54,144 nt of DNA, taken from positions 1 through 54,144 of the forward strand of contig CAKZPS010000060.1 of assembly GCA_937139415.1 (NCBI GenBank). The letters run 5' to 3'. Shown here piece by piece: positions 1 to 54,144 of this stretch. The notes beneath the pieces were generated by a model. It had not been told where the DNA came from. It made no database searches and saw nothing but the letters and a program-made list of their open reading frames with translations. The translations under genes were made by a program, and so were the position numbers. Source of the DNA: an uncultured bacterium. GTDB taxonomy: Bacteria > Atribacterota > Atribacteria > Atribacterales > Caldatribacteriaceae. Each line of letters starts with the position of its first letter. The stretch's first letter is position 1.

Positions 1-582
1 AATTGTATAACAAACACTGGATGGCGAGGTCTCTTCATTTCTTTATCCTGGAACCCCTACGATAAGTTTACACTAAGATGAGTTCCATACTTATGGAACA
101 CTCAGAGAGCCTCCTTGAGTTCCTTCGGAGCTCTCCCCCGCAAAGCGTCAGGAGATCTCCTCTTATCGCCTCCTTCCTCAGTCAGTACTGAAGATGTTTC
201 TTTGCAGTTTCACGATGGACCCCGCCTCCGAAAAAGAGTGAAAATCATTTTGCACTTGCGTCTTTCCCCTGCAGGGAGGAAAGAGGATTCTTGCAACTTT
301 GGAATCTTGTACGGTAAAGTCATCTCGCCTTGCGCGTTGGGGAAAAAATAACTGCCCCGGGTTCCCTGCGGAACCCGCCGCAACGAAAGAGGAAACGCCT
401 TTCCCTTTGTGAGGAAAAGACCCGGAAATCCTGGGGTAAGAGGAAAACTCATGGAGAACCTCTTGTGATTCCCTTTCGGTTTCCTTCCTCTTTGCACTCA
501 CCCAAAAAGGAGGAGTTTACCGATTTTCCCTTCGAGGGAGCGGAGAAGAGGGAGCAAGAACACTATATCAATCCCCCCTCCT
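1..582. other. Intergenic region without a convincing gene
   Basis: I see no reading frame here with a recognisable protein. The stretch holds several short perfect dyads: GTTCCAT/ATGGAAC at 82-99 with a 4-nt loop, the palindrome AGGAGATCTCCT at 150-161, and GGGTTCC/GGAACCC at 359-376 with a 4-nt loop. The last resembles the core of the hairpin repeats near 50.2 kb (GGGTTCC...GGAATCCC), so this may be a decayed copy of the same dispersed family. It lies downstream of the minus-strand glutamate synthase operon, but I see no clear intrinsic terminator with a T-run. Confidence 0.5.
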
Positions 583-1311
583 TCAATAGGCGTAGATTCT
601 CCCGTAAGGACGAGTGGTGAGAGGAAATAACTTGACAAAATCGGAAGGGCGAAAGGAAGGAAGAGAAAGAGCAAGGTCGTGACTATACTCCTCAAGATAG
701 GCAGAGACCCCCCGCCATTCGTGCTCTTCAAGAGGACTCATCTTCACTCCTGCGCTCACCACTTTCTCACTCACTTCTCCGCGAATGATGATGGTCCCCC
801 CGTGCATTCCCGGGGCAATAAACGATCCGTAGATCGGCTTTTTGCTCCCAAGCCCCAAAATCACGATGAGTCCTCCGGCCATGTACTCTCCTAAAAAATC
901 ACCTGCTTCGCCTCCTACGATAATGACCGGATACTCATCGAGATAAGACTTCATGTGAATACCGACCCGATACCCTACACTCCCTCGAACCCATATTTTC
1001 CCGCCGCGCATAGAGAATCCCACAATATCCCGCGCGTCTCCCTCCACGATGATCTTGCCTCTATTCATAGTGTTCCCTACCCCATCTTGGCCATTCCCTT
1101 TAATGCGAACAGTTGCACCGTTCAAGAAGATACCCACATCGTCACCAGGGGTTCCCTCAATCTCCAAGTATCCTTCCGAAAATGCTCGACCTAAATACCG
1201 CTGTCCATTCACCCCTTGAAGCAATGCCTCACGACAACCATTGCGCCACCATTCTTCTAACCGAGCATTGATCTCACGATAATGCATCCCGCGGCAGTCG
1301 AGAACGTTCAT
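583..1311 (-). CDS. Glutamate synthase GXGXG (alpha-3) domain protein
   Basis: Stand-alone version of the C-terminal beta-helix domain of the large glutamate synthase subunit, also found in tungsten/molybdenum formylmethanofuran dehydrogenases. In glutamate synthase this domain is structural, bridging the amidotransferase and synthase domains. The 242 residues carry repeated G-x-x-G-x-G units from about residue 35 to 175 (for example GDDVGIFLNGA, GNGQDGVGNTMNRG, GGEAGDFLGEYMAGG), the hallmark of the fold. Its ATG overlaps the stop of the upstream FAD gene by 4 nt (ATGA), so it is translationally coupled and is the last gene of the glnA-led operon. The split-gene form is known from archaea and several thermophilic bacteria. 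Confidence 0.85.
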   Translation of the reverse strand: MNVLDCRGMHYREINARLEEWWRNGCREALLQGVNGQRYLGRAFSEGYLEIEGTPGDDVGIFLNGATVRIKGNGQDGVGNTMNRGKIIVEGDARDIVGFSMRGGKIWVRGSVGYRVGIHMKSYLDEYPVIIVGGEAGDFLGEYMAGGLIVILGLGSKKPIYGSFIAPGMHGGTIIIRGEVSEKVVSAGVKMSPLEEHEWRGVSAYLEEYSHDLALSLPSFRPSDFVKLFPLTTRPYGRIYAY

Positions 1312-2582
1312 ACTTCCACTCCGACCCCTTCCACCAAATGTTTCCGGTAATCCTTCGGCAAATTCACAAGACCGAAATTCTTCTCCAAGAGTTTATTCTT
1401 GAAATCACTCACCACGATTCTTTCCCGCATGAGATGGATATAGAGCCCTGCCCTTTCGATCCTTCCCACCATCACCATTCCCACAATCACGTTATTCCGC
1501 AAAACAACCTTGAGGTACTCTTCAGGCTCTCTTTTGACGAGAACCTCTCCTCCCCATTCCTGAGGTGGATTCACGATTCCCGCCGAAACCAAAGCCAAGC
1601 CTCCCAAATCCAAAGAATTCACCGGAAGGCTTCCCGGGTAGGAGGTAACCGCCCCAACCATATTCCAGCCAGCAACTTTTCCCTGGCGTACCGCTTCGGG
1701 CCATATGGCCACTACGTTATATTCTCCGGTGATGAGATTCTTCGTCTCCGCCACGTCACCGGCGGCAAAAATGCCCCGCACGGAGGTTTCCTGAAATTCG
1801 TTGACTACAACGCCCCGACGAATGTTCAACCCCGAATTGCGCAGCCACTCGACGTTTGGCTTCACGCCAATCGCTACCGCCGCCATACCTACCGGGATAA
1901 TTTCTCCACTTCGGAGGAGCACCTCTTCCAAACGATCCCGATCACCGCGAAATTCCTCTACGGTATCCTGGGTAATTACCCTCACCCCGTTTCTGGATAG
2001 TGCTTCCTCCAGGTAGCGCGATCCTTCTTCGTCAAGCATGGTGGGTAAAAGCCGCGAAGAGAGCTCCACCAAGACAATTGGCAGTCCCAAATGGAGGAAC
2101 GCCTCACAGGTCTTGAGTCCGATGAATCCCCCGCCTAAAACGAGAACCCTCTCTACCGGAAAATCGCGCAAGAATTCCTGGATTTTCCGCAAGTCCTCGC
2201 TTCTCGTAAAGGAGAATATTCCCTTTTTGTCCATCCCATGAAGGGAAGGGATAATGGGAACACCTCCCGTAGCGATGAGCGCTCGGTCAAAAGAGATTTG
2301 GGTTCCGTCCTGAAGCCAAGCCACTTTTCTCGAAGTATCTAGGCTTTCTACTCTTTTCCCCCACAAGATGTCTACATGACTCTCATCAACAATAGTTTCT
2401 CGATAGGTAATGTCTTTGGCCTTCTTTCCTAAAGAATAGGTGATGAGCGGACGAGAGTAAAATTCCTCTTCACTCACCACTACTATCTTTTTCTTGGCGT
2501 CTCTGCTCCGAATCGCCCGCGCTCCCCATCGACCGGCCACGGAAAAACCGACCACAAGATACGGCGCATGGATTCTATTCAT
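1308..2582 (-). CDS. FAD-dependent NAD(P)H oxidoreductase, glutamate synthase-associated
   Basis: A 424-residue pyridine nucleotide-disulfide oxidoreductase-type flavoprotein (NADH oxidase/rubredoxin reductase-like). There is an N-terminal FAD-binding Rossmann segment (VVGFSVAGRWGARAIR), a second dinucleotide fold around residues 145-175 (VLVLGGGFIGLKTCEAF) for NAD(P)H, and the FAD motif GIFAAGDVAET near residue 270. No redox-active CxxC pair is visible, which argues against a disulfide reductase. It sits between the ferredoxin gene (8-nt overlap) and the GXGXG gene (4-nt overlap), so it probably feeds electrons from NAD(P)H through the neighbouring ferredoxin to the FMN/Fe-S synthase subunit. 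The electron donor is inferred, not shown. Confidence 0.8.
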   Translation of the reverse strand: MNRIHAPYLVVGFSVAGRWGARAIRSRDAKKKIVVVSEEEFYSRPLITYSLGKKAKDITYRETIVDESHVDILWGKRVESLDTSRKVAWLQDGTQISFDRALIATGGVPIIPSLHGMDKKGIFSFTRSEDLRKIQEFLRDFPVERVLVLGGGFIGLKTCEAFLHLGLPIVLVELSSRLLPTMLDEEGSRYLEEALSRNGVRVITQDTVEEFRGDRDRLEEVLLRSGEIIPVGMAAVAIGVKPNVEWLRNSGLNIRRGVVVNEFQETSVRGIFAAGDVAETKNLITGEYNVVAIWPEAVRQGKVAGWNMVGAVTSYPGSLPVNSLDLGGLALVSAGIVNPPQEWGGEVLVKREPEEYLKVVLRNNVIVGMVMVGRIERAGLYIHLMRERIVVSDFKNKLLEKNFGLVNLPKDYRKHLVEGVGVEV

Positions 2583-3021
2583 AGGTCAACGCCTCGTTGG
2601 GACAGTTTTTGACGCAAGGAGGGATTTCTTCTTTTCCGGCACATACATCACACTTACTCACGGTGGTTTTTCCCTTTTCTTTCCTCTCCACCACCCCAAA
2701 AGGGCAGCTCATCACACACATCCAGCAACCCACACAGAGATCTTCGTCGCACAATACTACCCCCGTTGCTTCGTCCCGATGCATCGCTCCAGTGAGACAG
2801 TTCTCCACACAGGGAGCCTCATCACAATGCCGGCACTGCAGGGCAAAAGAAGTATACCCTTCTTCTTCCACCCGAACTCGAGGGAGAGGGCGTTCACTCT
2901 CTTTGCGAAAAGCTTTGATGATTTTTCCGGAAGCAGAATGTTTCACCATGCAGATGATTTCACAGAGCCGACAGCCGATGCAGTACTCTTCATGAATCCG
3001 GATTCGTTTCACCACTACCAC
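2575..3021 (-). CDS. Four-cluster 4Fe-4S ferredoxin subunit (HycB/DmsB-like)
   Basis: A 148-residue polyferredoxin with four Cys-rich motifs: CIGCRLCEIIC near the N terminus, CRHCDEAPCVENC mid-protein, CVGCWMCVMSC, and CDVCAGKEEIPPCVKNC at the end. This arrangement is typical of the electron-transfer subunits of molybdoenzymes and hydrogenases (HycB, CooF, DmsB) and should bind four [4Fe-4S] clusters. Its start overlaps the upstream synthase gene by 7 nt and its end overlaps the downstream flavoprotein by 8 nt. The likely role is an electron wire between the flavoprotein and the glutamate synthase core. Cytoplasmic, with no signal peptide. Confidence 0.85.
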   Translation of the reverse strand: MVVVKRIRIHEEYCIGCRLCEIICMVKHSASGKIIKAFRKESERPLPRVRVEEEGYTSFALQCRHCDEAPCVENCLTGAMHRDEATGVVLCDEDLCVGCWMCVMSCPFGVVERKEKGKTTVSKCDVCAGKEEIPPCVKNCPNEALTYE

Positions 3022-4535
3022 CCCTCTCCGGCCATTTTCACTCCCAAGACCTGTGCCTCTTCTTTGGTGAGACCTACCGCTCGAAGCTGTTCACGATTCC
3101 CTCGTAAGCTCTCAATAGCATTGATACCCATGCCACCGAGAATTTCTTTAATTTCCAAGGACCAAGCCCGCAAGAGATTCACCAATCTCCGTTTCCCCAT
3201 TTGGGGGTTCAAACGTTTGGTGAGATACGGGTCTTGCGTGGCAATACCCCAATTGCACTTTCCGGTGTAACACTTCTGACACAAGTGGCATCCTAAAGCC
3301 AAAAGCGCCGAAGTTCCGATATACACGGCGTCAGCACCCAAGGCAATGGCTTTCACCACGTCACTGCTCGAGCGAATACCACCGGCGATGACAATCGAAG
3401 CGCGATGCCGAATCCCTTCTTTGCGTAAACGCTCGTCAACTTGAGCCAGAGCAAGCTCAATAGGAATACCGACGTTATCCCGAATCACCTGCGGTGCCGC
3501 ACCCGTTCCTCCTCGAATCCCGTCAATGGCAACGATATCTGCTCCCGCCCGTACTGCTCCTGAGGCAATTGCCGCCACATTATGGACGGCGGCAATCTTT
3601 ACCGAAATCGGCTTCTCGTAGCGGGTTGCTTCTTTCAAGGCAAAGACAAGACGCTCCAGGTCTTCGATGGAATAGATATCATGGTGCGGAGCAGGAGAGA
3701 TGGCATCGCTCCCCACGGGAATGCGCCGGGTGCGAGAGATTTCCGGAGACACCTTTTCCCCCGGTAAATGCCCTCCGATACCGGGTTTTGCCCCTTGTCC
3801 GATCTTAATTTCCACCGCCGCCGCCACCTCGAGGTACTCCGGGGTCACCCCAAAACGTCCCGAAGCCACCTGAACAATGATCCAATCTCCCAAGGGATAG
3901 AAACCGGGATGCAATCCTCCCTCACCACTATTACAAAATGTTCCTATCTCTTTTGCCGCTTCAACAAGGGAACGAAAGGCATTATAGCTAATCGAACCAT
4001 AGGACATTGCGGAAAAGAGAACGGGAATGCTGAGCTCCAATTGAGGGGCTAAGCGAGTCTTGAGACCAGCAAATTCCTCACTCCAAGCCACTTCTAAAAA
4101 CGGTTCCTTTTTCCCTAAAAAGGTGCGAATCTCAATCGGTTCACGCAAGGGATCAATAGAGGGATTGGTGACTTGGCTGGCATTGAGGAGTAAATGGTCC
4201 CAATAAATAGGATAGGGCTTATCACAACCCATCCCGGTGAGCAAAACTCCGCCGGTCTCCGCCTGTTTATAGAGATTACGGATCGAGGCTACATCCCAAT
4301 TAGCATTAGGACGAAATCCGATCTCTCTCTTTCTGATCTCTAAAGCCCCGGTCGGGCAGAGAGTCACGCACCGTTGACATCCCACACAGTGTTCTTCGGC
4401 GCTGTATACCGTGTCATCCTCAGGATCATAGCTATGGACCTCATTGGCACACTGTCGAACACAAACTTGACAGGAAATACACCTCTCTGCATCCCGTTCA
4501 ATTTTAAACTCGGGGAAAAGCAAACTCTTGGCCAT
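3015..4535 (-). CDS. Glutamate synthase, FMN/Fe-S synthase domain (GltB2 type)
   Basis: Catalytic core converting 2-oxoglutarate plus ammonia and electrons to glutamate. The 506 residues start with two ferredoxin-like [4Fe-4S] motifs (CISCQVCVRQC and CVGCQRCVTLC, residues about 18-65), an N-terminal extension typical of the archaeal-type enzyme. The FMN-binding TIM barrel follows (ISPAPHHDIYSIEDL, then ADIVAIDGIRGGTGAAP), and a further Cys cluster, CHLCQKCYTGKC near residue 415, matches the 3Fe-4S site of glutamate synthases. The gene overlaps the amidotransferase gene upstream by 32 nt and the ferredoxin downstream by 7 nt. The amidotransferase domain, normally fused in bacterial GltB, is encoded separately. 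Confidence 0.9.
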   Translation of the reverse strand: MAKSLLFPEFKIERDAERCISCQVCVRQCANEVHSYDPEDDTVYSAEEHCVGCQRCVTLCPTGALEIRKREIGFRPNANWDVASIRNLYKQAETGGVLLTGMGCDKPYPIYWDHLLLNASQVTNPSIDPLREPIEIRTFLGKKEPFLEVAWSEEFAGLKTRLAPQLELSIPVLFSAMSYGSISYNAFRSLVEAAKEIGTFCNSGEGGLHPGFYPLGDWIIVQVASGRFGVTPEYLEVAAAVEIKIGQGAKPGIGGHLPGEKVSPEISRTRRIPVGSDAISPAPHHDIYSIEDLERLVFALKEATRYEKPISVKIAAVHNVAAIASGAVRAGADIVAIDGIRGGTGAAPQVIRDNVGIPIELALAQVDERLRKEGIRHRASIVIAGGIRSSSDVVKAIALGADAVYIGTSALLALGCHLCQKCYTGKCNWGIATQDPYLTKRLNPQMGKRRLVNLLRAWSLEIKEILGGMGINAIESLRGNREQLRAVGLTKEEAQVLGVKMAGEGW

Positions 4536-5604
4536 GACAAATACCCTCTTTCAGTCGCCCAATCATTACTTCTCCGGCATGAAGAGCTTTCACTACATCC
4601 AAAGATGGAGCAATTGCACGTATGGCGCTCTCTTCACTGGCGAGATAGAAGGTGTCTCCACTCCATCCGGCGACCATAGGACGCAACTTAATCCGATCCA
4701 CCAACCCAAACATACCCCCTTCAAAACCCACAATGATGCTAAAGGGACCGTTGAGCAAAGCACCGCCATAGGTAATACGCAAGGCCCGGTAAAAACTTTT
4801 CTGGGGTTCGTTCATCTCTTCAATCTGGGACCAAAAAGGTCCGGCAAGAATCGCGCCCAAAAAAGAAGGATCAACGCGATGACGTCGCAACAAGAGATCG
4901 ACAAGATAGGCAATAACCTCGGTATCGGTTTGCAGAGTACAGAGATATCCAAAGTTTTCCAAATATCGGCGATTCACCCCATACGAAGAGAGTTCACCAT
5001 TATGAACTACCGAGAATTGCAACAAATTAAAGGGGTGAGCACCTCCCCACCAACCGACACTATTGGTGGGGAAACGCCCATGAGCAATCCAACAATACCC
5101 TTCATATTCTTCAATGCGGAAAAATCTCCCAATGTCTTCAGGATACCCCACCCCCTTGAACACCCCCATATTCTTCCCGCTCGAAACCACATACGCTCCT
5201 TCAATCATGGCGTTAATGGTCATCACTAAACGGACCACCACATCTTCCTCATTGTCTCTTGTCCTCTTGGGATACAGGAAGTATCGGAAAAAGAAGGGAT
5301 GATCGGTGATGGTGGAGTTCTCCCAGATCGGGATACTCTCCTCTTGTTCGATGGTGAAATCCTTCTGGAGTAACTCTTCAACCTCCGATCGGGCAGAGAG
5401 ATCGTCATACAATACATGGAAAGCATAGAGTTCGGCGAATTGAGGGTAAATACCGTACCCTGCAAAACCACCACCCAATCCGTTGGAACGCTCATGCATC
5501 ACTTCCATGGATCGGATGATCACCTCTCCCGAGACTCGCCTTCCATCCTGATGCAAAATGCCTGCAACCGCACACCCAGAAGGAATTCTCACCTTTTCTC
5601 TCAT
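4504..5604 (-). CDS. Glutamine amidotransferase class II, glutamate synthase GATase subunit (GltB1 type)
   Basis: Hydrolyses glutamine to supply ammonia to the synthase subunit. The 366 residues show class II (Ntn) amidotransferase features: a candidate nucleophile Cys at residue 11 (IPSGCAVAGIL), WIAHGRFPTNSVGWWGGAHPF mid-protein and the HNGELSSYG motif. The Cys is preceded by about ten residues, so activity would need removal of a short propeptide, as in long-form glutamate synthases and some purine amidotransferases, or an unrecognised internal start. It follows glnA by 17 nt, putting glutamine production and consumption in one operon. A stand-alone asparagine synthase is less likely given the neighbours. 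Confidence 0.85.
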   Translation of the reverse strand: MREKVRIPSGCAVAGILHQDGRRVSGEVIIRSMEVMHERSNGLGGGFAGYGIYPQFAELYAFHVLYDDLSARSEVEELLQKDFTIEQEESIPIWENSTITDHPFFFRYFLYPKRTRDNEEDVVVRLVMTINAMIEGAYVVSSGKNMGVFKGVGYPEDIGRFFRIEEYEGYCWIAHGRFPTNSVGWWGGAHPFNLLQFSVVHNGELSSYGVNRRYLENFGYLCTLQTDTEVIAYLVDLLLRRHRVDPSFLGAILAGPFWSQIEEMNEPQKSFYRALRITYGGALLNGPFSIIVGFEGGMFGLVDRIKLRPMVAGWSGDTFYLASEESAIRAIAPSLDVVKALHAGEVMIGRLKEGICHGQEFAFPRV

Positions 5605-5621
5605 TGTGGTTCTCTTCCTCC

Positions 5622-6956
5622 TCAGAGTATCGGTAAGTATCGTTCGATTTCGTAAGGATGAACCACCAATCGATATTCATCCCACTCAACCATCTTGCTC
5701 TTGATGAAATATTCGAAAATATGGTCACCCAGGGCCTTTTTCACGATTGAGCTCTCTCGAGCGCAATCAATGGCTTCTTTAAGACTCCCCGGTAAAGAAG
5801 CGATCCCAAGTTTTTCTCGTTCCCATTCCTGCATATGATATACATCTCTTTCCACCGGCTCAGGAAGTTCGTAATTACCCTCGATTCCCGCCATTCCCGC
5901 CGCCAACATAACCGAAAAAGCCAAATAGGGGTTGCAGGCCGGATCGGGATTCCGAACCTCGATACGGGTGGCTTTCTCTTTTCCTGGCTTATACATGGGT
6001 ACCCGTACCAAAGCAGAACGATTCCGCCGTGCCCAACAAATATATACCGGTGCTTCATATCCGGGCACTAAACGCTTATAGGAATTGACCCACTGATTGG
6101 TGACGAGAGCAATTTCCCGGGCGTGACGGAGGATTCCGGCAATATACTTCTTGGCGATATCAGAGAGATAATAAGGGTCATTGGCGTCAAAAAAGGCGTT
6201 CTGCTCTCCCCGGAAAAGAGACTGATGGGTATGCATCCCCGAACCATTAATTCCCATAATCGGTTTGGGCATGAAAGTAGCATACACACCGTGTTTCTGG
6301 GCAATTTCCTTCACCACAATGCGATAGGTCATGACCTGATCAGCCATGGTTAAAGCATCTGCATAGCGAAGGTCAATCTCGTGCTGAGAGTATGCCACCT
6401 CATGGTGACTATATTCCACCCGAATACCCATTTCCTCGAGGGTACGGATAGTATCCCTACGGAGATCCGAGGCGGCATCGAGAGTGGTAAGGTCGAAATA
6501 ACCTCCTCTATCCAAGGGAATCGGTTCATTCTCACTCTTAAAGTAGAAAAATTCCAACTCGGGGCCGACGTAAAAAGAGAAACCCTTTTCCTTTAACTTC
6601 TCGAGGTTAATCCGGAGAATATACCGTGAGTCACCGGCAAAAGGTGTACCATCAGGGTTGAGAATGTCACAAAACATGCGACCTACTTTCTCTACGCCTT
6701 CTCGCCAAGGGAGTAACTGAAAGGTACAGGGATCCGGCATAGCGATCATATCACTTTCATCGATGCGAGCAAAACCCTTGATCGAAGAACCATCAAAACC
6801 CATACCTTCATTGAGTGCCATCTCGAGTTCTTCTACGGGTATCGCAAAACTCTTGAGACTCCCCAGGACATCAGTAAACCACAAACGAATGAATTTCACC
6901 TTATTTTCCTTGCAGAAGGCAATGACCTCTTCTTTACTCCGTAAGTTGCAGGGCAT
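5622..6956 (-). CDS. glnA: Glutamine synthetase type I
   Basis: ATP-dependent synthesis of glutamine from glutamate and ammonium. The 444-residue length is that of GSI-alpha enzymes. Visible signatures include WFTDVLGSLKSFAIP near the N terminus, the GMGFDGSSIKGF segment (about residues 51-62), the NGSGMHTHQSLF metal/ATP region (about 245) and RRNRSALVRVP (about 315). I do not see the extra insertion and adenylylation segment of GSI-beta enzymes, so feedback inhibition or repressor-type control would be expected instead. First gene of the operon. Its leader holds a strong intrinsic terminator behind a near-consensus promoter, which suggests control by attenuation. Confidence 0.95.
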   Translation of the reverse strand: MPCNLRSKEEVIAFCKENKVKFIRLWFTDVLGSLKSFAIPVEELEMALNEGMGFDGSSIKGFARIDESDMIAMPDPCTFQLLPWREGVEKVGRMFCDILNPDGTPFAGDSRYILRINLEKLKEKGFSFYVGPELEFFYFKSENEPIPLDRGGYFDLTTLDAASDLRRDTIRTLEEMGIRVEYSHHEVAYSQHEIDLRYADALTMADQVMTYRIVVKEIAQKHGVYATFMPKPIMGINGSGMHTHQSLFRGEQNAFFDANDPYYLSDIAKKYIAGILRHAREIALVTNQWVNSYKRLVPGYEAPVYICWARRNRSALVRVPMYKPGKEKATRIEVRNPDPACNPYLAFSVMLAAGMAGIEGNYELPEPVERDVYHMQEWEREKLGIASLPGSLKEAIDCARESSIVKKALGDHIFEYFIKSKMVEWDEYRLVVHPYEIERYLPIL

Positions 6957-6974
6957 TCTCTCAACCTCCCCGGC

Positions 6975-7020
6975 AAAAAATAAAGGCGCTCAATCTCCTT
7001 CTTTGGAGATTAAGCGCCTT
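6975..7020 (-). promoter_or_regulatory. Intrinsic terminator/attenuator in the glnA leader
   Basis: On the minus strand AAGGCGCTTAATCTCC, a 6-nt loop, and GGAGATTGAGCGCCTT form a 16-bp stem with one G-U pair, directly followed by TATTTTTT. It lies between the glnA promoter and the glnA ribosome site (GGGGAGG), so transcripts must read through a full rho-independent terminator to express the operon. Just upstream, AAGCCTT at 7023-7029 can pair with AAGGCGCTT of the left terminator arm (one bulge), a possible antiterminator. A separate small hairpin TTTCAC/GTGAAA lies at the start of the leader (about 7057-7071). I cannot match the leader to a named riboswitch class. Confidence 0.75.
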
Positions 7021-7079
7021 CAAAGGCTTAATGTTCGCCCGTCTTTAGGCTCTCTTTTCACAAGGTGAAAGTATCAAGT

Positions 7080-7109
7080 ATTATAATTGCTCCTCCGCAA
7101 ATCTGTCAA
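7080..7109 (-). promoter_or_regulatory. Sigma-70-type promoter for the glnA operon
   Basis: On the minus strand TTGACA (7109-7104) is followed after 18 nt by TATAAT (7085-7080): both hexamers match consensus exactly. It drives a leader of roughly 110 nt that contains the terminator hairpin. A promoter this strong combined with a leader terminator fits attenuation control. Confidence 0.8.
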
Positions 7110-7155
7110 GGTTTTCTCCTCCTCTTCTCCCAAAAAAAATTTTCCCCCTCACCAC

Positions 7156-7208
7156 TTGCCAGAATCCCCCCTCAAACCTATAATTGATTAAAATTACTAC
7201 TTTAGTAA
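7156..7208 (+). promoter_or_regulatory. rrf2-nifS-nifU-hydE promoter with overlapping dyad operator
   Basis: TTGCCA (7156-7161), a 17-nt spacer and TATAAT (7179-7184) make a good promoter. A perfect dyad TTACTA-CTT-TAGTAA sits at 7194-7208, over the expected transcription start and about 16 nt before the GTG of the regulator gene. Rrf2-family regulators commonly repress their own operon from such a site, so this is a likely autoregulatory operator. The binding is inferred. Confidence 0.7.
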
Positions 7209-7224
7209 ACTTATAAGGGAGATT

Positions 7225-7668
7225 GTGAAGGAAACAGTGAAAATTTCAACCCGTCTACGGTATGGTTTACGACTCCTCGTAGATTTAGCCATTTACTCTC
7301 AGGGCTACCCCCTAAAACTGAAAGACGTTTCTCGCCGACAGCACATCTCCCTCCCTTATCTCCGCCAATTAGCCCTTCTCCTTGAGGCTTCCGGGATGAT
7401 CCGTAGCCTCCGGGGTAACAAAGGGGGGTATCTTCTGGGTCGCCCACCCGAGAAAATTTCCCTCCTCGAAGTAGCCACCATCCTCGAAGGACCACTCCAT
7501 CTTGTAGAGTGTGCCGATAACCCCAACCACTGCCAACGATCGTCACAGTGTATGACTCGTGAATTATGGTATGAACTTACCTCCCAAATTCGTCAAGTCT
7601 TGGCTGGGAAAACTTTGTCTGACTTCATCCCTAAAGAAGGTGAAAGAAATGATTTACCTCGATTGTAA
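7225..7668 (+). CDS. Rrf2-family transcriptional regulator, IscR-like
   Basis: A 147-residue Rrf2 protein with an N-terminal winged helix-turn-helix (LRYGLRLLVDLA, then ISLPYLRQLALLLEASGMIRSLRGNKGGYLL) and three Cys residues, C96, C103 and C109, spaced like the [2Fe-2S] ligands of IscR. It therefore probably senses Fe-S cluster status. GTG start at 7225 with AAGGGA five nt upstream. The end overlaps nifS by 20 nt, so regulator and cysteine desulfurase are translationally coupled. A dyad over its own start site suggests autoregulation. Confidence 0.9.
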   Translation: MKETVKISTRLRYGLRLLVDLAIYSQGYPLKLKDVSRRQHISLPYLRQLALLLEASGMIRSLRGNKGGYLLGRPPEKISLLEVATILEGPLHLVECADNPNHCQRSSQCMTRELWYELTSQIRQVLAGKTLSDFIPKEGERNDLPRL

Positions 7669-8809
7669 TGCGACTACTCCCTGCGATCAGAGAGTCATTG
7701 AAGCCATGTTGCCTTTTTTCGCCGAGAAATTCGGTAACCCTTCATCGCTCCACAGCATCGGACAAGAAGCGAAAAAAGCCTTAGAAACAAGTAGACACAC
7801 TATTGCCCAATGCCTGGGCGCTGAGGACCAAGAAATTATTTTCACCTCCGGCGGAACCGAGGCGAATAACTTAGCCATTCGAGGGAGTGCCTACGCCTTG
7901 TGGAATAAAGGAAACCACTTGATCACCTCGGCCATCGAACACCATGCGGTACTCAACGTGTTCAAGGCCTTAGAGAAAGAGGGGTTTCAAGTCACCTACC
8001 TCCCCGTTGACGAGAACGGCCTCGTCGATCCCCAAGAATTCAAAAAATCCATTACCCCCCGCACCACCCTCGTTTCCATTATGCACGCCAATAATGAAAC
8101 AGGGGTCATCGAACCGATCCAAGAAATAGCCTCTCTGGCCAAAGAGTATGGTCTTCTCTTCCACACTGATGCAGTGCAAACCATTGGCAAACTCTCTTTC
8201 AATGTGAAGGAAATTCCTGTGGACCTCCTCTCTGCTTCCGCCCATAAATTCTACGGACCAAAGGGAGTCGGTTTCCTCTACGTCAAGAAAGGAGTGCGCC
8301 TCATCCCCCAAATCCTTGGTGGTCCCCACGAACGAGGAAAACGAGCGGGAACAGAAAACGTCCCCCTCATCGTCGGCATGGCCAAAGCTCTGGAAATAGC
8401 CCAAGCTAACTGGGAAGATGAATATCGCCACGTAGAGGAACTGCGTAATCGCTTAGAACAAGGAATCACCGAGCGCATTCGCGAAGTCACCGTGGTGGGG
8501 AAGAATGCTCCTCGCCTTCCCAATACCAGTATGATCCTCGTCAAGTACGTAGAAGGTGAAGCAATGCTTTTAAACCTTGATTTTGCAGGTATTTGCGTCT
8601 CGAGTGGTTCGGCCTGCACCTCCGGGTCCCTGGAACCCTCTCATGTGCTTCTCTCCTGTGGTTATCCCCACGAGATCGCCCACGGATCGGTTCGGTTTAG
8701 CTTAGGGCGGTCGAACACCGTGGAGGAAATACAAACCGTCCTCGAAGTGTTTCCTCACATTGTGGAGAAGTTACGGAACATTTCTCCTTTCGGAAAAGAG
8801 GCGATATAA
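7649..8809 (+). CDS. nifS: Cysteine desulfurase, NifS/IscS family
   Basis: PLP enzyme that removes sulfur from cysteine as a protein persulfide for Fe-S cluster assembly. I choose the ATG at 7649 (product MIYLDCNATTP..., 386 residues), which has AAGGTGAAAG upstream and gives the standard N terminus. An in-frame ATG further upstream would add an unrelated tail lying inside the regulator gene. Visible: the aldimine Lys in SASAHKFYGPKG, FHTDAVQ of the PLP site, and the mobile loop SSGSACTSGSLEPSHVL with the catalytic Cys. The SGSACTSG form with following residues fits the NifS/IscS group. nifU begins 3 nt downstream. Confidence 0.95.
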   Translation: MIYLDCNATTPCDQRVIEAMLPFFAEKFGNPSSLHSIGQEAKKALETSRHTIAQCLGAEDQEIIFTSGGTEANNLAIRGSAYALWNKGNHLITSAIEHHAVLNVFKALEKEGFQVTYLPVDENGLVDPQEFKKSITPRTTLVSIMHANNETGVIEPIQEIASLAKEYGLLFHTDAVQTIGKLSFNVKEIPVDLLSASAHKFYGPKGVGFLYVKKGVRLIPQILGGPHERGKRAGTENVPLIVGMAKALEIAQANWEDEYRHVEELRNRLEQGITERIREVTVVGKNAPRLPNTSMILVKYVEGEAMLLNLDFAGICVSSGSACTSGSLEPSHVLLSCGYPHEIAHGSVRFSLGRSNTVEEIQTVLEVFPHIVEKLRNISPFGKEAI

Positions 8810-8812
8810 ACC

Positions 8813-9208
8813 ATGTATAGCGAAAAGGTCTTGGAACACCTCCGCAATCCTCGTAATGTAGGGAAAATAGAGAATCCCGATGGCGTGGGCAAGGTGGGAA
8901 ACCCGGTGTGTGGAGATGTCATGGTCATGTACCTCAAAATTAGAGATAATATCATCGAAGACGCCAAATTCGAAACCTTTGGCTGCGGTGCAGCCATTGC
9001 CACCTCTTCCATAGCCACCGAACTCATTAAAGGAAAAACCATTGAAGAGGCCCTCTCCATCACCAATCGAGCTGTTGCCGACGCCCTCGACGGATTGCCA
9101 CCCCAGAAAATGCACTGTTCGGTGTTAGCCGAAGAAGCGATCCGTTCGGCCATCAACGATTACTTGGCGAAGAAGAGGGTTGAAAATGGAGAAGGAAGGA
9201 TATCGTGA
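8813..9208 (+). CDS. nifU: Fe-S cluster assembly scaffold, NifU/IscU N-terminal type
   Basis: A 131-residue scaffold on which [2Fe-2S] and [4Fe-4S] clusters are built with sulfur from the preceding desulfurase. The three conserved Cys are present (C33 in NPVCGD with D35, C58 in FGCGAAIA, C102 in MHCSVLA). It lacks the C-terminal Nfu domain of the long nitrogenase NifU. The last 23 nt overlap the hydE start. The C-terminal tail (KKRVENGEGRIS) is lysine- and glycine-rich and overlaps the next gene's ribosome site. Confidence 0.92.
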   Translation: MYSEKVLEHLRNPRNVGKIENPDGVGKVGNPVCGDVMVMYLKIRDNIIEDAKFETFGCGAAIATSSIATELIKGKTIEEALSITNRAVADALDGLPPQKMHCSVLAEEAIRSAINDYLAKKRVENGEGRIS

Positions 9209-10259
9209 GCTCTTAACTCAGCTTGCCCACACCGAAGACCTCTCTCAAGAGGAACTCGCTCTCCTCCTTGCTTGCGAAGACGAGGAAATCACCGCAGAAC
9301 TGTTCACCCTGGCCGACGAGAAACGTCGAAAATACGCTGGAGATGCGGTGCACCTCCGCGGTCTCATAGAGTTCTCTAACTACTGCCGCAAGAATTGTCT
9401 CTACTGTGGGCTACGGCGAGACAATCGTTCCCTTCCTCGCTATCGCATGAGTATTGAGGAAATATATACGGTGGGCGAGAAAATCGCCCGCTTAGGAGTG
9501 AAGACCATCGTCTTACAATCGGGAGAAGACCTTTCTTACGACGCCCGGTCCATTGCTTCTCTCCTCCATCGGCTCAAAAAATTAGGGGTGGCCATTACCC
9601 TGAGTATCGGGGAACGGACTAAGGAAGAGTATGCGCTGTGGCGAGAGGCAGGTGCCGATCGATACCTCTTGAAACAAGAGACTTTTGACGAACAACTGTT
9701 TCGCAAGCTCCACCCCGACGACGACCACTCCCATCGCCTCGCTTGCCAAAAAATCCTCGCCGAACTCGGATACCAAGTCGGAAGCGGGAACATGGTCGGC
9801 CTGCCCGGTCAAACCATCGAAGCCATTGCCTTAGACATTAAAAGCTTCCAGCGATGGAACTTCGACATGATCGGTATCGGTCCTTTCATTCCCCATCCCG
9901 ATACCCCACTTGGAAACTTCGCCCCCGATAGGAAAAAACAGTATCTCTTAACCCTCAAAACCTTAGCCCTCACCCGCATCTTGACTCGAGACACTCACCT
10001 TCCCGCCACCACTGCTTTGGGGACGCTTGTTTCCGGAGGGAGAGAAAAGGGGCTCCAGTGTGGCGCTAACGTCCTCATGCCCAACTTTACCCCCCTCGCC
10101 TATCGTTCCCACTATACCATTTATCCGGGGAAAATCTGTCTCCAAGAAGAGTGGGGTAAGTGCGTCGCGTGCATGTCCATGATGCTCAAAGAATTGGGAA
10201 GAAGTGTAGCCCAAGATCACGGCCACAGAGAGAGAAAGAAGGCACCCGCAGAAGAGTAG
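9186..10259 (+). CDS. hydE: [FeFe]-hydrogenase maturase HydE-like radical SAM protein
   Basis: Radical SAM enzyme with C67-x3-C71-x2-C74 (CRKNCLYCG) for the [4Fe-4S] cluster that cleaves S-adenosylmethionine. The surrounding IEFSNYCRKNCLYCGLRRDN...RYRMSIEE is characteristic of HydE, which helps build the diiron subcluster of [FeFe]-hydrogenase. The related PylB is less likely because no pyrrolysine genes are near. I take the ATG at 9186 (357 residues) since AGAGGG lies 6 nt upstream; a TTG six nt earlier is also in frame. It is the last gene of the regulator-nifS-nifU operon. No hydrogenase structural gene is in the window. Confidence 0.85.
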   Translation: MEKEGYRELLTQLAHTEDLSQEELALLLACEDEEITAELFTLADEKRRKYAGDAVHLRGLIEFSNYCRKNCLYCGLRRDNRSLPRYRMSIEEIYTVGEKIARLGVKTIVLQSGEDLSYDARSIASLLHRLKKLGVAITLSIGERTKEEYALWREAGADRYLLKQETFDEQLFRKLHPDDDHSHRLACQKILAELGYQVGSGNMVGLPGQTIEAIALDIKSFQRWNFDMIGIGPFIPHPDTPLGNFAPDRKKQYLLTLKTLALTRILTRDTHLPATTALGTLVSGGREKGLQCGANVLMPNFTPLAYRSHYTIYPGKICLQEEWGKCVACMSMMLKELGRSVAQDHGHRERKKAPAEE

Positions 10260-10282
10260 CCGCTTCCTAAGCGGCTACCCTT
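10256..10282. terminator. Bidirectional intrinsic terminator between hydE and apgM
   Basis: Perfect 10-bp arms GTAGCCGCTT and AAGCGGCTAC with a 3-nt loop, followed on the plus strand by CCTTTT. The hydE stop codon TAG lies inside the left arm. The two flanking genes converge on it, so it can serve both. Confidence 0.8.
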
Positions 10283-10283
10283 T

Positions 10284-11492
10284 TCACGCACCGAATTTCC
10301 CCAAACGGAGTGCATTTGCTAAGATGAGATTCATGAGGAAGTGAGCAGGGAATTGTCCCAAATAACCGTTTTTACACGCTCTTTCGGTAAATCGCGCGGC
10401 ATCGTCGCTTCCGGCAAAAGGAGAGTATAAGAGCACCGGTGAAGGATGCCAAGAGTGTCCGCGCAAAATGGACGGCGTGGAATGGTCCCCGGTGATCACC
10501 AATACATCGGGTTGTAAAGCAAGAATGCGCGGGATGAAAGTGTCCAAATATTCGATACACTTCACTTTTTTAGCGAAATCGCCATCCTCTCCAGCCTTGT
10601 CGGTATCCTTATAGTGGAGGAAAAAGAAGTCGTATTGTTCCCAGCTCTTCTCAAGGTAGGCGACTTCGTCTTTCAATTCACCCTCTACATCTGGGGTATC
10701 AAAGCCAAAGAGACGGGCAATCCCTTTATACATGGGGTAAATGGCAATGGCCAGAGCTTGCAAACCATACCTTTCAGGAAATTTCTCCAACACCGGGGGC
10801 TGAGAAAAACCGCGTAAGAGAATGGCATTAGCCTTGGGTTCATTCCGGAGGAGCGCATGGGCTTTCTCCAAAAATGCTTTGAGGATTTTTGCCGTCTTCT
10901 CCGATTTCTCATCGAGGGCCTGCGGTTCATGGGCGCGATACCCTTCTTTCTGGGGATCGGTATCCTTCACCTGATCCCCCAACCCTTCACCCCGCAGAAT
11001 CAATACGAAGCGGTGTTCCTTTCCCGGCTTGAGAATGATCTCTACCCCATCGATCTCTTGAATTTCTCGGGCTAACATCTCTACAATCCTCTGACACTCT
11101 TCGGTAGCCAGACGACCCGCTCGGCGATCGATAATGACCTTCTGCGCATCTTGAGTGGCAAAGTTGGCACGGGCTGCCACATCACCTTCTTTGAGCGCCA
11201 ACCCCACTCCCAAGGCTTCCAAAACTCCCCGCCCGATCTGTAATTCCTCAGGATCATAGCCAAAAAGCCCGATATGGCCGGGACCACTCCCCGGGGTAAT
11301 ACCATGATTCACCGGGAGCATGAGACCGAGCACGCTCTTCTTGGCCAAAGCATCCAGATTGGGGGTAACAGCATACTCAAGCTCGGTTTTCCCTCCAAAA
11401 TCAGGGTGTGGTGCACCTCCTACTCCATCGGCGACAAGTAATACTATTCTGCTCTTTCCCTTTTTGAGCAGTCCTTTCACCTCAGTACCCAT
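10284..11492 (-). CDS. apgM: 2,3-bisphosphoglycerate-independent phosphoglycerate mutase, archaeal type
   Basis: Interconverts 3- and 2-phosphoglycerate in glycolysis. The 402 residues begin with an alkaline-phosphatase-superfamily metal site (LLVADGVGGAPHPDFGGKTELEYA), followed by TPGSGPGHIGLFGYDP around residue 66, typical of ApgM, and a late metal-binding segment VLVITGDHSTPSILRGHSWHP (about residues 330-350). Length and motifs fit ApgM rather than the 510-residue GpmI. It follows the cobalamin-domain gene by 80 nt on the same strand, so it may be cotranscribed with that operon or have its own promoter. Confidence 0.92.
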   Translation of the reverse strand: MGTEVKGLLKKGKSRIVLLVADGVGGAPHPDFGGKTELEYAVTPNLDALAKKSVLGLMLPVNHGITPGSGPGHIGLFGYDPEELQIGRGVLEALGVGLALKEGDVAARANFATQDAQKVIIDRRAGRLATEECQRIVEMLAREIQEIDGVEIILKPGKEHRFVLILRGEGLGDQVKDTDPQKEGYRAHEPQALDEKSEKTAKILKAFLEKAHALLRNEPKANAILLRGFSQPPVLEKFPERYGLQALAIAIYPMYKGIARLFGFDTPDVEGELKDEVAYLEKSWEQYDFFFLHYKDTDKAGEDGDFAKKVKCIEYLDTFIPRILALQPDVLVITGDHSTPSILRGHSWHPSPVLLYSPFAGSDDAARFTERACKNGYLGQFPAHFLMNLILANALRLGKFGA

Positions 11493-11572
11493 CTCTATGC
11501 CCTCTCTTTCTCCACTTTTTCTTCTATGTTACCACAAGTTTCTTTGCCCTTTTCCACTCCGAAAGAAACCTT

Positions 11573-13216
11573 TCACCAACCCAATGCTTTTACACGTTCC
11601 CTTTCGGAAAGAATCTTTCCCTGAGCATCGACACACCGCACTACTCCTCCAACGACCCGGGTTTCCATCTTCCCTTGCGCTTCTCTATTTCCCCGGAGAT
11701 GCGGAGCATCAAAAATGCCACTTCGTACCGCCTGGGCGAGAACTCGAGGAGAGAGAAAGGGGTCAGGTTCTCTTTCTCCTATCTTGCGCAGGGTATCAAG
11801 GAGGAACCATGCCTCTTCTTTCAGCTCTTCCTTTCTCTCTCTCACTCTTTGGTCGCCACTCACGTTGGGCAGCCCCAAGAGGAGGTCCCGGAGAACTCCG
11901 TTCACAATACGGGCGCTCTCGATGACCTCTTGTGCACCTACCAAACGAATCGCCTCGGAGAAACCGACCACGTGGACGATGTGAGGCTGCAAGAAAAGCC
12001 CCAAAGCGGTCGAGGCACCGAGTTGTCCCTTGGCAATCGCTTCCTGAGGAGCAAAATGCGCTAATCCTCCTCGGATCTGGGTGAAAATGGTGAAATGATC
12101 ATCGGCAAGTTGCTCCACAAGCTCTTTCTTCGCCAACATCTTCGCTATATCCGCCCACGGATCGATACCGGGAGGAGTGTTGAACATGTACTGAGCCACA
12201 TAGAAACGAGCTCCCAATTTTTTCGCCTGATAACAAGCGAGGTAAAAAGTTGCTACCGCCACTGCATCTGAAGCACCTCGCAAACTCCATTGATGTGCCT
12301 CTAAGCCTTCTATCGGAACTCCCAAGGCAATATAGGTGCGTACCGCCTCTTGGTTCTCGCGAATAGCCTCTTCTAAGGAACGCTGACTCCGGCCATCTAA
12401 AACACTGTACCAAAAGATAGGCACCGCTCCCCAGGCAATGTGAATCGTCTCATGGAGGAAGTGAGCCCACCGCACTAAGTCGTTTGTCCCGCTGTAACAC
12501 CGGAGGAGGGGAAAATTTCCCCGGCGAGAGGCACGGTAGATAGCCTCCAAATCTTCTCTCTTGCGGAGCGGGACCCCCCCTGCTCCGGTGTATTCCTCTT
12601 CCATCTGTTCGGGACGAAAGAAGAATTCCTGGGCATTCTGATCGGGCCCGAGGGAAATAACATCCACAGCCTTGGACTCGGCAATTTCTGCCACCCCTTG
12701 CACCGTTTCTTCCACCGTAGGGAGACCGAAGTGATGTCGCAAAAGGGGGAAAGGACTTTTGGCTTTGATTCTCTCCGGCAAGCTCTGCGGATACTGCTCG
12801 CGGGGTGAGGAGGTGTCAACACCCCGCAAAGTTCCCACAAGATCGGTGAATTCCTCTTCCCCGGTGAAAACGGCATCAAAGATACCCACCTTCAAGGCGA
12901 TGGGCTTCAATGTCGGAGTGCAACTCAAAAAGAGGGTACATTTCCCCAAGAGCTTCCTCTCTTTGAGCACTTGGGCTAATTCTTGAAAAAGCTTTTCTCC
13001 GGTTTCCGGCGAGAGACGATACCCCACGAGGACCTTTTGAGGGCTTTCTCTTTCTATAACCCGCACCAATTCCTGCACCGGAACCGCCGGGCCAAGGAAG
13101 ATCGATCGATAACCCATTTCTTCTGCAAGCTGCAAGAAACGGTACACCCCAGCCACATGGACACAATTACCGATCGAGGCACCGACGATACGAGATTTAT
13201 TTGACATCGACTTCAA
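11573..13216 (-). CDS. Cobalamin-binding-domain protein with mutase-like barrel
   Basis: A 547-residue protein of uncertain function. Residues 10-140 look like a B12-binding Rossmann domain, but the usual D-x-H-x-x-G motif reads C18-V-H20-V-A-G23, so the cobalamin-ligating His is in place while the Asp is replaced by Cys. Residues about 175-470 resemble the catalytic barrel of glutamate/ornithine-type aminomutases (HQWSLRGASDAVAVATFYL, YVAQYMFNTPPGIDP, AKGQLGASTALGLFLQPHIVHVVGFSEA). I cannot name the reaction. The start overlaps the end of the opine dehydrogenase gene by 20 nt, so the two are coupled, and an amino-acid or opine conversion is likely. Confidence 0.6.
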   Translation of the reverse strand: MKSMSNKSRIVGASIGNCVHVAGVYRFLQLAEEMGYRSIFLGPAVPVQELVRVIERESPQKVLVGYRLSPETGEKLFQELAQVLKERKLLGKCTLFLSCTPTLKPIALKVGIFDAVFTGEEEFTDLVGTLRGVDTSSPREQYPQSLPERIKAKSPFPLLRHHFGLPTVEETVQGVAEIAESKAVDVISLGPDQNAQEFFFRPEQMEEEYTGAGGVPLRKREDLEAIYRASRRGNFPLLRCYSGTNDLVRWAHFLHETIHIAWGAVPIFWYSVLDGRSQRSLEEAIRENQEAVRTYIALGVPIEGLEAHQWSLRGASDAVAVATFYLACYQAKKLGARFYVAQYMFNTPPGIDPWADIAKMLAKKELVEQLADDHFTIFTQIRGGLAHFAPQEAIAKGQLGASTALGLFLQPHIVHVVGFSEAIRLVGAQEVIESARIVNGVLRDLLLGLPNVSGDQRVRERKEELKEEAWFLLDTLRKIGEREPDPFLSPRVLAQAVRSGIFDAPHLRGNREAQGKMETRVVGGVVRCVDAQGKILSERERVKALGW

Positions 13217-14303
13217 CTCCCACCACCATTTCTCGTATTTCTTTCACACTCATACCCGCTACCCCAAGTTTCTCTACTGTCCTTCCCTCCGCCACGTAGT
13301 CCCGTCCATGGAGAATATTGGCCAAATGGATGAAAATATCGATGGTAGGAGTAGGTACCCCCAACATTTTCCCGAAAGAAGCAATGGGAACTAAACTCAT
13401 TGGTACATCTTCGGTGATATAGCGATGAAAAATAGTGGAAGGAGCACGAATACCCTGATAACCGGGGTTGTTCTGAATGGCTTCGTAGAGATTCCTCCCG
13501 TGGGCATCATAGGCATAGTAGAGCCACTCGCGTGCAGTATTCACCCGTACCCCCAAAGCCTCTGCCACCTTCACCCGCTCACGGTCAACTGCCTCTAAAA
13601 TGAGCGCTACCGAGGGAGTAATGCCCTCGAGGTAATAATCAAACTCTCCACGGGTACTCTCAATGCGAGCCGCATTCAAAATGGTCAAAGTAGGATGAAA
13701 TACTGCCCCGATATTACTGAAGCTCGTCTTGAGAACATTATCTTCCGGTACGAACTGAGGGAGAGCCTTGCGCAACATTTGCACCACCTCTATGGTCCGA
13801 TAGGCGGGAAGAGCAGCAACGGGAATACTATTCTTAATCCGAAAAATCCGCGCTTGGGCCGGACCAGAAATGCGACTGGCGAAAAGAAAGGTTTGGGCTT
13901 CGGCAATGATCACTTGTACCCCTATTTCCCGTTCTTTGAAAACTTGTCTCACTTCTAACACCCCACCGGTACGCCCCGGATTCAAGATAATGATTTGCCC
14001 ATCCTCGAGGTAGGGAGCGACAAGTTCAGCCAAGAACCGGTGGGCATTGGCAGGGGTAACCACCATGATGATTTTCACCCCCCGAATGGCTTCCTCGATA
14101 TTGTGGGTCACCAGGCGCAAGGGGGCAAAACCGTTCATTTCTCCCTCGATTTGAATTCCCCCCATGAGTTTAATAGAACTAATCCGTTCAGGGCTGCGAT
14201 TGAAGAGATTGACCGGAAAACCGCGTAAGGCTAAATATCCGGCCAGGGCCTGCCCTCCATGCCCTGCACCTAAAACCGCAAAAGAAAGTTCATTTAAGGA
14301 CAT
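13197..14303 (-). CDS. NAD(P)-dependent opine (octopine/nopaline) dehydrogenase family protein
   Basis: A 368-residue oxidoreductase with the N-terminal dinucleotide-binding motif GAGHGGQALAG (residues 12-22) and an octopine dehydrogenase C-terminal domain (VFHPTLTILNAARIEST around residue 210, with the conserved His). Family members reductively join or cleave an amino acid and an alpha-keto acid. Direction and substrate cannot be read from sequence. Its start overlaps the ATP-grasp gene by 14 nt and its end overlaps the cobalamin-domain gene by 20 nt, forming a tight three-gene operon. It is not part of a sugar or cell-wall cluster. Confidence 0.8.
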   Translation of the reverse strand: MSLNELSFAVLGAGHGGQALAGYLALRGFPVNLFNRSPERISSIKLMGGIQIEGEMNGFAPLRLVTHNIEEAIRGVKIIMVVTPANAHRFLAELVAPYLEDGQIIILNPGRTGGVLEVRQVFKEREIGVQVIIAEAQTFLFASRISGPAQARIFRIKNSIPVAALPAYRTIEVVQMLRKALPQFVPEDNVLKTSFSNIGAVFHPTLTILNAARIESTRGEFDYYLEGITPSVALILEAVDRERVKVAEALGVRVNTAREWLYYAYDAHGRNLYEAIQNNPGYQGIRAPSTIFHRYITEDVPMSLVPIASFGKMLGVPTPTIDIFIHLANILHGRDYVAEGRTVEKLGVAGMSVKEIREMVVGVEVDVK

Positions 14304-15309
14304 TGCGTAACCTTTCTTGGGCGATACCCACCAATCTCTGAATCATTTCTTTGTAGCCCACTCCTGTCGTCTCACACATGCGAGGGAAAGCGCTATGCTT
14401 ATAGTAAAGATTAGGAAGGGAGTTCATTTCAAAAAAGAAGGGCATTTCCTCTTTTTCGGCAAAGATGAGATGAAAGGTGGCAAAGTCACGAATATCGAGT
14501 TCCTGACAAATCTTTACCACCATTCTTTCGACAACATCCCTCTCCTCTTCGGAGAGCGAAGAAGGACAGAGAGCGTCTTCAACATACCCTTTTCTCCACT
14601 TCTCCTGCGAATCCCAAATGAGGCAATTTTTCCCTAAGTTGACTTCCACAAAGGGCAAAATTTCTCTCTGTGGACCGTTTCCCCACATCCCCACCACGAT
14701 TTCCTTCCCGAGGATCAACCGCTCGACCACTAACTTTTCTCCCAGTTTTTCGGCAAAGAGGGAAATTTTCCTTTCCAAATCCTCTCTCTCGGTGCTCACC
14801 GCTTCCAGGGTAACCGGATTCTTGGTGGTTCGAAAACGAGGTTTAATCACCACCGGGAAATCGAGGTTTTCCGGAATGGCCTCTCCTTGAGTGAAGAGAA
14901 AACAAGAGGGGGTAGGAATACCCATGCCTCGCAAGGTGAGTTTCAAGAGTACCCGATCCAAGGAGAAAGAGTGCACAATGGCATTCGAACCCAAATAGGG
15001 AATGCCTAAGGCATCTAAGACCGAGGGCAAAACGGACTGGTTGTAGGTCCCCGAAACCGAAACCGAGAGATTGAAGGCAAAATCGATTTTCTCCTTGTGA
15101 ATCTTGCGAATAACTCTGTCTAAGGGTTCATCAACATTCAAAGAAATAACTTCGAAGGACATCTCTCCTAAGGCTTCTTCGATAAGGACGAGCGTCTTTC
15201 CCTTGAAATTGGGCTTGAGTTGATAATACGCTTCTTCCCGCTCCTCAAAGAATGTTTTACTCCACATGAGGCCAATTTTGCGAACGGTTCCCACCTCCTT
15301 TGGCACCAT
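14290..15309 (-). CDS. ATP-grasp ligase, D-alanine-D-alanine ligase-like
   Basis: A 339-residue ATP-grasp enzyme related to Ddl. Visible are the N-terminal substrate fold (DFAFNLSVSVSGTYNQSVLPSVLDALGIPYLGS), ATP-binding segments FPVVIKPRF and ILGKEIVVGMWG, and the metal site FFFEMNSLPNL (N-S-L-P-N). Ddl itself has a G-T-P-G type ending, and the operon lacks cell-wall genes, so I expect a peptide-forming ligase acting on amino-acid-like substrates in the opine/cobalamin operon. Start uncertain: a strong AAAGGAGGTG lies inside the frame just after the first ATG, so translation may begin later (ATG at 15267). First gene of the operon. Confidence 0.7.
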   Translation of the reverse strand: MVPKEVGTVRKIGLMWSKTFFEEREEAYYQLKPNFKGKTLVLIEEALGEMSFEVISLNVDEPLDRVIRKIHKEKIDFAFNLSVSVSGTYNQSVLPSVLDALGIPYLGSNAIVHSFSLDRVLLKLTLRGMGIPTPSCFLFTQGEAIPENLDFPVVIKPRFRTTKNPVTLEAVSTEREDLERKISLFAEKLGEKLVVERLILGKEIVVGMWGNGPQREILPFVEVNLGKNCLIWDSQEKWRKGYVEDALCPSSLSEEERDVVERMVVKICQELDIRDFATFHLIFAEKEEMPFFFEMNSLPNLYYKHSAFPRMCETTGVGYKEMIQRLVGIAQERLRNVLK

Positions 15310-15441
15310 GGTGAGAGAAAAATACCGTGTTTGAGTGAAGCAAGATTATGCAATGCCCTTTCATTGTACCATTTCTACAAAAATGGAATCAACCGCATCC
15401 AAGACAGCCTACTGATAGGTGCGATACGCCCTCTCTTCCTG

Positions 15442-16461
15442 CTAAAACACAATTTGCACCTTCAAATGATCGGGATTGGTAAGTACGTCCTCCAGTGCTT
15501 TTCCAAATTCTCGGAGCGGATAGGTAGCAGAAATGAGATTCTTGACCTCTACTTTTCCTCCCTCGAGCATATTGAGAGAATACTGCATGGTCTTTTTCAC
15601 CGCAAAAGACCCAATGATGTGGAGATCCTTGCGAAAGACTTCATAGGGGTCGAGGGAGATTTTTGAACCTCGTGGGGCTACCCCAAAGAGGAGAAAAGTC
15701 CCATCAGGTTCCACAAACTCCCATTCCCGTTCCATGACTGCAGGAATGCCGGTAGCATCAACCACAATCTCAAATCCTTGAGGAGCAATTTTCCTTATTT
15801 TCTCTCCCTCTCTCCCATCAGCCAAGATCACCTCATCGGCACCAAGATTTTTGGCCAAATGGAGTTTTTTCTCGCTCACATCCACCATGACCACAAGCGA
15901 AGCGCCACTTGCGCGGAAAAGAGTAGCCAATAAGAGCCCAATAGGACCGGCACCGAAAATGAGTACCTTTTCCCCTGGGCGGATGCCACTCCGCTCTACT
16001 CCATAAACCACGCAAGCGAGTGGTTCTGCCAACGCTCCCTCCTCAAAGGTAAGGCGCGAAGACAAGGGGAACACGCATTTCTCGGGAACCGGGACCAGCT
16101 CTGCGAACGCACCCCCACGGGTCACTCCCACTGCCTGGAGATTGAGACAGTGGTTATTCTTGTTAATCTTGCAATAGTAACAGCGATCACAAAAAATATT
16201 GGGGTCAGCCGTTACCCGATCCCCCAGACGAAATTGTGTGACTTTCTCTCCTACTTCAACCACCTCTCCGGAAAATTCATGCCCGGCAACGATGGGAAAA
16301 TCCTGAAAATACTCTCCCTTCAAAATATGAATGTCGGTCCCGCAAATCCCCGCCGCTTTGACCCGAATCAACACCTCATGAGGGAGAGGTTTTGGCTCGG
16401 GAATTTCCCGGATTTGCCACTCGTTCTTTCCTTCAAAAACACACGCTAACAAAATAACCAC
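15442..16461 (-). CDS. Zinc-dependent medium-chain alcohol/sorbitol-type dehydrogenase
   Basis: A 339-residue medium-chain dehydrogenase. The catalytic zinc Cys lies in AAGICGTDIHIL, followed by GHEFSGEVVEVG; the structural zinc site is FCDRCYYCKINKNNHC (four Cys); the NAD-binding motif is IFGAGPIGLL near residue 170, with VMVDVSEKKLHLA following, whose Asp suggests NAD(H) preference. Threonine, sorbitol and other polyol dehydrogenases share this architecture, so the substrate is open. A GTG start at 16461 is used. It is divergent from the TTT transporter and separated by 132 nt from the ATP-grasp operon. Confidence 0.85.
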   Translation of the reverse strand: MVILLACVFEGKNEWQIREIPEPKPLPHEVLIRVKAAGICGTDIHILKGEYFQDFPIVAGHEFSGEVVEVGEKVTQFRLGDRVTADPNIFCDRCYYCKINKNNHCLNLQAVGVTRGGAFAELVPVPEKCVFPLSSRLTFEEGALAEPLACVVYGVERSGIRPGEKVLIFGAGPIGLLLATLFRASGASLVVMVDVSEKKLHLAKNLGADEVILADGREGEKIRKIAPQGFEIVVDATGIPAVMEREWEFVEPDGTFLLFGVAPRGSKISLDPYEVFRKDLHIIGSFAVKKTMQYSLNMLEGGKVEVKNLISATYPLREFGKALEDVLTNPDHLKVQIVF

Positions 16462-16594
16462 CCACTTTCGTCGCTTTTCCCCAGTGTACCCAAAAGAGGG
16501 AAAACCCTCAAGTCAGGAAAATTCTCTACCGAGGTAAAAGAACCACCCCCCCTCTCTTCGCTTACTTGCAAACATTCAGACCCTCCTCTTTTAC

Positions 16595-16623
16595 TTGACA
16601 AAGCATTCTTACCCTGTTACATT
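16595..16623 (+). promoter_or_regulatory. Promoter of the tctCBA-aldolase operon
   Basis: TTGACA at 16595-16600, a 17-nt spacer and TACATT at 16618-16623, about 29 nt before the tctC ATG at 16652, which has GGGAGGG upstream. Reads as a good sigma-70-type promoter for the transporter operon. Confidence 0.65.
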
Positions 16624-16651
16624 GAGAAAAAGAGTGAGGGAGGGACAAGAG

Positions 16652-17623
16652 ATGAAAAAAATATTTCGGATGGTAGTTTGTTTAATGGTGATGACTCTCC
16701 TCTTCGGTCTTTTCGTATCCACCGCCGGCGCAGCGTACCCTGAAAAAGAAATTCTCCTCATCATTCAAGCCGCACCGGGAGGTGTCTCCGACGCGGTAGG
16801 GAGGGCCATGGCTGCTGCTGCCCAAGAGTTTTTGGGCGTACCCATTACTCCTACGAATATTACTGGCGCGGCAGGTGCCATTGCCATGGGGAAGTTGAAG
16901 AGTAGTCCTCCCGACGGCTACACCGTGGGATACGTACCGGTAGAACTCTCCATGGTCAAAGCTCTCGGATATGCCGATATCTCCCCTGACGATTTCGACC
17001 TCATCATGCGGACCAACATCGTTCCTGCTGCCCTTACCGTACGTGCCGATGCACCGTATAAAACCTTCGAAGAGTTTGTCCAATATGCCAAGAACAATCC
17101 TGGAGCAATTCTTGTTGGAACTTCAGGCACGGGGTCCATTTGGCACATCGCCGGGTTGGCCCTCGAAGAAGCAATCGGTACTCAATTCACTTTTGTTCCC
17201 TTTGATGGAGCTGCTCCCAGCGTTGCTGCTCTCCTTGGGAAACATATAAACGCCGTTACCTGTAGCCCCAGTGAAGTTCTCTCCGGGGTTCAAGCAGGTG
17301 AACTCAATATTCTCGCCGTATTGGGCGCAGAGCGAACCCAACTCTTCCCCGATGTGCCCACCGCCCAAGAGTTAGGGTACGATATTAACGTCATGGCTTG
17401 GGGTGGTTTTGCCCTCCCCAAAGGAGTACCCAAAGAAGTGTATGACAAAATTGCCGATGCTTTCTACAAAGCTTTCCAATCGGAAACCTTCACCAAGGTA
17501 ATGAAGGAACGTGGTATCCAAATGGCCTATCTCGATGGCCCGGCCTTCGCCGAATTTGCCAAACAACAATTCGAACTCTATATGGAACTCATTCCCAAAG
17601 CATTGGGAACCAAGAAAGAATAA
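16652..17623 (+). CDS. tctC: Tripartite tricarboxylate transporter, solute-binding protein (TctC/Bug family)
   Basis: Periplasmic or extracellular solute-binding protein of a TTT transporter. The ATG at 16652 gives 323 residues starting with a signal peptide (MKKIFRMVVCLMV..., cleavage likely after TAGA, about residue 26). Bug-family features follow: AYPEKEILLIIQAAPGGVSDAVGR, ITGAAGAIAMGKLKSSPPDGYTVGY, and GTSGTGSIWHIAG for ligand carboxylate contacts. These proteins bind carboxylic acids such as citrate, malonate or terephthalate; the ligand is not decidable. tctB and tctA follow in the classical order. Confidence 0.92.
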   Translation: MKKIFRMVVCLMVMTLLFGLFVSTAGAAYPEKEILLIIQAAPGGVSDAVGRAMAAAAQEFLGVPITPTNITGAAGAIAMGKLKSSPPDGYTVGYVPVELSMVKALGYADISPDDFDLIMRTNIVPAALTVRADAPYKTFEEFVQYAKNNPGAILVGTSGTGSIWHIAGLALEEAIGTQFTFVPFDGAAPSVAALLGKHINAVTCSPSEVLSGVQAGELNILAVLGAERTQLFPDVPTAQELGYDINVMAWGGFALPKGVPKEVYDKIADAFYKAFQSETFTKVMKERGIQMAYLDGPAFAEFAKQQFELYMELIPKALGTKKE

Positions 17624-17678
17624 AAACACCCTTTCCTCATCCTGATTTCTCAAAGGGAAGGAGCATAAGGAAACCGCA

Positions 17679-18107
17679 ATGGCAGAGGTTATTTTCGGAA
17701 TCGTTACCGTAATCTTGGGAAGTTTCATCCTCTGGGAAGCCTCACGACTTCCCAGAGGAGTGCTCACTTATGCTCTCGATCCAGCGCTTTTCCCTCGCAT
17801 TATAGCGGTGGGTCTCATCGCCTTGGGTATCTTACTCTCTCTCACCCATCTCCGCCACAAGAAGAGCGAAACCTCGAACTCGACCAGCGTACTTCACATG
17901 GTCCGTTTACTCCTCCTCATCGGGAGTACGGTTGGATATATCCTCTTCTGGGATCGAGGTTCTTTCCTCATCAATACCTTTCTCTATCTCTTCGTCGCTC
18001 ATCTCATCACCCGTTATAAACCACTCCCTTCAGCCCTTTCCTCGATCGTGGTCACTCTGTGTACCTATCTCCTCTTTACTCAAGTCTTTCGTGTGAGACT
18101 CTTTTAA
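17679..18107 (+). CDS. tctB: Tripartite tricarboxylate transporter, small membrane subunit TctB
   Basis: A 142-residue membrane protein with about four hydrophobic segments, beginning AEVIFGIVTVILGSFILWEA and containing LYALDPALFPRIIAVGLIALGI-like text typical of TctB (the DPxxFP motif is present as DPALFPR). It partners the large subunit encoded 18 nt downstream. Located in the cytoplasmic membrane. Confidence 0.88.
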   Translation: MAEVIFGIVTVILGSFILWEASRLPRGVLTYALDPALFPRIIAVGLIALGILLSLTHLRHKKSETSNSTSVLHMVRLLLLIGSTVGYILFWDRGSFLINTFLYLFVAHLITRYKPLPSALSSIVVTLCTYLLFTQVFRVRLF

Positions 18108-18125
18108 AGAAAAGGACGATGTCGC

Positions 18126-19631
18126 ATGCCTGAGTTCTTGGTCGCCCTTACTCACATCCTTGAACCGGGGGTTTTTCTCTATTTGGTTCTGGGAACCCTG
18201 CTTGGACTCGCGGTGGGAACTCTTCCCGGGCTTACCGCCACTATGGCAGTGGCCATTCTCACTCCGCTCACTTTTTGGCTTCCCTATGAAAGAGGTTTGG
18301 CAGTGCTCGTGGGAGTATGGAACTCGGCCATTTTCTCGGGAGGAATATCGGCTATCCTCATTAATATTCCCGGAACTCCTGCTTCTATCGCTTCCACCTT
18401 TGACGGTTATCCCCTCACCCAGCAAGGAAAAGCGGGATTGGCTCTAGGAATTAATGTTCTCTACTCGGCCATTGGAGGGCTTTTTGGTGCCGTAATCTTT
18501 ATGCTTGCAGCCTTTCCCTTGGCTCGCTTTGCCCTCTCCTTTGGCCCGGCCGAGTATTTCGCTCTGGGACTTTTTGGCTTGAGCATGATGATTGCCGTTT
18601 CGGGAACTTCAATCATTAAAGGACTCATTGCCGGTTTTGTGGGATTGGCCTTGAGTCTTGTGGGCCTCGATCCTATGTTGGCAACACCACGATTCCATTT
18701 CGGGAATCCCAATCTCTTGGGCGGTATCTCTTTCATTCCCCTCATGATTGGTCTCTTTGGTCTCGGAGAGGTTTTCCACCAAATGACCCTCTCCATGCCT
18801 TTTGAAGAGAGAGAAAAAACTCCCGTTGGCACCCTGGTGGGGAAAAAATTGGGGAGAATGCTCGTGAATGCGAGAGAATTCCTCCAAACCCTTCCTGCCA
18901 CCCTTGTAGGGAGTATCACCGGAGTCATCATCGGTGCTATCCCCGGAACCGGAGCCGACATTGCCTCCCTCCTTGGATGGGAGTTCTCTCGGCGCATTTC
19001 CCGAGAAAAAGAGAAATTCGGGAAAGGTTCTATCGAGGGTTTGGCCTCTACTTGTGCGGCAAACAATGCTTGTCTTGGGGGAGCGCTCACCACCATGATG
19101 GCTTTGGGCATCCCTGGCGATGCGGTTACCGCGGTACTCATCGGTTCTTTCATCATGTACGGTGTGCAACCGGGTCCGGCGATGTTTCGCGACCGTGCCG
19201 ATTTCGTCTTTACCGTGATCGGACTCATGATCCTGGTCAATATAGTGTTCTTGGTTATCGGCTTCTTCTTTTCTCGCTTCGTGGGGGGATTCATCCTCCT
19301 CCCCAAACCCATTATGTGGTCCACCATCATCATTCTCTCTCTGGTGGGGTCTTTCTCTCTCAATAACCGTGTCTTTGACGTGTGGGTGGCTCTCTTGAGT
19401 GGCATCATGGGTTTTCTCTTCCGGCGTTACCGTTTTCCCTTAGGACCGATTATCCTGGCCCTCATTTTAGGACCGATGGTAGAACGCAACTTTCGCACCG
19501 CACTCATCATTTCCCGAGGCAATCCCGGTATTTTTTTCGTGAAGCCCATTTCTCTCGTACTCCTCGTCGGTACGGCTTTATCACTCTTCAGTCCCATTCT
19601 TCTACGACGTAAAAAGGAGGAAAGCGTATGA
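18126..19631 (+). CDS. tctA: Tripartite tricarboxylate transporter, large permease subunit TctA
   Basis: A 501-residue polytopic membrane protein with about twelve predicted membrane segments. Both conserved TctA signature regions are seen: GTLPGLTATMAVAILTPLTF near residue 27 and GAIPGTGADIASLLGWEFSRR near residue 270, followed by GIPGDAVTAVLIGSF. It is the channel-forming subunit of the secondary transporter. The stop overlaps the start of the aldolase gene by 4 nt, which ties the aldolase to the transported compound. Confidence 0.93.
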   Translation: MPEFLVALTHILEPGVFLYLVLGTLLGLAVGTLPGLTATMAVAILTPLTFWLPYERGLAVLVGVWNSAIFSGGISAILINIPGTPASIASTFDGYPLTQQGKAGLALGINVLYSAIGGLFGAVIFMLAAFPLARFALSFGPAEYFALGLFGLSMMIAVSGTSIIKGLIAGFVGLALSLVGLDPMLATPRFHFGNPNLLGGISFIPLMIGLFGLGEVFHQMTLSMPFEEREKTPVGTLVGKKLGRMLVNAREFLQTLPATLVGSITGVIIGAIPGTGADIASLLGWEFSRRISREKEKFGKGSIEGLASTCAANNACLGGALTTMMALGIPGDAVTAVLIGSFIMYGVQPGPAMFRDRADFVFTVIGLMILVNIVFLVIGFFFSRFVGGFILLPKPIMWSTIIILSLVGSFSLNNRVFDVWVALLSGIMGFLFRRYRFPLGPIILALILGPMVERNFRTALIISRGNPGIFFVKPISLVLLVGTALSLFSPILLRRKKEESV

Positions 19632-20548
19632 GACTCTTGGAAGGGGTTGTGGTTGCCCATCTCACCTTCTTCGACGAAGAGGGGAAGGTGGATTATCCCA
19701 CCTTCCGGCGTTATATCCACTTTTTAGCCGAAAAGGGGGTCAACGGTATTTTCGCGTGTGGAACCACTGCCGAAGGACAGATTTTATCTCTGGAAGAACG
19801 AAAAAGTGTTCTCGAGACCATCTTAGACGAGAATCAGGAAAAAATGACTATCGTCGCCCACTGTGGAACTACGAACCTCTCGGAAACCTGTGCTCTCATC
19901 GAGCATGCCCGCCGTATCAGTGCCCACGGCGCAGCAGTGGTCACTCCTTTTTACTATGCTTATACCCAAGAGGAACTCTACGAATACTATGCTACCATTG
20001 CGCGAAAATTCACCGATTTTCCTCTCTATCTCTACAACATTCCTTCCTTGACCAAGAATGACCTCTCCCCTTCTACCGTCGCTCGTTTGAGTCGGGAATT
20101 CCCCCATCTTGTGGGCATTAAAGACTCAAGCGGCAACTTTACTACCGTCTCATCGTACATCTTGGAAACTCGTGCCGACTTTCGGGTGATCGTGGGGTAT
20201 GACCGTGCTTTTCTTTCCGCACTCCTTCTCGGTGCCAAGGGGTGCGTGACCGGACCAGGGGGAGTTTTCCCTGAACCTTTCATAGCAGTATGGGAAGATT
20301 TTCAGCTCGGTGACTACCAGAAAGCCTTAGAAGATCAGCGCAAGCTGATCGCTTTCTCCTCTGCTCTACAAGAGGGTGCAAATTTAGCCATGCTCAAAGG
20401 AGGTATCGCTCTGCGCGGCTTCGGCAACGGACGCATGCGCGCACCTTTTCGCAGCCTTCCTCCCATCGAAAGGGACGCCCTCCGGAAAAAATTAGAGAAG
20501 GTTATTGCCGAAACCGGATATTGTGATAAGATTACTTTTATCCCATAA
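19628..20548 (+). CDS. DapA/NanA-family aldolase or dehydratase
   Basis: A 306-residue class I aldolase of the dihydrodipicolinate synthase/N-acetylneuraminate lyase superfamily. The Schiff-base Lys is K165 in VGIKDSSGNF and the catalytic Tyr is Y136 in LYLYNIPS; the carboxylate-binding GTTAEG motif is at residues 45-50. True DapA usually has GTTGES here, and the gene is coupled to a carboxylate transporter, so a catabolic role on a keto-acid (for example keto-deoxy sugar acid aldolase or dehydratase) is more likely than lysine synthesis. Substrate unknown. Confidence 0.85.
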   Translation: MRLLEGVVVAHLTFFDEEGKVDYPTFRRYIHFLAEKGVNGIFACGTTAEGQILSLEERKSVLETILDENQEKMTIVAHCGTTNLSETCALIEHARRISAHGAAVVTPFYYAYTQEELYEYYATIARKFTDFPLYLYNIPSLTKNDLSPSTVARLSREFPHLVGIKDSSGNFTTVSSYILETRADFRVIVGYDRAFLSALLLGAKGCVTGPGGVFPEPFIAVWEDFQLGDYQKALEDQRKLIAFSSALQEGANLAMLKGGIALRGFGNGRMRAPFRSLPPIERDALRKKLEKVIAETGYCDKITFIP

Positions 20549-20818
20549 AGTGACACGTCCATCCCCCTGGAGTCTTTCCATGGAGTCTTTCCCAGTCCCG
20601 GTGAGACTCCGGGGGCGAGAAAACAACCTCATCACTCTCTTGCCACCCGGCGAGCTTGCTCCGATGAGGCCAAACGTCTCTCGGTACTGACCCCAAAAGA
20701 CTTTTTTCCACACCGTGTACCCACTTCACATAAGGGAGTGAACGCTCCTTCCCCCGGCGGTGGAATCCTTCGTCATTACCTGAAACATATCTTGTATGCT
20801 TTCGACAGATCCTGAATT
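20549..20818. other. Non-coding gap with imperfect hairpin and 13-nt tandem repeat
   Basis: No gene is supported. CCCCC(T)GGAGTCT at 20563-20575 pairs with AGACTCCGGGGG at 20604-20615 (one bulged T), a possible terminator without a T-run. Within it the unit TGGAGTCTTTCC occurs twice in tandem (20568-20579 and 20581-20592). The 3' end, in frame with the following permease remnant, reads like the degraded start of that gene (ILRHYLKHILYAF) and is cut by a TGA. Confidence 0.45.
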
Positions 20819-21607
20819 TTGTGGACTCTATCGCTCTCTTTTAAAACTCATACCGACATCACCGCCTCGGTTCCAAAATTCATTTTTACCCCAACCATCG
20901 GCAATTACCGAGGCCTCTTTACCGGAGAGACAGGTACTACGTCTTTACCTGCTTCAAAACCCAATTTCCCCCGTTATTTCCTAAACGGCGTCCTCATTAG
21001 CAGCGGGGCAACCCTACTTGCTATGTTACTTGGTGTTCCTGCCGCTTACGTTCTGACCCGAGCCCGTTTCAGAAAGGAATCGTCACGAGAGAATGTAGCT
21101 TTCACCATTCTCAGTTTTTGGTTTGGCCCGGAGTTAGCCATTGTCCTCCCTCTCTATCAGATTTATCAACGCATGGGGTTTATTGATACTTACTGGGGAT
21201 TAATCCTTGTATATCAGTTGATCGGAATTCCTTTCGTAGTATGGATGTGTCGAAGTTACTTTCTTGATATCCCCATCTCCATCGAAGAAGCATCGCTCGT
21301 TGATGGATGCAGTCGCGTCCAAACTTTTTCCCGCATCATCCTCCCTTTAGCCAAAGGGGGGTTAGCCGCAACCGCTCTGCTCACTTTCATTTTCTGTTGG
21401 AACAGTTTCATCTTTGCGTTGGTAGTAGGAGGAGAGAGAACCATGCCGGTCACTACCGGTTCTTTGAGTTTTATCCGTTATGAAGCAGTTCTCTGGGGGC
21501 AAATGAGTGCAGCAATCATCATTTCTGCTCTTCCAGCCATTATCTTAGCCATTTTCCTCCAACGTCACATTGTGCGTGGTTTGACCTTTGGTTCGGTAAA
21601 AGGATGA
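20819..21607 (+). pseudogene. Sugar ABC transporter permease, MalG-like, 5' end lost
   Basis: Most of a carbohydrate ABC permease of the MalG type: the TM2-TM6 region and the EAA loop (EEASLVDGCSRVQTFSRIILPLAKGG) that contacts the ATPase are intact. The first membrane segment is missing: the frame opens directly at LWTLSLSFKTHTDI, which normally follows TM1, and a TGA lies two codons upstream of the only possible start (TTG at 20819, no ribosome site). The in-frame text before the TGA looks like a remnant N terminus. I read it as a 5'-deleted or nonsense-damaged gene. The partner permease and binding protein follow. Confidence 0.7.
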
Positions 21608-21623
21608 AAAGGAGAAGGCAATC

Positions 21624-22473
21624 ATGAAAAAGTGGATTATGATTCCCGCCATCATCATCCCAATTCTGGTTGGTGTCGTTCCCTTTGGATGGGGAGTGTA
21701 TCTCTCCTTTACCGATTGGCGTTTAGCTAATCCCGGGATTAGTTTCATCGGTTTTGAAAATTATCTTTTCCTTTTCCAGGATCGCAATTTCTGGAAAGCG
21801 GTACTTATCTCTTTTGAATACGTGGGTTTAGCTATTTCCATCGAACTATGTTTGGGGGCGCTCATTGCTCATCTCCTTACCAAAAATCGCCGTGGACAAT
21901 GGTTTTTCCGCTCCATTATTGTCATACCTCTCACGGTAGCACCTGTCCTCTTAGCACTCATGTGGAAACTCATGCTCTCCACAAGCGGAGGCGTGGTCAA
22001 TTACCTCCTTGGTTTCATAGGTATTCAGCCGGTAGCTTGGTTAGCCAATCCCTCTGTAGCCTTGAGCACCTTGGCTTTTATCGATGCCTACATCTATACA
22101 CCCTTTATTGCTTTGATTCTCTTTGCCGGTTTACAGAATCTTCCACATGATCCCTACGAAGCTGCCTTAGTCGATGGCGCGTCGGGATGGGATTGCTTTC
22201 GTTACATTACCTGGCCTTTAATGAGGCCGTTAGTTCTCGTCTCCATTATGTTACGGTTGGTAGTTTCCTTCAAAATCTTCGACACGTTCTACTCCACTAC
22301 CGGGGGGACCGGGCAATGCCACTACCAATTTGCACCTTTGGGTTTATCTCAATGCCTTCCGGTACGGAGACATGGGTTACGCCATGGCAGGTGCGGTAAT
22401 TCTCTTCGTTGTCATTTATTTCCTCATCTCCATTTTTGTCCGTATGTGGAAAGGAGCTACATCCTACCTGTAG
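21624..22473 (+). pseudogene. Sugar ABC transporter permease, MalF-like, frameshifted
   Basis: A carbohydrate ABC permease of the MalF type, starting MKKWIMIPAIIIPILVGV with the EAA loop YEAALVDGASGWDCFRYITWPLMRP. At a run of six G (22302-22307) the frame shifts: the current frame gives TTGGTGQCH, while the other gives the family-typical GGPGNATTNLHLWVYLNAFRYGDMGYAMAGAV and a proper last membrane segment, ending at TAG 22471-22473. Removing one G restores about 282 residues. Either a real mutation or a homopolymer sequencing error. As written, the protein loses its last membrane helix. Confidence 0.8.
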
Positions 22474-22556
22474 TTTATCGAAGGGAGGTGAAAATAGCAT
22501 CTCGGGAATACGCATGTGACAATAAGGCCAATCTTATGATGGGAGGTGTATGATTT

Positions 22557-23981
22557 ATGAAAAAAGTGTTGAGAGTTTTGGGTATCGGTATGGTAGTGTC
22601 TCTTTTCCTCTGCGGTATAGTATTTGCTCAGGGTGTTCTGGATAAGTCGGTTTTCGAAAATGCCAAAGTGAACTGGCGACAATTTGAAGGACAAACCATT
22701 AATCTTCTTCTCTGCAAACACCCCATGCAAGCAACTTTTGAAGCTTTAATCGGCGAATTTGAGAGTCTCACCGGTATTAAAGTCAATGTCTTAGCACTTC
22801 CTGAGCAACAATTTTTTGAAAGGCAAACCATTGTTCTCACAGGAAAATCATCAGAATTTGACATTGTTATGTCTTCGCCAATGCTCAACTGGAAATTCAT
22901 CCCCGGCGGTTTCTTGGAACCCCTCAATGCTTACCTCGAAGATCCCTCGCTCACCGACGCTGCATTCTATGACATTGACGATTTCTTTCCTATGACTATC
23001 AACGCAAGCAAGGTTGCCGGAAAACTTTACGCTATTCCCTACCAGGTAGAAGCCTATACTCTCTACTACCGCTCTGATATCCTCGATAAATATGGTACTA
23101 CTCCTCCAGAAACTTTGGACGAATTGTACGAAGTCACCAAAAAAATCAAAGCCGGTTTTGACGCCGACGGTATTACCGACATTCTCCCCTTCACTTGCCG
23201 GGGAGTCAAAGGAGCAGGTACGGTCAATTCAGCCTATCTGAGTCTCTTTAGCTCTTACGGTGGAAAAGACTTCGACAAGGAGGGAAATCCTTCCATTTAC
23301 AGCGAAACCATTGTTGCCATGTCTGATCTATGGACGAAACTCATTCGAGACTTTGGTCCCAAAGACTGGTCAGCTCTTGACTGGTATGACGTAAAAGATG
23401 CTTTTGCTTCCGGCAAGGCAGCAATGATTATCGATGCCGACCATTGGGGTGCCGAGCTCGAAGATCCGGCTTTCAGTCAAATTACTGGAAAATGGAAGGC
23501 AACCCATGTTCCCAAAGGACCGGCCGGCATTCAATCCAACATCTGGGCATGGTCAGTGGCTATGAACGCTGCTTCTCAAAATAAGAGAGCAGCCTGGCTC
23601 TTCTTGGAATGGGCTTCCAGTAAACCGGTCATGCTCGTTGCCTCTCTGAAATACAATAACCAAACCCCGGTTCGTAACTCAGTTTGGAATGACCCCGAAA
23701 TCGTCGAGCGGACCAATGCCTGGGGTCAAGGGACTTGTCGGCCAATAGTCACTAAAAACCTGGAAGAATATGCCGCTTTGCGATGGACACCGAATCCCAA
23801 CGCTTTTGCACTGAGCGAAACCTGGCAGGAACAGTTGCAGAGAATTTGGAGCCAAGACGCTTCAGCTGATGAAGCCATTAAAGAAGTTCAAAAACAGAGC
23901 AATGCGCTTAAAACCACCCAAAGACTGGCTACAATAATTCCATCAAAAAAGGGGCTCAAAACTCTTGAGCCCCTTTTTTGA
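22557..23981 (+). CDS. Sugar ABC transporter substrate-binding protein, family 1
   Basis: A 474-residue extracellular solute-binding protein with a signal peptide (MKKVLRVLGIGMVVSLFLCGIVFA). Family 1 features include EFESLTGIKVNVLALPEQQFFERQ, LYAIPYQVEAYTLYYRSDIL and KAAMIIDADHWGAEL. The last dozen codons (PSKKGLKTLEPLF) lie inside the intrinsic terminator stem, so the natural stop was probably lost and the tail added. With both upstream permeases damaged the transporter is likely non-functional, though this gene itself is open. No ATPase gene is nearby; such systems often share a common one. Confidence 0.85.
   Translation: MKKVLRVLGIGMVVSLFLCGIVFAQGVLDKSVFENAKVNWRQFEGQTINLLLCKHPMQATFEALIGEFESLTGIKVNVLALPEQQFFERQTIVLTGKSSEFDIVMSSPMLNWKFIPGGFLEPLNAYLEDPSLTDAAFYDIDDFFPMTINASKVAGKLYAIPYQVEAYTLYYRSDILDKYGTTPPETLDELYEVTKKIKAGFDADGITDILPFTCRGVKGAGTVNSAYLSLFSSYGGKDFDKEGNPSIYSETIVAMSDLWTKLIRDFGPKDWSALDWYDVKDAFASGKAAMIIDADHWGAELEDPAFSQITGKWKATHVPKGPAGIQSNIWAWSVAMNAASQNKRAAWLFLEWASSKPVMLVASLKYNNQTPVRNSVWNDPEIVERTNAWGQGTCRPIVTKNLEEYAALRWTPNPNAFALSETWQEQLQRIWSQDASADEAIKEVQKQSNALKTTQRLATIIPSKKGLKTLEPLF
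23945..23979 (+). terminator. Intrinsic terminator of the decayed sugar ABC operon
   Basis: AAAAAAGGGGCTCAA pairs with TTGAGCCCCTTTTTT around a short loop (AACTC), giving a textbook stem with T-tract. It overlaps the 3' end of the binding-protein frame, whose TGA ends at 23981. Symmetry of the A and T tracts lets it work on either strand. Confidence 0.85.
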
Positions 23982-24070
23982 TACCCTACTCTATTACTCT
24001 CCGATTTTCTTCACCTTCACCGCGAGCCCCAATTCTGAGTGATACCTTCTACGGTATAGTCTCCTCAACA

Positions 24071-24113
24071 TCTTCTCCAAGGAGTGTACGCCTTGGACAA
24101 TCCTTGGAGAAGA
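24071..24113. repeat. 13-bp inverted repeat, 17-nt loop
   Basis: TCTTCTCCAAGGA (24071-24083) and TCCTTGGAGAAGA (24101-24113) are perfect complements; a third CCTTGG in the loop (24091-24096) could pair with the left arm instead. It lies 150 nt downstream of the minus-strand permease pair in a 280-nt gap with no gene. No T-run follows on either strand, so a simple terminator is unlikely. Function unknown. Confidence 0.5.
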
Positions 24114-24264
24114 ATCTCGATTTCCATTCCGTCATCCTCTTTCCGTCATTCGTACCCGAAAGAGCACTCATCAATCGCAAAAATATCCGCTTCTTCGCTC
24201 TTTGACGCCCACCTCTATAAGAGAAATACGACGCTTAACTTTCAAACCGACTCAAGATCATCTT

Positions 24265-24798
24265 TCAGAAAGAAGCCAAGGATTGCAAAATGTCCTCTTT
24301 TTCTCGGTTATCGATAACCCTTTCCAAAACCATACTGATGAGAATAATACCCAAGATACTCAAAACGAGACGAATGTAAGCAAATCGAGAACCCAAAGAG
24401 GTGATCTCAAAGAGAAACATGGGAATTTTGGTAGTCGACCAAGCTCCTAAAAGAACCACCACATTTCTGAAACTTGTGCCCTTTTTGACGAGCACTGCAA
24501 CTACCGGGAAAGCAGCATAGAGCGGACCCGCGGCTAAAGAACCTAAAAGAAGTGCCAAAATGATTCCCCGTAATCCTGAGCCTTTCCCCATGAGACGAAT
24601 GATGGTTTCCTTAGGAACCCACACATCGATAAGACCGATGAGGAGAAAAGTGGGTGGGATAACGAGGAGCATCTCTCGCAGACTGTATCCAATGGTCACT
24701 ACTGCTCTTTCTCCCAGGTGGGGATTGACTATTTCCAGGATAAACAAACCACCAAGAGTAATCCAAGTAAAACGGTAACGCGCCACAATTTTCCGCAT
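24265..24798 (-). CDS. Half-size permease, ArsP/DUF318-like, second subunit
   Basis: A 177-residue membrane protein with about five hydrophobic segments. It contains LIDVWVPKETIIRLMGKGSGLRGIILALLLGSLAAGPLYAAFPVVAVLVKKG, typical of half-size members of the permease family pfam03773 (includes ArsP). Its ATG abuts the TAG of the upstream half (frameshift-corrected), so the two are cotranscribed and probably form a heterodimer. Substrate unknown; a thiol, metal or organo-metalloid compound is possible given the Cys-rich PadR regulator. Confidence 0.7.
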   Translation of the reverse strand: MRKIVARYRFTWITLGGLFILEIVNPHLGERAVVTIGYSLREMLLVIPPTFLLIGLIDVWVPKETIIRLMGKGSGLRGIILALLLGSLAAGPLYAAFPVVAVLVKKGTSFRNVVVLLGAWSTTKIPMFLFEITSLGSRFAYIRLVLSILGIILISMVLERVIDNREKEDILQSLASF

Positions 24799-25283
24799 CT
24801 AATTTACCACCTTCCCTATGACTAAAGCGACCAAGAAAGAGTAGAGGAACGCCAAGCCATTGCGAAAAAAGTCATCCGCCGACCGAAATACTTTACTTCT
24901 ATAGGAGCAGTGATTACTCCCACCATCATCAAAGTAGATATGAAGGCGCCCATTTGCATGTAACCCGCACCATGCCTCAAAAGCATCGCCGCGAGAGGAA
25001 AAGCCACAAACCCCGGAATGAGGGTAATGGCTCCTACCACGGCAGCAAACATAACCCCTCTTAAACCCGATTCCCGACCAAGGAAACGACCGATAGTCGC
25101 CGGAGAGAGCACAACCAACATGATACCCACAAGCACAACTACCCCAAAGAGCTGAGGTAAGATGTTTTCAAAAGCCTTCCACGCCCGTCGCAAAGTTTCT
25201 TTGGTTCGAGATCGATCTCGGATCCAAGAAAAAAGGAGAAAACCAAGGGCCAACCCATAGAGTACCAGAGTAAAAAGATCCAT
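24799..25283 (-). pseudogene. Half-size permease, first subunit, frameshifted near its end
   Basis: Membrane protein of the same family as the next gene, with FLGRESGLRGVMFAAVVGAITLIPGFVAFPLAAMLLRHGAGYMQ and about four membrane segments. At a T-run of six on the minus strand (24870-24865) the frame moves to RSSTLSWSL and stops. One extra T gives FFRNGLAFLYSFLVALVIGKVVN and a TAG at 24801-24799 that touches the ATG of the next gene. That perfect junction strongly suggests the ancestral frame of about 161 residues. Only the last membrane segment is affected. Could be a sequencing error. Confidence 0.75.
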
Positions 25284-25304
25284 CTTCTCCCTCCCTTGAG
25301 GAGT

Positions 25305-25685
25305 TTACCGATTCTTCCCAAAACGGTTCCGATACATTTCCAGAAAGTCTTCTAACCTTGCCCGATTGTGCTCGATGGTCTCTACCCATCGATGGAGGAG
25401 TTTCTCTCCATCTTCGGTAATCCGATAGAGTCGCCGAGCTGGTCCATTCCCCCCTGTTTCCCACTGAGAGAGGAGGAAACCCTCCTCTTCTAAACGACGG
25501 AGGGTTCGATAAACCAACCCTGGATCTAATCGCTCCGCGGTAAAGCCAAATCGCTCCAACTTCCCTAAAAGCTCATATCCGTGAGCCGATCCCTCAAAGA
25601 GCAAAAGCAAAAGGCAGGGCTCAAGAAACCTTTCCATTCGACCACTACAATGACAAGAAGGATGGCAATGCTCTCTCCTCGACAT
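25305..25685 (-). CDS. PadR-family regulator with Cys-rich N terminus
   Basis: Winged-helix repressor of the PadR family: EPCLLLLLFEGSAHGYELLGKLERFGF, DPGLVYRTLRRLEEEGFLLSQWETGGNGPARRLYRITEDGEKLL, then a C-terminal dimerisation helix. I choose ATG 25685 (MSRREHCHPSCHCSG...), which has GAGAGGTG upstream; a GTG at 25700 would lack a ribosome site. The N-terminal C-H-x-x-C-H-C cluster is unusual for the family and could bind a metal or a thiol-reactive ligand. It precedes the two half permeases by about 20 nt, so it probably controls them and itself. Confidence 0.85.
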   Translation of the reverse strand: MSRREHCHPSCHCSGRMERFLEPCLLLLLFEGSAHGYELLGKLERFGFTAERLDPGLVYRTLRRLEEEGFLLSQWETGGNGPARRLYRITEDGEKLLHRWVETIEHNRARLEDFLEMYRNRFGKNR

Positions 25686-25699
25686 ATTTTCACCTCTCA

Positions 25700-25718
25700 C
25701 ATATATATAATATATTCA
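25700..25718 (-). promoter_or_regulatory. AT-rich dyad upstream of padR, possible PadR operator
   Basis: An almost pure A/T alternating dyad (ATATATATAATATAT) lies immediately before the regulator's ribosome site and includes possible -10 hexamers such as TATTAT. PadR operators are often AT-rich dyads over the promoter. Assignment rests on position only. Confidence 0.4.
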
Positions 25719-25938
25719 TTTATCAACTACGATCTCATAAGAGTCAATTGCTCTTAAGACCTATCCGCTCGTGTAACACTTCTTTCAAGAGAACAAATCT
25801 CTTCAACCTTGAGAGGAATATGATAAGAAGAGGATCAATGCCTTACCCTGCCAGAAGAACCTTCCGCGCAATAACACGCATTCCCCTTTCCTTCCCGGAG
25901 AGAAAACCGACCATCTCTTGCATGGGAAGAGAGAAACT

Positions 25939-28257
25939 TTATAACTCTACTACCCGATTGCGTCCTTCTCTCTTGGCGGTATAGAGTGCCTGATCCACCC
26001 GCCGAAGCAGGGTATCGGCAGTGTCACCGGGTAGGAAACTGGTCACCCCAAAACTGGCAGCACAATTACATAAATCCCTGAGTCTATAATTTGCAATACG
26101 CCGCCTGAGTTCCTCGGCCACTCCCACTGCACCAAGCAGGTGGGTTTGGGTCAAGAGAATGATGAATTCTTCTCCTCCGAAACGAGCGAGAATATCGTTT
26201 TTGCGAATTCTCTTGAGAACAAGCTGGATAACCCCCTGCAACACTTCGTCCCCTATGAAGTGGCCAAACCGGTCATTAATACTTTTAAAGTGATCGAAAT
26301 CGAACATGACCAGAGAAAAGGGACTGCCACCCCTCCGTACCCGCTCGATTTCCCGTTCTAAGGCTTCCATAAAGTAACGACGGTTATAGGCACCGGTTAG
26401 AGGGTCGGTCACTGCCAAGCGATGGAGCTCTTCTTCCAACCGTCTTCGTTCACTCAAGTCGAGGAAAGTGATGAGGATCTTTTCTCCCTCTTCGGTTTTC
26501 AAACCCCGTACCGTTTTGAGGACCGGTAAAGCCGTACCATCAGCACGCAATAAATGCCCCTCAAATCGTTTCACCTCATCTCGGGAAGCCTTTATCGAGA
26601 CTCTTGCCTCTTCATCGAGGAGGAAGAATTTCTCCCAAGGTTGGTTCACCACTTGCCAGCGAGGCGTACCAAAAAGTTCTAACGCCTCTCCATTGACCTC
26701 CTCAATGCGTCCCAAATGAGCGTCAACGATGACCGCTCCTACCGGAAGAGCAGAGAGGAAGAGTTTGAGACGCTCCTCCTGTCGGCGCAACTCCTCCTCC
26801 ATCTTTCGGTAATGAGTAACCTCAAGGAAGTAACACAAACATAGTTCCATCCCTATGGGGACCCACCATACCTCAAAAATACGACCCTGTGCCTTTACCT
26901 CGCTTTTGAGCGCCATATTCCGACGGAGTGCTTCCTCTAAGCGGCAAAAAGCGCATTTGGTTTTCCCGTCGCTTATTCCTGGGAGAGAAAAAATCTCTTC
27001 AGAACAGTATCCTCCTACTCGAGAATGGAAAACATCTTCCGCAGCTTTATTCTGGACAACAATTCGAAAATGGTCACTCACAACCAAGGTCGGGTTCGGT
27101 ACATTCGCAACAAGCGATTGGAGGAGCTTTTCCTCCTTCCTCCGTTCGCCGATATCCCGCACCACACCGAGGAGATACCTCTTCCCCTCTCTCTGGAAGA
27201 GAGAGGGAACAATCTCTACCTCCACAACTTTGCCGTCTTTGTGTTTCACGCGACACTTGTGGAAAGAAGGAGATGACAAGCTCTCCAGTTCCCTCAAGAG
27301 ATGAGAAAAGACTATCTCCTCTTCTGGAACAAGAAAAGACCAAAAGTCCTTCCCCAGGACCTCCTCCCGAGGATAACCGAAAAGCTCTTGGGCCGCCCGA
27401 TTCCAAAACACGATTTCCTCTTTCTCGTCCACTACCACAATGGCATCGTGCACGCTCTCGGTAATCGTCCACAGAAACGCTTCTTGTTCCTTCATTTTGT
27501 CTTCAAGAAGCCGTGGTGCCGTTCGATCCACTGCCCAAGCAACTACCAGTTGTCCACCGTGGTATTCAAAGAGTTCAAGATGTACCTCCACGGGATAGAG
27601 TGACCCATTCTTACGGCGATGCACGGTGGCGAAAATGATTTTCTTTCGTTCTCCCGCAAAAAGCGGGGTCAGTATCTCACGGATTTTTTGCTCGGTACAT
27701 TCAGGTTGAATATCCAAAACGGTGAGCCTATACAGCTCTTCGAGGGTATAGCCAAGGTTTCGGATCGCACCCTGATTGACAGTCACTAAACGCAAAGTAT
27801 GAGGATGGAAGAGGTAAATCTCGTGGAGAGAATCTTCCCATAACCTCCGATGCAAAGTAAAGAAGGCATGGTACCGCTCAAACTCGAAAGCAAACCGCAC
27901 TGCACAGAGGAAAACTTCACGCGGTGCTTGTTTCGGTAAATGCCCACACCCCAATAAAAGGAAACGAAAGAGGTCTTCTCCTTTTTCTCCCTCCCCATCA
28001 AAGAGTACGATAAGAGGAATACGTTTGGCTTCAAAAATGGAGTGAGCCAAGGAAAAGCTCTCTTCCCCTCCAAAGCCTATTTCAAAGAGCACGCACCGGA
28101 AGGGTAACCCTTTCTCGAGGATCGCTTTTGCCTCTTCAGTGCGCCAAACGCTCTCCACTCGGTAACCAAACGATTCTAAGAAGTTTTTGAGAGTCTGGGC
28201 AAAAGAAACGTCCTCACAGAGTAAAAGAACTTGTTCCGCTCCCTTTTCCTCGACCAT
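25939..28257 (-). CDS. Diguanylate cyclase with degenerate receiver and multiple PAS domains
   Basis: A 772-residue cytoplasmic sensor predicted to make c-di-GMP. Residues 8-125 form a response-regulator-like fold in which the phospho-acceptor position is E59 (VLFEIGFGG) instead of Asp, so it may be locked or bind a partner rather than be phosphorylated. About four PAS domains follow (near 135-250, 262-370, 380-480, 490-605); the third has a C435-A-F-C438 pair. The GGDEF domain has GGEEF at 694-698 with DFDHFKSINDRFGH upstream, so it should be active. No EAL or HD-GYP domain. Stands alone; ATG start at 28257. Confidence 0.9.
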   Translation of the reverse strand: MVEEKGAEQVLLLCEDVSFAQTLKNFLESFGYRVESVWRTEEAKAILEKGLPFRCVLFEIGFGGEESFSLAHSIFEAKRIPLIVLFDGEGEKGEDLFRFLLLGCGHLPKQAPREVFLCAVRFAFEFERYHAFFTLHRRLWEDSLHEIYLFHPHTLRLVTVNQGAIRNLGYTLEELYRLTVLDIQPECTEQKIREILTPLFAGERKKIIFATVHRRKNGSLYPVEVHLELFEYHGGQLVVAWAVDRTAPRLLEDKMKEQEAFLWTITESVHDAIVVVDEKEEIVFWNRAAQELFGYPREEVLGKDFWSFLVPEEEIVFSHLLRELESLSSPSFHKCRVKHKDGKVVEVEIVPSLFQREGKRYLLGVVRDIGERRKEEKLLQSLVANVPNPTLVVSDHFRIVVQNKAAEDVFHSRVGGYCSEEIFSLPGISDGKTKCAFCRLEEALRRNMALKSEVKAQGRIFEVWWVPIGMELCLCYFLEVTHYRKMEEELRRQEERLKLFLSALPVGAVIVDAHLGRIEEVNGEALELFGTPRWQVVNQPWEKFFLLDEEARVSIKASRDEVKRFEGHLLRADGTALPVLKTVRGLKTEEGEKILITFLDLSERRRLEEELHRLAVTDPLTGAYNRRYFMEALEREIERVRRGGSPFSLVMFDFDHFKSINDRFGHFIGDEVLQGVIQLVLKRIRKNDILARFGGEEFIILLTQTHLLGAVGVAEELRRRIANYRLRDLCNCAASFGVTSFLPGDTADTLLRRVDQALYTAKREGRNRVVEL

Positions 28258-28367
28258 ACGCGAAAGCGTCTCTCTTTCCGTTCTTTAAAGCATAGAATGA
28301 AAAATATCTTATTCTTATAATTATAATATATCACAAAATATTCAGAAACTTGGAGAGTTTACAGTCT

Positions 28368-29189
28368 TTACTCTTTCAGTGCTCCGGCGGTCAAACCGGC
28401 GATGATGGCTTTCCCGGCCAGCAAAGCTACGACGAGAGGAGGAATCGTGTAAATCATGCTCCCTGCCATGAGCTTATTCCACTCTACGCCGTACTGACCG
28501 ATGAAAACATAGAGACCGATGCTGATAGGACGCATAGTTTCCTGCTTAATGAAAGCGAGTGGAACAATGAAATTGCCCCAGGCCAAAAGAAAAACCAATA
28601 TGGAGACAGAAGCGATACCGGGAGCAGAGAGAGGCAAAAAAACCTTAGTGAAAATGGTAAAGTAAGAAGCTCCATCAATGAGAGCTGCCTCGATCAACCC
28701 AGAGGGAACAGAAGCCATGTAGGACCTTAAGATGATAATAGCAAACGGGGCTAAGAATACCGAGAGGGCAAGAACAACACCAATATGAGAGTCAATCAGT
28801 TTCAATTTTGTAAACATGAGAAAGAGGGGAATGATAATCGCCGTATAGGGGAGCATCTGTACAAAGGCAAAGAGAAAGCTCAAAGAATTCTTGAAGAGAA
28901 ACTGAAACTTGGTGATGACAAAGGCAGCGGGCAAGGCAACCATTAGGGTCAAAAGGAGCGTTCCAAAAGAAATGGCAAAGCTATTCTTGATATAGGGGAG
29001 GAGCGTAGAGAGAGCTTCTCGATAATATGCGAGAGTAGGACGAGGGGGAAAGAGATAAGGGGGTTTGTAAAAAATTTCCTCCGTAGACATGAATCCCCCT
29101 ATAGCGATGAAATAGAGAGGAGAAACAATGAGAATAACCACCAAGGCGACAAGGACACTCCACTTCCATCCTCCTTGTTTTTTCACCAA
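28368..29189 (-). CDS. Sugar ABC transporter permease, MalG-like
   Basis: A 273-residue carbohydrate ABC permease with a complete first membrane segment (WSVLVALVVILIVSPLYFIAIGG), the usual six helices and the EAA loop (EAALIDGASYFTIFTKVFLPLSAPG). It lies 3 nt after its MalF-type partner. Comparison with the damaged MalG-like copy at 20.8 kb shows what that copy has lost. Probably uses a shared ATPase encoded elsewhere. Confidence 0.9.
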   Translation of the reverse strand: MVKKQGGWKWSVLVALVVILIVSPLYFIAIGGFMSTEEIFYKPPYLFPPRPTLAYYREALSTLLPYIKNSFAISFGTLLLTLMVALPAAFVITKFQFLFKNSLSFLFAFVQMLPYTAIIIPLFLMFTKLKLIDSHIGVVLALSVFLAPFAIIILRSYMASVPSGLIEAALIDGASYFTIFTKVFLPLSAPGIASVSILVFLLAWGNFIVPLAFIKQETMRPISIGLYVFIGQYGVEWNKLMAGSMIYTIPPLVVALLAGKAIIAGLTAGALKE

Positions 29190-29192
29190 GCC

Positions 29193-30065
29193 TCACCTCT
29201 CTTCCCATTTCATTCGGTTCGAAAACCCGATAAACACGATGACGATTATCTGCATTAGTACGAGTACCGCCGTAGATTTTCCAAATTGAAATCTATCAAA
29301 AGCAAGAGAGTAAGAAAAAGTGCTCAAAAGATGGGAGGCTCCTCCCGGACCTCCTTTGGTTACGATCCACACAAGGTCGAAGACCTTAAAGGTCAAGATA
29401 CACCCCAAAACGAAGGTGGTGATAATGACCGGCTTCAAGACCGGTAGAGTAATGTACAATACCCTTTGCCAACCTTTTGCGCCGTCTATGGCGGCACTTT
29501 CGTAGAGTTCTCCAGGAATTTGTTGCATACCGGTATAGAGCAGAATAAAGTTGAAAGGAATTCCCAACCATACATTAACGGTGGTGAGAGAATAAATTGC
29601 CATTCTCTCGGTAGTTATCCACATAACCGGTTCCTTAATCCATCCCAGGGCGGTAAGAAAATTATTCAAAAACCCGTTATCGCTAAGAAACCATCTAAAA
29701 AAAGAACCCGAAACCATGATGGGCATAACCCAGGGGATCATCACCAGTGCTTGGAAGAGACCTTTCAAAGGAAATTCACGGTCAAATAAAAGAGCAAGCA
29801 AAAAACCAACCACCATCTGGAGAAAGATAGAAACTAAGGTGAAAACGGCAGTATTGGTGAGAGCTTTCCAAAAAGTAGCATTGACTAAGATATCACTATA
29901 GTTTGCTATTCCCACACTGCGAGCCGTGCCTCGAATATAACTGATCAGGTTAACATCCTTGAAACTCAAAAAGACGTTATAAACTATGGGATAAATTCCG
30001 AAAAAGATCACCAAGACTAAGGACGGGATTAAAAAAAACAAAAGAGAAGTTCTCGATATCTTCAT
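29193..30065 (-). CDS. Sugar ABC transporter permease, MalF-like
   Basis: A 290-residue carbohydrate ABC permease of the MalF/UgpA type: TM1 LLFFLIPSLVLVIFFGIYPIVYN, EAA loop YESAAIDGAKGWQRVLYITLPVLKP and the conserved VTKGGPGGASHLLSTFSYSLAF near the C terminus. It is separated from the upstream binding-protein gene by about 100 nt that includes a very stable hairpin. Confidence 0.9.
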   Translation of the reverse strand: MKISRTSLLFFLIPSLVLVIFFGIYPIVYNVFLSFKDVNLISYIRGTARSVGIANYSDILVNATFWKALTNTAVFTLVSIFLQMVVGFLLALLFDREFPLKGLFQALVMIPWVMPIMVSGSFFRWFLSDNGFLNNFLTALGWIKEPVMWITTERMAIYSLTTVNVWLGIPFNFILLYTGMQQIPGELYESAAIDGAKGWQRVLYITLPVLKPVIITTFVLGCILTFKVFDLVWIVTKGGPGGASHLLSTFSYSLAFDRFQFGKSTAVLVLMQIIVIVFIGFSNRMKWEER

Positions 30066-30136
30066 CTCTTCTCCTCCTCAACCATCATTCCGAAGACGCT
30101 TTGGGGGTGAATTCGGAGAGAACCCCTGGGTGGCAA

Positions 30137-30170
30137 GATACCATGAGCGGGTTTCCCCGCTCATGGTATC
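30137..30170. repeat. 15-bp perfect hairpin between binding-protein and permease genes
   Basis: GATACCATGAGCGGG (30137-30151) and CCCGCTCATGGTATC (30156-30170) with a 4-nt loop. It begins inside the stop codon of the binding-protein gene and is not followed by T residues, so it is more likely a partial terminator or RNA-stabilising stem than a full terminator. Such stems commonly make the binding protein more abundant than the permeases of the same operon (compare malE-malF). Confidence 0.75.
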
Positions 30171-31500
30171 ATTTCTCCTTAGCCCTTTCTAAAACCTCCA
30201 TCAAAGTTTGCCTGACAAAATTCTTGGTCTCTTCATATTCTTGGCCAGGAAAGAGAGCTTTGATATTCCGAGCTGCTCCCTGGAAAGCCTCCTCAGGCGA
30301 CTGTGACCCAGTAAGTGCTTTTTGTAAGGCTAAAGCGAGTTCGGTAGAAACATCGGGGTACTTCCCCATTCCCCCCATAGGAGGACGAGGTAAGGCAAAC
30401 TCGGCTTGTTTAATAAATACTTCAAATTCTGGTTTCATGGCCGCTATCTTTGTCGAGTAAGAAGCAAGGGTTGGAATGTGACCTGTCCAATTGGCGTAAT
30501 ATTCGTCAAGTTTTTCCTTAAACCAAATGCGTATCAATTCCCAACTATATTTCACCTTTTCAGCATCAGCAGTTGTTATGCCCGTACACTCTCCACCAAA
30601 CGGTAAAACCGCGGAACGCATGCCTGCGTCTGGAACCGGGAAAGGTGCTACTTTCACATCACCCATCTTTTCAAGCACATCTGGGAGAAGATGCCAACCG
30701 AATTCCCAGTTTCCATTCACCATCATAGCTACTTGAGCATTCATGAACCATATCGTCTCGTCACCTTGGTCTTTTAAGTTGACGACATCCCGGGGAGCAT
30801 ATCCCTCCTTCACCAAGCCAGTAACGAATTCTAAGGCCTCTATCGCCTCTTTTTGATCGAGTTCTAAGAGACTCCCGCCATTTGACCACAGGAAAGGCTC
30901 GAATTGCCAGGTGCCTGCTTCATCTGCACCCGCGTAGAAGATAATACCGTAAATTCCCAGATTTTCCTTTATCTTTTTACAAACCTCGGCGAATTCTGCC
31001 CACGTTCTCGGCGGCTGGTCAACCCCCACCTTCTGGAGCATGTTCTCTCGGTAGAAAATGGCAAGGTTGTTGGTATGTATTTGCAAGGCGTAAATACCTT
31101 CATCGGTACTGGTTAACAAGCGATGACCGCTGAAGAAATCCATCCAGAAATCATTCCCTAAATCCTGCATAACTTGTTCTTTAATATTCTGGAAGATATC
31201 TGCCTCGATTAACTGAGGCACCCAAGGATTGTCTAAATACACAAGGTCAGGCAAGGTATTCGAAACAGCCTGTTGGAGAATGGTAGACATATACTCAGCA
31301 AAGGGAATGTACACGTAGTTTACTTCCACATCTGGATATTTCTTGTTAAACTCTGGAACTAAAACCTTTTGGATGAACTGTGCCACTTGCTCGTTGGGGT
31401 TAGAATAACTTTGGAAAGTCAAGGTAGTTCCCGCAAAAACCGACGTCCCTACCACCAAGGGCAAAAACAGAACCAACCAAACCAACGTTTTCTTAAGCAT
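30169..31500 (-). CDS. Sugar ABC transporter substrate-binding protein, family 1
   Basis: Solute-binding lobe protein of a carbohydrate transporter. I choose ATG 31500 (MLKKTLVWLVLFLPLVVGTSVFAG, a clear signal peptide), with GGAGGA 8-10 nt upstream; two in-frame ATGs slightly upstream are possible. The mature part has LTFQSYSNPNEQVAQFIQKVLVPEFNKKYPDVEVNYVY and AMMVNGNWEFGWHLL, typical of family 1 proteins. First gene of the SBP-MalF-MalG operon, divergent from an AraC regulator 98 nt away, which likely controls it. Confidence 0.9.
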   Translation of the reverse strand: MLKKTLVWLVLFLPLVVGTSVFAGTTLTFQSYSNPNEQVAQFIQKVLVPEFNKKYPDVEVNYVYIPFAEYMSTILQQAVSNTLPDLVYLDNPWVPQLIEADIFQNIKEQVMQDLGNDFWMDFFSGHRLLTSTDEGIYALQIHTNNLAIFYRENMLQKVGVDQPPRTWAEFAEVCKKIKENLGIYGIIFYAGADEAGTWQFEPFLWSNGGSLLELDQKEAIEALEFVTGLVKEGYAPRDVVNLKDQGDETIWFMNAQVAMMVNGNWEFGWHLLPDVLEKMGDVKVAPFPVPDAGMRSAVLPFGGECTGITTADAEKVKYSWELIRIWFKEKLDEYYANWTGHIPTLASYSTKIAAMKPEFEVFIKQAEFALPRPPMGGMGKYPDVSTELALALQKALTGSQSPEEAFQGAARNIKALFPGQEYEETKNFVRQTLMEVLERAKEK

Positions 31501-31597
31501 ATCCATCCTCCTCCGTTGAGAAACTACTCGTATTGTAGACACAATTTTTTCGGTGTGTTAAGATTAAAAGTGCTTTAAAAAGGAGGACTATTGCGAC

Positions 31598-32434
31598 TTG
31601 TTAGACCTTTTCCGTCTTAACTACGCTTTGCCCTTAGAAGCGATAAATGGAGGATTATTTCTATCGAGAGGTACCGGAAAACACCCAGACCGAATAATTG
31701 ATTCCTATGAATTCATTTTCGTAACCTCCGGAGAACTGCATATTCAAGAAGAACATCAACCCTTTGCTTTACTCTCCAACCATTATCTCATTCTTTATCC
31801 GGAAAAACGACATTGGGGAACGAGTCCCTTCACGCCCAATCTCAGTTTCTATTGGATACATTTTCGAGTAGGCGAAGCTTTCGGAGAAGAGAAACCAAAT
31901 CTTTTGCAAATTCCCCGTTACGGAAAAGTAGAGAGACCAGAGTTCCTTAAAGAGCTCCTGCGTCGTTTCCTCGACGTCCAAGAAGTGACGAGCAACACCA
32001 CTCTGTTGCGAAGTCTATTCCTCCTCACCATTCTTTGCGAGATAAAAGACCAATTCGAAAATCCCGAACACGATAGGCTTGTAGCCACCTCTACCGAGAC
32101 CTTAGCGAACCTCGTAGAACAGTATATCAGAACCCACTTCCACGAAAAAATTTCTACCTCTACCATTGCCAGAAAACTGGGTTATAATCCGGACTACCTT
32201 GAACGGAGGTACAAAGAAACGTTTAGTCGCACCATAAGCGAAGGAATACAGGAACGTCGCCTTCGCCATGCGAGCAACCTACTCCTCGAAAGTAATATGA
32301 CCGTAAAAGAAATAGCCCTAAGGTGTGGCTTTAGAGATTGCAGTCTTCTCCGACGGACATTCAAACAGAAAAAAGGAGTAACTCCTTCTCTTTATCGAAG
32401 ACTCCGGGGAAGAATTCACGTGAATACTGCGTAA
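31598..32434 (+). CDS. AraC-family transcriptional regulator
   Basis: A 278-residue regulator with an N-terminal cupin-like sensing domain (YEFIFVTSGELHIQEEHQPFALLSNHYLILYPEKRHWG) and a C-terminal double helix-turn-helix: ISTSTIARKLGYNPDYLERRYKETFSRT and MTVKEIALRCGFRDCSLLRRTFKQKKGVTPSLYRR. A TTG start at 31598 follows AAGGAGG at a good distance; no ATG is available nearby. Divergent from the sugar-binding-protein gene, so it probably activates that operon in response to its sugar. Confidence 0.88.
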   Translation: MLDLFRLNYALPLEAINGGLFLSRGTGKHPDRIIDSYEFIFVTSGELHIQEEHQPFALLSNHYLILYPEKRHWGTSPFTPNLSFYWIHFRVGEAFGEEKPNLLQIPRYGKVERPEFLKELLRRFLDVQEVTSNTTLLRSLFLLTILCEIKDQFENPEHDRLVATSTETLANLVEQYIRTHFHEKISTSTIARKLGYNPDYLERRYKETFSRTISEGIQERRLRHASNLLLESNMTVKEIALRCGFRDCSLLRRTFKQKKGVTPSLYRRLRGRIHVNTA

Positions 32435-32821
32435 TGAGAGAATAACCCTCACTGATTCATAATTACCTTGGAGTCGGTCGTATTCAGTCAATGTTCCTCG
32501 AGGAAAGACTTTTTCCTTCCTTTGAGGGGAATAGCATAGTTTCCCCAAGGTTTCTCTTTCAGGCCTTTCACTGTTTTTCTTAGCCCCGGATTGAGCGTCA
32601 TGGAGCGTATCAATTTTAGGAAATTGTTGCATCATCCATAGAAAAAAGGGGCAAAGAGAGGTTGAGTCATCTTTCCTTCTCTTTTATAGAGAGTGGATGA
32701 CGATAAGGCTACTCTTGAGAGGGGGTATGGGGAATTTATAGGGAAATCTCGTGTTCTATTCATGTTCTATTCATGGAAGGAAACGGAATCTCTCAAGAAA
32801 AAATCCAAAGGAGTTGATGAG
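32435..32821. other. Intergenic region, no gene seen
   Basis: No convincing coding sequence. It holds a small hairpin GGGGAA/TTCCCC at 32526-32546 and an 11-nt tandem duplication (TGTTCTATTCA, 32752-32762 and 32763-32773) about 50 nt before the phosphoesterase start. A weak promoter TTGAGT / TTATAG lies near 32660-32690. Confidence 0.4.
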
Positions 32822-33514
32822 ATGAAAATTGCCGTTTTTTCTGACCTCCACGGAAATATTTTCGCCTTGGAGGCTGTGCTTAAGGTAATTGTACAGGCAC
32901 AAGCGAATGAAATAGTGTGCTTGGGCGATCTTGTGGGATACCACCCCTTTCCTAATGAGGTCGTTGAACGTATACGACGTCTTGCCATTCCCACCATCAT
33001 GGGCAATTACGATCAAGGAGTGGGTTTTGACCTTGACGATTGCGGTTGTGCCTACCGAAGTCAAGAAGAGCGAGAAAGAGGACATCTCTCGTTCGCTTGG
33101 ACCCGCCGGGTAGTGACGCAAGAGCACAAGCAGTTCCTCACCCAACTTCTCCCCCGGTATGAAATAGAGTTCGGAGAACACCGTCTCCTCTTTGTCCACG
33201 GAAGTCCCCGCCGCATCAATGAGTACCTCTTTCCCGACCGGCCGGAGGAGAGTTTCCTCCATATGATGGAAAAGGAAAAGGCTCAGGTTCTCGTTTGCGG
33301 ACATACCCACATCCCATTCTGCCGCCGTATCCAACACCTCCTTGTGATTAACGACGGAAGCGTAGGGCTCCCCAAAGACGGAGACTGGCGGGCTTGTCTT
33401 TGCCTCATTGAAATCGGAGAGGAAATCACCGTCCATTTCGAGCGCATCCCTTATCCTCGGGAACTCCTCCTCCACGAATACGAAAAATATCCCGAACTCC
33501 CTCGTTTCCTATGA
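32822..33514 (+). CDS. Metallophosphoesterase, YfcE/MJ0936-like
   Basis: A 230-residue calcineurin-like phosphoesterase with all five metal-site motifs: SDLHGN (residues 7-12), GDLVGYH, MGNYDQG, VHGSPR and CGHTHIPF. The ATG at 32822 with AAAGGAG upstream gives the standard MKIAVFSDLHG start; a frame extension upstream has no ribosome site. The family hydrolyses phosphodiesters or phosphomonoesters; the substrate is unknown. Confidence 0.9.
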   Translation: MKIAVFSDLHGNIFALEAVLKVIVQAQANEIVCLGDLVGYHPFPNEVVERIRRLAIPTIMGNYDQGVGFDLDDCGCAYRSQEERERGHLSFAWTRRVVTQEHKQFLTQLLPRYEIEFGEHRLLFVHGSPRRINEYLFPDRPEESFLHMMEKEKAQVLVCGHTHIPFCRRIQHLLVINDGSVGLPKDGDWRACLCLIEIGEEITVHFERIPYPRELLLHEYEKYPELPRFL

Positions 33515-33557
33515 GAAAGACGTACCGCATTCTTCACCCTCGAAAAGAGTACGAGAC

Positions 33558-33609
33558 TTGACAGAAAAGGAGAAAAAACGTATCCTTTATTTAGAAATAT
33601 TTCTAAATA
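33558..33609 (+). promoter_or_regulatory. Promoter with 22-bp perfect palindrome (ArsR-type operator)
   Basis: TTGACA at 33558-33563, a 17-nt spacer and TATCCT at 33581-33586, followed at once by the perfect palindrome TATTTAGAAAT/ATTTCTAAATA at 33588-33609 over the expected transcription start. The downstream operon ends with an ArsR-family repressor, so this is very probably its autoregulatory operator. Confidence 0.8.
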
Positions 33610-33628
33610 TTGTTATGAGGAGGACAAC

Positions 33629-34297
33629 ATGGGTAACGGAAAAGTTCCACTCCCTATCAACCGTTTCTTTCTCGGGTGGACCATCATCCTCTACGGCGTG
33701 AGCGCTCTCCTCTACCCCTACCTCCCCGATAGAGTTCCTGCCCACTGGAATGTAACCGGGGAAGTGGATCGGTATGCCGGAAAACTCTTTCATGTGCTCT
33801 TTTTTCCCTCCCTCATTCTTGGACTCTACCTGCTCATGGGCCTTGCCCCGGTTATTGAACCTAAAAAAGGGAGCTACGAAAAATTTCGTAATACTTTCGA
33901 GTTTTTCCGAGCACTCATCACCATTTTTTTCTCATTTCTCTATCTCATTACTACCTTGTACGCCTTGGGCACAAAACTTTCGGTGGGGAAAATGATTCTT
34001 TTTGCCATGGGGCTTCTCTGGCTTTTCTTGGGAAACTCTATGGGAAAAATTCGCCACAACTTTACATTCGGGATAAAAACGCCCTGGACCTTAGCGAACG
34101 AAGAGGTATGGAATAAAACCCACCGAGCTTCCGGTCCTCTTTGGGTAGGAATGGGGATAGTATGGATGTCGAGTACACTCTTACCCGAAAGAGGAGGGTT
34201 TATCTTGGCCATGAGCACCTTGGTGGGGATAGTCATTTTCGGCTTTGGGTATTCCTACTTTCTCTTTGGAAGGATCAAAAAGAACGGACGACCATGA
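33629..34297 (+). CDS. SdpI-family membrane protein (DUF1648 plus SdpI domain)
   Basis: A 222-residue polytopic membrane protein with the DUF1648 motif RVPAHWNVTGEVDRYAGK near residue 35 and an SdpI/YhfL-like half (GNSMGKIRHNFTFGIKTPWTLANEEVWNKTHRASG near residue 130). In Bacillus subtilis SdpI gives immunity to the SdpC toxin and sequesters the ArsR-type repressor SdpR. Here it is followed by, and overlaps by 4 nt, an ArsR repressor gene, the same pairing. No sdpABC toxin genes are visible, so it may protect against foreign toxins or have another envelope role. Confidence 0.85.
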   Translation: MGNGKVPLPINRFFLGWTIILYGVSALLYPYLPDRVPAHWNVTGEVDRYAGKLFHVLFFPSLILGLYLLMGLAPVIEPKKGSYEKFRNTFEFFRALITIFFSFLYLITTLYALGTKLSVGKMILFAMGLLWLFLGNSMGKIRHNFTFGIKTPWTLANEEVWNKTHRASGPLWVGMGIVWMSSTLLPERGGFILAMSTLVGIVIFGFGYSYFLFGRIKKNGRP

Positions 34298-34584
34298 GTC
34301 TCAATCTCATTTTCAAAGCGCTCTCCGACCCCATACGAAGGGAGATTTTACAGCATCTCCGCAGGAGAGACTTGACCGCGGGAGAAATCGCCGCTCGTTT
34401 TTCACTCACCTGGCCCACTGTGTCTTACCACTTGCAGATTTTGAAAGAGGCAGGAATGGTTATCGATGAGCGCAAAGGGCAAAATATTGTCTATTCCCTC
34501 AATACCTCGGTGTTGGAAGATGTCATCCAAGTCCTCTTTGAATTCATGAACCGTAAACCTCCCTCCTCCAAATTGGGGAAATGA
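34294..34584 (+). CDS. ArsR-family repressor, SdpR-like
   Basis: A 96-residue winged helix-turn-helix protein: FKALSDPIRREILQHLRRRDLTAGEIAARFSLTWPTVSYHLQILKEAGMVIDERKGQNIVYSLN. No Cys residues at metal-binding positions, so it is not a metal sensor; this matches SdpR-type regulators that are controlled by titration to the membrane by SdpI. ATGA overlap with the SdpI-like gene. The 22-bp palindrome upstream of the operon is its likely site. Confidence 0.88.
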   Translation: MSLNLIFKALSDPIRREILQHLRRRDLTAGEIAARFSLTWPTVSYHLQILKEAGMVIDERKGQNIVYSLNTSVLEDVIQVLFEFMNRKPPSSKLGK

Positions 34585-34701
34585 CCTCTCAAAAATGCGT
34601 GGAGACAAGGAGAATGCGCTTTCTCTCCCGAGAGGGAAAGCCGTATTCCTCATCCTTCGTGCTACAATACCTGTAAATCGAGATGAGGTGAATATGAGCG
34701 A

Positions 34702-35832
34702 ATGAGCTTGAGATACCCTTTTTTCCGGATCGGTATTATCGGAGGTGGACAACTGGCCAAGATGATGACTCAAGAAGCTAAGCGGATGGGTTTTTGGGTA
34801 GCAGTGCTTGACCCAACCCCCCAATCTCCGGCTGGGCAGGTGAGCGATCGGGAGATTATCGCCGATTTCTATGATAGCGAAGCCCTCACCACCCTGGCTC
34901 AAGAGGTGGATGTGGTTACCTACGATATTGAGCATGTGGACGTGCACACCCTGCAAAAGGAAGCGATACAAACGCTTATCCTCCCTTCCCCCGAGCTCCT
35001 TGCCATTATTCAGGATAAGCTCGTGCAAAAGGAAGTCCTTCGCCAAGGTGGCATTCCCATACCTCGCTTTTCCCCCGAGGTTCACCGCGAAACTCTCGAA
35101 GAACTGGGGTTACCCGCCGTATGGAAAGCTCGCTTCGGAGGATACGACGGTAGGGGAGTGGCGAGGATACAATCCGCAGAAGACCTCTCCACCCTTCCTC
35201 CGAAACCAGCGTTCTTAGAAGAACATATCGATATTGCTAAGGAACTTGCCGTACTCGTTGCCCGCAACCGCCAAGGAGAGATGGCAGTGTATCCGGTAGT
35301 GGAGATGACTTTCCACACCCATGCCCATATATGTAACTGGGTCATCGCTCCGGCAGATATCCCTCTCCAAATTGCGGAGAGAGCACGAAGTATTGCCGAA
35401 CGGTGTGTCCTGCTCCTCGAAGGGGTAGGCATTTTCGCGGTAGAGATGTTCCTCACTACGGGAGGAGAACTCTTCGTGAACGAGATTGCTCCCCGTCCTC
35501 ATAACTCCGGCCACTTCACCATAGAAGCCTGTGTTACTTCCCAGTTTGAGCAACACTTACGGGCCATATGTGATCTCCCTCTTGGAGCAACCGATCTTCT
35601 CAGCCCTGCAGTAATGGTTAATCTCTTAGGAGGGGAAGGATATCAAGGAACACCGGTACTCACCGGACTCACAGAGGCTTTACGCATTCCCGGAGTTTCT
35701 TTCCACTTCTACGGAAAGAGAGAAACCCGTCCTCTCCGCAAAATGGGTCATGTAACCATCGTGGACCAGACGAGAGAGGGAGCGATGGAAAAAGCTCGAC
35801 GAGTACAAAATATCTTGAAGATTCACTCGTGA
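34702..35832 (+). CDS. purK: N5-carboxyaminoimidazole ribonucleotide synthase
   Basis: ATP-grasp enzyme of de novo purine synthesis that carboxylates AIR to N5-CAIR using bicarbonate and ATP. The 376 residues begin RIGIIGGGQLAKMMTQEAKRMG and contain LPAVWKARFGGYDGRG for ATP binding and ELFVNEIAPRPHNSGHFTIEAC, diagnostic of PurK. The ATG at 34702 is used; an ATG 8 nt upstream stops at once. purE follows after 9 nt. Confidence 0.95.
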   Translation: MSLRYPFFRIGIIGGGQLAKMMTQEAKRMGFWVAVLDPTPQSPAGQVSDREIIADFYDSEALTTLAQEVDVVTYDIEHVDVHTLQKEAIQTLILPSPELLAIIQDKLVQKEVLRQGGIPIPRFSPEVHRETLEELGLPAVWKARFGGYDGRGVARIQSAEDLSTLPPKPAFLEEHIDIAKELAVLVARNRQGEMAVYPVVEMTFHTHAHICNWVIAPADIPLQIAERARSIAERCVLLLEGVGIFAVEMFLTTGGELFVNEIAPRPHNSGHFTIEACVTSQFEQHLRAICDLPLGATDLLSPAVMVNLLGGEGYQGTPVLTGLTEALRIPGVSFHFYGKRETRPLRKMGHVTIVDQTREGAMEKARRVQNILKIHS

Positions 35833-35841
35833 GGTGAGAAT

Positions 35842-36357
35842 ATGAACAGACCGCTCGTTGGCATCATTATGGGAAGCGACTCGGACCTCGAGGTGATGAG
35901 AGAAGCACAAACAGTGTTAGAGGAACTGAAGGTAAGTTACGAGATGACCATTGTATCCGCTCATCGGACTCCCGAACGCATGTTTCAATACGCGAAAGAA
36001 GCAGAAGAGCGTGGACTCCTCGTGATCATCGCCGGTGCGGGAGGGGCAGCCCATCTCCCCGGGATGGTGGCTTCGTTGACTTCACTCCCGGTGATCGGTG
36101 TACCGGTGAAAAGTGCTCATCTCCAAGGACTCGATTCCCTCCTCTCCATCGTGCAAATGCCTCCTGGTGTACCTGTTGCTACCGTAGCCATTAACGGTGC
36201 TCGTAATGCCGGGATATTAGCCGCGCAAATCGTGGGGGCGAAGTTTTCCGAAGTCCGCCAAAGGGTGAGGGTATACAAGGAGCAACTTCGTACCATGGTA
36301 GAAGAAAGGGCACAAAAGCTCGCGGTCAACTTCATCCCGCCTTCTCAAACACCGTAA
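35842..36357 (+). CDS. purE: N5-CAIR mutase, class I PurE
   Basis: Rearranges N5-CAIR to CAIR after PurK. The 171 residues contain [32 protein letters not shown] and [26 protein letters not shown], the conserved class I PurE segments with the active-site His in SAHRT. The presence of purK confirms the class I pathway. Confidence 0.95.
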
Positions 36358-36577
36358 AGGGCAAGCGAATATCGCGCGTTTCGTCTCTACCGTTACCGAG
36401 GGGGGAAGACACCAAACTCTCCACTTTTTTGACCCCCTTCGGCAAAATTTTCCACGAAATCCTCGTTTCATTTTTCCTCTCTAATACCACTCAATCGATA
36501 AAAATTTTTCTCAAAATCCCCACAACGTCCGAAAATGACGTCGTAGAGAAATATAATACCCTCAAGGAGGTGAAAAT

Positions 36578-38572
36578 GTGCTTCGTGAAATTCGAGAAAT
36601 CGGAAAAGTCTATCTTGAAGAGCGGGGTTTTGTCTTCAGCATGATCCTCCAAAGAGGAGAAACAGAGGAAGAAAGAGAAGAGGAAAGAGAAGAAACCCCA
36701 AATACATCCTCATCACAAACTCAATATCTCTTGACCATCGATTTCGACCTTACTCAAAGAAACGCATGTCTCAAATTCGTGGAAATGAGTCGCCAAATCT
36801 GCGAAGACTATCTCTGGGTAGGGAATTGTACAGGTAATGTTGCCCAAAATCGTCTCACCACCAATAAAATCGACGAACCATATCTCTTCTTTGACGCCTT
36901 GCCAAACTTGAAAGATGCACTTGCCACCCGGGCAACTCAAAAACGACCTGCAAACCGTCGTTGATCATTTCTTTGACCACCATCAATGGAATTCAGGGAA
37001 AGGAACTCACTTTTTGAAGCTGCAAACTCTACAACCTTTCGCTACTCAAGTTGCACCCTCAATTCCTTCTCCAGGGAGTTTCCCCAATCCTAAGGACTTC
37101 CACAAGGAGTTTGGTAAAATCTTTTGGAAACAGTGCAAAGAACACCTTGGCATTTCCTCCAAAGAGGTTGCCCTTCTCTCAGTAACCATCAATGGCCAAA
37201 AACCGGTCGAAATCGAGGAATATCAAAAATTCCTGGAGAAAAACCTCATCGAAGAACGCTTTGTCGAGGCTTTTCCAGGGTGTTGCCATGTATGCGGAGA
37301 AAAAAGGAGGCTCTCACCGCCGACACCACCCGTTTTATGGCTAAATTTTACATCACCAAGCTCATCACCTTTTCCTCCGAGCTTGAAGGAAAAAGCAAAA
37401 AGGGTGGCTTTGCCAAAAACTTCTCCTTGTGTCCCGATTGCTACAAGGAAATCTTAGCCGGCATGCGCTACCTTGATAACTACCTGCGAAGCAATCTGGC
37501 AGGAAACACTTTTTGGATCATTCCCGGGCTCTTTTTCAACCCCTTGGAGAGTCAGCTCACCAAGCGATGGATAGAAATCGCACGCGACCACATCTCTTCG
37601 ATACTCGACCCGGACAATGCCTTGAGCTTCCGTCACAAAATTGAAAGAGAACTTGAAGACTACCGCCGATTTGAAGAACTTGCCGACCTTGCCCATGTTC
37701 ATCTCCTCTTCTACGAAAAATCGAAAAGTGCCTTTAAAGTGAAAAAACTCATCCGTGAAATTCCTCTCCGGTGGATACAAACCCTCAACCAAGCTTTTCT
37801 TGAAACCAAAGCCTTAGGAGACGAAGTCCTCGGTAACAACGGAAACCCTAAAAAATGGCTCCTATCTCTCAAAGATATCTACACTCTTATTCCCCTCCGT
37901 TCGGGAAACACTCGAGAATACAAAAAAATCCTTGACCTTTACGAGAGCATCCTTTCGCGGTGGCCCTTGGAGCGCTCTTTTCTCATGCAATCTTTTCTCA
38001 CTCTGAGCGCCATCTATCTCCTGGAAAAGCCGGGATATAACATCCATCCGGGTAAAAATCCCCAGCTCGGGCTCACTTTTGCCCTTTTGCAGGGGAATCT
38101 TTTGCTTCAGTTCTTAGAAAAACTCAACATCCTTCAAGGAGGTGGTCATATGACCGAACCGATAGCCAGGCTTCTCCCGGAGAGTATCACTCGATACGTA
38201 GAAAAAATGGGTTATTCGGAGGAAGCAACGGCACTTTTTCTCTTGGGGTACATGATTGGAGCCATCGGTGCTGAACAGGTAAGAGGAGCTGATTTCAACG
38301 CAAAAAAACCCATTTTGAACAAAATCAACGTTAATGGCATGAATTCCCATCAAATCCGTATTCTCTCCAACGAAGTCTTTGAAAAATTAGACCAATATCG
38401 AATTCGCGGATATTATGAGAAGACTTTCGCGGTGATGAAAAGTCTCCTTGACCCGCACATTTCCCGGTGGTCTCTGTCCGATGCGGAAAGTGTGTTCTAT
38501 CTCCTTTCCGGATACTCATTCTATATCTACGAGCGCATCCAAAAAGCGCAAACAAAGGAGGAAAACCAATGA
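36578..38572 (+). pseudogene. cas8b: Type I-B Cascade large subunit Cas8b (Csh1), two frameshifts
   Basis: Large subunit of the type I-B interference complex. Three frames must be joined to read it: residues MLREIREIGKVYLEERGF... from GTG 36578 (AAGGAGG 7 nt upstream) to about 36930; then QLKNDLQTVVDHFFDHHQ to about 37300; then KKEALTADTTRFMAKFY onward to 38572. The first shift fits one extra G in GGG at 36930-36932; the second fits one missing A in the A6 run 37300-37305. The joined protein has the Cas8b zinc-finger pair CHVCGEK...LCPDC. About 660 residues when repaired. Real decay or homopolymer sequencing errors. Confidence 0.8.
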
Positions 38573-39549
38573 GCGAAAACCTCTACAACGTGAATTCTGA
38601 AATCCTCTATCTCTACGATGCCAAAATGACCAATCCCAACGGCGATCCTGACGACGAGAACAAGCCTCGTTTCGACTATGAAAAAGAAGTCAATCTGGTA
38701 AGCGACGTGCGCCTCAAGCGGTACATCCGCGACTACCTTCAAAGCAGAGGATACGGAATTTTCGTCAGCAAAGTCGACGGCGAAACTGTCGATGCCACCG
38801 AACGATTAAAAAGGGTGCTCAAGAAGGAAAAATTGACTGCTCTTTCCAAGGAGGACACCGATCAAATTCTTAAAGAACTCATCGATGTGCGATTATTTGG
38901 TGCCACCATGCCCATTAAAGCACAAGAGGGAAGCCGCGGAGCGACTTCTACTTTTACCGGTCCGGTACAATTCTCTTGGGGATATTCCCTCAACAAAGGA
39001 GAATTGGTTCGTTCTAACTCCATCACTTCTCTCTTCGCAGGACGAACCGAAGAGGGGAAGGGTGAATATGGTACTTTTGGTAAAGACTGGCGACTCTACT
39101 ATTCGCTCCTTGCCTTTTATGGCATCATCAGTGGTTACCGAGCACAATACACTCAACTCACCAAAGAGGACGTAGATTTACTCGACGACGCTCTGCTCAA
39201 TGCTATTCCGCTCATGGCTTCCACCCGGAGCAAGATCGGACAGAAACCACGCCTCTTCTTACGGATTGAGTACAAGGACCTTTACACCTTCTTGGGAGAT
39301 TTGCGCGGGAAAATTGTTCTGGATAGAGAAACAGGGCTCCGAGATATCAAAGATTTTACCGTTGATCTTACCCCTCTTTTTGAATTTCTTAAAAAATATG
39401 AAGAGAAAATTCAAAAACTCTTGGTCTATGTCGACCCCGAGCTCCGAGTGAAAGGTGAACCATTGGATGAGCAACTTTCTACCCTCTTTCCTCACTGTGT
39501 AACCTTCTTGCCCAAAAGCGGTGACCACCATGCAGGTAATCGTCTTTGA
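38569..39549 (+). CDS. cas7: CRISPR-associated protein Cas7, Csh2 type
   Basis: Backbone subunit that coats crRNA in the type I-B complex. The 326 residues start MSENLYNVNSEILYLYDAKMTNPNGDPDDENKPRFDYE (the NPNGDPD motif is diagnostic of this family), with VRLKRYIRDYL and FGATMPIKA following. ATG 38569 overlaps the cas8b stop by 4 nt and has AAAGGAGG upstream. Intact, unlike its neighbours. Confidence 0.93.
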   Translation: MSENLYNVNSEILYLYDAKMTNPNGDPDDENKPRFDYEKEVNLVSDVRLKRYIRDYLQSRGYGIFVSKVDGETVDATERLKRVLKKEKLTALSKEDTDQILKELIDVRLFGATMPIKAQEGSRGATSTFTGPVQFSWGYSLNKGELVRSNSITSLFAGRTEEGKGEYGTFGKDWRLYYSLLAFYGIISGYRAQYTQLTKEDVDLLDDALLNAIPLMASTRSKIGQKPRLFLRIEYKDLYTFLGDLRGKIVLDRETGLRDIKDFTVDLTPLFEFLKKYEEKIQKLLVYVDPELRVKGEPLDEQLSTLFPHCVTFLPKSGDHHAGNRL

Positions 39550-40285
39550 CCTCATCGGGAAGATGGCTCATTTCCGGCAGTACTATACCAATTCTTCTTC
39601 TCTTTCCTCTTTCTTCCCCTCACGCACTACTCTTGCGGGAATGGTGGCCGGAATGATGGGAATGCATCGTGATTCCTATTACCCCATCTTCAGCGAAGAA
39701 AAAGCCCGTTTTGCCCTGAGCGTCAAATCACCTCTACGAAAAAAAATCTACACTGTAAACTACGTATGGGCCGAAAACCCCAAGCAACTCAACCTGAGTA
39801 AAGGACAACACACGCAGGTACCCTTAGAAATTGTGCTTCCCAGTGAATACCGTGACCTCATTGTCTATCGGGTTTTCCTTGCCCACCAAGACCAAGAATT
39901 TTTTCGACGCCTCTCCGAAATTATCATGGAGCACAAAATTCACTTTCCTCCTTATCTGGGTTTAAGTGAATTCCCTACTTCCTTACGACCAATATGGTGT
40001 GGAACAACGCAAGAAAAAACCGTCCGTGGGGAATGGGTATTGAACTCCGTGGTGAACATTTCTTGGCTCAGAGAACAAGGGTGCTCTATTACTCCCTATC
40101 AGGGTGCCATGTACGTGAAAGAGCTTCTGCCTCTGGCCTTTGATGAAAATCGTAGACTCTGTTCCGCTCCTCGGGAGTTCGTGGGAGAAATAAAACAAGG
40201 AGAAATCCACGTAAAAGGTCAAGCTCAAGTTCACTCCATCTCTCAAGGTGAGCTCGAGGAAACGATAGTATTTTTAGAGGAATAG
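39530..40285 (+). CDS. cas5: CRISPR-associated protein Cas5, type I-B (Cas5h)
   Basis: RAMP-type subunit that caps the 5' handle of crRNA. Starts MQVIVFDLIGKMAHFRQYYTNSSSLSSFFPSRTTLAGMVAGMMGM, the typical N-terminal beta-strand and glycine region of Cas5. 251 residues from ATG 39530; a GTG at 39521 is also in frame. Overlaps cas7 by 20 nt and precedes cas3 by 4 nt. Intact. Confidence 0.92.
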   Translation: MQVIVFDLIGKMAHFRQYYTNSSSLSSFFPSRTTLAGMVAGMMGMHRDSYYPIFSEEKARFALSVKSPLRKKIYTVNYVWAENPKQLNLSKGQHTQVPLEIVLPSEYRDLIVYRVFLAHQDQEFFRRLSEIIMEHKIHFPPYLGLSEFPTSLRPIWCGTTQEKTVRGEWVLNSVVNISWLREQGCSITPYQGAMYVKELLPLAFDENRRLCSAPREFVGEIKQGEIHVKGQAQVHSISQGELEETIVFLEE

Positions 40286-40289
40286 AAAC

Positions 40290-42694
40290 ATGGTGTATTA
40301 CTCGCACATCAAAAAAGAAAACGGGGTGATCAAGGAGGAGGAATCCACCCTCCTCCCGACACACCTCCTTGAGGTGGCGGAGAGAACACAGAAATACTTC
40401 TTTTTTGATCATGACGAGTCTCTCTCCCAAGTTGCTTATTTTATCGGACTCACCCACGATTTTGGAAAGTATACCACCTATTTCCAAGACCATCTCCGGG
40501 GAGAACGGCATTGGGGAGCTCTCAGTAATCATGCTTTCCTTTCCGCCCTCTACACCGCGCTGGTTTTACAGACCAACTCTATCCGTTTCTCGATTGACAC
40601 AAAAATAAAACCCATCCTCCCTCTCCTCGGATTTTTCGTCGTTTTTCACCATCACTCCGATCTCCGTTCTTTGGAATACACCATAATCTGTTTAGAAGAC
40701 GAATCCCACCAAGCAATCCTTGCAAAGCAAATCGCCGATCTTACTGAAAATGCAAGCAAAATCAATCAAGAACTGCCCTCCTTAGGACTTCTTCCGATCG
40801 AAACACTCACTACCCAACTTGTGAAAATCAAACAAGACCTTACACGCCAAAACTATCAGTTTAAAAACAAACTGGACCAAGAGGAAAAAGCCCAAGCTGT
40901 CATTTTGGTGCTGAGTTTTTTTCTGCACTCATTGATGCTGATAAAAAGGAAGCAGGGAAGGTTCCCGATATAGCCCGCAAACATATTACTTCTTCTCTTG
41001 TGGAGGAGTATAAAGCCCAAAACTTTCAAGACCAGCCACGAGAAGGCATCAACCTTCTCCGCGAAACTATTTTTCGGGAAGTAATGGAAAAAGCAAAAAC
41101 TCTGGATCTTCAAAAAACACGTATCCTCACTCTCACCGCTCCTACCGGTTCGGGGAAAACTCTAACCAGTTTCTCCCTGGCACTGATTTTACGAGAACGC
41201 ATGGAAAAAGAATTCGGTTACCTCCCTCGCATTATCTACGCCCTCCCTTTTATCACCATTATCGACCAAAACCCTGCATTCTTTGAACAGGTTCTTTCTC
41301 TCCTCCCTGACTTCCATGAGAATATTTCCTCCTACCTTCTTGCTCATCATCATCTCACCGACATTCACTACCGAGAGGGAGGAGAAGAAAAAGAATTCGA
41401 TGTAGCGCTTTCACTCATCGAATCGTGGGAAGCAGAAGTGATCGTAACCACCTTCATTCAACTTCTCCATTCGGTTATCGGATGTAAAAATAGCTTTTTA
41501 CGCAAGTACCATCATTTAGCTCGGAGCATCATTCTGCTTGATGAAGTACAAAATATCCCTGCTGAGTATTGGCCATTGGTGCGTTCGGTCTTCGTGCTCC
41601 TCACCAAATATTTAGGATGTACCCTCATTCTCATGACTGCTACCAAACCATTAATTTTTCACGAGGGAGAAGCCGTAGAACTCTTAGACCGAGCACCACA
41701 TTATTTCCATGCTTTGAGCCGAGTGACCATTTATCCTCGGCTCGAAAAATCATGGTACCTTGACGAATTCGTAGAATGGTTTCAGGGTATTTACCAATCT
41801 TCTCGGTCCTATCTCATGGTGCTCAACACCATTCGTTCTTCTGTCGAGGTCTATGAAAAACTCAAAAAGCGAAATCTACCGAACCTCTTTTATCTTTCGG
41901 GTAATCTTATTCCCCGCGACAAACTGGAACGAATCAGAAAAGTGAAAGAACTGCTTGAAAAGGGAGAAAAGCCAATCCTTCTCTCAACCCAAGTTGTTGA
42001 AGCCGGTGTGGATTTAGATTTTGATGTTGCCATCCGGGATCTCGGACCGCTCGACTCTATCATCCAAGTAGCTGGGCGTTGTAACCGCAATTTTAAGCGC
42101 GGAAAAAATGCCGGAGAGGTATGGGTGGTATCTCTATGGAATGAAAAGGAGAGGGAGTACGCACCCCTTGTATACCTTAAAACTCTGCCACTTGCCTCGC
42201 GAAACCTCCTCGAAAATCTTTCATCAATCACGGAGGGTGAAATTTTGGAGTTGGTAGAAAAGTACTTCACCACACTGAAGATGGTGAAATCATTTGATGA
42301 ATCAGAGGACCTCTATCAAGCTCTCCTCCACCTACGCTTCTATGCCAAAGATGAAAAATCAGTGAGTGATTTTGAACTCATTAAGCAACAGGGCATCATT
42401 TACCCGGTATTCATCGAAAAAGACGAAGAAGCACGACAGGTTTGGCAGGAATTTATCCGTATCAATGAAGATGAAACCCAAAAACCCTGGGAGAAAAAGA
42501 GAAAATTCTTAACTATAAGGAGCCGATTCACTCAATATGTGGTAAACGTACGCCTCACCGGTCAAGGCCCAACGCTCCTTGAAATCTTCTTTAAAGAAGA
42601 ACTGGGTTATGTCCCTTATCAAAGAGTGCCTGAGTTTTACGACCCAGAGATGGGTTTTCGTCACAGCGAAAACTACCACGCCTTTTTCCTGTAG
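40290..42694 (+). pseudogene. cas3: CRISPR-associated nuclease-helicase Cas3 (HD + DExH), one frameshift
   Basis: Target-degrading effector of type I systems. The HD-nuclease part (GLTHDFGKYTTYFQDHL, ALSNHAFLSALYTA, VVFHHHSDL) runs to a T7 run at 40916-40922. One more T continues the frame as SALIDADKKEAGKVPDIARKH, the expected end of a Cas3 HD domain, into the helicase: Walker A TAPTGSGKTLTSF, DExH-type box LLDEVQN, TATKP, and motif VI QVAGRCNRN. Without repair the HD part stops at 40973 and the helicase frame opens again near 41000. The conserved ADKK text split by the lesion argues against two natural genes. Confidence 0.85.
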
Positions 42695-42701
42695 GAAAGC
42701 T

Positions 42702-43207
42702 ATGGAAAGAGTGAACGGCACCCTCATCGCGAGTTACTACGCTTGCCACCGAGAACTTTGGTATATGGCACACGCAATTATCCCTGATGAAGAGCACGAC
42801 TTTTTGGAACTGGGTCGCCTTGTGGGGAAAATATTCCTACGAAGGGGAAGAAAAAGAAATCCTTTTAGGAGATATCAAGCCCTCACCAAATCGACCTCAT
42901 CAAAGAAGAAAAAGGGGCTTTAGTCGTCGGAGAGATTAAAAAATCAAGTCGTTCCAAACGAACCGGTATTATGCAATTGTACTTTTATCTCCTTACGCTT
43001 AAGGAGAAAGGTATCAACGTCCGAGGAGAAGTTTTGTTTCCCGAGGAAAAGAAGAAAATCCAACTGGAACTCAACGAAAACATGGAAAGGGAACTCCACC
43101 GTGCCATTACTCACATCAAACAAATCATTCACGAAGACACCCCTCCACCAAAAACACGCATCTCTTACTGCAAATCTTGCGCCTATGAGGAGCTATGTTT
43201 CGCATGA
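42702..43207 (+). pseudogene. cas4: CRISPR-associated exonuclease Cas4, two frameshifts
   Basis: Cas4 trims prespacers for Cas1-Cas2. From ATG 42702 the frame gives MERVNGTLIASYYACHRELWYMAHAI with the first cluster Cys, then breaks at GGGGAAAA (42824-42831). The expected text YSYEGEEKEILLGDIK is in another frame, broken again near the AAA at 42888-42890, and IDLIKEEKGALVVGEIKKSS (nuclease motif E-I-K) continues in the third, ending with CKSCAYEELC. Both lesions fit single-base insertions. All key residues are present if the frames are joined (about 167 residues). Confidence 0.78.
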
Positions 43208-44198
43208 AAGAGAGCATTTACATTTTTGCCCATGGAGAACTGAAACGAAAAGAAAACACGCTCTGTTTCACGAATAAAGAGGGTATTCGTAAATATCTCC
43301 CCGTTGAACAAATAAAGGAAATCCACTGTTTTGGAGAAATTAATCTCAACAAGGAATTACTCGAATTCCTCTCTCAACACCAAATTATTCTCCACTTTTA
43401 CAACCACTACGAATACTACGTAGGTAGTTACTACCCCCGAGAATACTATAACAGTGGCTATCTTACCCTCAAGCAGGCAGAGCATTACCTTAATATTGAA
43501 GCCCGTCTCCTTATAGCACGACAGTTTATCTCTGGAGCACAAGACAACATGACGAAAACCCTCCAATATTACTGCCGACGGGGGATAAATCTCTCTTCTT
43601 ATCTCGAGACCATCTCTACACTCTCTCAGTCTATTGACAAGCAAAAGACCGTCGAAGAGCTAATGGCCCTCGAAGGAAACATACGAGAAGTCTATTATCA
43701 AGCTCTCGATACCATTTTTGCTTCGAGTGGCTTAGTCATTGACAAGCGTACTCGCCGACCTCCCACAATGAATTAAACGCCCTTTTGAATTTCGGCGATT
43801 CTCTCCTCTATGCTTGTGTCCTGAGTGAGATATACAAAACGCACCTTGATCCTCGCATTGGCTTTTTGCATGCTACTAATTTCAGACGTTTTTCTCTCAA
43901 TTTGGACATTGCCGAAATTTTCAAACCTATTCTCGTCGACCGCGTTGTCCTCTCTCTGATCAACAAACGTTCTTTAACTGCAAAACACTTTGAAGAAAGG
44001 TTGGGTGGGCTTTATCTCAAGGAACCAGGAAAAAAAATCTTTCTCGAACAATGGGAAGAAAAATGCAAGACCACCATCCAATACAAATCAATTGGCCATA
44101 AGGTTTCTTATCGGCGACTCATACTCCTTGAGTGTTACAAATTAGAGAAACACCTCTTGGGAGAGGAAGAATATCGCCCCCTCTCCGCAGAGTGGTGA
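43204..44198 (+). pseudogene. cas1: CRISPR integrase Cas1, one frameshift
   Basis: Spacer integrase. ATG 43204 overlaps the cas4 stop (ATGA) and gives MKESIYIFAHGELKRKENTLCF...ALEGNIREVYYQ with the first metal Glu. Near 43764-43769 one base is missing: the frame reads RRPPTMN and stops, while the next frame continues as NELNALLNFGDSLLYACVLSEIYKTHLDP and FLHATNFRRFSLNLDIAEIFKP, carrying the other metal ligands. Joined length about 331 residues, normal for Cas1. The 3' end overlaps the convergent cupin gene by 80 nt. No cas2 follows, although it normally would. Confidence 0.85.
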
Positions 44199-44526
44199 AT
44201 TTACATTTTGTCGTACCTTTCCGGATGAGGCGCTTTGACAACAAAAACTCTAAGACCTCGGAGTGCTCATTGCGCACATCCATCCTGGTACGATAAGGAA
44301 CCGCCACAATACTTCCCGCCGAAAAGCGACGCTCTTCTCCCTCAAGAGTGAGATAAAGCACCCCACGCACAACGACCAAATACACGTTGGAATTACTATA
44401 ATGTTCCGGAAGCTTTTCTTGAGGGGGCAAAACGATATGGTTTATTTGCACTTCATCACGATTGACAACCTGTTCGATACATCTCTCATCCTTGGAAGTA
44501 AAACGATACACCTGGTAGATTCTCAT
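44119..44526 (-). CDS. Small cupin-domain protein
   Basis: A 135-residue protein with a single cupin barrel: VLPPQEKLPEHYSNSNVYLVVVRGVLYLTLEGEERRFSAGSIVAVPYRTRMDVRNEHSEVLEFLL. The His/Glu metal-ligand set is partial. It has AGAGGTAGGGA before ATG 44526. It occupies the place where cas2 would be expected, on the opposite strand, and its last 27 codons overlap the end of cas1. That overlapping tail (KGTTKCKFTTLRRGG...) does not look like cupin sequence, so the natural stop may have been lost. No functional link to CRISPR is implied. Confidence 0.65.
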   Translation of the reverse strand: MRIYQVYRFTSKDERCIEQVVNRDEVQINHIVLPPQEKLPEHYSNSNVYLVVVRGVLYLTLEGEERRFSAGSIVAVPYRTRMDVRNEHSEVLEFLLSKRLIRKGTTKCKFTTLRRGGDILPLPRGVSLICNTQGV

Positions 44527-44689
44527 TCCCTACCTCTTGTTGTGTACACCGTTTTCTCCTATGATACCATGAAAAGGAATTTCCCTCTTTTTTCGATTCT
44601 TTCGCCGCAAAAAGGTCATAAAGGCAAAAAGAAGATTCTTCCGACTTTTCTTTGATACCACACGCTCTTTTCCAATTCCGTTACATCCG

Positions 44690-44785
44690 CCTTCAATCCC
44701 TCATAGGTATGCTACAAACTCTTCTGTTTGAGGTAGGAGAGGAAATGGTCAAAGTGTTTCAATCCCTCATAGGTACGCTACAAAC
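44690..44785 (-). CRISPR. Two-repeat CRISPR array (one 36-nt spacer), type I-B repeat
   Basis: Two 30-bp repeats at 44690-44719 and 44756-44785 flank one 36-bp spacer (44720-44755). On the minus strand the consensus begins GTTTGTAGCG and ends GGGATTGAAAC, the ATTGAAAC ending being typical of type I-B repeats, so the array is read leftwards from a leader on its right. The left repeat differs at three positions (two at its end, one internal), as expected of the leader-distal terminal repeat. I found no protospacer in the window. The array may have been collapsed by assembly. Confidence 0.85.
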
Positions 44786-45110
44786 CCATTCGATGTGCTT
44801 AAAATAAGCAAAGGAGAAAACGGTATTCAAATGTCAAAGTGCACTCTTAAGAGTATAGAAACACAGGCAAAGCTCCTTGTCAAGAGGGGGAGAGATCATT
44901 TTTATTTTTCTGTCGATCCCCCGGGGTTTTGGGGTTATCGGAGGTCGACAGAAAAGAGCGATAATTATTCTCAAAAAGAAGAAGAAAAATGCTCTGTAAT
45001 CCTCTCAAGATAAGGATAAGAGGCTATAAATAATCTTTAGCCCTTGAAAGAAGCCAAAGGGGACCACTTTTTCTTAGTTTCCTCCCTCGTTTTTCTGTCG
45101 ACCCCCCCTT
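44786..45110 (-). promoter_or_regulatory. Probable CRISPR leader with inverted TTTTCTGTCGA motifs
   Basis: The stretch next to the intact repeat is AT-rich and non-coding. Read leftwards it contains TTGACA (44882-44877) with TATACT about 20 nt on (a loose promoter), and a strong dyad: TTTTCTGTCGA at 44908-44918 and TCGACAGAAAA at 44950-44960, with a C/G-rich interior (CCCCCGGGG). A third copy, TTTTTCTGTCGACCCCCC, lies near 45091-45108. Similar TGTCGAC-C(n) hairpins occur, from memory, in leaders of other clostridial and thermophile arrays. The first 50 nt are repeated exactly at the window's right end beside another repeat. Confidence 0.6.
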
Positions 45111-45213
45111 GCACCTCCGCGCATTTGACTTTGACTTATCTTGGAGGGGTTTGGCTTTGCAGGGAACGCGTTTGAAGAGGAGAGAAACGAAGCTATCGAA
45201 AAAATAAAAGAAA

Positions 45214-48200
45214 TTATAGACAGGAAGAGTCACCGGTTTGGTTGTTGAGAATGGTGAGAAAGATTTCCACAAGGTGGGGATCAAATTGTATTCCCGCACA
45301 CCGCTTGAATTCGGCAACGATTTCTTCATGAGACATCGGCCGCTTATAAGGCCGGCCATAGCACATTACTTCATAGGCATCGAGAAGAGCGATAATCCGG
45401 GCAAGGAGAGGGATTTCTTCCCCGCGAAGACCACGCGGATAACCACTCCCATTCCACCACTCGTGGTGAGCGTACACTTCTTCGGCCACGTGGGCAAACT
45501 CTTGGATGGAGAGGACAATACGGTAACCGCTTTCGGGGTGCCTCTTCACGATTGCCCATTCTTCTTGCGTGAGAGGGTTAGGTTTCTTCAAAACTTCCTC
45601 AGGAATGGTTATCTTGCCAATGTCATGGAGCATAACCGCCAGCTTCAAACGACTGATCTCACCCGAAGGAAGGCTAAGCTTTTCGGCGATCGAAAGACCC
45701 AATTGCTCCATCCGGAGGGCGTGTATTTCCGTTTCATAACTCTTGGCTTCCAAAGCCTTGAGGAGGGCGTGAATGACGGCACTACGAATACTCCTACTTT
45801 CGGCAAGTTTTTCTCGGTCCGTTTCCTCCTCTGCCCGTCTAATCACCTCTCTGAGCGGTTCGTCTTCGCTTCCTTTCGCCCCCACACCGATGGAAAGGGA
45901 AAGAGGAATACCCTCGAGAGAGACACCTCTTGTTCTTTCCTTGATTCCCCGGGATATTCTCTGTAAATCCTCTAAGGAAACATGCGGAGAGAGAACGACA
46001 AATTCATCCCCTCCAAAACGAGCAAGCACGTTTGGCTCTTGAAAAACATCTTGCAGGAGCTCTGCAGTAATCTTTAAAAGTTCATCCCCCCTTTCGTGCC
46101 CGTAACTGTCGTTAACCAACTTCAATCCGTTAACATCAACGACCACGGCTCCTATCGGGAATATCCGAGCGGCGTCGAAACGTTCGATCTCTTTTTCGAG
46201 GAAATAGCGATTGTAAAGACCAGTCAGGTTATCATGAGAGCTCATGTAGAAAAGCTCTTTTTCTTTTTGCCGCTTTTCGGTAATATCTTCGCCGGCACTC
46301 AGGGCAGCAACGATTTTCCCTGCTTCGTCACAGAGGATGGTATTGTGCCAGGCAATGAGTCGTCGGGTACCATCTCGAGCGAGGATCTCGTTTTCCAAAT
46401 ATTCTACCGGTTCAACTTCTCCCTTGATAAGGTGGCGAAAAACGCCTTCTAAGCGAGCGCTTTCTTCTGGGGGGAGAAAATGGCGGAACCAATTCTTACC
46501 GACAATCTCTTCAGGGGGGTAACCCAAAAGCTCGCTTCCCCTACGGTTAATAAAGGCAACCTCTCCTTGGGGGTTGAGAATGAGGAAAATAATTGCAGCA
46601 AGGTCGAGATACTTTTGTGTCCGATCCCGCTCTTCGCGCAGCTGCTTTTCCATTTCTTTGTATTTGGTGATATCAATGACGTAATGAAGGTAGGTATCGC
46701 TCCCCAAGGGAACCCAACCTGTTTCCCAAACCTGGTCTTTCAGTTTCACCTCTTCTACGATGGACTCTTGTTTCTCCAAGACCTCATCGGCACGACAGAA
46801 AGAACATCGTGCTTCCGGGGGCAGTACCCCGGTTTGCTCGAATTCTTCCCTCCAGGGCTCAGGGAGAATGTCCACACCATGAAATTTAAACCAACAGATA
46901 TCCCCTACTTTCGACTTGGCAATTCGTTCGGTAGCCTTATTCTGGGCAAGAATTCGCCGATCCCGATTGACCAAGCATACCGGATAAGGAACGCTATCCA
47001 ATAGTCGCTGATTCAACCTCTGCGTCCTCTCTAACTCGGTTATATCCCGACCGATACCCACGATACCCTTTATTTCATTTCCCTCCTTTATCGGCGAAAG
47101 AGAAGTCCGAAAATGGCGATCTTCTCCTTCCCAAACCACCGACCAGTCGTAAACTACGTATTCACCACGGAGGGCTCTCTGATTTGCCTCATGGTGCACT
47201 CGAGCGGATTCCCGGTCAAAAATATCGTAAACACTCTTCCCCAAGAGGTGCTCCGGCGTAAGATGGTATCTCTCGATCCATTGGCCATAGATACCGGTAT
47301 AGCGCTCCTCGATGTCGAGAGTGAAGAGAATATCCTGTACCGAAGAGAGGATAGTTCGGTAAAGATTCTCTCTTTTCTCCAATTCCTGTTCGAGCTTTCG
47401 GATAGCGGTAATCTCGTGAAAAACGAAGACCGCTCCTTGGATTTCCCCCCGCGAGTCACAGAACGGGGCACCCCCCAGGGCAAAATAACGCTCTTCCTCG
47501 ATTTTTTTGAGTACCTCGGCTTTACGAATAACGCATCTCTTTCCCAATGCCTCGCGGAAAAAGAGGATGAAATCTTCACTCGACAAGGCAAAGACGGAAG
47601 AAAAAACCTCGGCGAAACTCTTTCCGGCTAATTTCTCGAGAGAAAAACCGGTGAATGCCTCTCCCGCCGGATTGAGGTAAGTCATGCTACCTTCTCGATC
47701 GGTGGTGACAATGATATCTCCAATAGAGCGAAGGGTTGCACGCCAACGCGCTTCACTCTTTGCTAAATCCTGTTCGAGCTTTTTTTGCTCGGTGATATCA
47801 ATTGCCAATTCAAAACGGAGGTTACGGCCATCTGGCCATGGGATGAGGCGATCGGTAATGAGGTAGTACCTCTCTAAAACGGGATTGTAATATTCCCATC
47901 GATACGGGGCATAGTTATTGTGGAGGATGATGGAATTGGTGCAGAAAGGACACGGTGCTTCACGGTTCTGGAATTCGCGATAGCAGATACCACCCACTAC
48001 CTTTTTCCCAAATTGTTCCTCTGTCCAACGATTGACGTATACGATTTCATAGGTGTGGGGATCAGAGACGTAAATGATTTCGTGAATACTGTCAAAGAGA
48101 GCGAAAAGCTCAGAACACTCAAAGAGGAGTTTCTCTTCTCGCTCCTTGTACTTGGTAATATCATGGAATACGGTCACAAAGCGACCAGGAACTTCTTCAT

Positions 48201-48513
48201 AGGCAGTCACCTCGTACACCCTGGAGGAGGAAGGGATGAAATACTCTAAGGAAACCGGGTTTTTACTCTTCGCCGCCTGACGGTAAAGGTCCATCCAATC
48301 AAAGGAAAGAGAAGGAGACGAAGAAATGACTTCGCTGAGTTTTTTCCCGATGATTTCTTCTCGCGGCAAACCGGTTATGGTTTCAAAAGCACCGTTTGCC
48401 GAGAGAAAAACGTAGTCCATCAAGCCCTGAGAGGAATCAGCCACAACTTGATGACAGCAAACGCCGTAAGGTGAATGCTCGATATAAAAACACCTTGATT
48501 CTGGGCAATCCAC
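45214..48513 (-). CDS. Multi-PAS sensor with GGDEF and HD-GYP domains
   Basis: A 1099-residue signalling protein likely to make and/or degrade c-di-GMP. About six PAS domains occupy residues 10-750. The second carries GGICYREFQNREAPC188PFC191 and the fifth C570SFC573, Cys pairs suited to redox or metal sensing. GGDEF motif intact at 834-838 (ARFGGDEF). The HD-GYP domain has HD at 963-964 (MLHDIGK) and HHEWWNGSGYPRGL near 1016-1029, so the phosphodiesterase site also looks intact. No membrane segment or signal peptide is seen, so it is cytosolic. GTG start at 48513 with GGGGAGACGTAGG upstream. Confidence 0.92.
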   Translation of the reverse strand: MDCPESRCFYIEHSPYGVCCHQVVADSSQGLMDYVFLSANGAFETITGLPREEIIGKKLSEVISSSPSLSFDWMDLYRQAAKSKNPVSLEYFIPSSSRVYEVTAYEEVPGRFVTVFHDITKYKEREEKLLFECSELFALFDSIHEIIYVSDPHTYEIVYVNRWTEEQFGKKVVGGICYREFQNREAPCPFCTNSIILHNNYAPYRWEYYNPVLERYYLITDRLIPWPDGRNLRFELAIDITEQKKLEQDLAKSEARWRATLRSIGDIIVTTDREGSMTYLNPAGEAFTGFSLEKLAGKSFAEVFSSVFALSSEDFILFFREALGKRCVIRKAEVLKKIEEERYFALGGAPFCDSRGEIQGAVFVFHEITAIRKLEQELEKRENLYRTILSSVQDILFTLDIEERYTGIYGQWIERYHLTPEHLLGKSVYDIFDRESARVHHEANQRALRGEYVVYDWSVVWEGEDRHFRTSLSPIKEGNEIKGIVGIGRDITELERTQRLNQRLLDSVPYPVCLVNRDRRILAQNKATERIAKSKVGDICWFKFHGVDILPEPWREEFEQTGVLPPEARCSFCRADEVLEKQESIVEEVKLKDQVWETGWVPLGSDTYLHYVIDITKYKEMEKQLREERDRTQKYLDLAAIIFLILNPQGEVAFINRRGSELLGYPPEEIVGKNWFRHFLPPEESARLEGVFRHLIKGEVEPVEYLENEILARDGTRRLIAWHNTILCDEAGKIVAALSAGEDITEKRQKEKELFYMSSHDNLTGLYNRYFLEKEIERFDAARIFPIGAVVVDVNGLKLVNDSYGHERGDELLKITAELLQDVFQEPNVLARFGGDEFVVLSPHVSLEDLQRISRGIKERTRGVSLEGIPLSLSIGVGAKGSEDEPLREVIRRAEEETDREKLAESRSIRSAVIHALLKALEAKSYETEIHALRMEQLGLSIAEKLSLPSGEISRLKLAVMLHDIGKITIPEEVLKKPNPLTQEEWAIVKRHPESGYRIVLSIQEFAHVAEEVYAHHEWWNGSGYPRGLRGEEIPLLARIIALLDAYEVMCYGRPYKRPMSHEEIVAEFKRCAGIQFDPHLVEIFLTILNNQTGDSSCL

Positions 48514-48541
48514 CTACGTCTCCCCTCACTTCCATACTTTA

Positions 48542-48554
48542 TGGTATTATACCA
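48542..48554 (-). promoter_or_regulatory. Possible -10 element within a dyad upstream of the PAS/GGDEF/HD-GYP gene
   Basis: On the minus strand TGGTATAATACCA contains a consensus TATAAT (48551-48546) inside a perfect dyad TGGTAT/ATACCA, about 32 nt before the GTG start. No clear -35 is seen. Could be a repressor-overlapped promoter. Confidence 0.35.
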
Positions 48555-48667
48555 CAACTTTTCCTTGTTCCATGGGCGTCACTTGAAAAAAGATGACACC
48601 TATGAACCTTAACGGTGCCTCAAGGTGTCCGTATTCCCCACCTGGAGGGAAGAAGGTTTCTCTGAAT

Positions 48668-49885
48668 CTATGGTTTTCTCTCCCCAACTTTTTCCCCACC
48701 TCGATAGATGGAGATGGCGAAAATACTTCCATCTCCTCCGTACTCGATCCATTCTCCTTCTTTTCGGTCATGGTGATACATTCCTTCGAAATGCTTTTTC
48801 CCACTGGGATAAAAAGTAGTCCAGAGACCTTCTTTCAAACCATTTTGGTACCTCCCTTCGGTTTTGGGAATACCGTTCATCAAAAACTCTCTCCATAAAC
48901 CATCTTTTTTCCCATCTCGGTAGGTTCCCTCGATCATGATTTTACCGTTTGGCCACCACTTGACAAAAACCCCGTGCTGTACTAAATCTCCCCTTTCATT
49001 ACCATACGCGGTGTATTCGAGCTTCGGTTCCCCCTGAGCATAGAATTCACGATGGTATCGAACTCTTTTCCCTTCAAACACTCCCTCCTCTCCTTCTTCT
49101 CCCGGTGGAAGAGTCGGCTCCGGTTCTCCGCGGGCAATCGCGATTACCACACCGGGGATTACTTCCTTCTCCCAGGTCTCAGGGGTACCGATCGTGGAAG
49201 AAGTCAACTCTTCTTGGTCTTGGGGAGTTTCTTCTGAGACCACCCCAAAAGAACTCCTTTCTCCCTCTTCCCAGGATTCTCCTATTTCAAGCGGAGCTTC
49301 ACTCAAGAACTGAGAATCTCCCTCTCCTTCAATGCTCTCGATGAGGTCTCCCGGGATAACTTCGTCTCTTCTTTGCAGAATTATCGCTTCGGTAAGATGT
49401 TCTCTCACCTCATAAACACAGGCTTCGGCAACTACGGTCAATTCCTCCATAGCATCCTTCAAGCGAAAGGCCCGGACTCTATCACCGACGTACACATTTG
49501 AACCTTTGATGACCATGAAGGAGATGGTATCCTCGTCTACCCGAACAACCCGCCCTTGAAAAGAGGCAAATTCTCCTCCCGGAGAAGCCTCGGCAACTTT
49601 TCCGATCAGAGTGGATACTAATTTTTGAGAGATTATCGCTCCTGCCGACCGAATATCCCCAACGGTACGAGAAGCTGTTTGTCGAGTCCTAAGCAAGAAA
49701 TGCTCGTCCGGAGCAATGAACGTGTTGGTTACGTCACGGCAGAGAGTATTTCCGTGGCGAAGTTGGGTGCCCGCGCTGCCCAAACCGGCTAAAGTGAATG
49801 AGGTTTTCTCCTCGGTAGAGACCGAAAAAGAGCCCGAAACTGTATAACTCAAAAAGAACATTACCATCCAAATCGCCTTTCTCAT
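48668..49885 (-). CDS. Exported MORN-repeat protein
   Basis: A 405-residue protein with a signal peptide (MRKAIWMVMFFLSYTVSGSFS). Residues about 45-185 form an uncharacterised domain (SAGAIISQKLVSTLIGKVAEASPGGEFASFQGRVVRVDEDTISFMV). A low-complexity Glu/Ser/Pro linker follows, and residues 265-400 hold four to five MORN-variant repeats (NGKIMIEGTYRDGKKDGLW, NGIPKTEGRYQNGLKEGLW, SGKKHFEGMYHHDRKEGEW). Such repeats are usually protein- or lipid-contact modules; function unknown. GGAGGAAAAC precedes the ATG. It lies 154 nt upstream of the PAS/GGDEF/HD-GYP gene on the same strand. Confidence 0.75.
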   Translation of the reverse strand: MRKAIWMVMFFLSYTVSGSFSVSTEEKTSFTLAGLGSAGTQLRHGNTLCRDVTNTFIAPDEHFLLRTRQTASRTVGDIRSAGAIISQKLVSTLIGKVAEASPGGEFASFQGRVVRVDEDTISFMVIKGSNVYVGDRVRAFRLKDAMEELTVVAEACVYEVREHLTEAIILQRRDEVIPGDLIESIEGEGDSQFLSEAPLEIGESWEEGERSSFGVVSEETPQDQEELTSSTIGTPETWEKEVIPGVVIAIARGEPEPTLPPGEEGEEGVFEGKRVRYHREFYAQGEPKLEYTAYGNERGDLVQHGVFVKWWPNGKIMIEGTYRDGKKDGLWREFLMNGIPKTEGRYQNGLKEGLWTTFYPSGKKHFEGMYHHDRKEGEWIEYGGDGSIFAISIYRGGEKVGERKP

Positions 49886-50178
49886 GATTGTTTTCCTCCT
49901 ATCTCCTGTGATTTCCCTGCAAACTTATATCCCCGTTCCTTGCCATGAAGTTTTCGAGATTCTCCCTCTCGATCTCTTTCTTTGCCAAAAAATCTTCCCC
50001 ATCTTACCTCTCTTTTTCTTTCCAGAGAAGACTCTGCCACTCTAAACATGTACTTTTTAAGCGATCACTTACAAAGGCGTGATTCACCGGTTATCTTCCA
50101 CACAGAGAATAATTCCCGTATGCCGACCAAAAGGGGACATTGTGAATCTCGTAGTCTCGCTGAGTAAAAGAACCTCCT

Positions 50179-50406
50179 GAGACTGCCACGGCACAGGATA
50201 CGTGCCTCGCAGTGACAATTTAGACCGCCACGGGGTTCCTTCGGAATCCCTCGCAGTGCAAAAAGAGGTCATTCCGAGGGTCGTTTTTTCGTTTCCCGTG
50301 GGAATCCCGCATTTGAAGTGCGAGGTCGCCACAGGACCTCAAAAATCGAGGCTCCTCGTAACTACTTGAGACCGCCACGGCGCGAAAATACGCACCTCGC
50401 GGTGAC
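50179..50406. repeat. Cluster of dispersed hairpin repeats (about 38 bp each)
   Basis: Three clear copies at 50179-50216, 50223-50259 and 50368-50406, plus degraded material between. On the minus strand each reads GTCAC-GCGAGG ... CGTGGC-GTCTC, like the GTCATTGCGAGG-type intergenic repeats seen in many bacterial genomes. Ends pair with covariation: ACTGC/GCAGT in the first copy, ACCGC/GCGGT in the last. They fill part of a 919-nt gap between the MORN gene and the lysis cassette that otherwise shows no clear gene. Confidence 0.7.
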
Positions 50407-50449
50407 GGGAGTCGCACCGTGAGACCACCAAAAGTAAACTCTCTCAAGA

Positions 50450-50608
50450 GTGGATGAGGTTCATAAAAAAATACTCAAACCCTTCCTCTCTCTTACCAAA
50501 ATAGTGTACGATGGAAGAAAGGATGAACTCTCCTTGACCGGTCGCTTCGTTATGTTTAAGCGACGAGTACATGATCCAAAGTTATCCATCATCACCATCG
50601 AAGAATAA
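50450..50608 (+). CDS. Possible 52-residue hypothetical protein
   Basis: A short frame from GTG 50450 to TAA 50606-50608 (product starts MDEVHKKILKPFLSLTKIVYDG, ends RVHDPKLSIITIEE). The residue mix looks protein-like, but there is no clear ribosome site and I recognise no family. It could be the remnant of a larger gene. It ends 8 nt before a hairpin, which slightly favours it being real. Confidence 0.25.
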   Translation: MDEVHKKILKPFLSLTKIVYDGRKDELSLTGRFVMFKRRVHDPKLSIITIEE

Positions 50609-50615
50609 CTTCTAT

Positions 50616-50637
50616 CCCCCTCAATTCCTTGAGGGGG
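50616..50637. terminator. 9-bp hairpin, possible terminator
   Basis: CCCCCTCAA and TTGAGGGGG with a 4-nt TTCC loop. Perfect stem but no T-run on either strand, so termination activity is uncertain. Confidence 0.35.
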
Positions 50638-50804
50638 TATCCCTCTCAAAATTACAACCTCCTCATAGGGAGATAAATGCTTCCCCCCAGGGAAGACAGC
50701 CCTTTCCAAGACGATGACACCATATACCTCTAACGCCATGACCCCGGTGTCACCATTTTCTTTAAATAGATGTAGGAAAATCTCTCTTTTAAGGAGGTGT
50801 TTCT

Positions 50805-51032
50805 ATGCCACCGGTAGTAGTGAGTGAGCTTCCCAATCGCTTGCGGATGCGGGTTCAGGTAGGCACCAATCCGGAAACCGGAAGACCCGTGGTCCGCAAC
50901 CTCTCTTTCGGAGGAATCAAGCCCAATGCCGGACACCAAGCTGTATACGACGTAGCGGTGCTCTTGGGCGCAGCTTGTCAGTACCCAGTGGTGCAGTTTG
51001 TGCTCGAGGAAAATAAGGATTTGAGCTCCTAA
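50805..51032 (+). CDS. DUF1659-like small protein, first gene of lysis-type cassette
   Basis: A 75-residue protein (MPPVVVSELPNRLRMRVQVGTNPETGRPVVRNLSFGGIKPNA...). The core LRMRVQVGTNPETGRPVVRNLSF...DVAVLLGAACQYPV matches what I know of the DUF1659 family, small proteins often encoded next to DUF2922 proteins in Firmicutes and relatives. Function unknown. Strong AAGGAGGTG before the ATG. The DUF2922 gene starts 11 nt downstream. The dyad-rich gap upstream shows no obvious promoter. Confidence 0.65.
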   Translation: MPPVVVSELPNRLRMRVQVGTNPETGRPVVRNLSFGGIKPNAGHQAVYDVAVLLGAACQYPVVQFVLEENKDLSS

Positions 51033-51043
51033 GGAGGTGACCT

Positions 51044-51259
51044 ATGAAGACCTTAGTTTTGACCTTTAAGAATGAGGAAGGGCAGAATGTTTCTCTGCGT
51101 CTTCGTTACCCTAAGAACGGTTTAACTCCTCAGGAAATCAATACCCTCATGAACACTATCTTAGCGAAGAACATCTTTACCGCTTCCGGAGGTGATTTCG
51201 TGGAAAAAATCAATGCCCAAATCGTGGAATCGAACACCACTCCTATCACCTTAGAGTAA
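51044..51259 (+). CDS. DUF2922-like small protein
   Basis: A 71-residue protein (MKTLVLTFKNEEGQNVSLRLRYPKNGLTPQEINTLMNTILAKNIFTASGGDFVEKINAQIVESNTTPITLE). Length and pattern (L-F-N-E-x-G-x, PKxxLTxxEI, FTASGG, AxIVExxT) fit DUF2922. Its role is unknown. It has its own AAGGAGGTG site, so it is probably made in quantity together with the preceding protein. Confidence 0.65.
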   Translation: MKTLVLTFKNEEGQNVSLRLRYPKNGLTPQEINTLMNTILAKNIFTASGGDFVEKINAQIVESNTTPITLE

Positions 51260-51273
51260 ATCGGATAAGAGCA

Positions 51274-51480
51274 ATGAAAAACGCATCGGGAGAGGGGTTT
51301 TCCCTCTCCCTCCTCTCGCGAGAACTCAATAAAATCGATCGACGTCTCGAGAAACTCGAAGAACGCCTCACCGGAATGGAAAGAGACGTGGCCAGCCTCA
51401 GAGTGTGGGGGAGTATCCTCTCTTTCCTCCTCCCCTCGCTTCTTTTGGCGCTCCTTGTGGCTCGCTTGAAACTCTCATGA
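51274..51480 (+). CDS. XhlA-like small membrane protein (coiled coil plus C-terminal helix)
   Basis: A 68-residue protein with a charged coiled-coil region (LNKIDRRLEKLEERLTGMERDVASLRV) followed by one C-terminal membrane segment (WGSILSFLLPSLLLALLVARL). This is the layout of haemolysin XhlA and similar phage lysis accessory proteins. No strong ribosome site; the stop overlaps the next gene's start (ATGA), so the pair is translationally coupled. Assigned by architecture and context rather than by identity. Confidence 0.55.
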   Translation: MKNASGEGFSLSLLSRELNKIDRRLEKLEERLTGMERDVASLRVWGSILSFLLPSLLLALLVARLKLS

Positions 51481-51959
51481 GTACAGGAAAAGAATTTTTA
51501 CGCTTTCTCTTAAAGAGGCTCCTTGCCCTCCTCCGGGAGGAAGACGGGCTTCCCTCTCTCGGTCTCAACCAGGAAGCCCTCGCCGCCTTTCCTTTTCCCG
51601 ATGAACTTCCTGTCATTCTCTCCACTGCCCAACGCTTCTTCGGAGACGATCCTTCTCTCTATCCGGTAAATCCCTTCGCTCTCCTTTTAGCCATCCGCTG
51701 TGCTGAGCGGGGGAGGAAAGGCTTTGAGTTTGGGGTGGTGGCGGTGAAGGATACTGATCTCGCCACGCAAACCGAGTGGGCCTGTGCCACCATCAAGAAA
51801 AATTTTGAGCGTTTCAGAGAGAGCAAAGAAAGAGACTTCATCACCTTCCTGTGGAAGCGTTATGCTCCTCCGGGAGCAGAGAACGATCCCCGGGGATTAA
51901 ACTACCACTGGGAAAAGAACGTGCGGTTTTTCTATGAGCGATTCAAGGAGGTGTCATGA
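51477..51959 (+). CDS. Putative phage-type peptidoglycan hydrolase (lysozyme-like)
   Basis: A 160-residue cytosolic protein from ATG 51477. The pattern NPFALLLAIRCAERGRKGFEFGVVAVKDTDL...QTEWACATIKKNFERF...DFITFLWKRYAPPGAENDP and LNYHWEKNVRFFYERF resembles small phage endolysin-like proteins in which an AE(N)G-x(2)-G-x-EFGV segment carries a presumed catalytic Glu. No signal peptide, as expected of an endolysin that leaves through a holin. It sits between an XhlA-like and a holin-like gene with 4-nt overlaps on both sides. The enzyme activity is inferred. Confidence 0.5.
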   Translation: MSTGKEFLRFLLKRLLALLREEDGLPSLGLNQEALAAFPFPDELPVILSTAQRFFGDDPSLYPVNPFALLLAIRCAERGRKGFEFGVVAVKDTDLATQTEWACATIKKNFERFRESKERDFITFLWKRYAPPGAENDPRGLNYHWEKNVRFFYERFKEVS

Positions 51960-52291
51960 TGGACCTTGCCAAAGATCTATTCCTCCTCTTTTTCCCCATT
52001 TTTCTCTCCTTCCTTGTCTCTCGATTTTCCCTCCCCTTCCTCAAGGGGAAACGCTATGAGAAACTCCTCCATTTAGCCGAAGATGCGGTACGTTTTGCCG
52101 AAGATGCATTTCCGGGGAGTGAGGGTACCGAGAAACTCAAAAAGGCGGTAGAATATTTGCAAACTTTGGCTCTCGAGCTCGGTTTCCGCTTAGAGAATCA
52201 AGAAGCCGAGGAAAAGATCCGTATCGCCTTCCAGAGAGTCCAAAAAGAAGCCTTGGCGCGAATTTTAGAGCGAGCGCTCAAGGGGAAGTGA
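51956..52291 (+). CDS. Phage LL-H-type holin-like protein
   Basis: A 111-residue protein with one N-terminal membrane segment (LFLLFFPIFLSFLVSRFSLPFL) followed by an amphipathic cytosolic region LLHLAEDAVRFAEDAFPGSEGTEKLKKAVEYLQTLALELGF. The A-V-x-x-A-E-x(n)-G-x-x-K-x-x-A-V-x-Y-L pattern is that of LL-H family phage holins. It would form membrane lesions that release the preceding hydrolase. Last gene of the cassette, overlapping the hydrolase gene by 4 nt. Confidence 0.65.
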   Translation: MMDLAKDLFLLFFPIFLSFLVSRFSLPFLKGKRYEKLLHLAEDAVRFAEDAFPGSEGTEKLKKAVEYLQTLALELGFRLENQEAEEKIRIAFQRVQKEALARILERALKGK

Positions 52292-52369
52292 TTCTGCAAC
52301 TTTATCCTCTTTTGAGCGTACCAAAAAGAGAATAGAAACGAGGGTTACCTCGCAAAAGGAGGAGCACTC

Positions 52370-52876
52370 ATGCGCATTTTGGGCTTGTTTCTCGTAGGTA
52401 CGATGCTATTCGCTCTCTTCACTGGATGCATTCCCTCTCCACCAGATACTCAATCGGATATGGCAAAAAAGGATTTTACTCTTCCCCTCTTGGGGGGTGG
52501 AATCTTACGCCTGAGCGACTTTTTAGGAAAACCGGTTCTACTCGTATTTTTTACTCCCACGTGTTCTAACTGTAAGAAAGAAGCACCCCTTCTTGAAACC
52601 GTTTACCAAAGGTACAAGGAGAGTCATAATTTTGTAGTCATCGGGGTCGGATATATCTCCTCGAATGGTGAGGAAGAGTTGCGAGAATTTGTGGAAAATA
52701 ACGGAATTACCTTTCCGGTAGCCATGGACACCGACGAAACCAGGGTATACAGAATGTACGGTGTTACCGGCGTTCCCCATAATTTCTTCTTTAATAGAGA
52801 AGGGAATATCGTGCGTTCCGCCACTGAACCTTTGACCCTCACCACCTTAGAGCAATATCTCCAAACCATCTTATGA
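52370..52876 (+). CDS. TlpA/ResA-like thioredoxin-fold lipoprotein
   Basis: A 168-residue exported lipoprotein: signal peptide ending LFTG-C20 (lipobox) and a peroxiredoxin/TlpA fold with active-site pair C65-S-N-C68 (FFTPTCSNCKKEAP) and GVTGVPHNFFFNREGNI carrying the cis-Pro. Such proteins reduce or exchange disulfides on the outer face of the membrane, for example in cytochrome c maturation. Strong GGAGGAG before the ATG. It lies 78 nt after the holin-like gene, so a link to the cassette is possible but unproved. Confidence 0.88.
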   Translation: MRILGLFLVGTMLFALFTGCIPSPPDTQSDMAKKDFTLPLLGGGILRLSDFLGKPVLLVFFTPTCSNCKKEAPLLETVYQRYKESHNFVVIGVGYISSNGEEELREFVENNGITFPVAMDTDETRVYRMYGVTGVPHNFFFNREGNIVRSATEPLTLTTLEQYLQTIL

Positions 52877-52892
52877 AGGGGGCTTCGAAAGA

Positions 52893-53858
52893 GTGGAGAA
52901 ACGGGTTCTTGTCATTGGAGGAAGTGGACATATCGGGAGTTACCTCGTCCCTCGTTTGGTTGCCGCAGGGTACCATGTACTCGTTTATACTCGGGGAAAC
53001 ACCAAGCCCTATCCTCAACATCCCCTATGGCGAAGAGTAGAAATTATAACCGGTGATCGAGAGAAAGAAGAAGAGCAAGGAGCTTTGGGAGAACGAATCC
53101 GCTCTCTCAAACTCTATGCCCTCATCGACATCGTGGCCTTCGAAGAGAAAAGCGCCCGTTACCTCGTAGAGGCACTCGCTCACTCGGAAACCCATCTCCT
53201 CATGTGCACCACCGCTTGGGTGTACGGAAAAACTCGCACCATTCCCACCTATGAAGATGCCCCTCGCTTTCCGGAAAACGACTACGCCCGCAAAAAGGTA
53301 GCTATTGAGGATGTTCTCTTCGATGCCACCCAAAGGGGAGTGGTCCGATCCACCATCATCCGCCCTACCCACATCACCGGGCCAGGGAAAACTTTTGTGA
53401 CCCCCTTCGGAGACCACGACCCGAAACCCGTCCAACAGATTCTCAACGGAGAGGAAATCATCCTCCTCGACGGGGGATTCAGTACCCTCCATCACGTTCA
53501 CCCTTCTGATGTTGCAGAACTTTTCTTCCAGGCTTTGGAAAAACCAACTCATAGTATCGGTGAGGCTTTTAACTGTGGCGCGCCTTACGCGATGACTTTC
53601 TTTGGCTTGGGAGAGTTCTTAGCCCACCATTTCGGACGTACCTTCCGCTTCACGAATATGTCCTTAGAAGAATACACCCAAAGATATGGTTACCCTGAGG
53701 AAGCAGCCATGCATGTGCGTCAAGGATGCGCTGTTTCTATGGAAAAAGCTAAAGAACTTCTCCGCTTTGTCCCTCGCTACACCCCTGAAGCAGCAGTATT
53801 AGAAGCAACCTATGATTTGATTGAGCGCGGAGCGCTCCGTCTCGCAACGCGCTGTTAG
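52893..53858 (+). CDS. NAD(P)-dependent epimerase/dehydratase (extended SDR)
   Basis: A 321-residue short-chain dehydrogenase-like protein with the nucleotide motif GGSGHIG (residues 9-15), TTAWVYG for the catalytic Ser/Thr region, and YARKK as the Y-x-x-x-K pair; STLHHVHPSDVAELFFQAL follows. Extended SDRs of this type act on nucleotide sugars or related carbonyls; the substrate is not decidable. GTG start at 52893, 17 nt after the lipoprotein gene, so probably cotranscribed with it. Confidence 0.85.
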   Translation: MEKRVLVIGGSGHIGSYLVPRLVAAGYHVLVYTRGNTKPYPQHPLWRRVEIITGDREKEEEQGALGERIRSLKLYALIDIVAFEEKSARYLVEALAHSETHLLMCTTAWVYGKTRTIPTYEDAPRFPENDYARKKVAIEDVLFDATQRGVVRSTIIRPTHITGPGKTFVTPFGDHDPKPVQQILNGEEIILLDGGFSTLHHVHPSDVAELFFQALEKPTHSIGEAFNCGAPYAMTFFGLGEFLAHHFGRTFRFTNMSLEEYTQRYGYPEEAAMHVRQGCAVSMEKAKELLRFVPRYTPEAAVLEATYDLIERGALRLATRC

Positions 53859-53872
53859 CTCATATAACCAAC

Positions 53873-53903
53873 AAAAACCCCCGAAAGCTTCACCTTTCGG
53901 GGG
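53873..53903 (-). terminator. Intrinsic terminator active on the minus strand
   Basis: CCCCCGAAAG (53878-53887) and CTTTCGGGGG (53894-53903) form a perfect 10-bp stem with a 6-nt loop. On the minus strand it is followed by TTTTTG; on the plus strand by TAAGGTA. It therefore best terminates transcripts coming from the right, where a CRISPR leader/repeat copy lies, although it also closes the plus-strand lipoprotein-epimerase unit. Confidence 0.7.
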
Positions 53904-54064
53904 TAAGGTACTACCCTATGAACACCCACAACTTTACAAAACGAGACCCCAAAGGGTTCTATAAGCAAGCTTCCTCCTTTATTACACCAATACAATTCCT
54001 TCTTTTGAAACATCGCGGAAATACATATTTTTAGTGTCGCAATTTACCCACAGAACTACTTTGC

Positions 54065-54144
54065 GTTTCAATCCCTCATAGGTACGCTACAAACCCATTC
54101 GATGTGCTTAAAATAAGCAAAGGAGAAAACGGTATTCAAATGTC
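54065..54144 (-). CRISPR. Second CRISPR repeat with leader-proximal 50 bp, at the window edge
   Basis: A 30-bp repeat (54065-54094) identical to the intact repeat of the 44.7-kb array, followed by 50 bp (54095-54144) identical to the leader side of that array, running to the last base of the window. No second repeat or spacer lies to its left. Either a leader with a single repeat, or a contig end created where an assembler met a multi-copy leader/repeat. The sequence between 53904 and 54064 shows no gene. Confidence 0.7.

Follow-up and report, generated by a model that had tools for sequence, protein, structure and literature searches.

To our knowledge, adenosylcobalamin (AdoCbl)-dependent mutases are few, and every known one defines a pathway. 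The logic of a mutase, an ATP-grasp ligase and a dehydrogenase acting on amino acids is familiar from PylB-PylC-PylD of the pyrrolysine pathway, in which PylB is a radical SAM enzyme and PylD is not an opine dehydrogenase. Closer to the locus studied here is a B12 family predicted in 2009 by Zhang, Rodionov, Gelfand and Gladyshev. The part of that paper describing the family (Zhang et al., 2009; PMC2667541) reports it as 'always adjacent' to octopine/nopaline dehydrogenase, places a D-Ala-D-Ala ligase and asparagine synthase near it, and proposes no pathway.

The window is the whole 54,144-nucleotide stretch of DNA that was analysed, from an uncultured bacterium of the Caldatribacteriaceae (Atribacterota). 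Its minus strand carries an operon of three overlapping genes, encoding a Ddl-like ATP-grasp enzyme (15309-14290), an octopine/opine-type NAD(P) dehydrogenase (ODH; 14303-13197) and a B12 protein (13216-11573). An earlier, sequence-only reading had counted overlaps of 14 and 20 nt, and both were found: the ligase and dehydrogenase genes share 14 nt (14303/14290), and the dehydrogenase and B12 genes share 20 nt (13216/13197) when the latter is started at TTG 13216. An in-frame ATG at 13207, preceded by GGGAG, is the likelier start and, if used, would shorten the second overlap from 20 to 11 nt. The protein families assigned in that reading were recovered as well, with matches to Dala_Dala_lig_C (4.8e-21), Octopine_DH (1.1e-51) and B12-binding (5.5e-5) and a weak match to Met_asp_mut_E. 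On the same strand, 5′ of the ligase gene, there is a sigma-70-like promoter match (9/12; 15363-15392) in a region that shows no excess over shuffles, followed upstream by a gene for a Zn-dependent dehydrogenase (15442-16461), whose place next to the trio is shared by the sister genus alone (L037, L047). Adjacent to the operon are also genes for a DapA-like aldolase and a divergent tricarboxylate-type importer.

The trio agrees with the 2009 description (PMC2667541) in its B12 domain, in the adjoining octopine/nopaline dehydrogenase and in having a ligase or asparagine synthase nearby; its identity with that family rests on the matching description, not on sequences. The combination had been taken to be undescribed, and its association was in fact already predicted in PMC2667541, though with no pathway in the part that describes the family. 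That part speaks of no glutamate-mutase fold, MutL fusion, archaea or function. A literature search, with subscription journals mostly outside it, found the association only in PMC2667541 and no paper giving a function.

Relatives of the B12 protein were collected in one genome scan based on an alignment, in which 237 of 259 candidate stretches were confirmed as members; a scan with a single sequence as query found no family members, whereas the alignment scan did. The phylum of G107 was represented in the search by one genome. The 80 loci examined are the best-scoring of the 237, so the sample leans towards near relatives. Among these best 80 of 237, an ODH gene lies on the strand of the B12 gene in every case, directly adjacent to it in 79 and upstream of it in 77, and most loci are bare pairs that seldom have another gene of the same strand closer than 150 nt. 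The pair was found in many anaerobic bacteria and in some archaea (Asgard archaea and Methanofastidiosum), and thus in two domains of life. Distances among the dehydrogenases correlate with those among the B12 proteins (r = 0.645 for 75 of the 80 loci, five being omitted for a truncated dehydrogenase), the maximum of 2000 permutations being 0.202. The dehydrogenase-B12 pairing is therefore a deep unit and not a chance arrangement, and the linkage shows that ODH and the B12 mutase share a pathway. The view that the three genes form one unit is borne out by this conserved linkage, and a neighbourhood survey of the kind suggested with it found the trio conserved as neighbours in other genomes. 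The genes flanking the pair in Thermosipho and Methanofastidiosum, and the V-ATPase-like ones, were set aside, as they looked like lineage background rather than pathway. Na+/H+ antiporters or CBS proteins stand beside L194, L199 and L200, a hint of an osmolyte from too few loci.

The third position is variable. The ATP-grasp ligase stands beside the pair in 24 of the 80 loci (again the best 80 of 237), and an asparagine-synthase-like (AsnB-like) enzyme takes its place in 10, eight of which lack the glutaminase cysteine; L067 and L073, where an asparagine synthase of 613 aa is encoded two genes from the pair, were left out of this count. Neither gene is beside the pair in the remaining 46 loci, and an amide step is thus not shared by all lineages. 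On the tree the amide-forming partners are clustered yet recurrent, with at least six label changes for the ligase and at least four for the AsnB-like enzyme. In some other loci the third place is occupied by MutL, the genes in L109 and L115 having been picked out by eye rather than by scanning all 80 loci systematically. The window genome has no MutL, and in 19 of 24 genomes no protein exceeded the MutL cut-off, which speaks against the reading preferred below. Among order-mates the pair is present in 21 of 25, and the ligase accompanies it in all 21. Of the three-gene set originally envisaged, the dehydrogenase-B12 core is constant and the ligase is not a fixed part; the pyrrolysine pathway differs from the locus in this respect, the core here being a dehydrogenase-mutase pair with an optional ligase.

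The window ligase resembles D-Ala-D-Ala ligase in fold (Z 29.5 to 8fff) and ATP-binding region, and is a paralogue of a separate Ddl encoded in the same genome. It does not reach the NCBIfam cut-off for TIGR01205 (95.4 against 245.65 bits). The R-x-D catalytic pair of Ddl (R255 and D257) is absent from 13 Atribacterota ligase copies, the window's included, and present in 12 others; with R-x-D gone, the window enzyme may be altered or inactive.

The dehydrogenase scores 175.3 bits against Octopine_DH (PF02317; cut-off 30) and is homologous over its whole length to N-(1-D-carboxylethyl)-L-norvaline dehydrogenase (1bg6; 2.3e-82) and octopine dehydrogenase (3c7a; 1.1e-14). It shares with both the catalytic His-Asp dyad and an Arg close to the Asp (His203, Asp299 and Arg294, all conserved); among ungapped rows the dyad has no exception (H203, 78 of 78; D299, 80 of 80). 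Judged by its family, it would condense amino and keto acids reductively; unlike 1bg6 and 3c7a, it is paired with a B12 mutase.

The third protein consists, as had been read from the sequence, of a B12 domain (residues 6-135, nt 12812-13201, minus strand) and a mutase barrel (residues 141-544, nt 11585-12796, minus strand). In a structure model with pLDDT 92.5, the barrel matched that of glutamate mutase GlmE (Foldseek 1.6e-17; VIA Z 33.9, rmsd 2.9, 375 residues). Assignment as a GlmE-fold AdoCbl-dependent mutase with both domains in one chain is strongly supported, its activity being predicted. NCBIfam has no family for the protein, and a profile search of PDB sequences with the barrel returned no mutase and three unrelated weak matches; the mapping of the pocket therefore rests on profile and MAFFT alignments, not on superposed coordinates. 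At E 0.01, 52 of the 53 members match B12-binding (PF02310), the window protein falling below the Pfam cut-off (23.4 against 32.1 bits). Its axial motif was confirmed as C18-V-H20-V-A-G23 (13148-13165, minus strand). His20 and Gly23 are invariant (53 of 53 members), whereas the first position varies across 81 family members: Cys is the usual residue (71) and the canonical Asp the minority (10), with at least six switches on the tree. As Cys and Asp interchange repeatedly, Cys has likely replaced Asp without loss of cobalamin binding. Of 24 genomes, 23, among them G000, encode a corrinoid adenosyltransferase (22 of CobA type, that of G372 of PduO type) and with it the genetic capacity to make adenosylcobalamin from a corrinoid.

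The reading that we prefer, and to which we give about an even chance, is a two-enzyme core that combines AdoCbl-dependent skeleton rearrangement with C-N chemistry of the opine type; some lineages would go on to amidate or ligate the product. The mutase would rearrange the skeleton of an amino-acid-derived carboxylate, which, to judge by the changed pocket, is not glutamate in its customary binding mode. Either ahead of this step or following it, ODH would make or break a secondary amine between that amino acid and a keto acid. In the window organism the ATP-grasp enzyme, with its altered Ddl signature residues, would then activate a carboxylate of the product and join it to an amine; in other lineages the AsnB-like enzyme would carry out the equivalent step. 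The direction is taken as biosynthetic, and synthesis of an unusual metabolite, raised earlier as a possibility, is a fair reading.

Breakdown is suggested by homologues in JS1, the other Atribacterota class. These are approximately 33-35% identical to the B12 protein, fused to MutL/GlmL, the accessory protein of glutamate mutase, and adjoin an ODH, features that favour the two-enzyme core; four such fused sequences were left out of set A3 for a frame error. Their operons contain TAXI-TRAP importers and a further enzyme that differs by member (an AAT-like hydrolase, an MlrC peptidase or a protein resembling D-glutamate cyclase). Such company points to degradation more than to biosynthesis around the fused version, and to that extent counts against the preferred reading. 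These operons, together with the divergent importer and aldolase beside the window operon, would suit a catabolic module that takes up an opine or N-substituted amino acid, rearranges it and cleaves it oxidatively, the ATP-grasp enzyme being accessory or serving another compound. We consider such a module possible but on balance unlikely, as in the sister genus (L037) the trio does not have this importer next to it, the 80 loci are mostly bare pairs, and amide-forming enzymes recur beside the pair.

A variant glutamate mutase, converting glutamate to 3-methylaspartate for condensation by the dehydrogenase and ligase, would account for GlmE (GlmES; 1cb7, 6h9e) being the nearest fold, for MutL being fused or adjacent in some members, and for the alignment of GlmE E330 with the invariant E421. 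It is nonetheless improbable. In alignments of sequence alone, R66, R100 and R149, which we take to be the arginine claw of GlmE, fall opposite H162, Q196 and Y241 (for R149 by MAFFT, the hhalign alignment being plainly off there), R160 and R239 lying two residues before H162 and Y241, and GlmE K326 is opposite V417. Met_asp_mut_E (PF06368) does not reach its cut-off in the window protein (19.0 against 26.6 bits) and is matched at E 0.01 by just 18 of 53 members. A methylaspartate ammonia-lyase, apparently present at true GlmE loci to judge by the products encoded there, was not noticed among the neighbours of the pair. The window protein further differs from GlmES in being a single chain of B12 domain and barrel, and in the Cys of its axial motif.

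Aminomutases, at first thought the best match for the barrel, came second to glutamate mutase (lysine 5,6-aminomutase, Z 31.7; ornithine 4,5-aminomutase, Z 29.4), with a related barrel and B12 domain. A PLP-dependent enzyme that moves an amino group ahead of the dehydrogenase, on the pattern of ornithine or lysine fermentation, is more doubtful still: ornithine aminomutase has a lysine, presumably the PLP lysine, 11 residues past the axial His, where the B12 family has a near-invariant A31, and the sole near-invariant lysine of the family, K359, is in the barrel. Since the GlmE arginines are missing from their positions and the PLP lysine of aminomutases has no counterpart, the protein is probably neither enzyme. 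A corrinoid carrier or sensor merely operonic with the dehydrogenase would agree with the B12 domain alone also matching corrinoid methyltransferase carriers, but is scarcely credible given a complete mutase barrel, many invariant polar residues and a linkage spanning two domains of life.

The two-enzyme core may be extended, speculatively and with rather little expectation of being right in full, to a B12-dependent opine pathway. Here ODH would join an amino and a keto acid into an N-carboxyalkyl amino acid, which an AdoCbl mutase of a new class would rearrange, and the amide-forming enzyme would close a lactam or cap the acid. The mutase arginines would be shifted two residues along the strands from their places in glutamate mutase. 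In the AsnB-like lineages, where the glutaminase cysteine is mostly lost, the chemistry would parallel that of beta-lactam synthetase, which acts on carboxyethylarginine; the fused homologues, with their importers and lactam/amide hydrolases, would consume the product.

The B12 family is widespread, bound to one partner enzyme, and was flagged in 2009. A GlmE fold with a different pocket, a constant ODH and interchangeable amide-forming enzymes reduce an open annotation to a few assays. If true, the B12-dependent opine pathway would represent an unrecognised metabolite common to anaerobic bacteria and archaea.

Three open reading frames on the minus strand of the window, with the coordinates and overlaps (14 and 20 nt) of the sequence-only reading, encode a Ddl-like ATP-grasp ligase (15309-14290), an octopine-family dehydrogenase (14303-13197) and a mutase with a B12 domain and barrel (13216-11573). 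In Pfam the ligase matched Dala_Dala_lig_C and the dehydrogenase Octopine_DH; the mutase matched B12-binding and, weakly, Met_asp_mut_E. The mutase probably starts at the ATG at 13207, behind GGGAG, rather than at the TTG at 13216. The genome lies in Atribacterota, with Candidatus Atribacteria and Caldatribacterium as closest named relatives. The window also carries glutamine synthetase and a split glutamate synthase, whose GATase, FMN, GXGXG and NAD(P) oxidoreductase parts are separate genes (583-6956, minus strand); consecutive class-V aminotransferase (NifS-like), NifU-like and radical SAM genes, on the strand opposite to the trio (7559-10259, plus); a tripartite tricarboxylate-type importer with a DapA-family aldolase, transcribed away from the trio (16595-20548, plus); and the type I CRISPR-Cas genes Cas_TM1802, Cas7 and a Cas3-like helicase (36915-42694, plus). 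The importer and aldolase cluster does not adjoin the trio in L037, a sister-genus locus.

The trio is kept together in other genomes. Within a 61-genome sample, 25 genomes of the same order, including the window's own, were surveyed; the B12 protein was present in 21, counting a fragment at a contig edge and a split gene, and all 21 had the dehydrogenase and a ligase-like gene in the same arrangement. The mutase gene of genome G005 (loci L020 and L030) is broken into two frames near residue 55, by assembly error or as a pseudogene. Genome contigs were then scanned with alignment A1, giving 259 candidate stretches, of which 237 were confirmed and the best 80 kept. Among these best 80 loci the dehydrogenase was always on the mutase's strand, upstream of it in 77 and directly adjacent in 79, the sole exception being L109, where MutL separates the two. 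Hosts of the pair include Bacillota, Halanaerobiales, Thermosipho, Armatimonadetes, Acidobacteriota and Bacteroidales among bacteria, and Thorarchaeota, Lokiarchaeota and Methanofastidiosum among archaea. A ligase-like gene was near the pair in 24 of the best 80 loci, and an asparagine-synthase-like gene adjoined it in 10; all ten of the latter keep the synthetase SGGxD motif, and the catalytic N-terminal cysteine is absent in eight and kept in two. In two loci a Na+/H+ exchanger lies just 3′ of the mutase, separated from it by a CBS protein (L199) or an ORF of similar length (L200).

Once five loci with truncated dehydrogenases were set aside, 75 of the 80 remained for comparing dehydrogenase with mutase; the pairwise distances of the two were correlated (r 0.645; maximum of 2000 permutations 0.202), as were those of ligase and mutase over 24 loci (r 0.939; permutation maximum 0.464). 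When the partner genes were mapped as labels on a tree of 81 mutases, at least six changes were needed for the ligase and at least four for the AsnB-like gene, both far below shuffles; the labels are thus clustered, and more than one change for each implies repeated gains or losses. Gene order also differs, the ligase being first in Atribacterota and last in Thermosipho. This makes the ligase an accessory that recurs, outside the core. It has a Ddl fold (Z 29.5), but equivalents of the catalytic EcDdlB residues R255 and D257 were absent from 13/13 Atribacterota copies examined and present in 12/12 others (alignment A5). This R-x-D pair is lost in the window ligase, L047-L058 and L107, and kept elsewhere beside the same gene pair. 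The genome's separate Ddl scored 247.8 bits, against 75.8 for the trio ligase. The dehydrogenase aligned along its entire length with carboxylethylnorvaline dehydrogenase (2.3e-82) and also matched octopine dehydrogenase (1.1e-14); His203, Asp299 and Arg294 are conserved.

Among solved structures, the AlphaFold model of the mutase (mean pLDDT 92.5) was closest to glutamate mutase GlmE (Z 33.9, rmsd 2.9 over 375 residues); next came lysine 5,6-aminomutase, ornithine aminomutase and methylmalonyl-CoA mutase. The aminomutases, to which the sequence-only reading likened the barrel, are thus second to GlmE. The CVHVAG motif was found again in the B12 domain, which is present in 52/53 family members; His20 and Gly23 are invariant (53/53). 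At the axial-motif site 71 of 81 mutases have Cys and 10 Asp, with at least six changes on the tree. Because the two residues interchange among close relatives, the replacement of Asp by Cys is unlikely to abolish cobalamin binding. In a joint alignment with GlmE references (L162-L166, numbered on 1cb7), glutamate mutase has arginines R66, R100 and R149 where the window mutase has H162, Q196 and Y241; K326 aligns with V417 and E330 with E421. The pocket of a distant relative fused to MutL/GlmL agrees with that of the window mutase. R160 and R239, two residues before H162 and Y241 on the same strands, may point to the same side at a deeper level of the barrel. The PLP lysine of ornithine aminomutase, 11 residues past the axial His, has no counterpart in the mutase family. 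Since the GlmE arginines are replaced and the PLP lysine lacks a counterpart, the window mutase is probably neither a glutamate mutase nor a PLP aminomutase.

A CobA-type adenosyltransferase was found in 22 of 24 genomes, including the window's own, and a PduO type in one of the other two. MutL exceeded the cut-off in five of the 24, two of these having the fused form, and was not found in the window genome, so the paired form usually works without MutL. The fused homologues, from the other Atribacterota class (here called JS1), are about 33-35% identical to the mutase, and the MutL/GlmL domain fused to them is recognised by PF13941 (1.4e-85) and NCBIfam GlmL. An octopine-type dehydrogenase adjoins them in seven of the eight loci L021-L028, L028 stopping at a contig edge, and both proteins were matched in all six wider loci. 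Neighbours include an AAT-like hydrolase (L039), an MlrC-type peptidase (L046) and, in L040, two TAXI-TRAP importers and a D-glutamate-cyclase-like protein. The hydrolase type varies across L038, L039, L040 and L046, and TAXI-TRAP importers occur in L038-L040. These loci look catabolic, and their amide/lactam hydrolases mirror the amide-forming enzymes beside the paired form.

The combination of the three proteins, for which the sequence-only reading knew of no described pathway, had been predicted in 2009: that paper describes a predicted B12-dependent family from 11 bacteria of four phyla, with an octopine/nopaline dehydrogenase always adjacent; in several of them D-Ala-D-Ala ligase and asparagine synthase also lie in the vicinity (BMC Genomics 2009, 10:78; PMC2667541). 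It is by this description that the window trio is likened to the family. No follow-up was found in the literature searched, and the trio belongs to a kind already described in 2009.

Computation establishes the fold, linkage, conserved residues and cofactor supply. The mutase would use AdoCbl radical chemistry to rearrange a carboxylate derived from an amino acid. Pyrrolysine biosynthesis combines mutase, ligase and dehydrogenase in a functional logic like that of the trio, with different protein families. In the core pair the dehydrogenase would form or cleave an opine-type C-N bond, with ATP-dependent amide formation predicted where a ligase is present.
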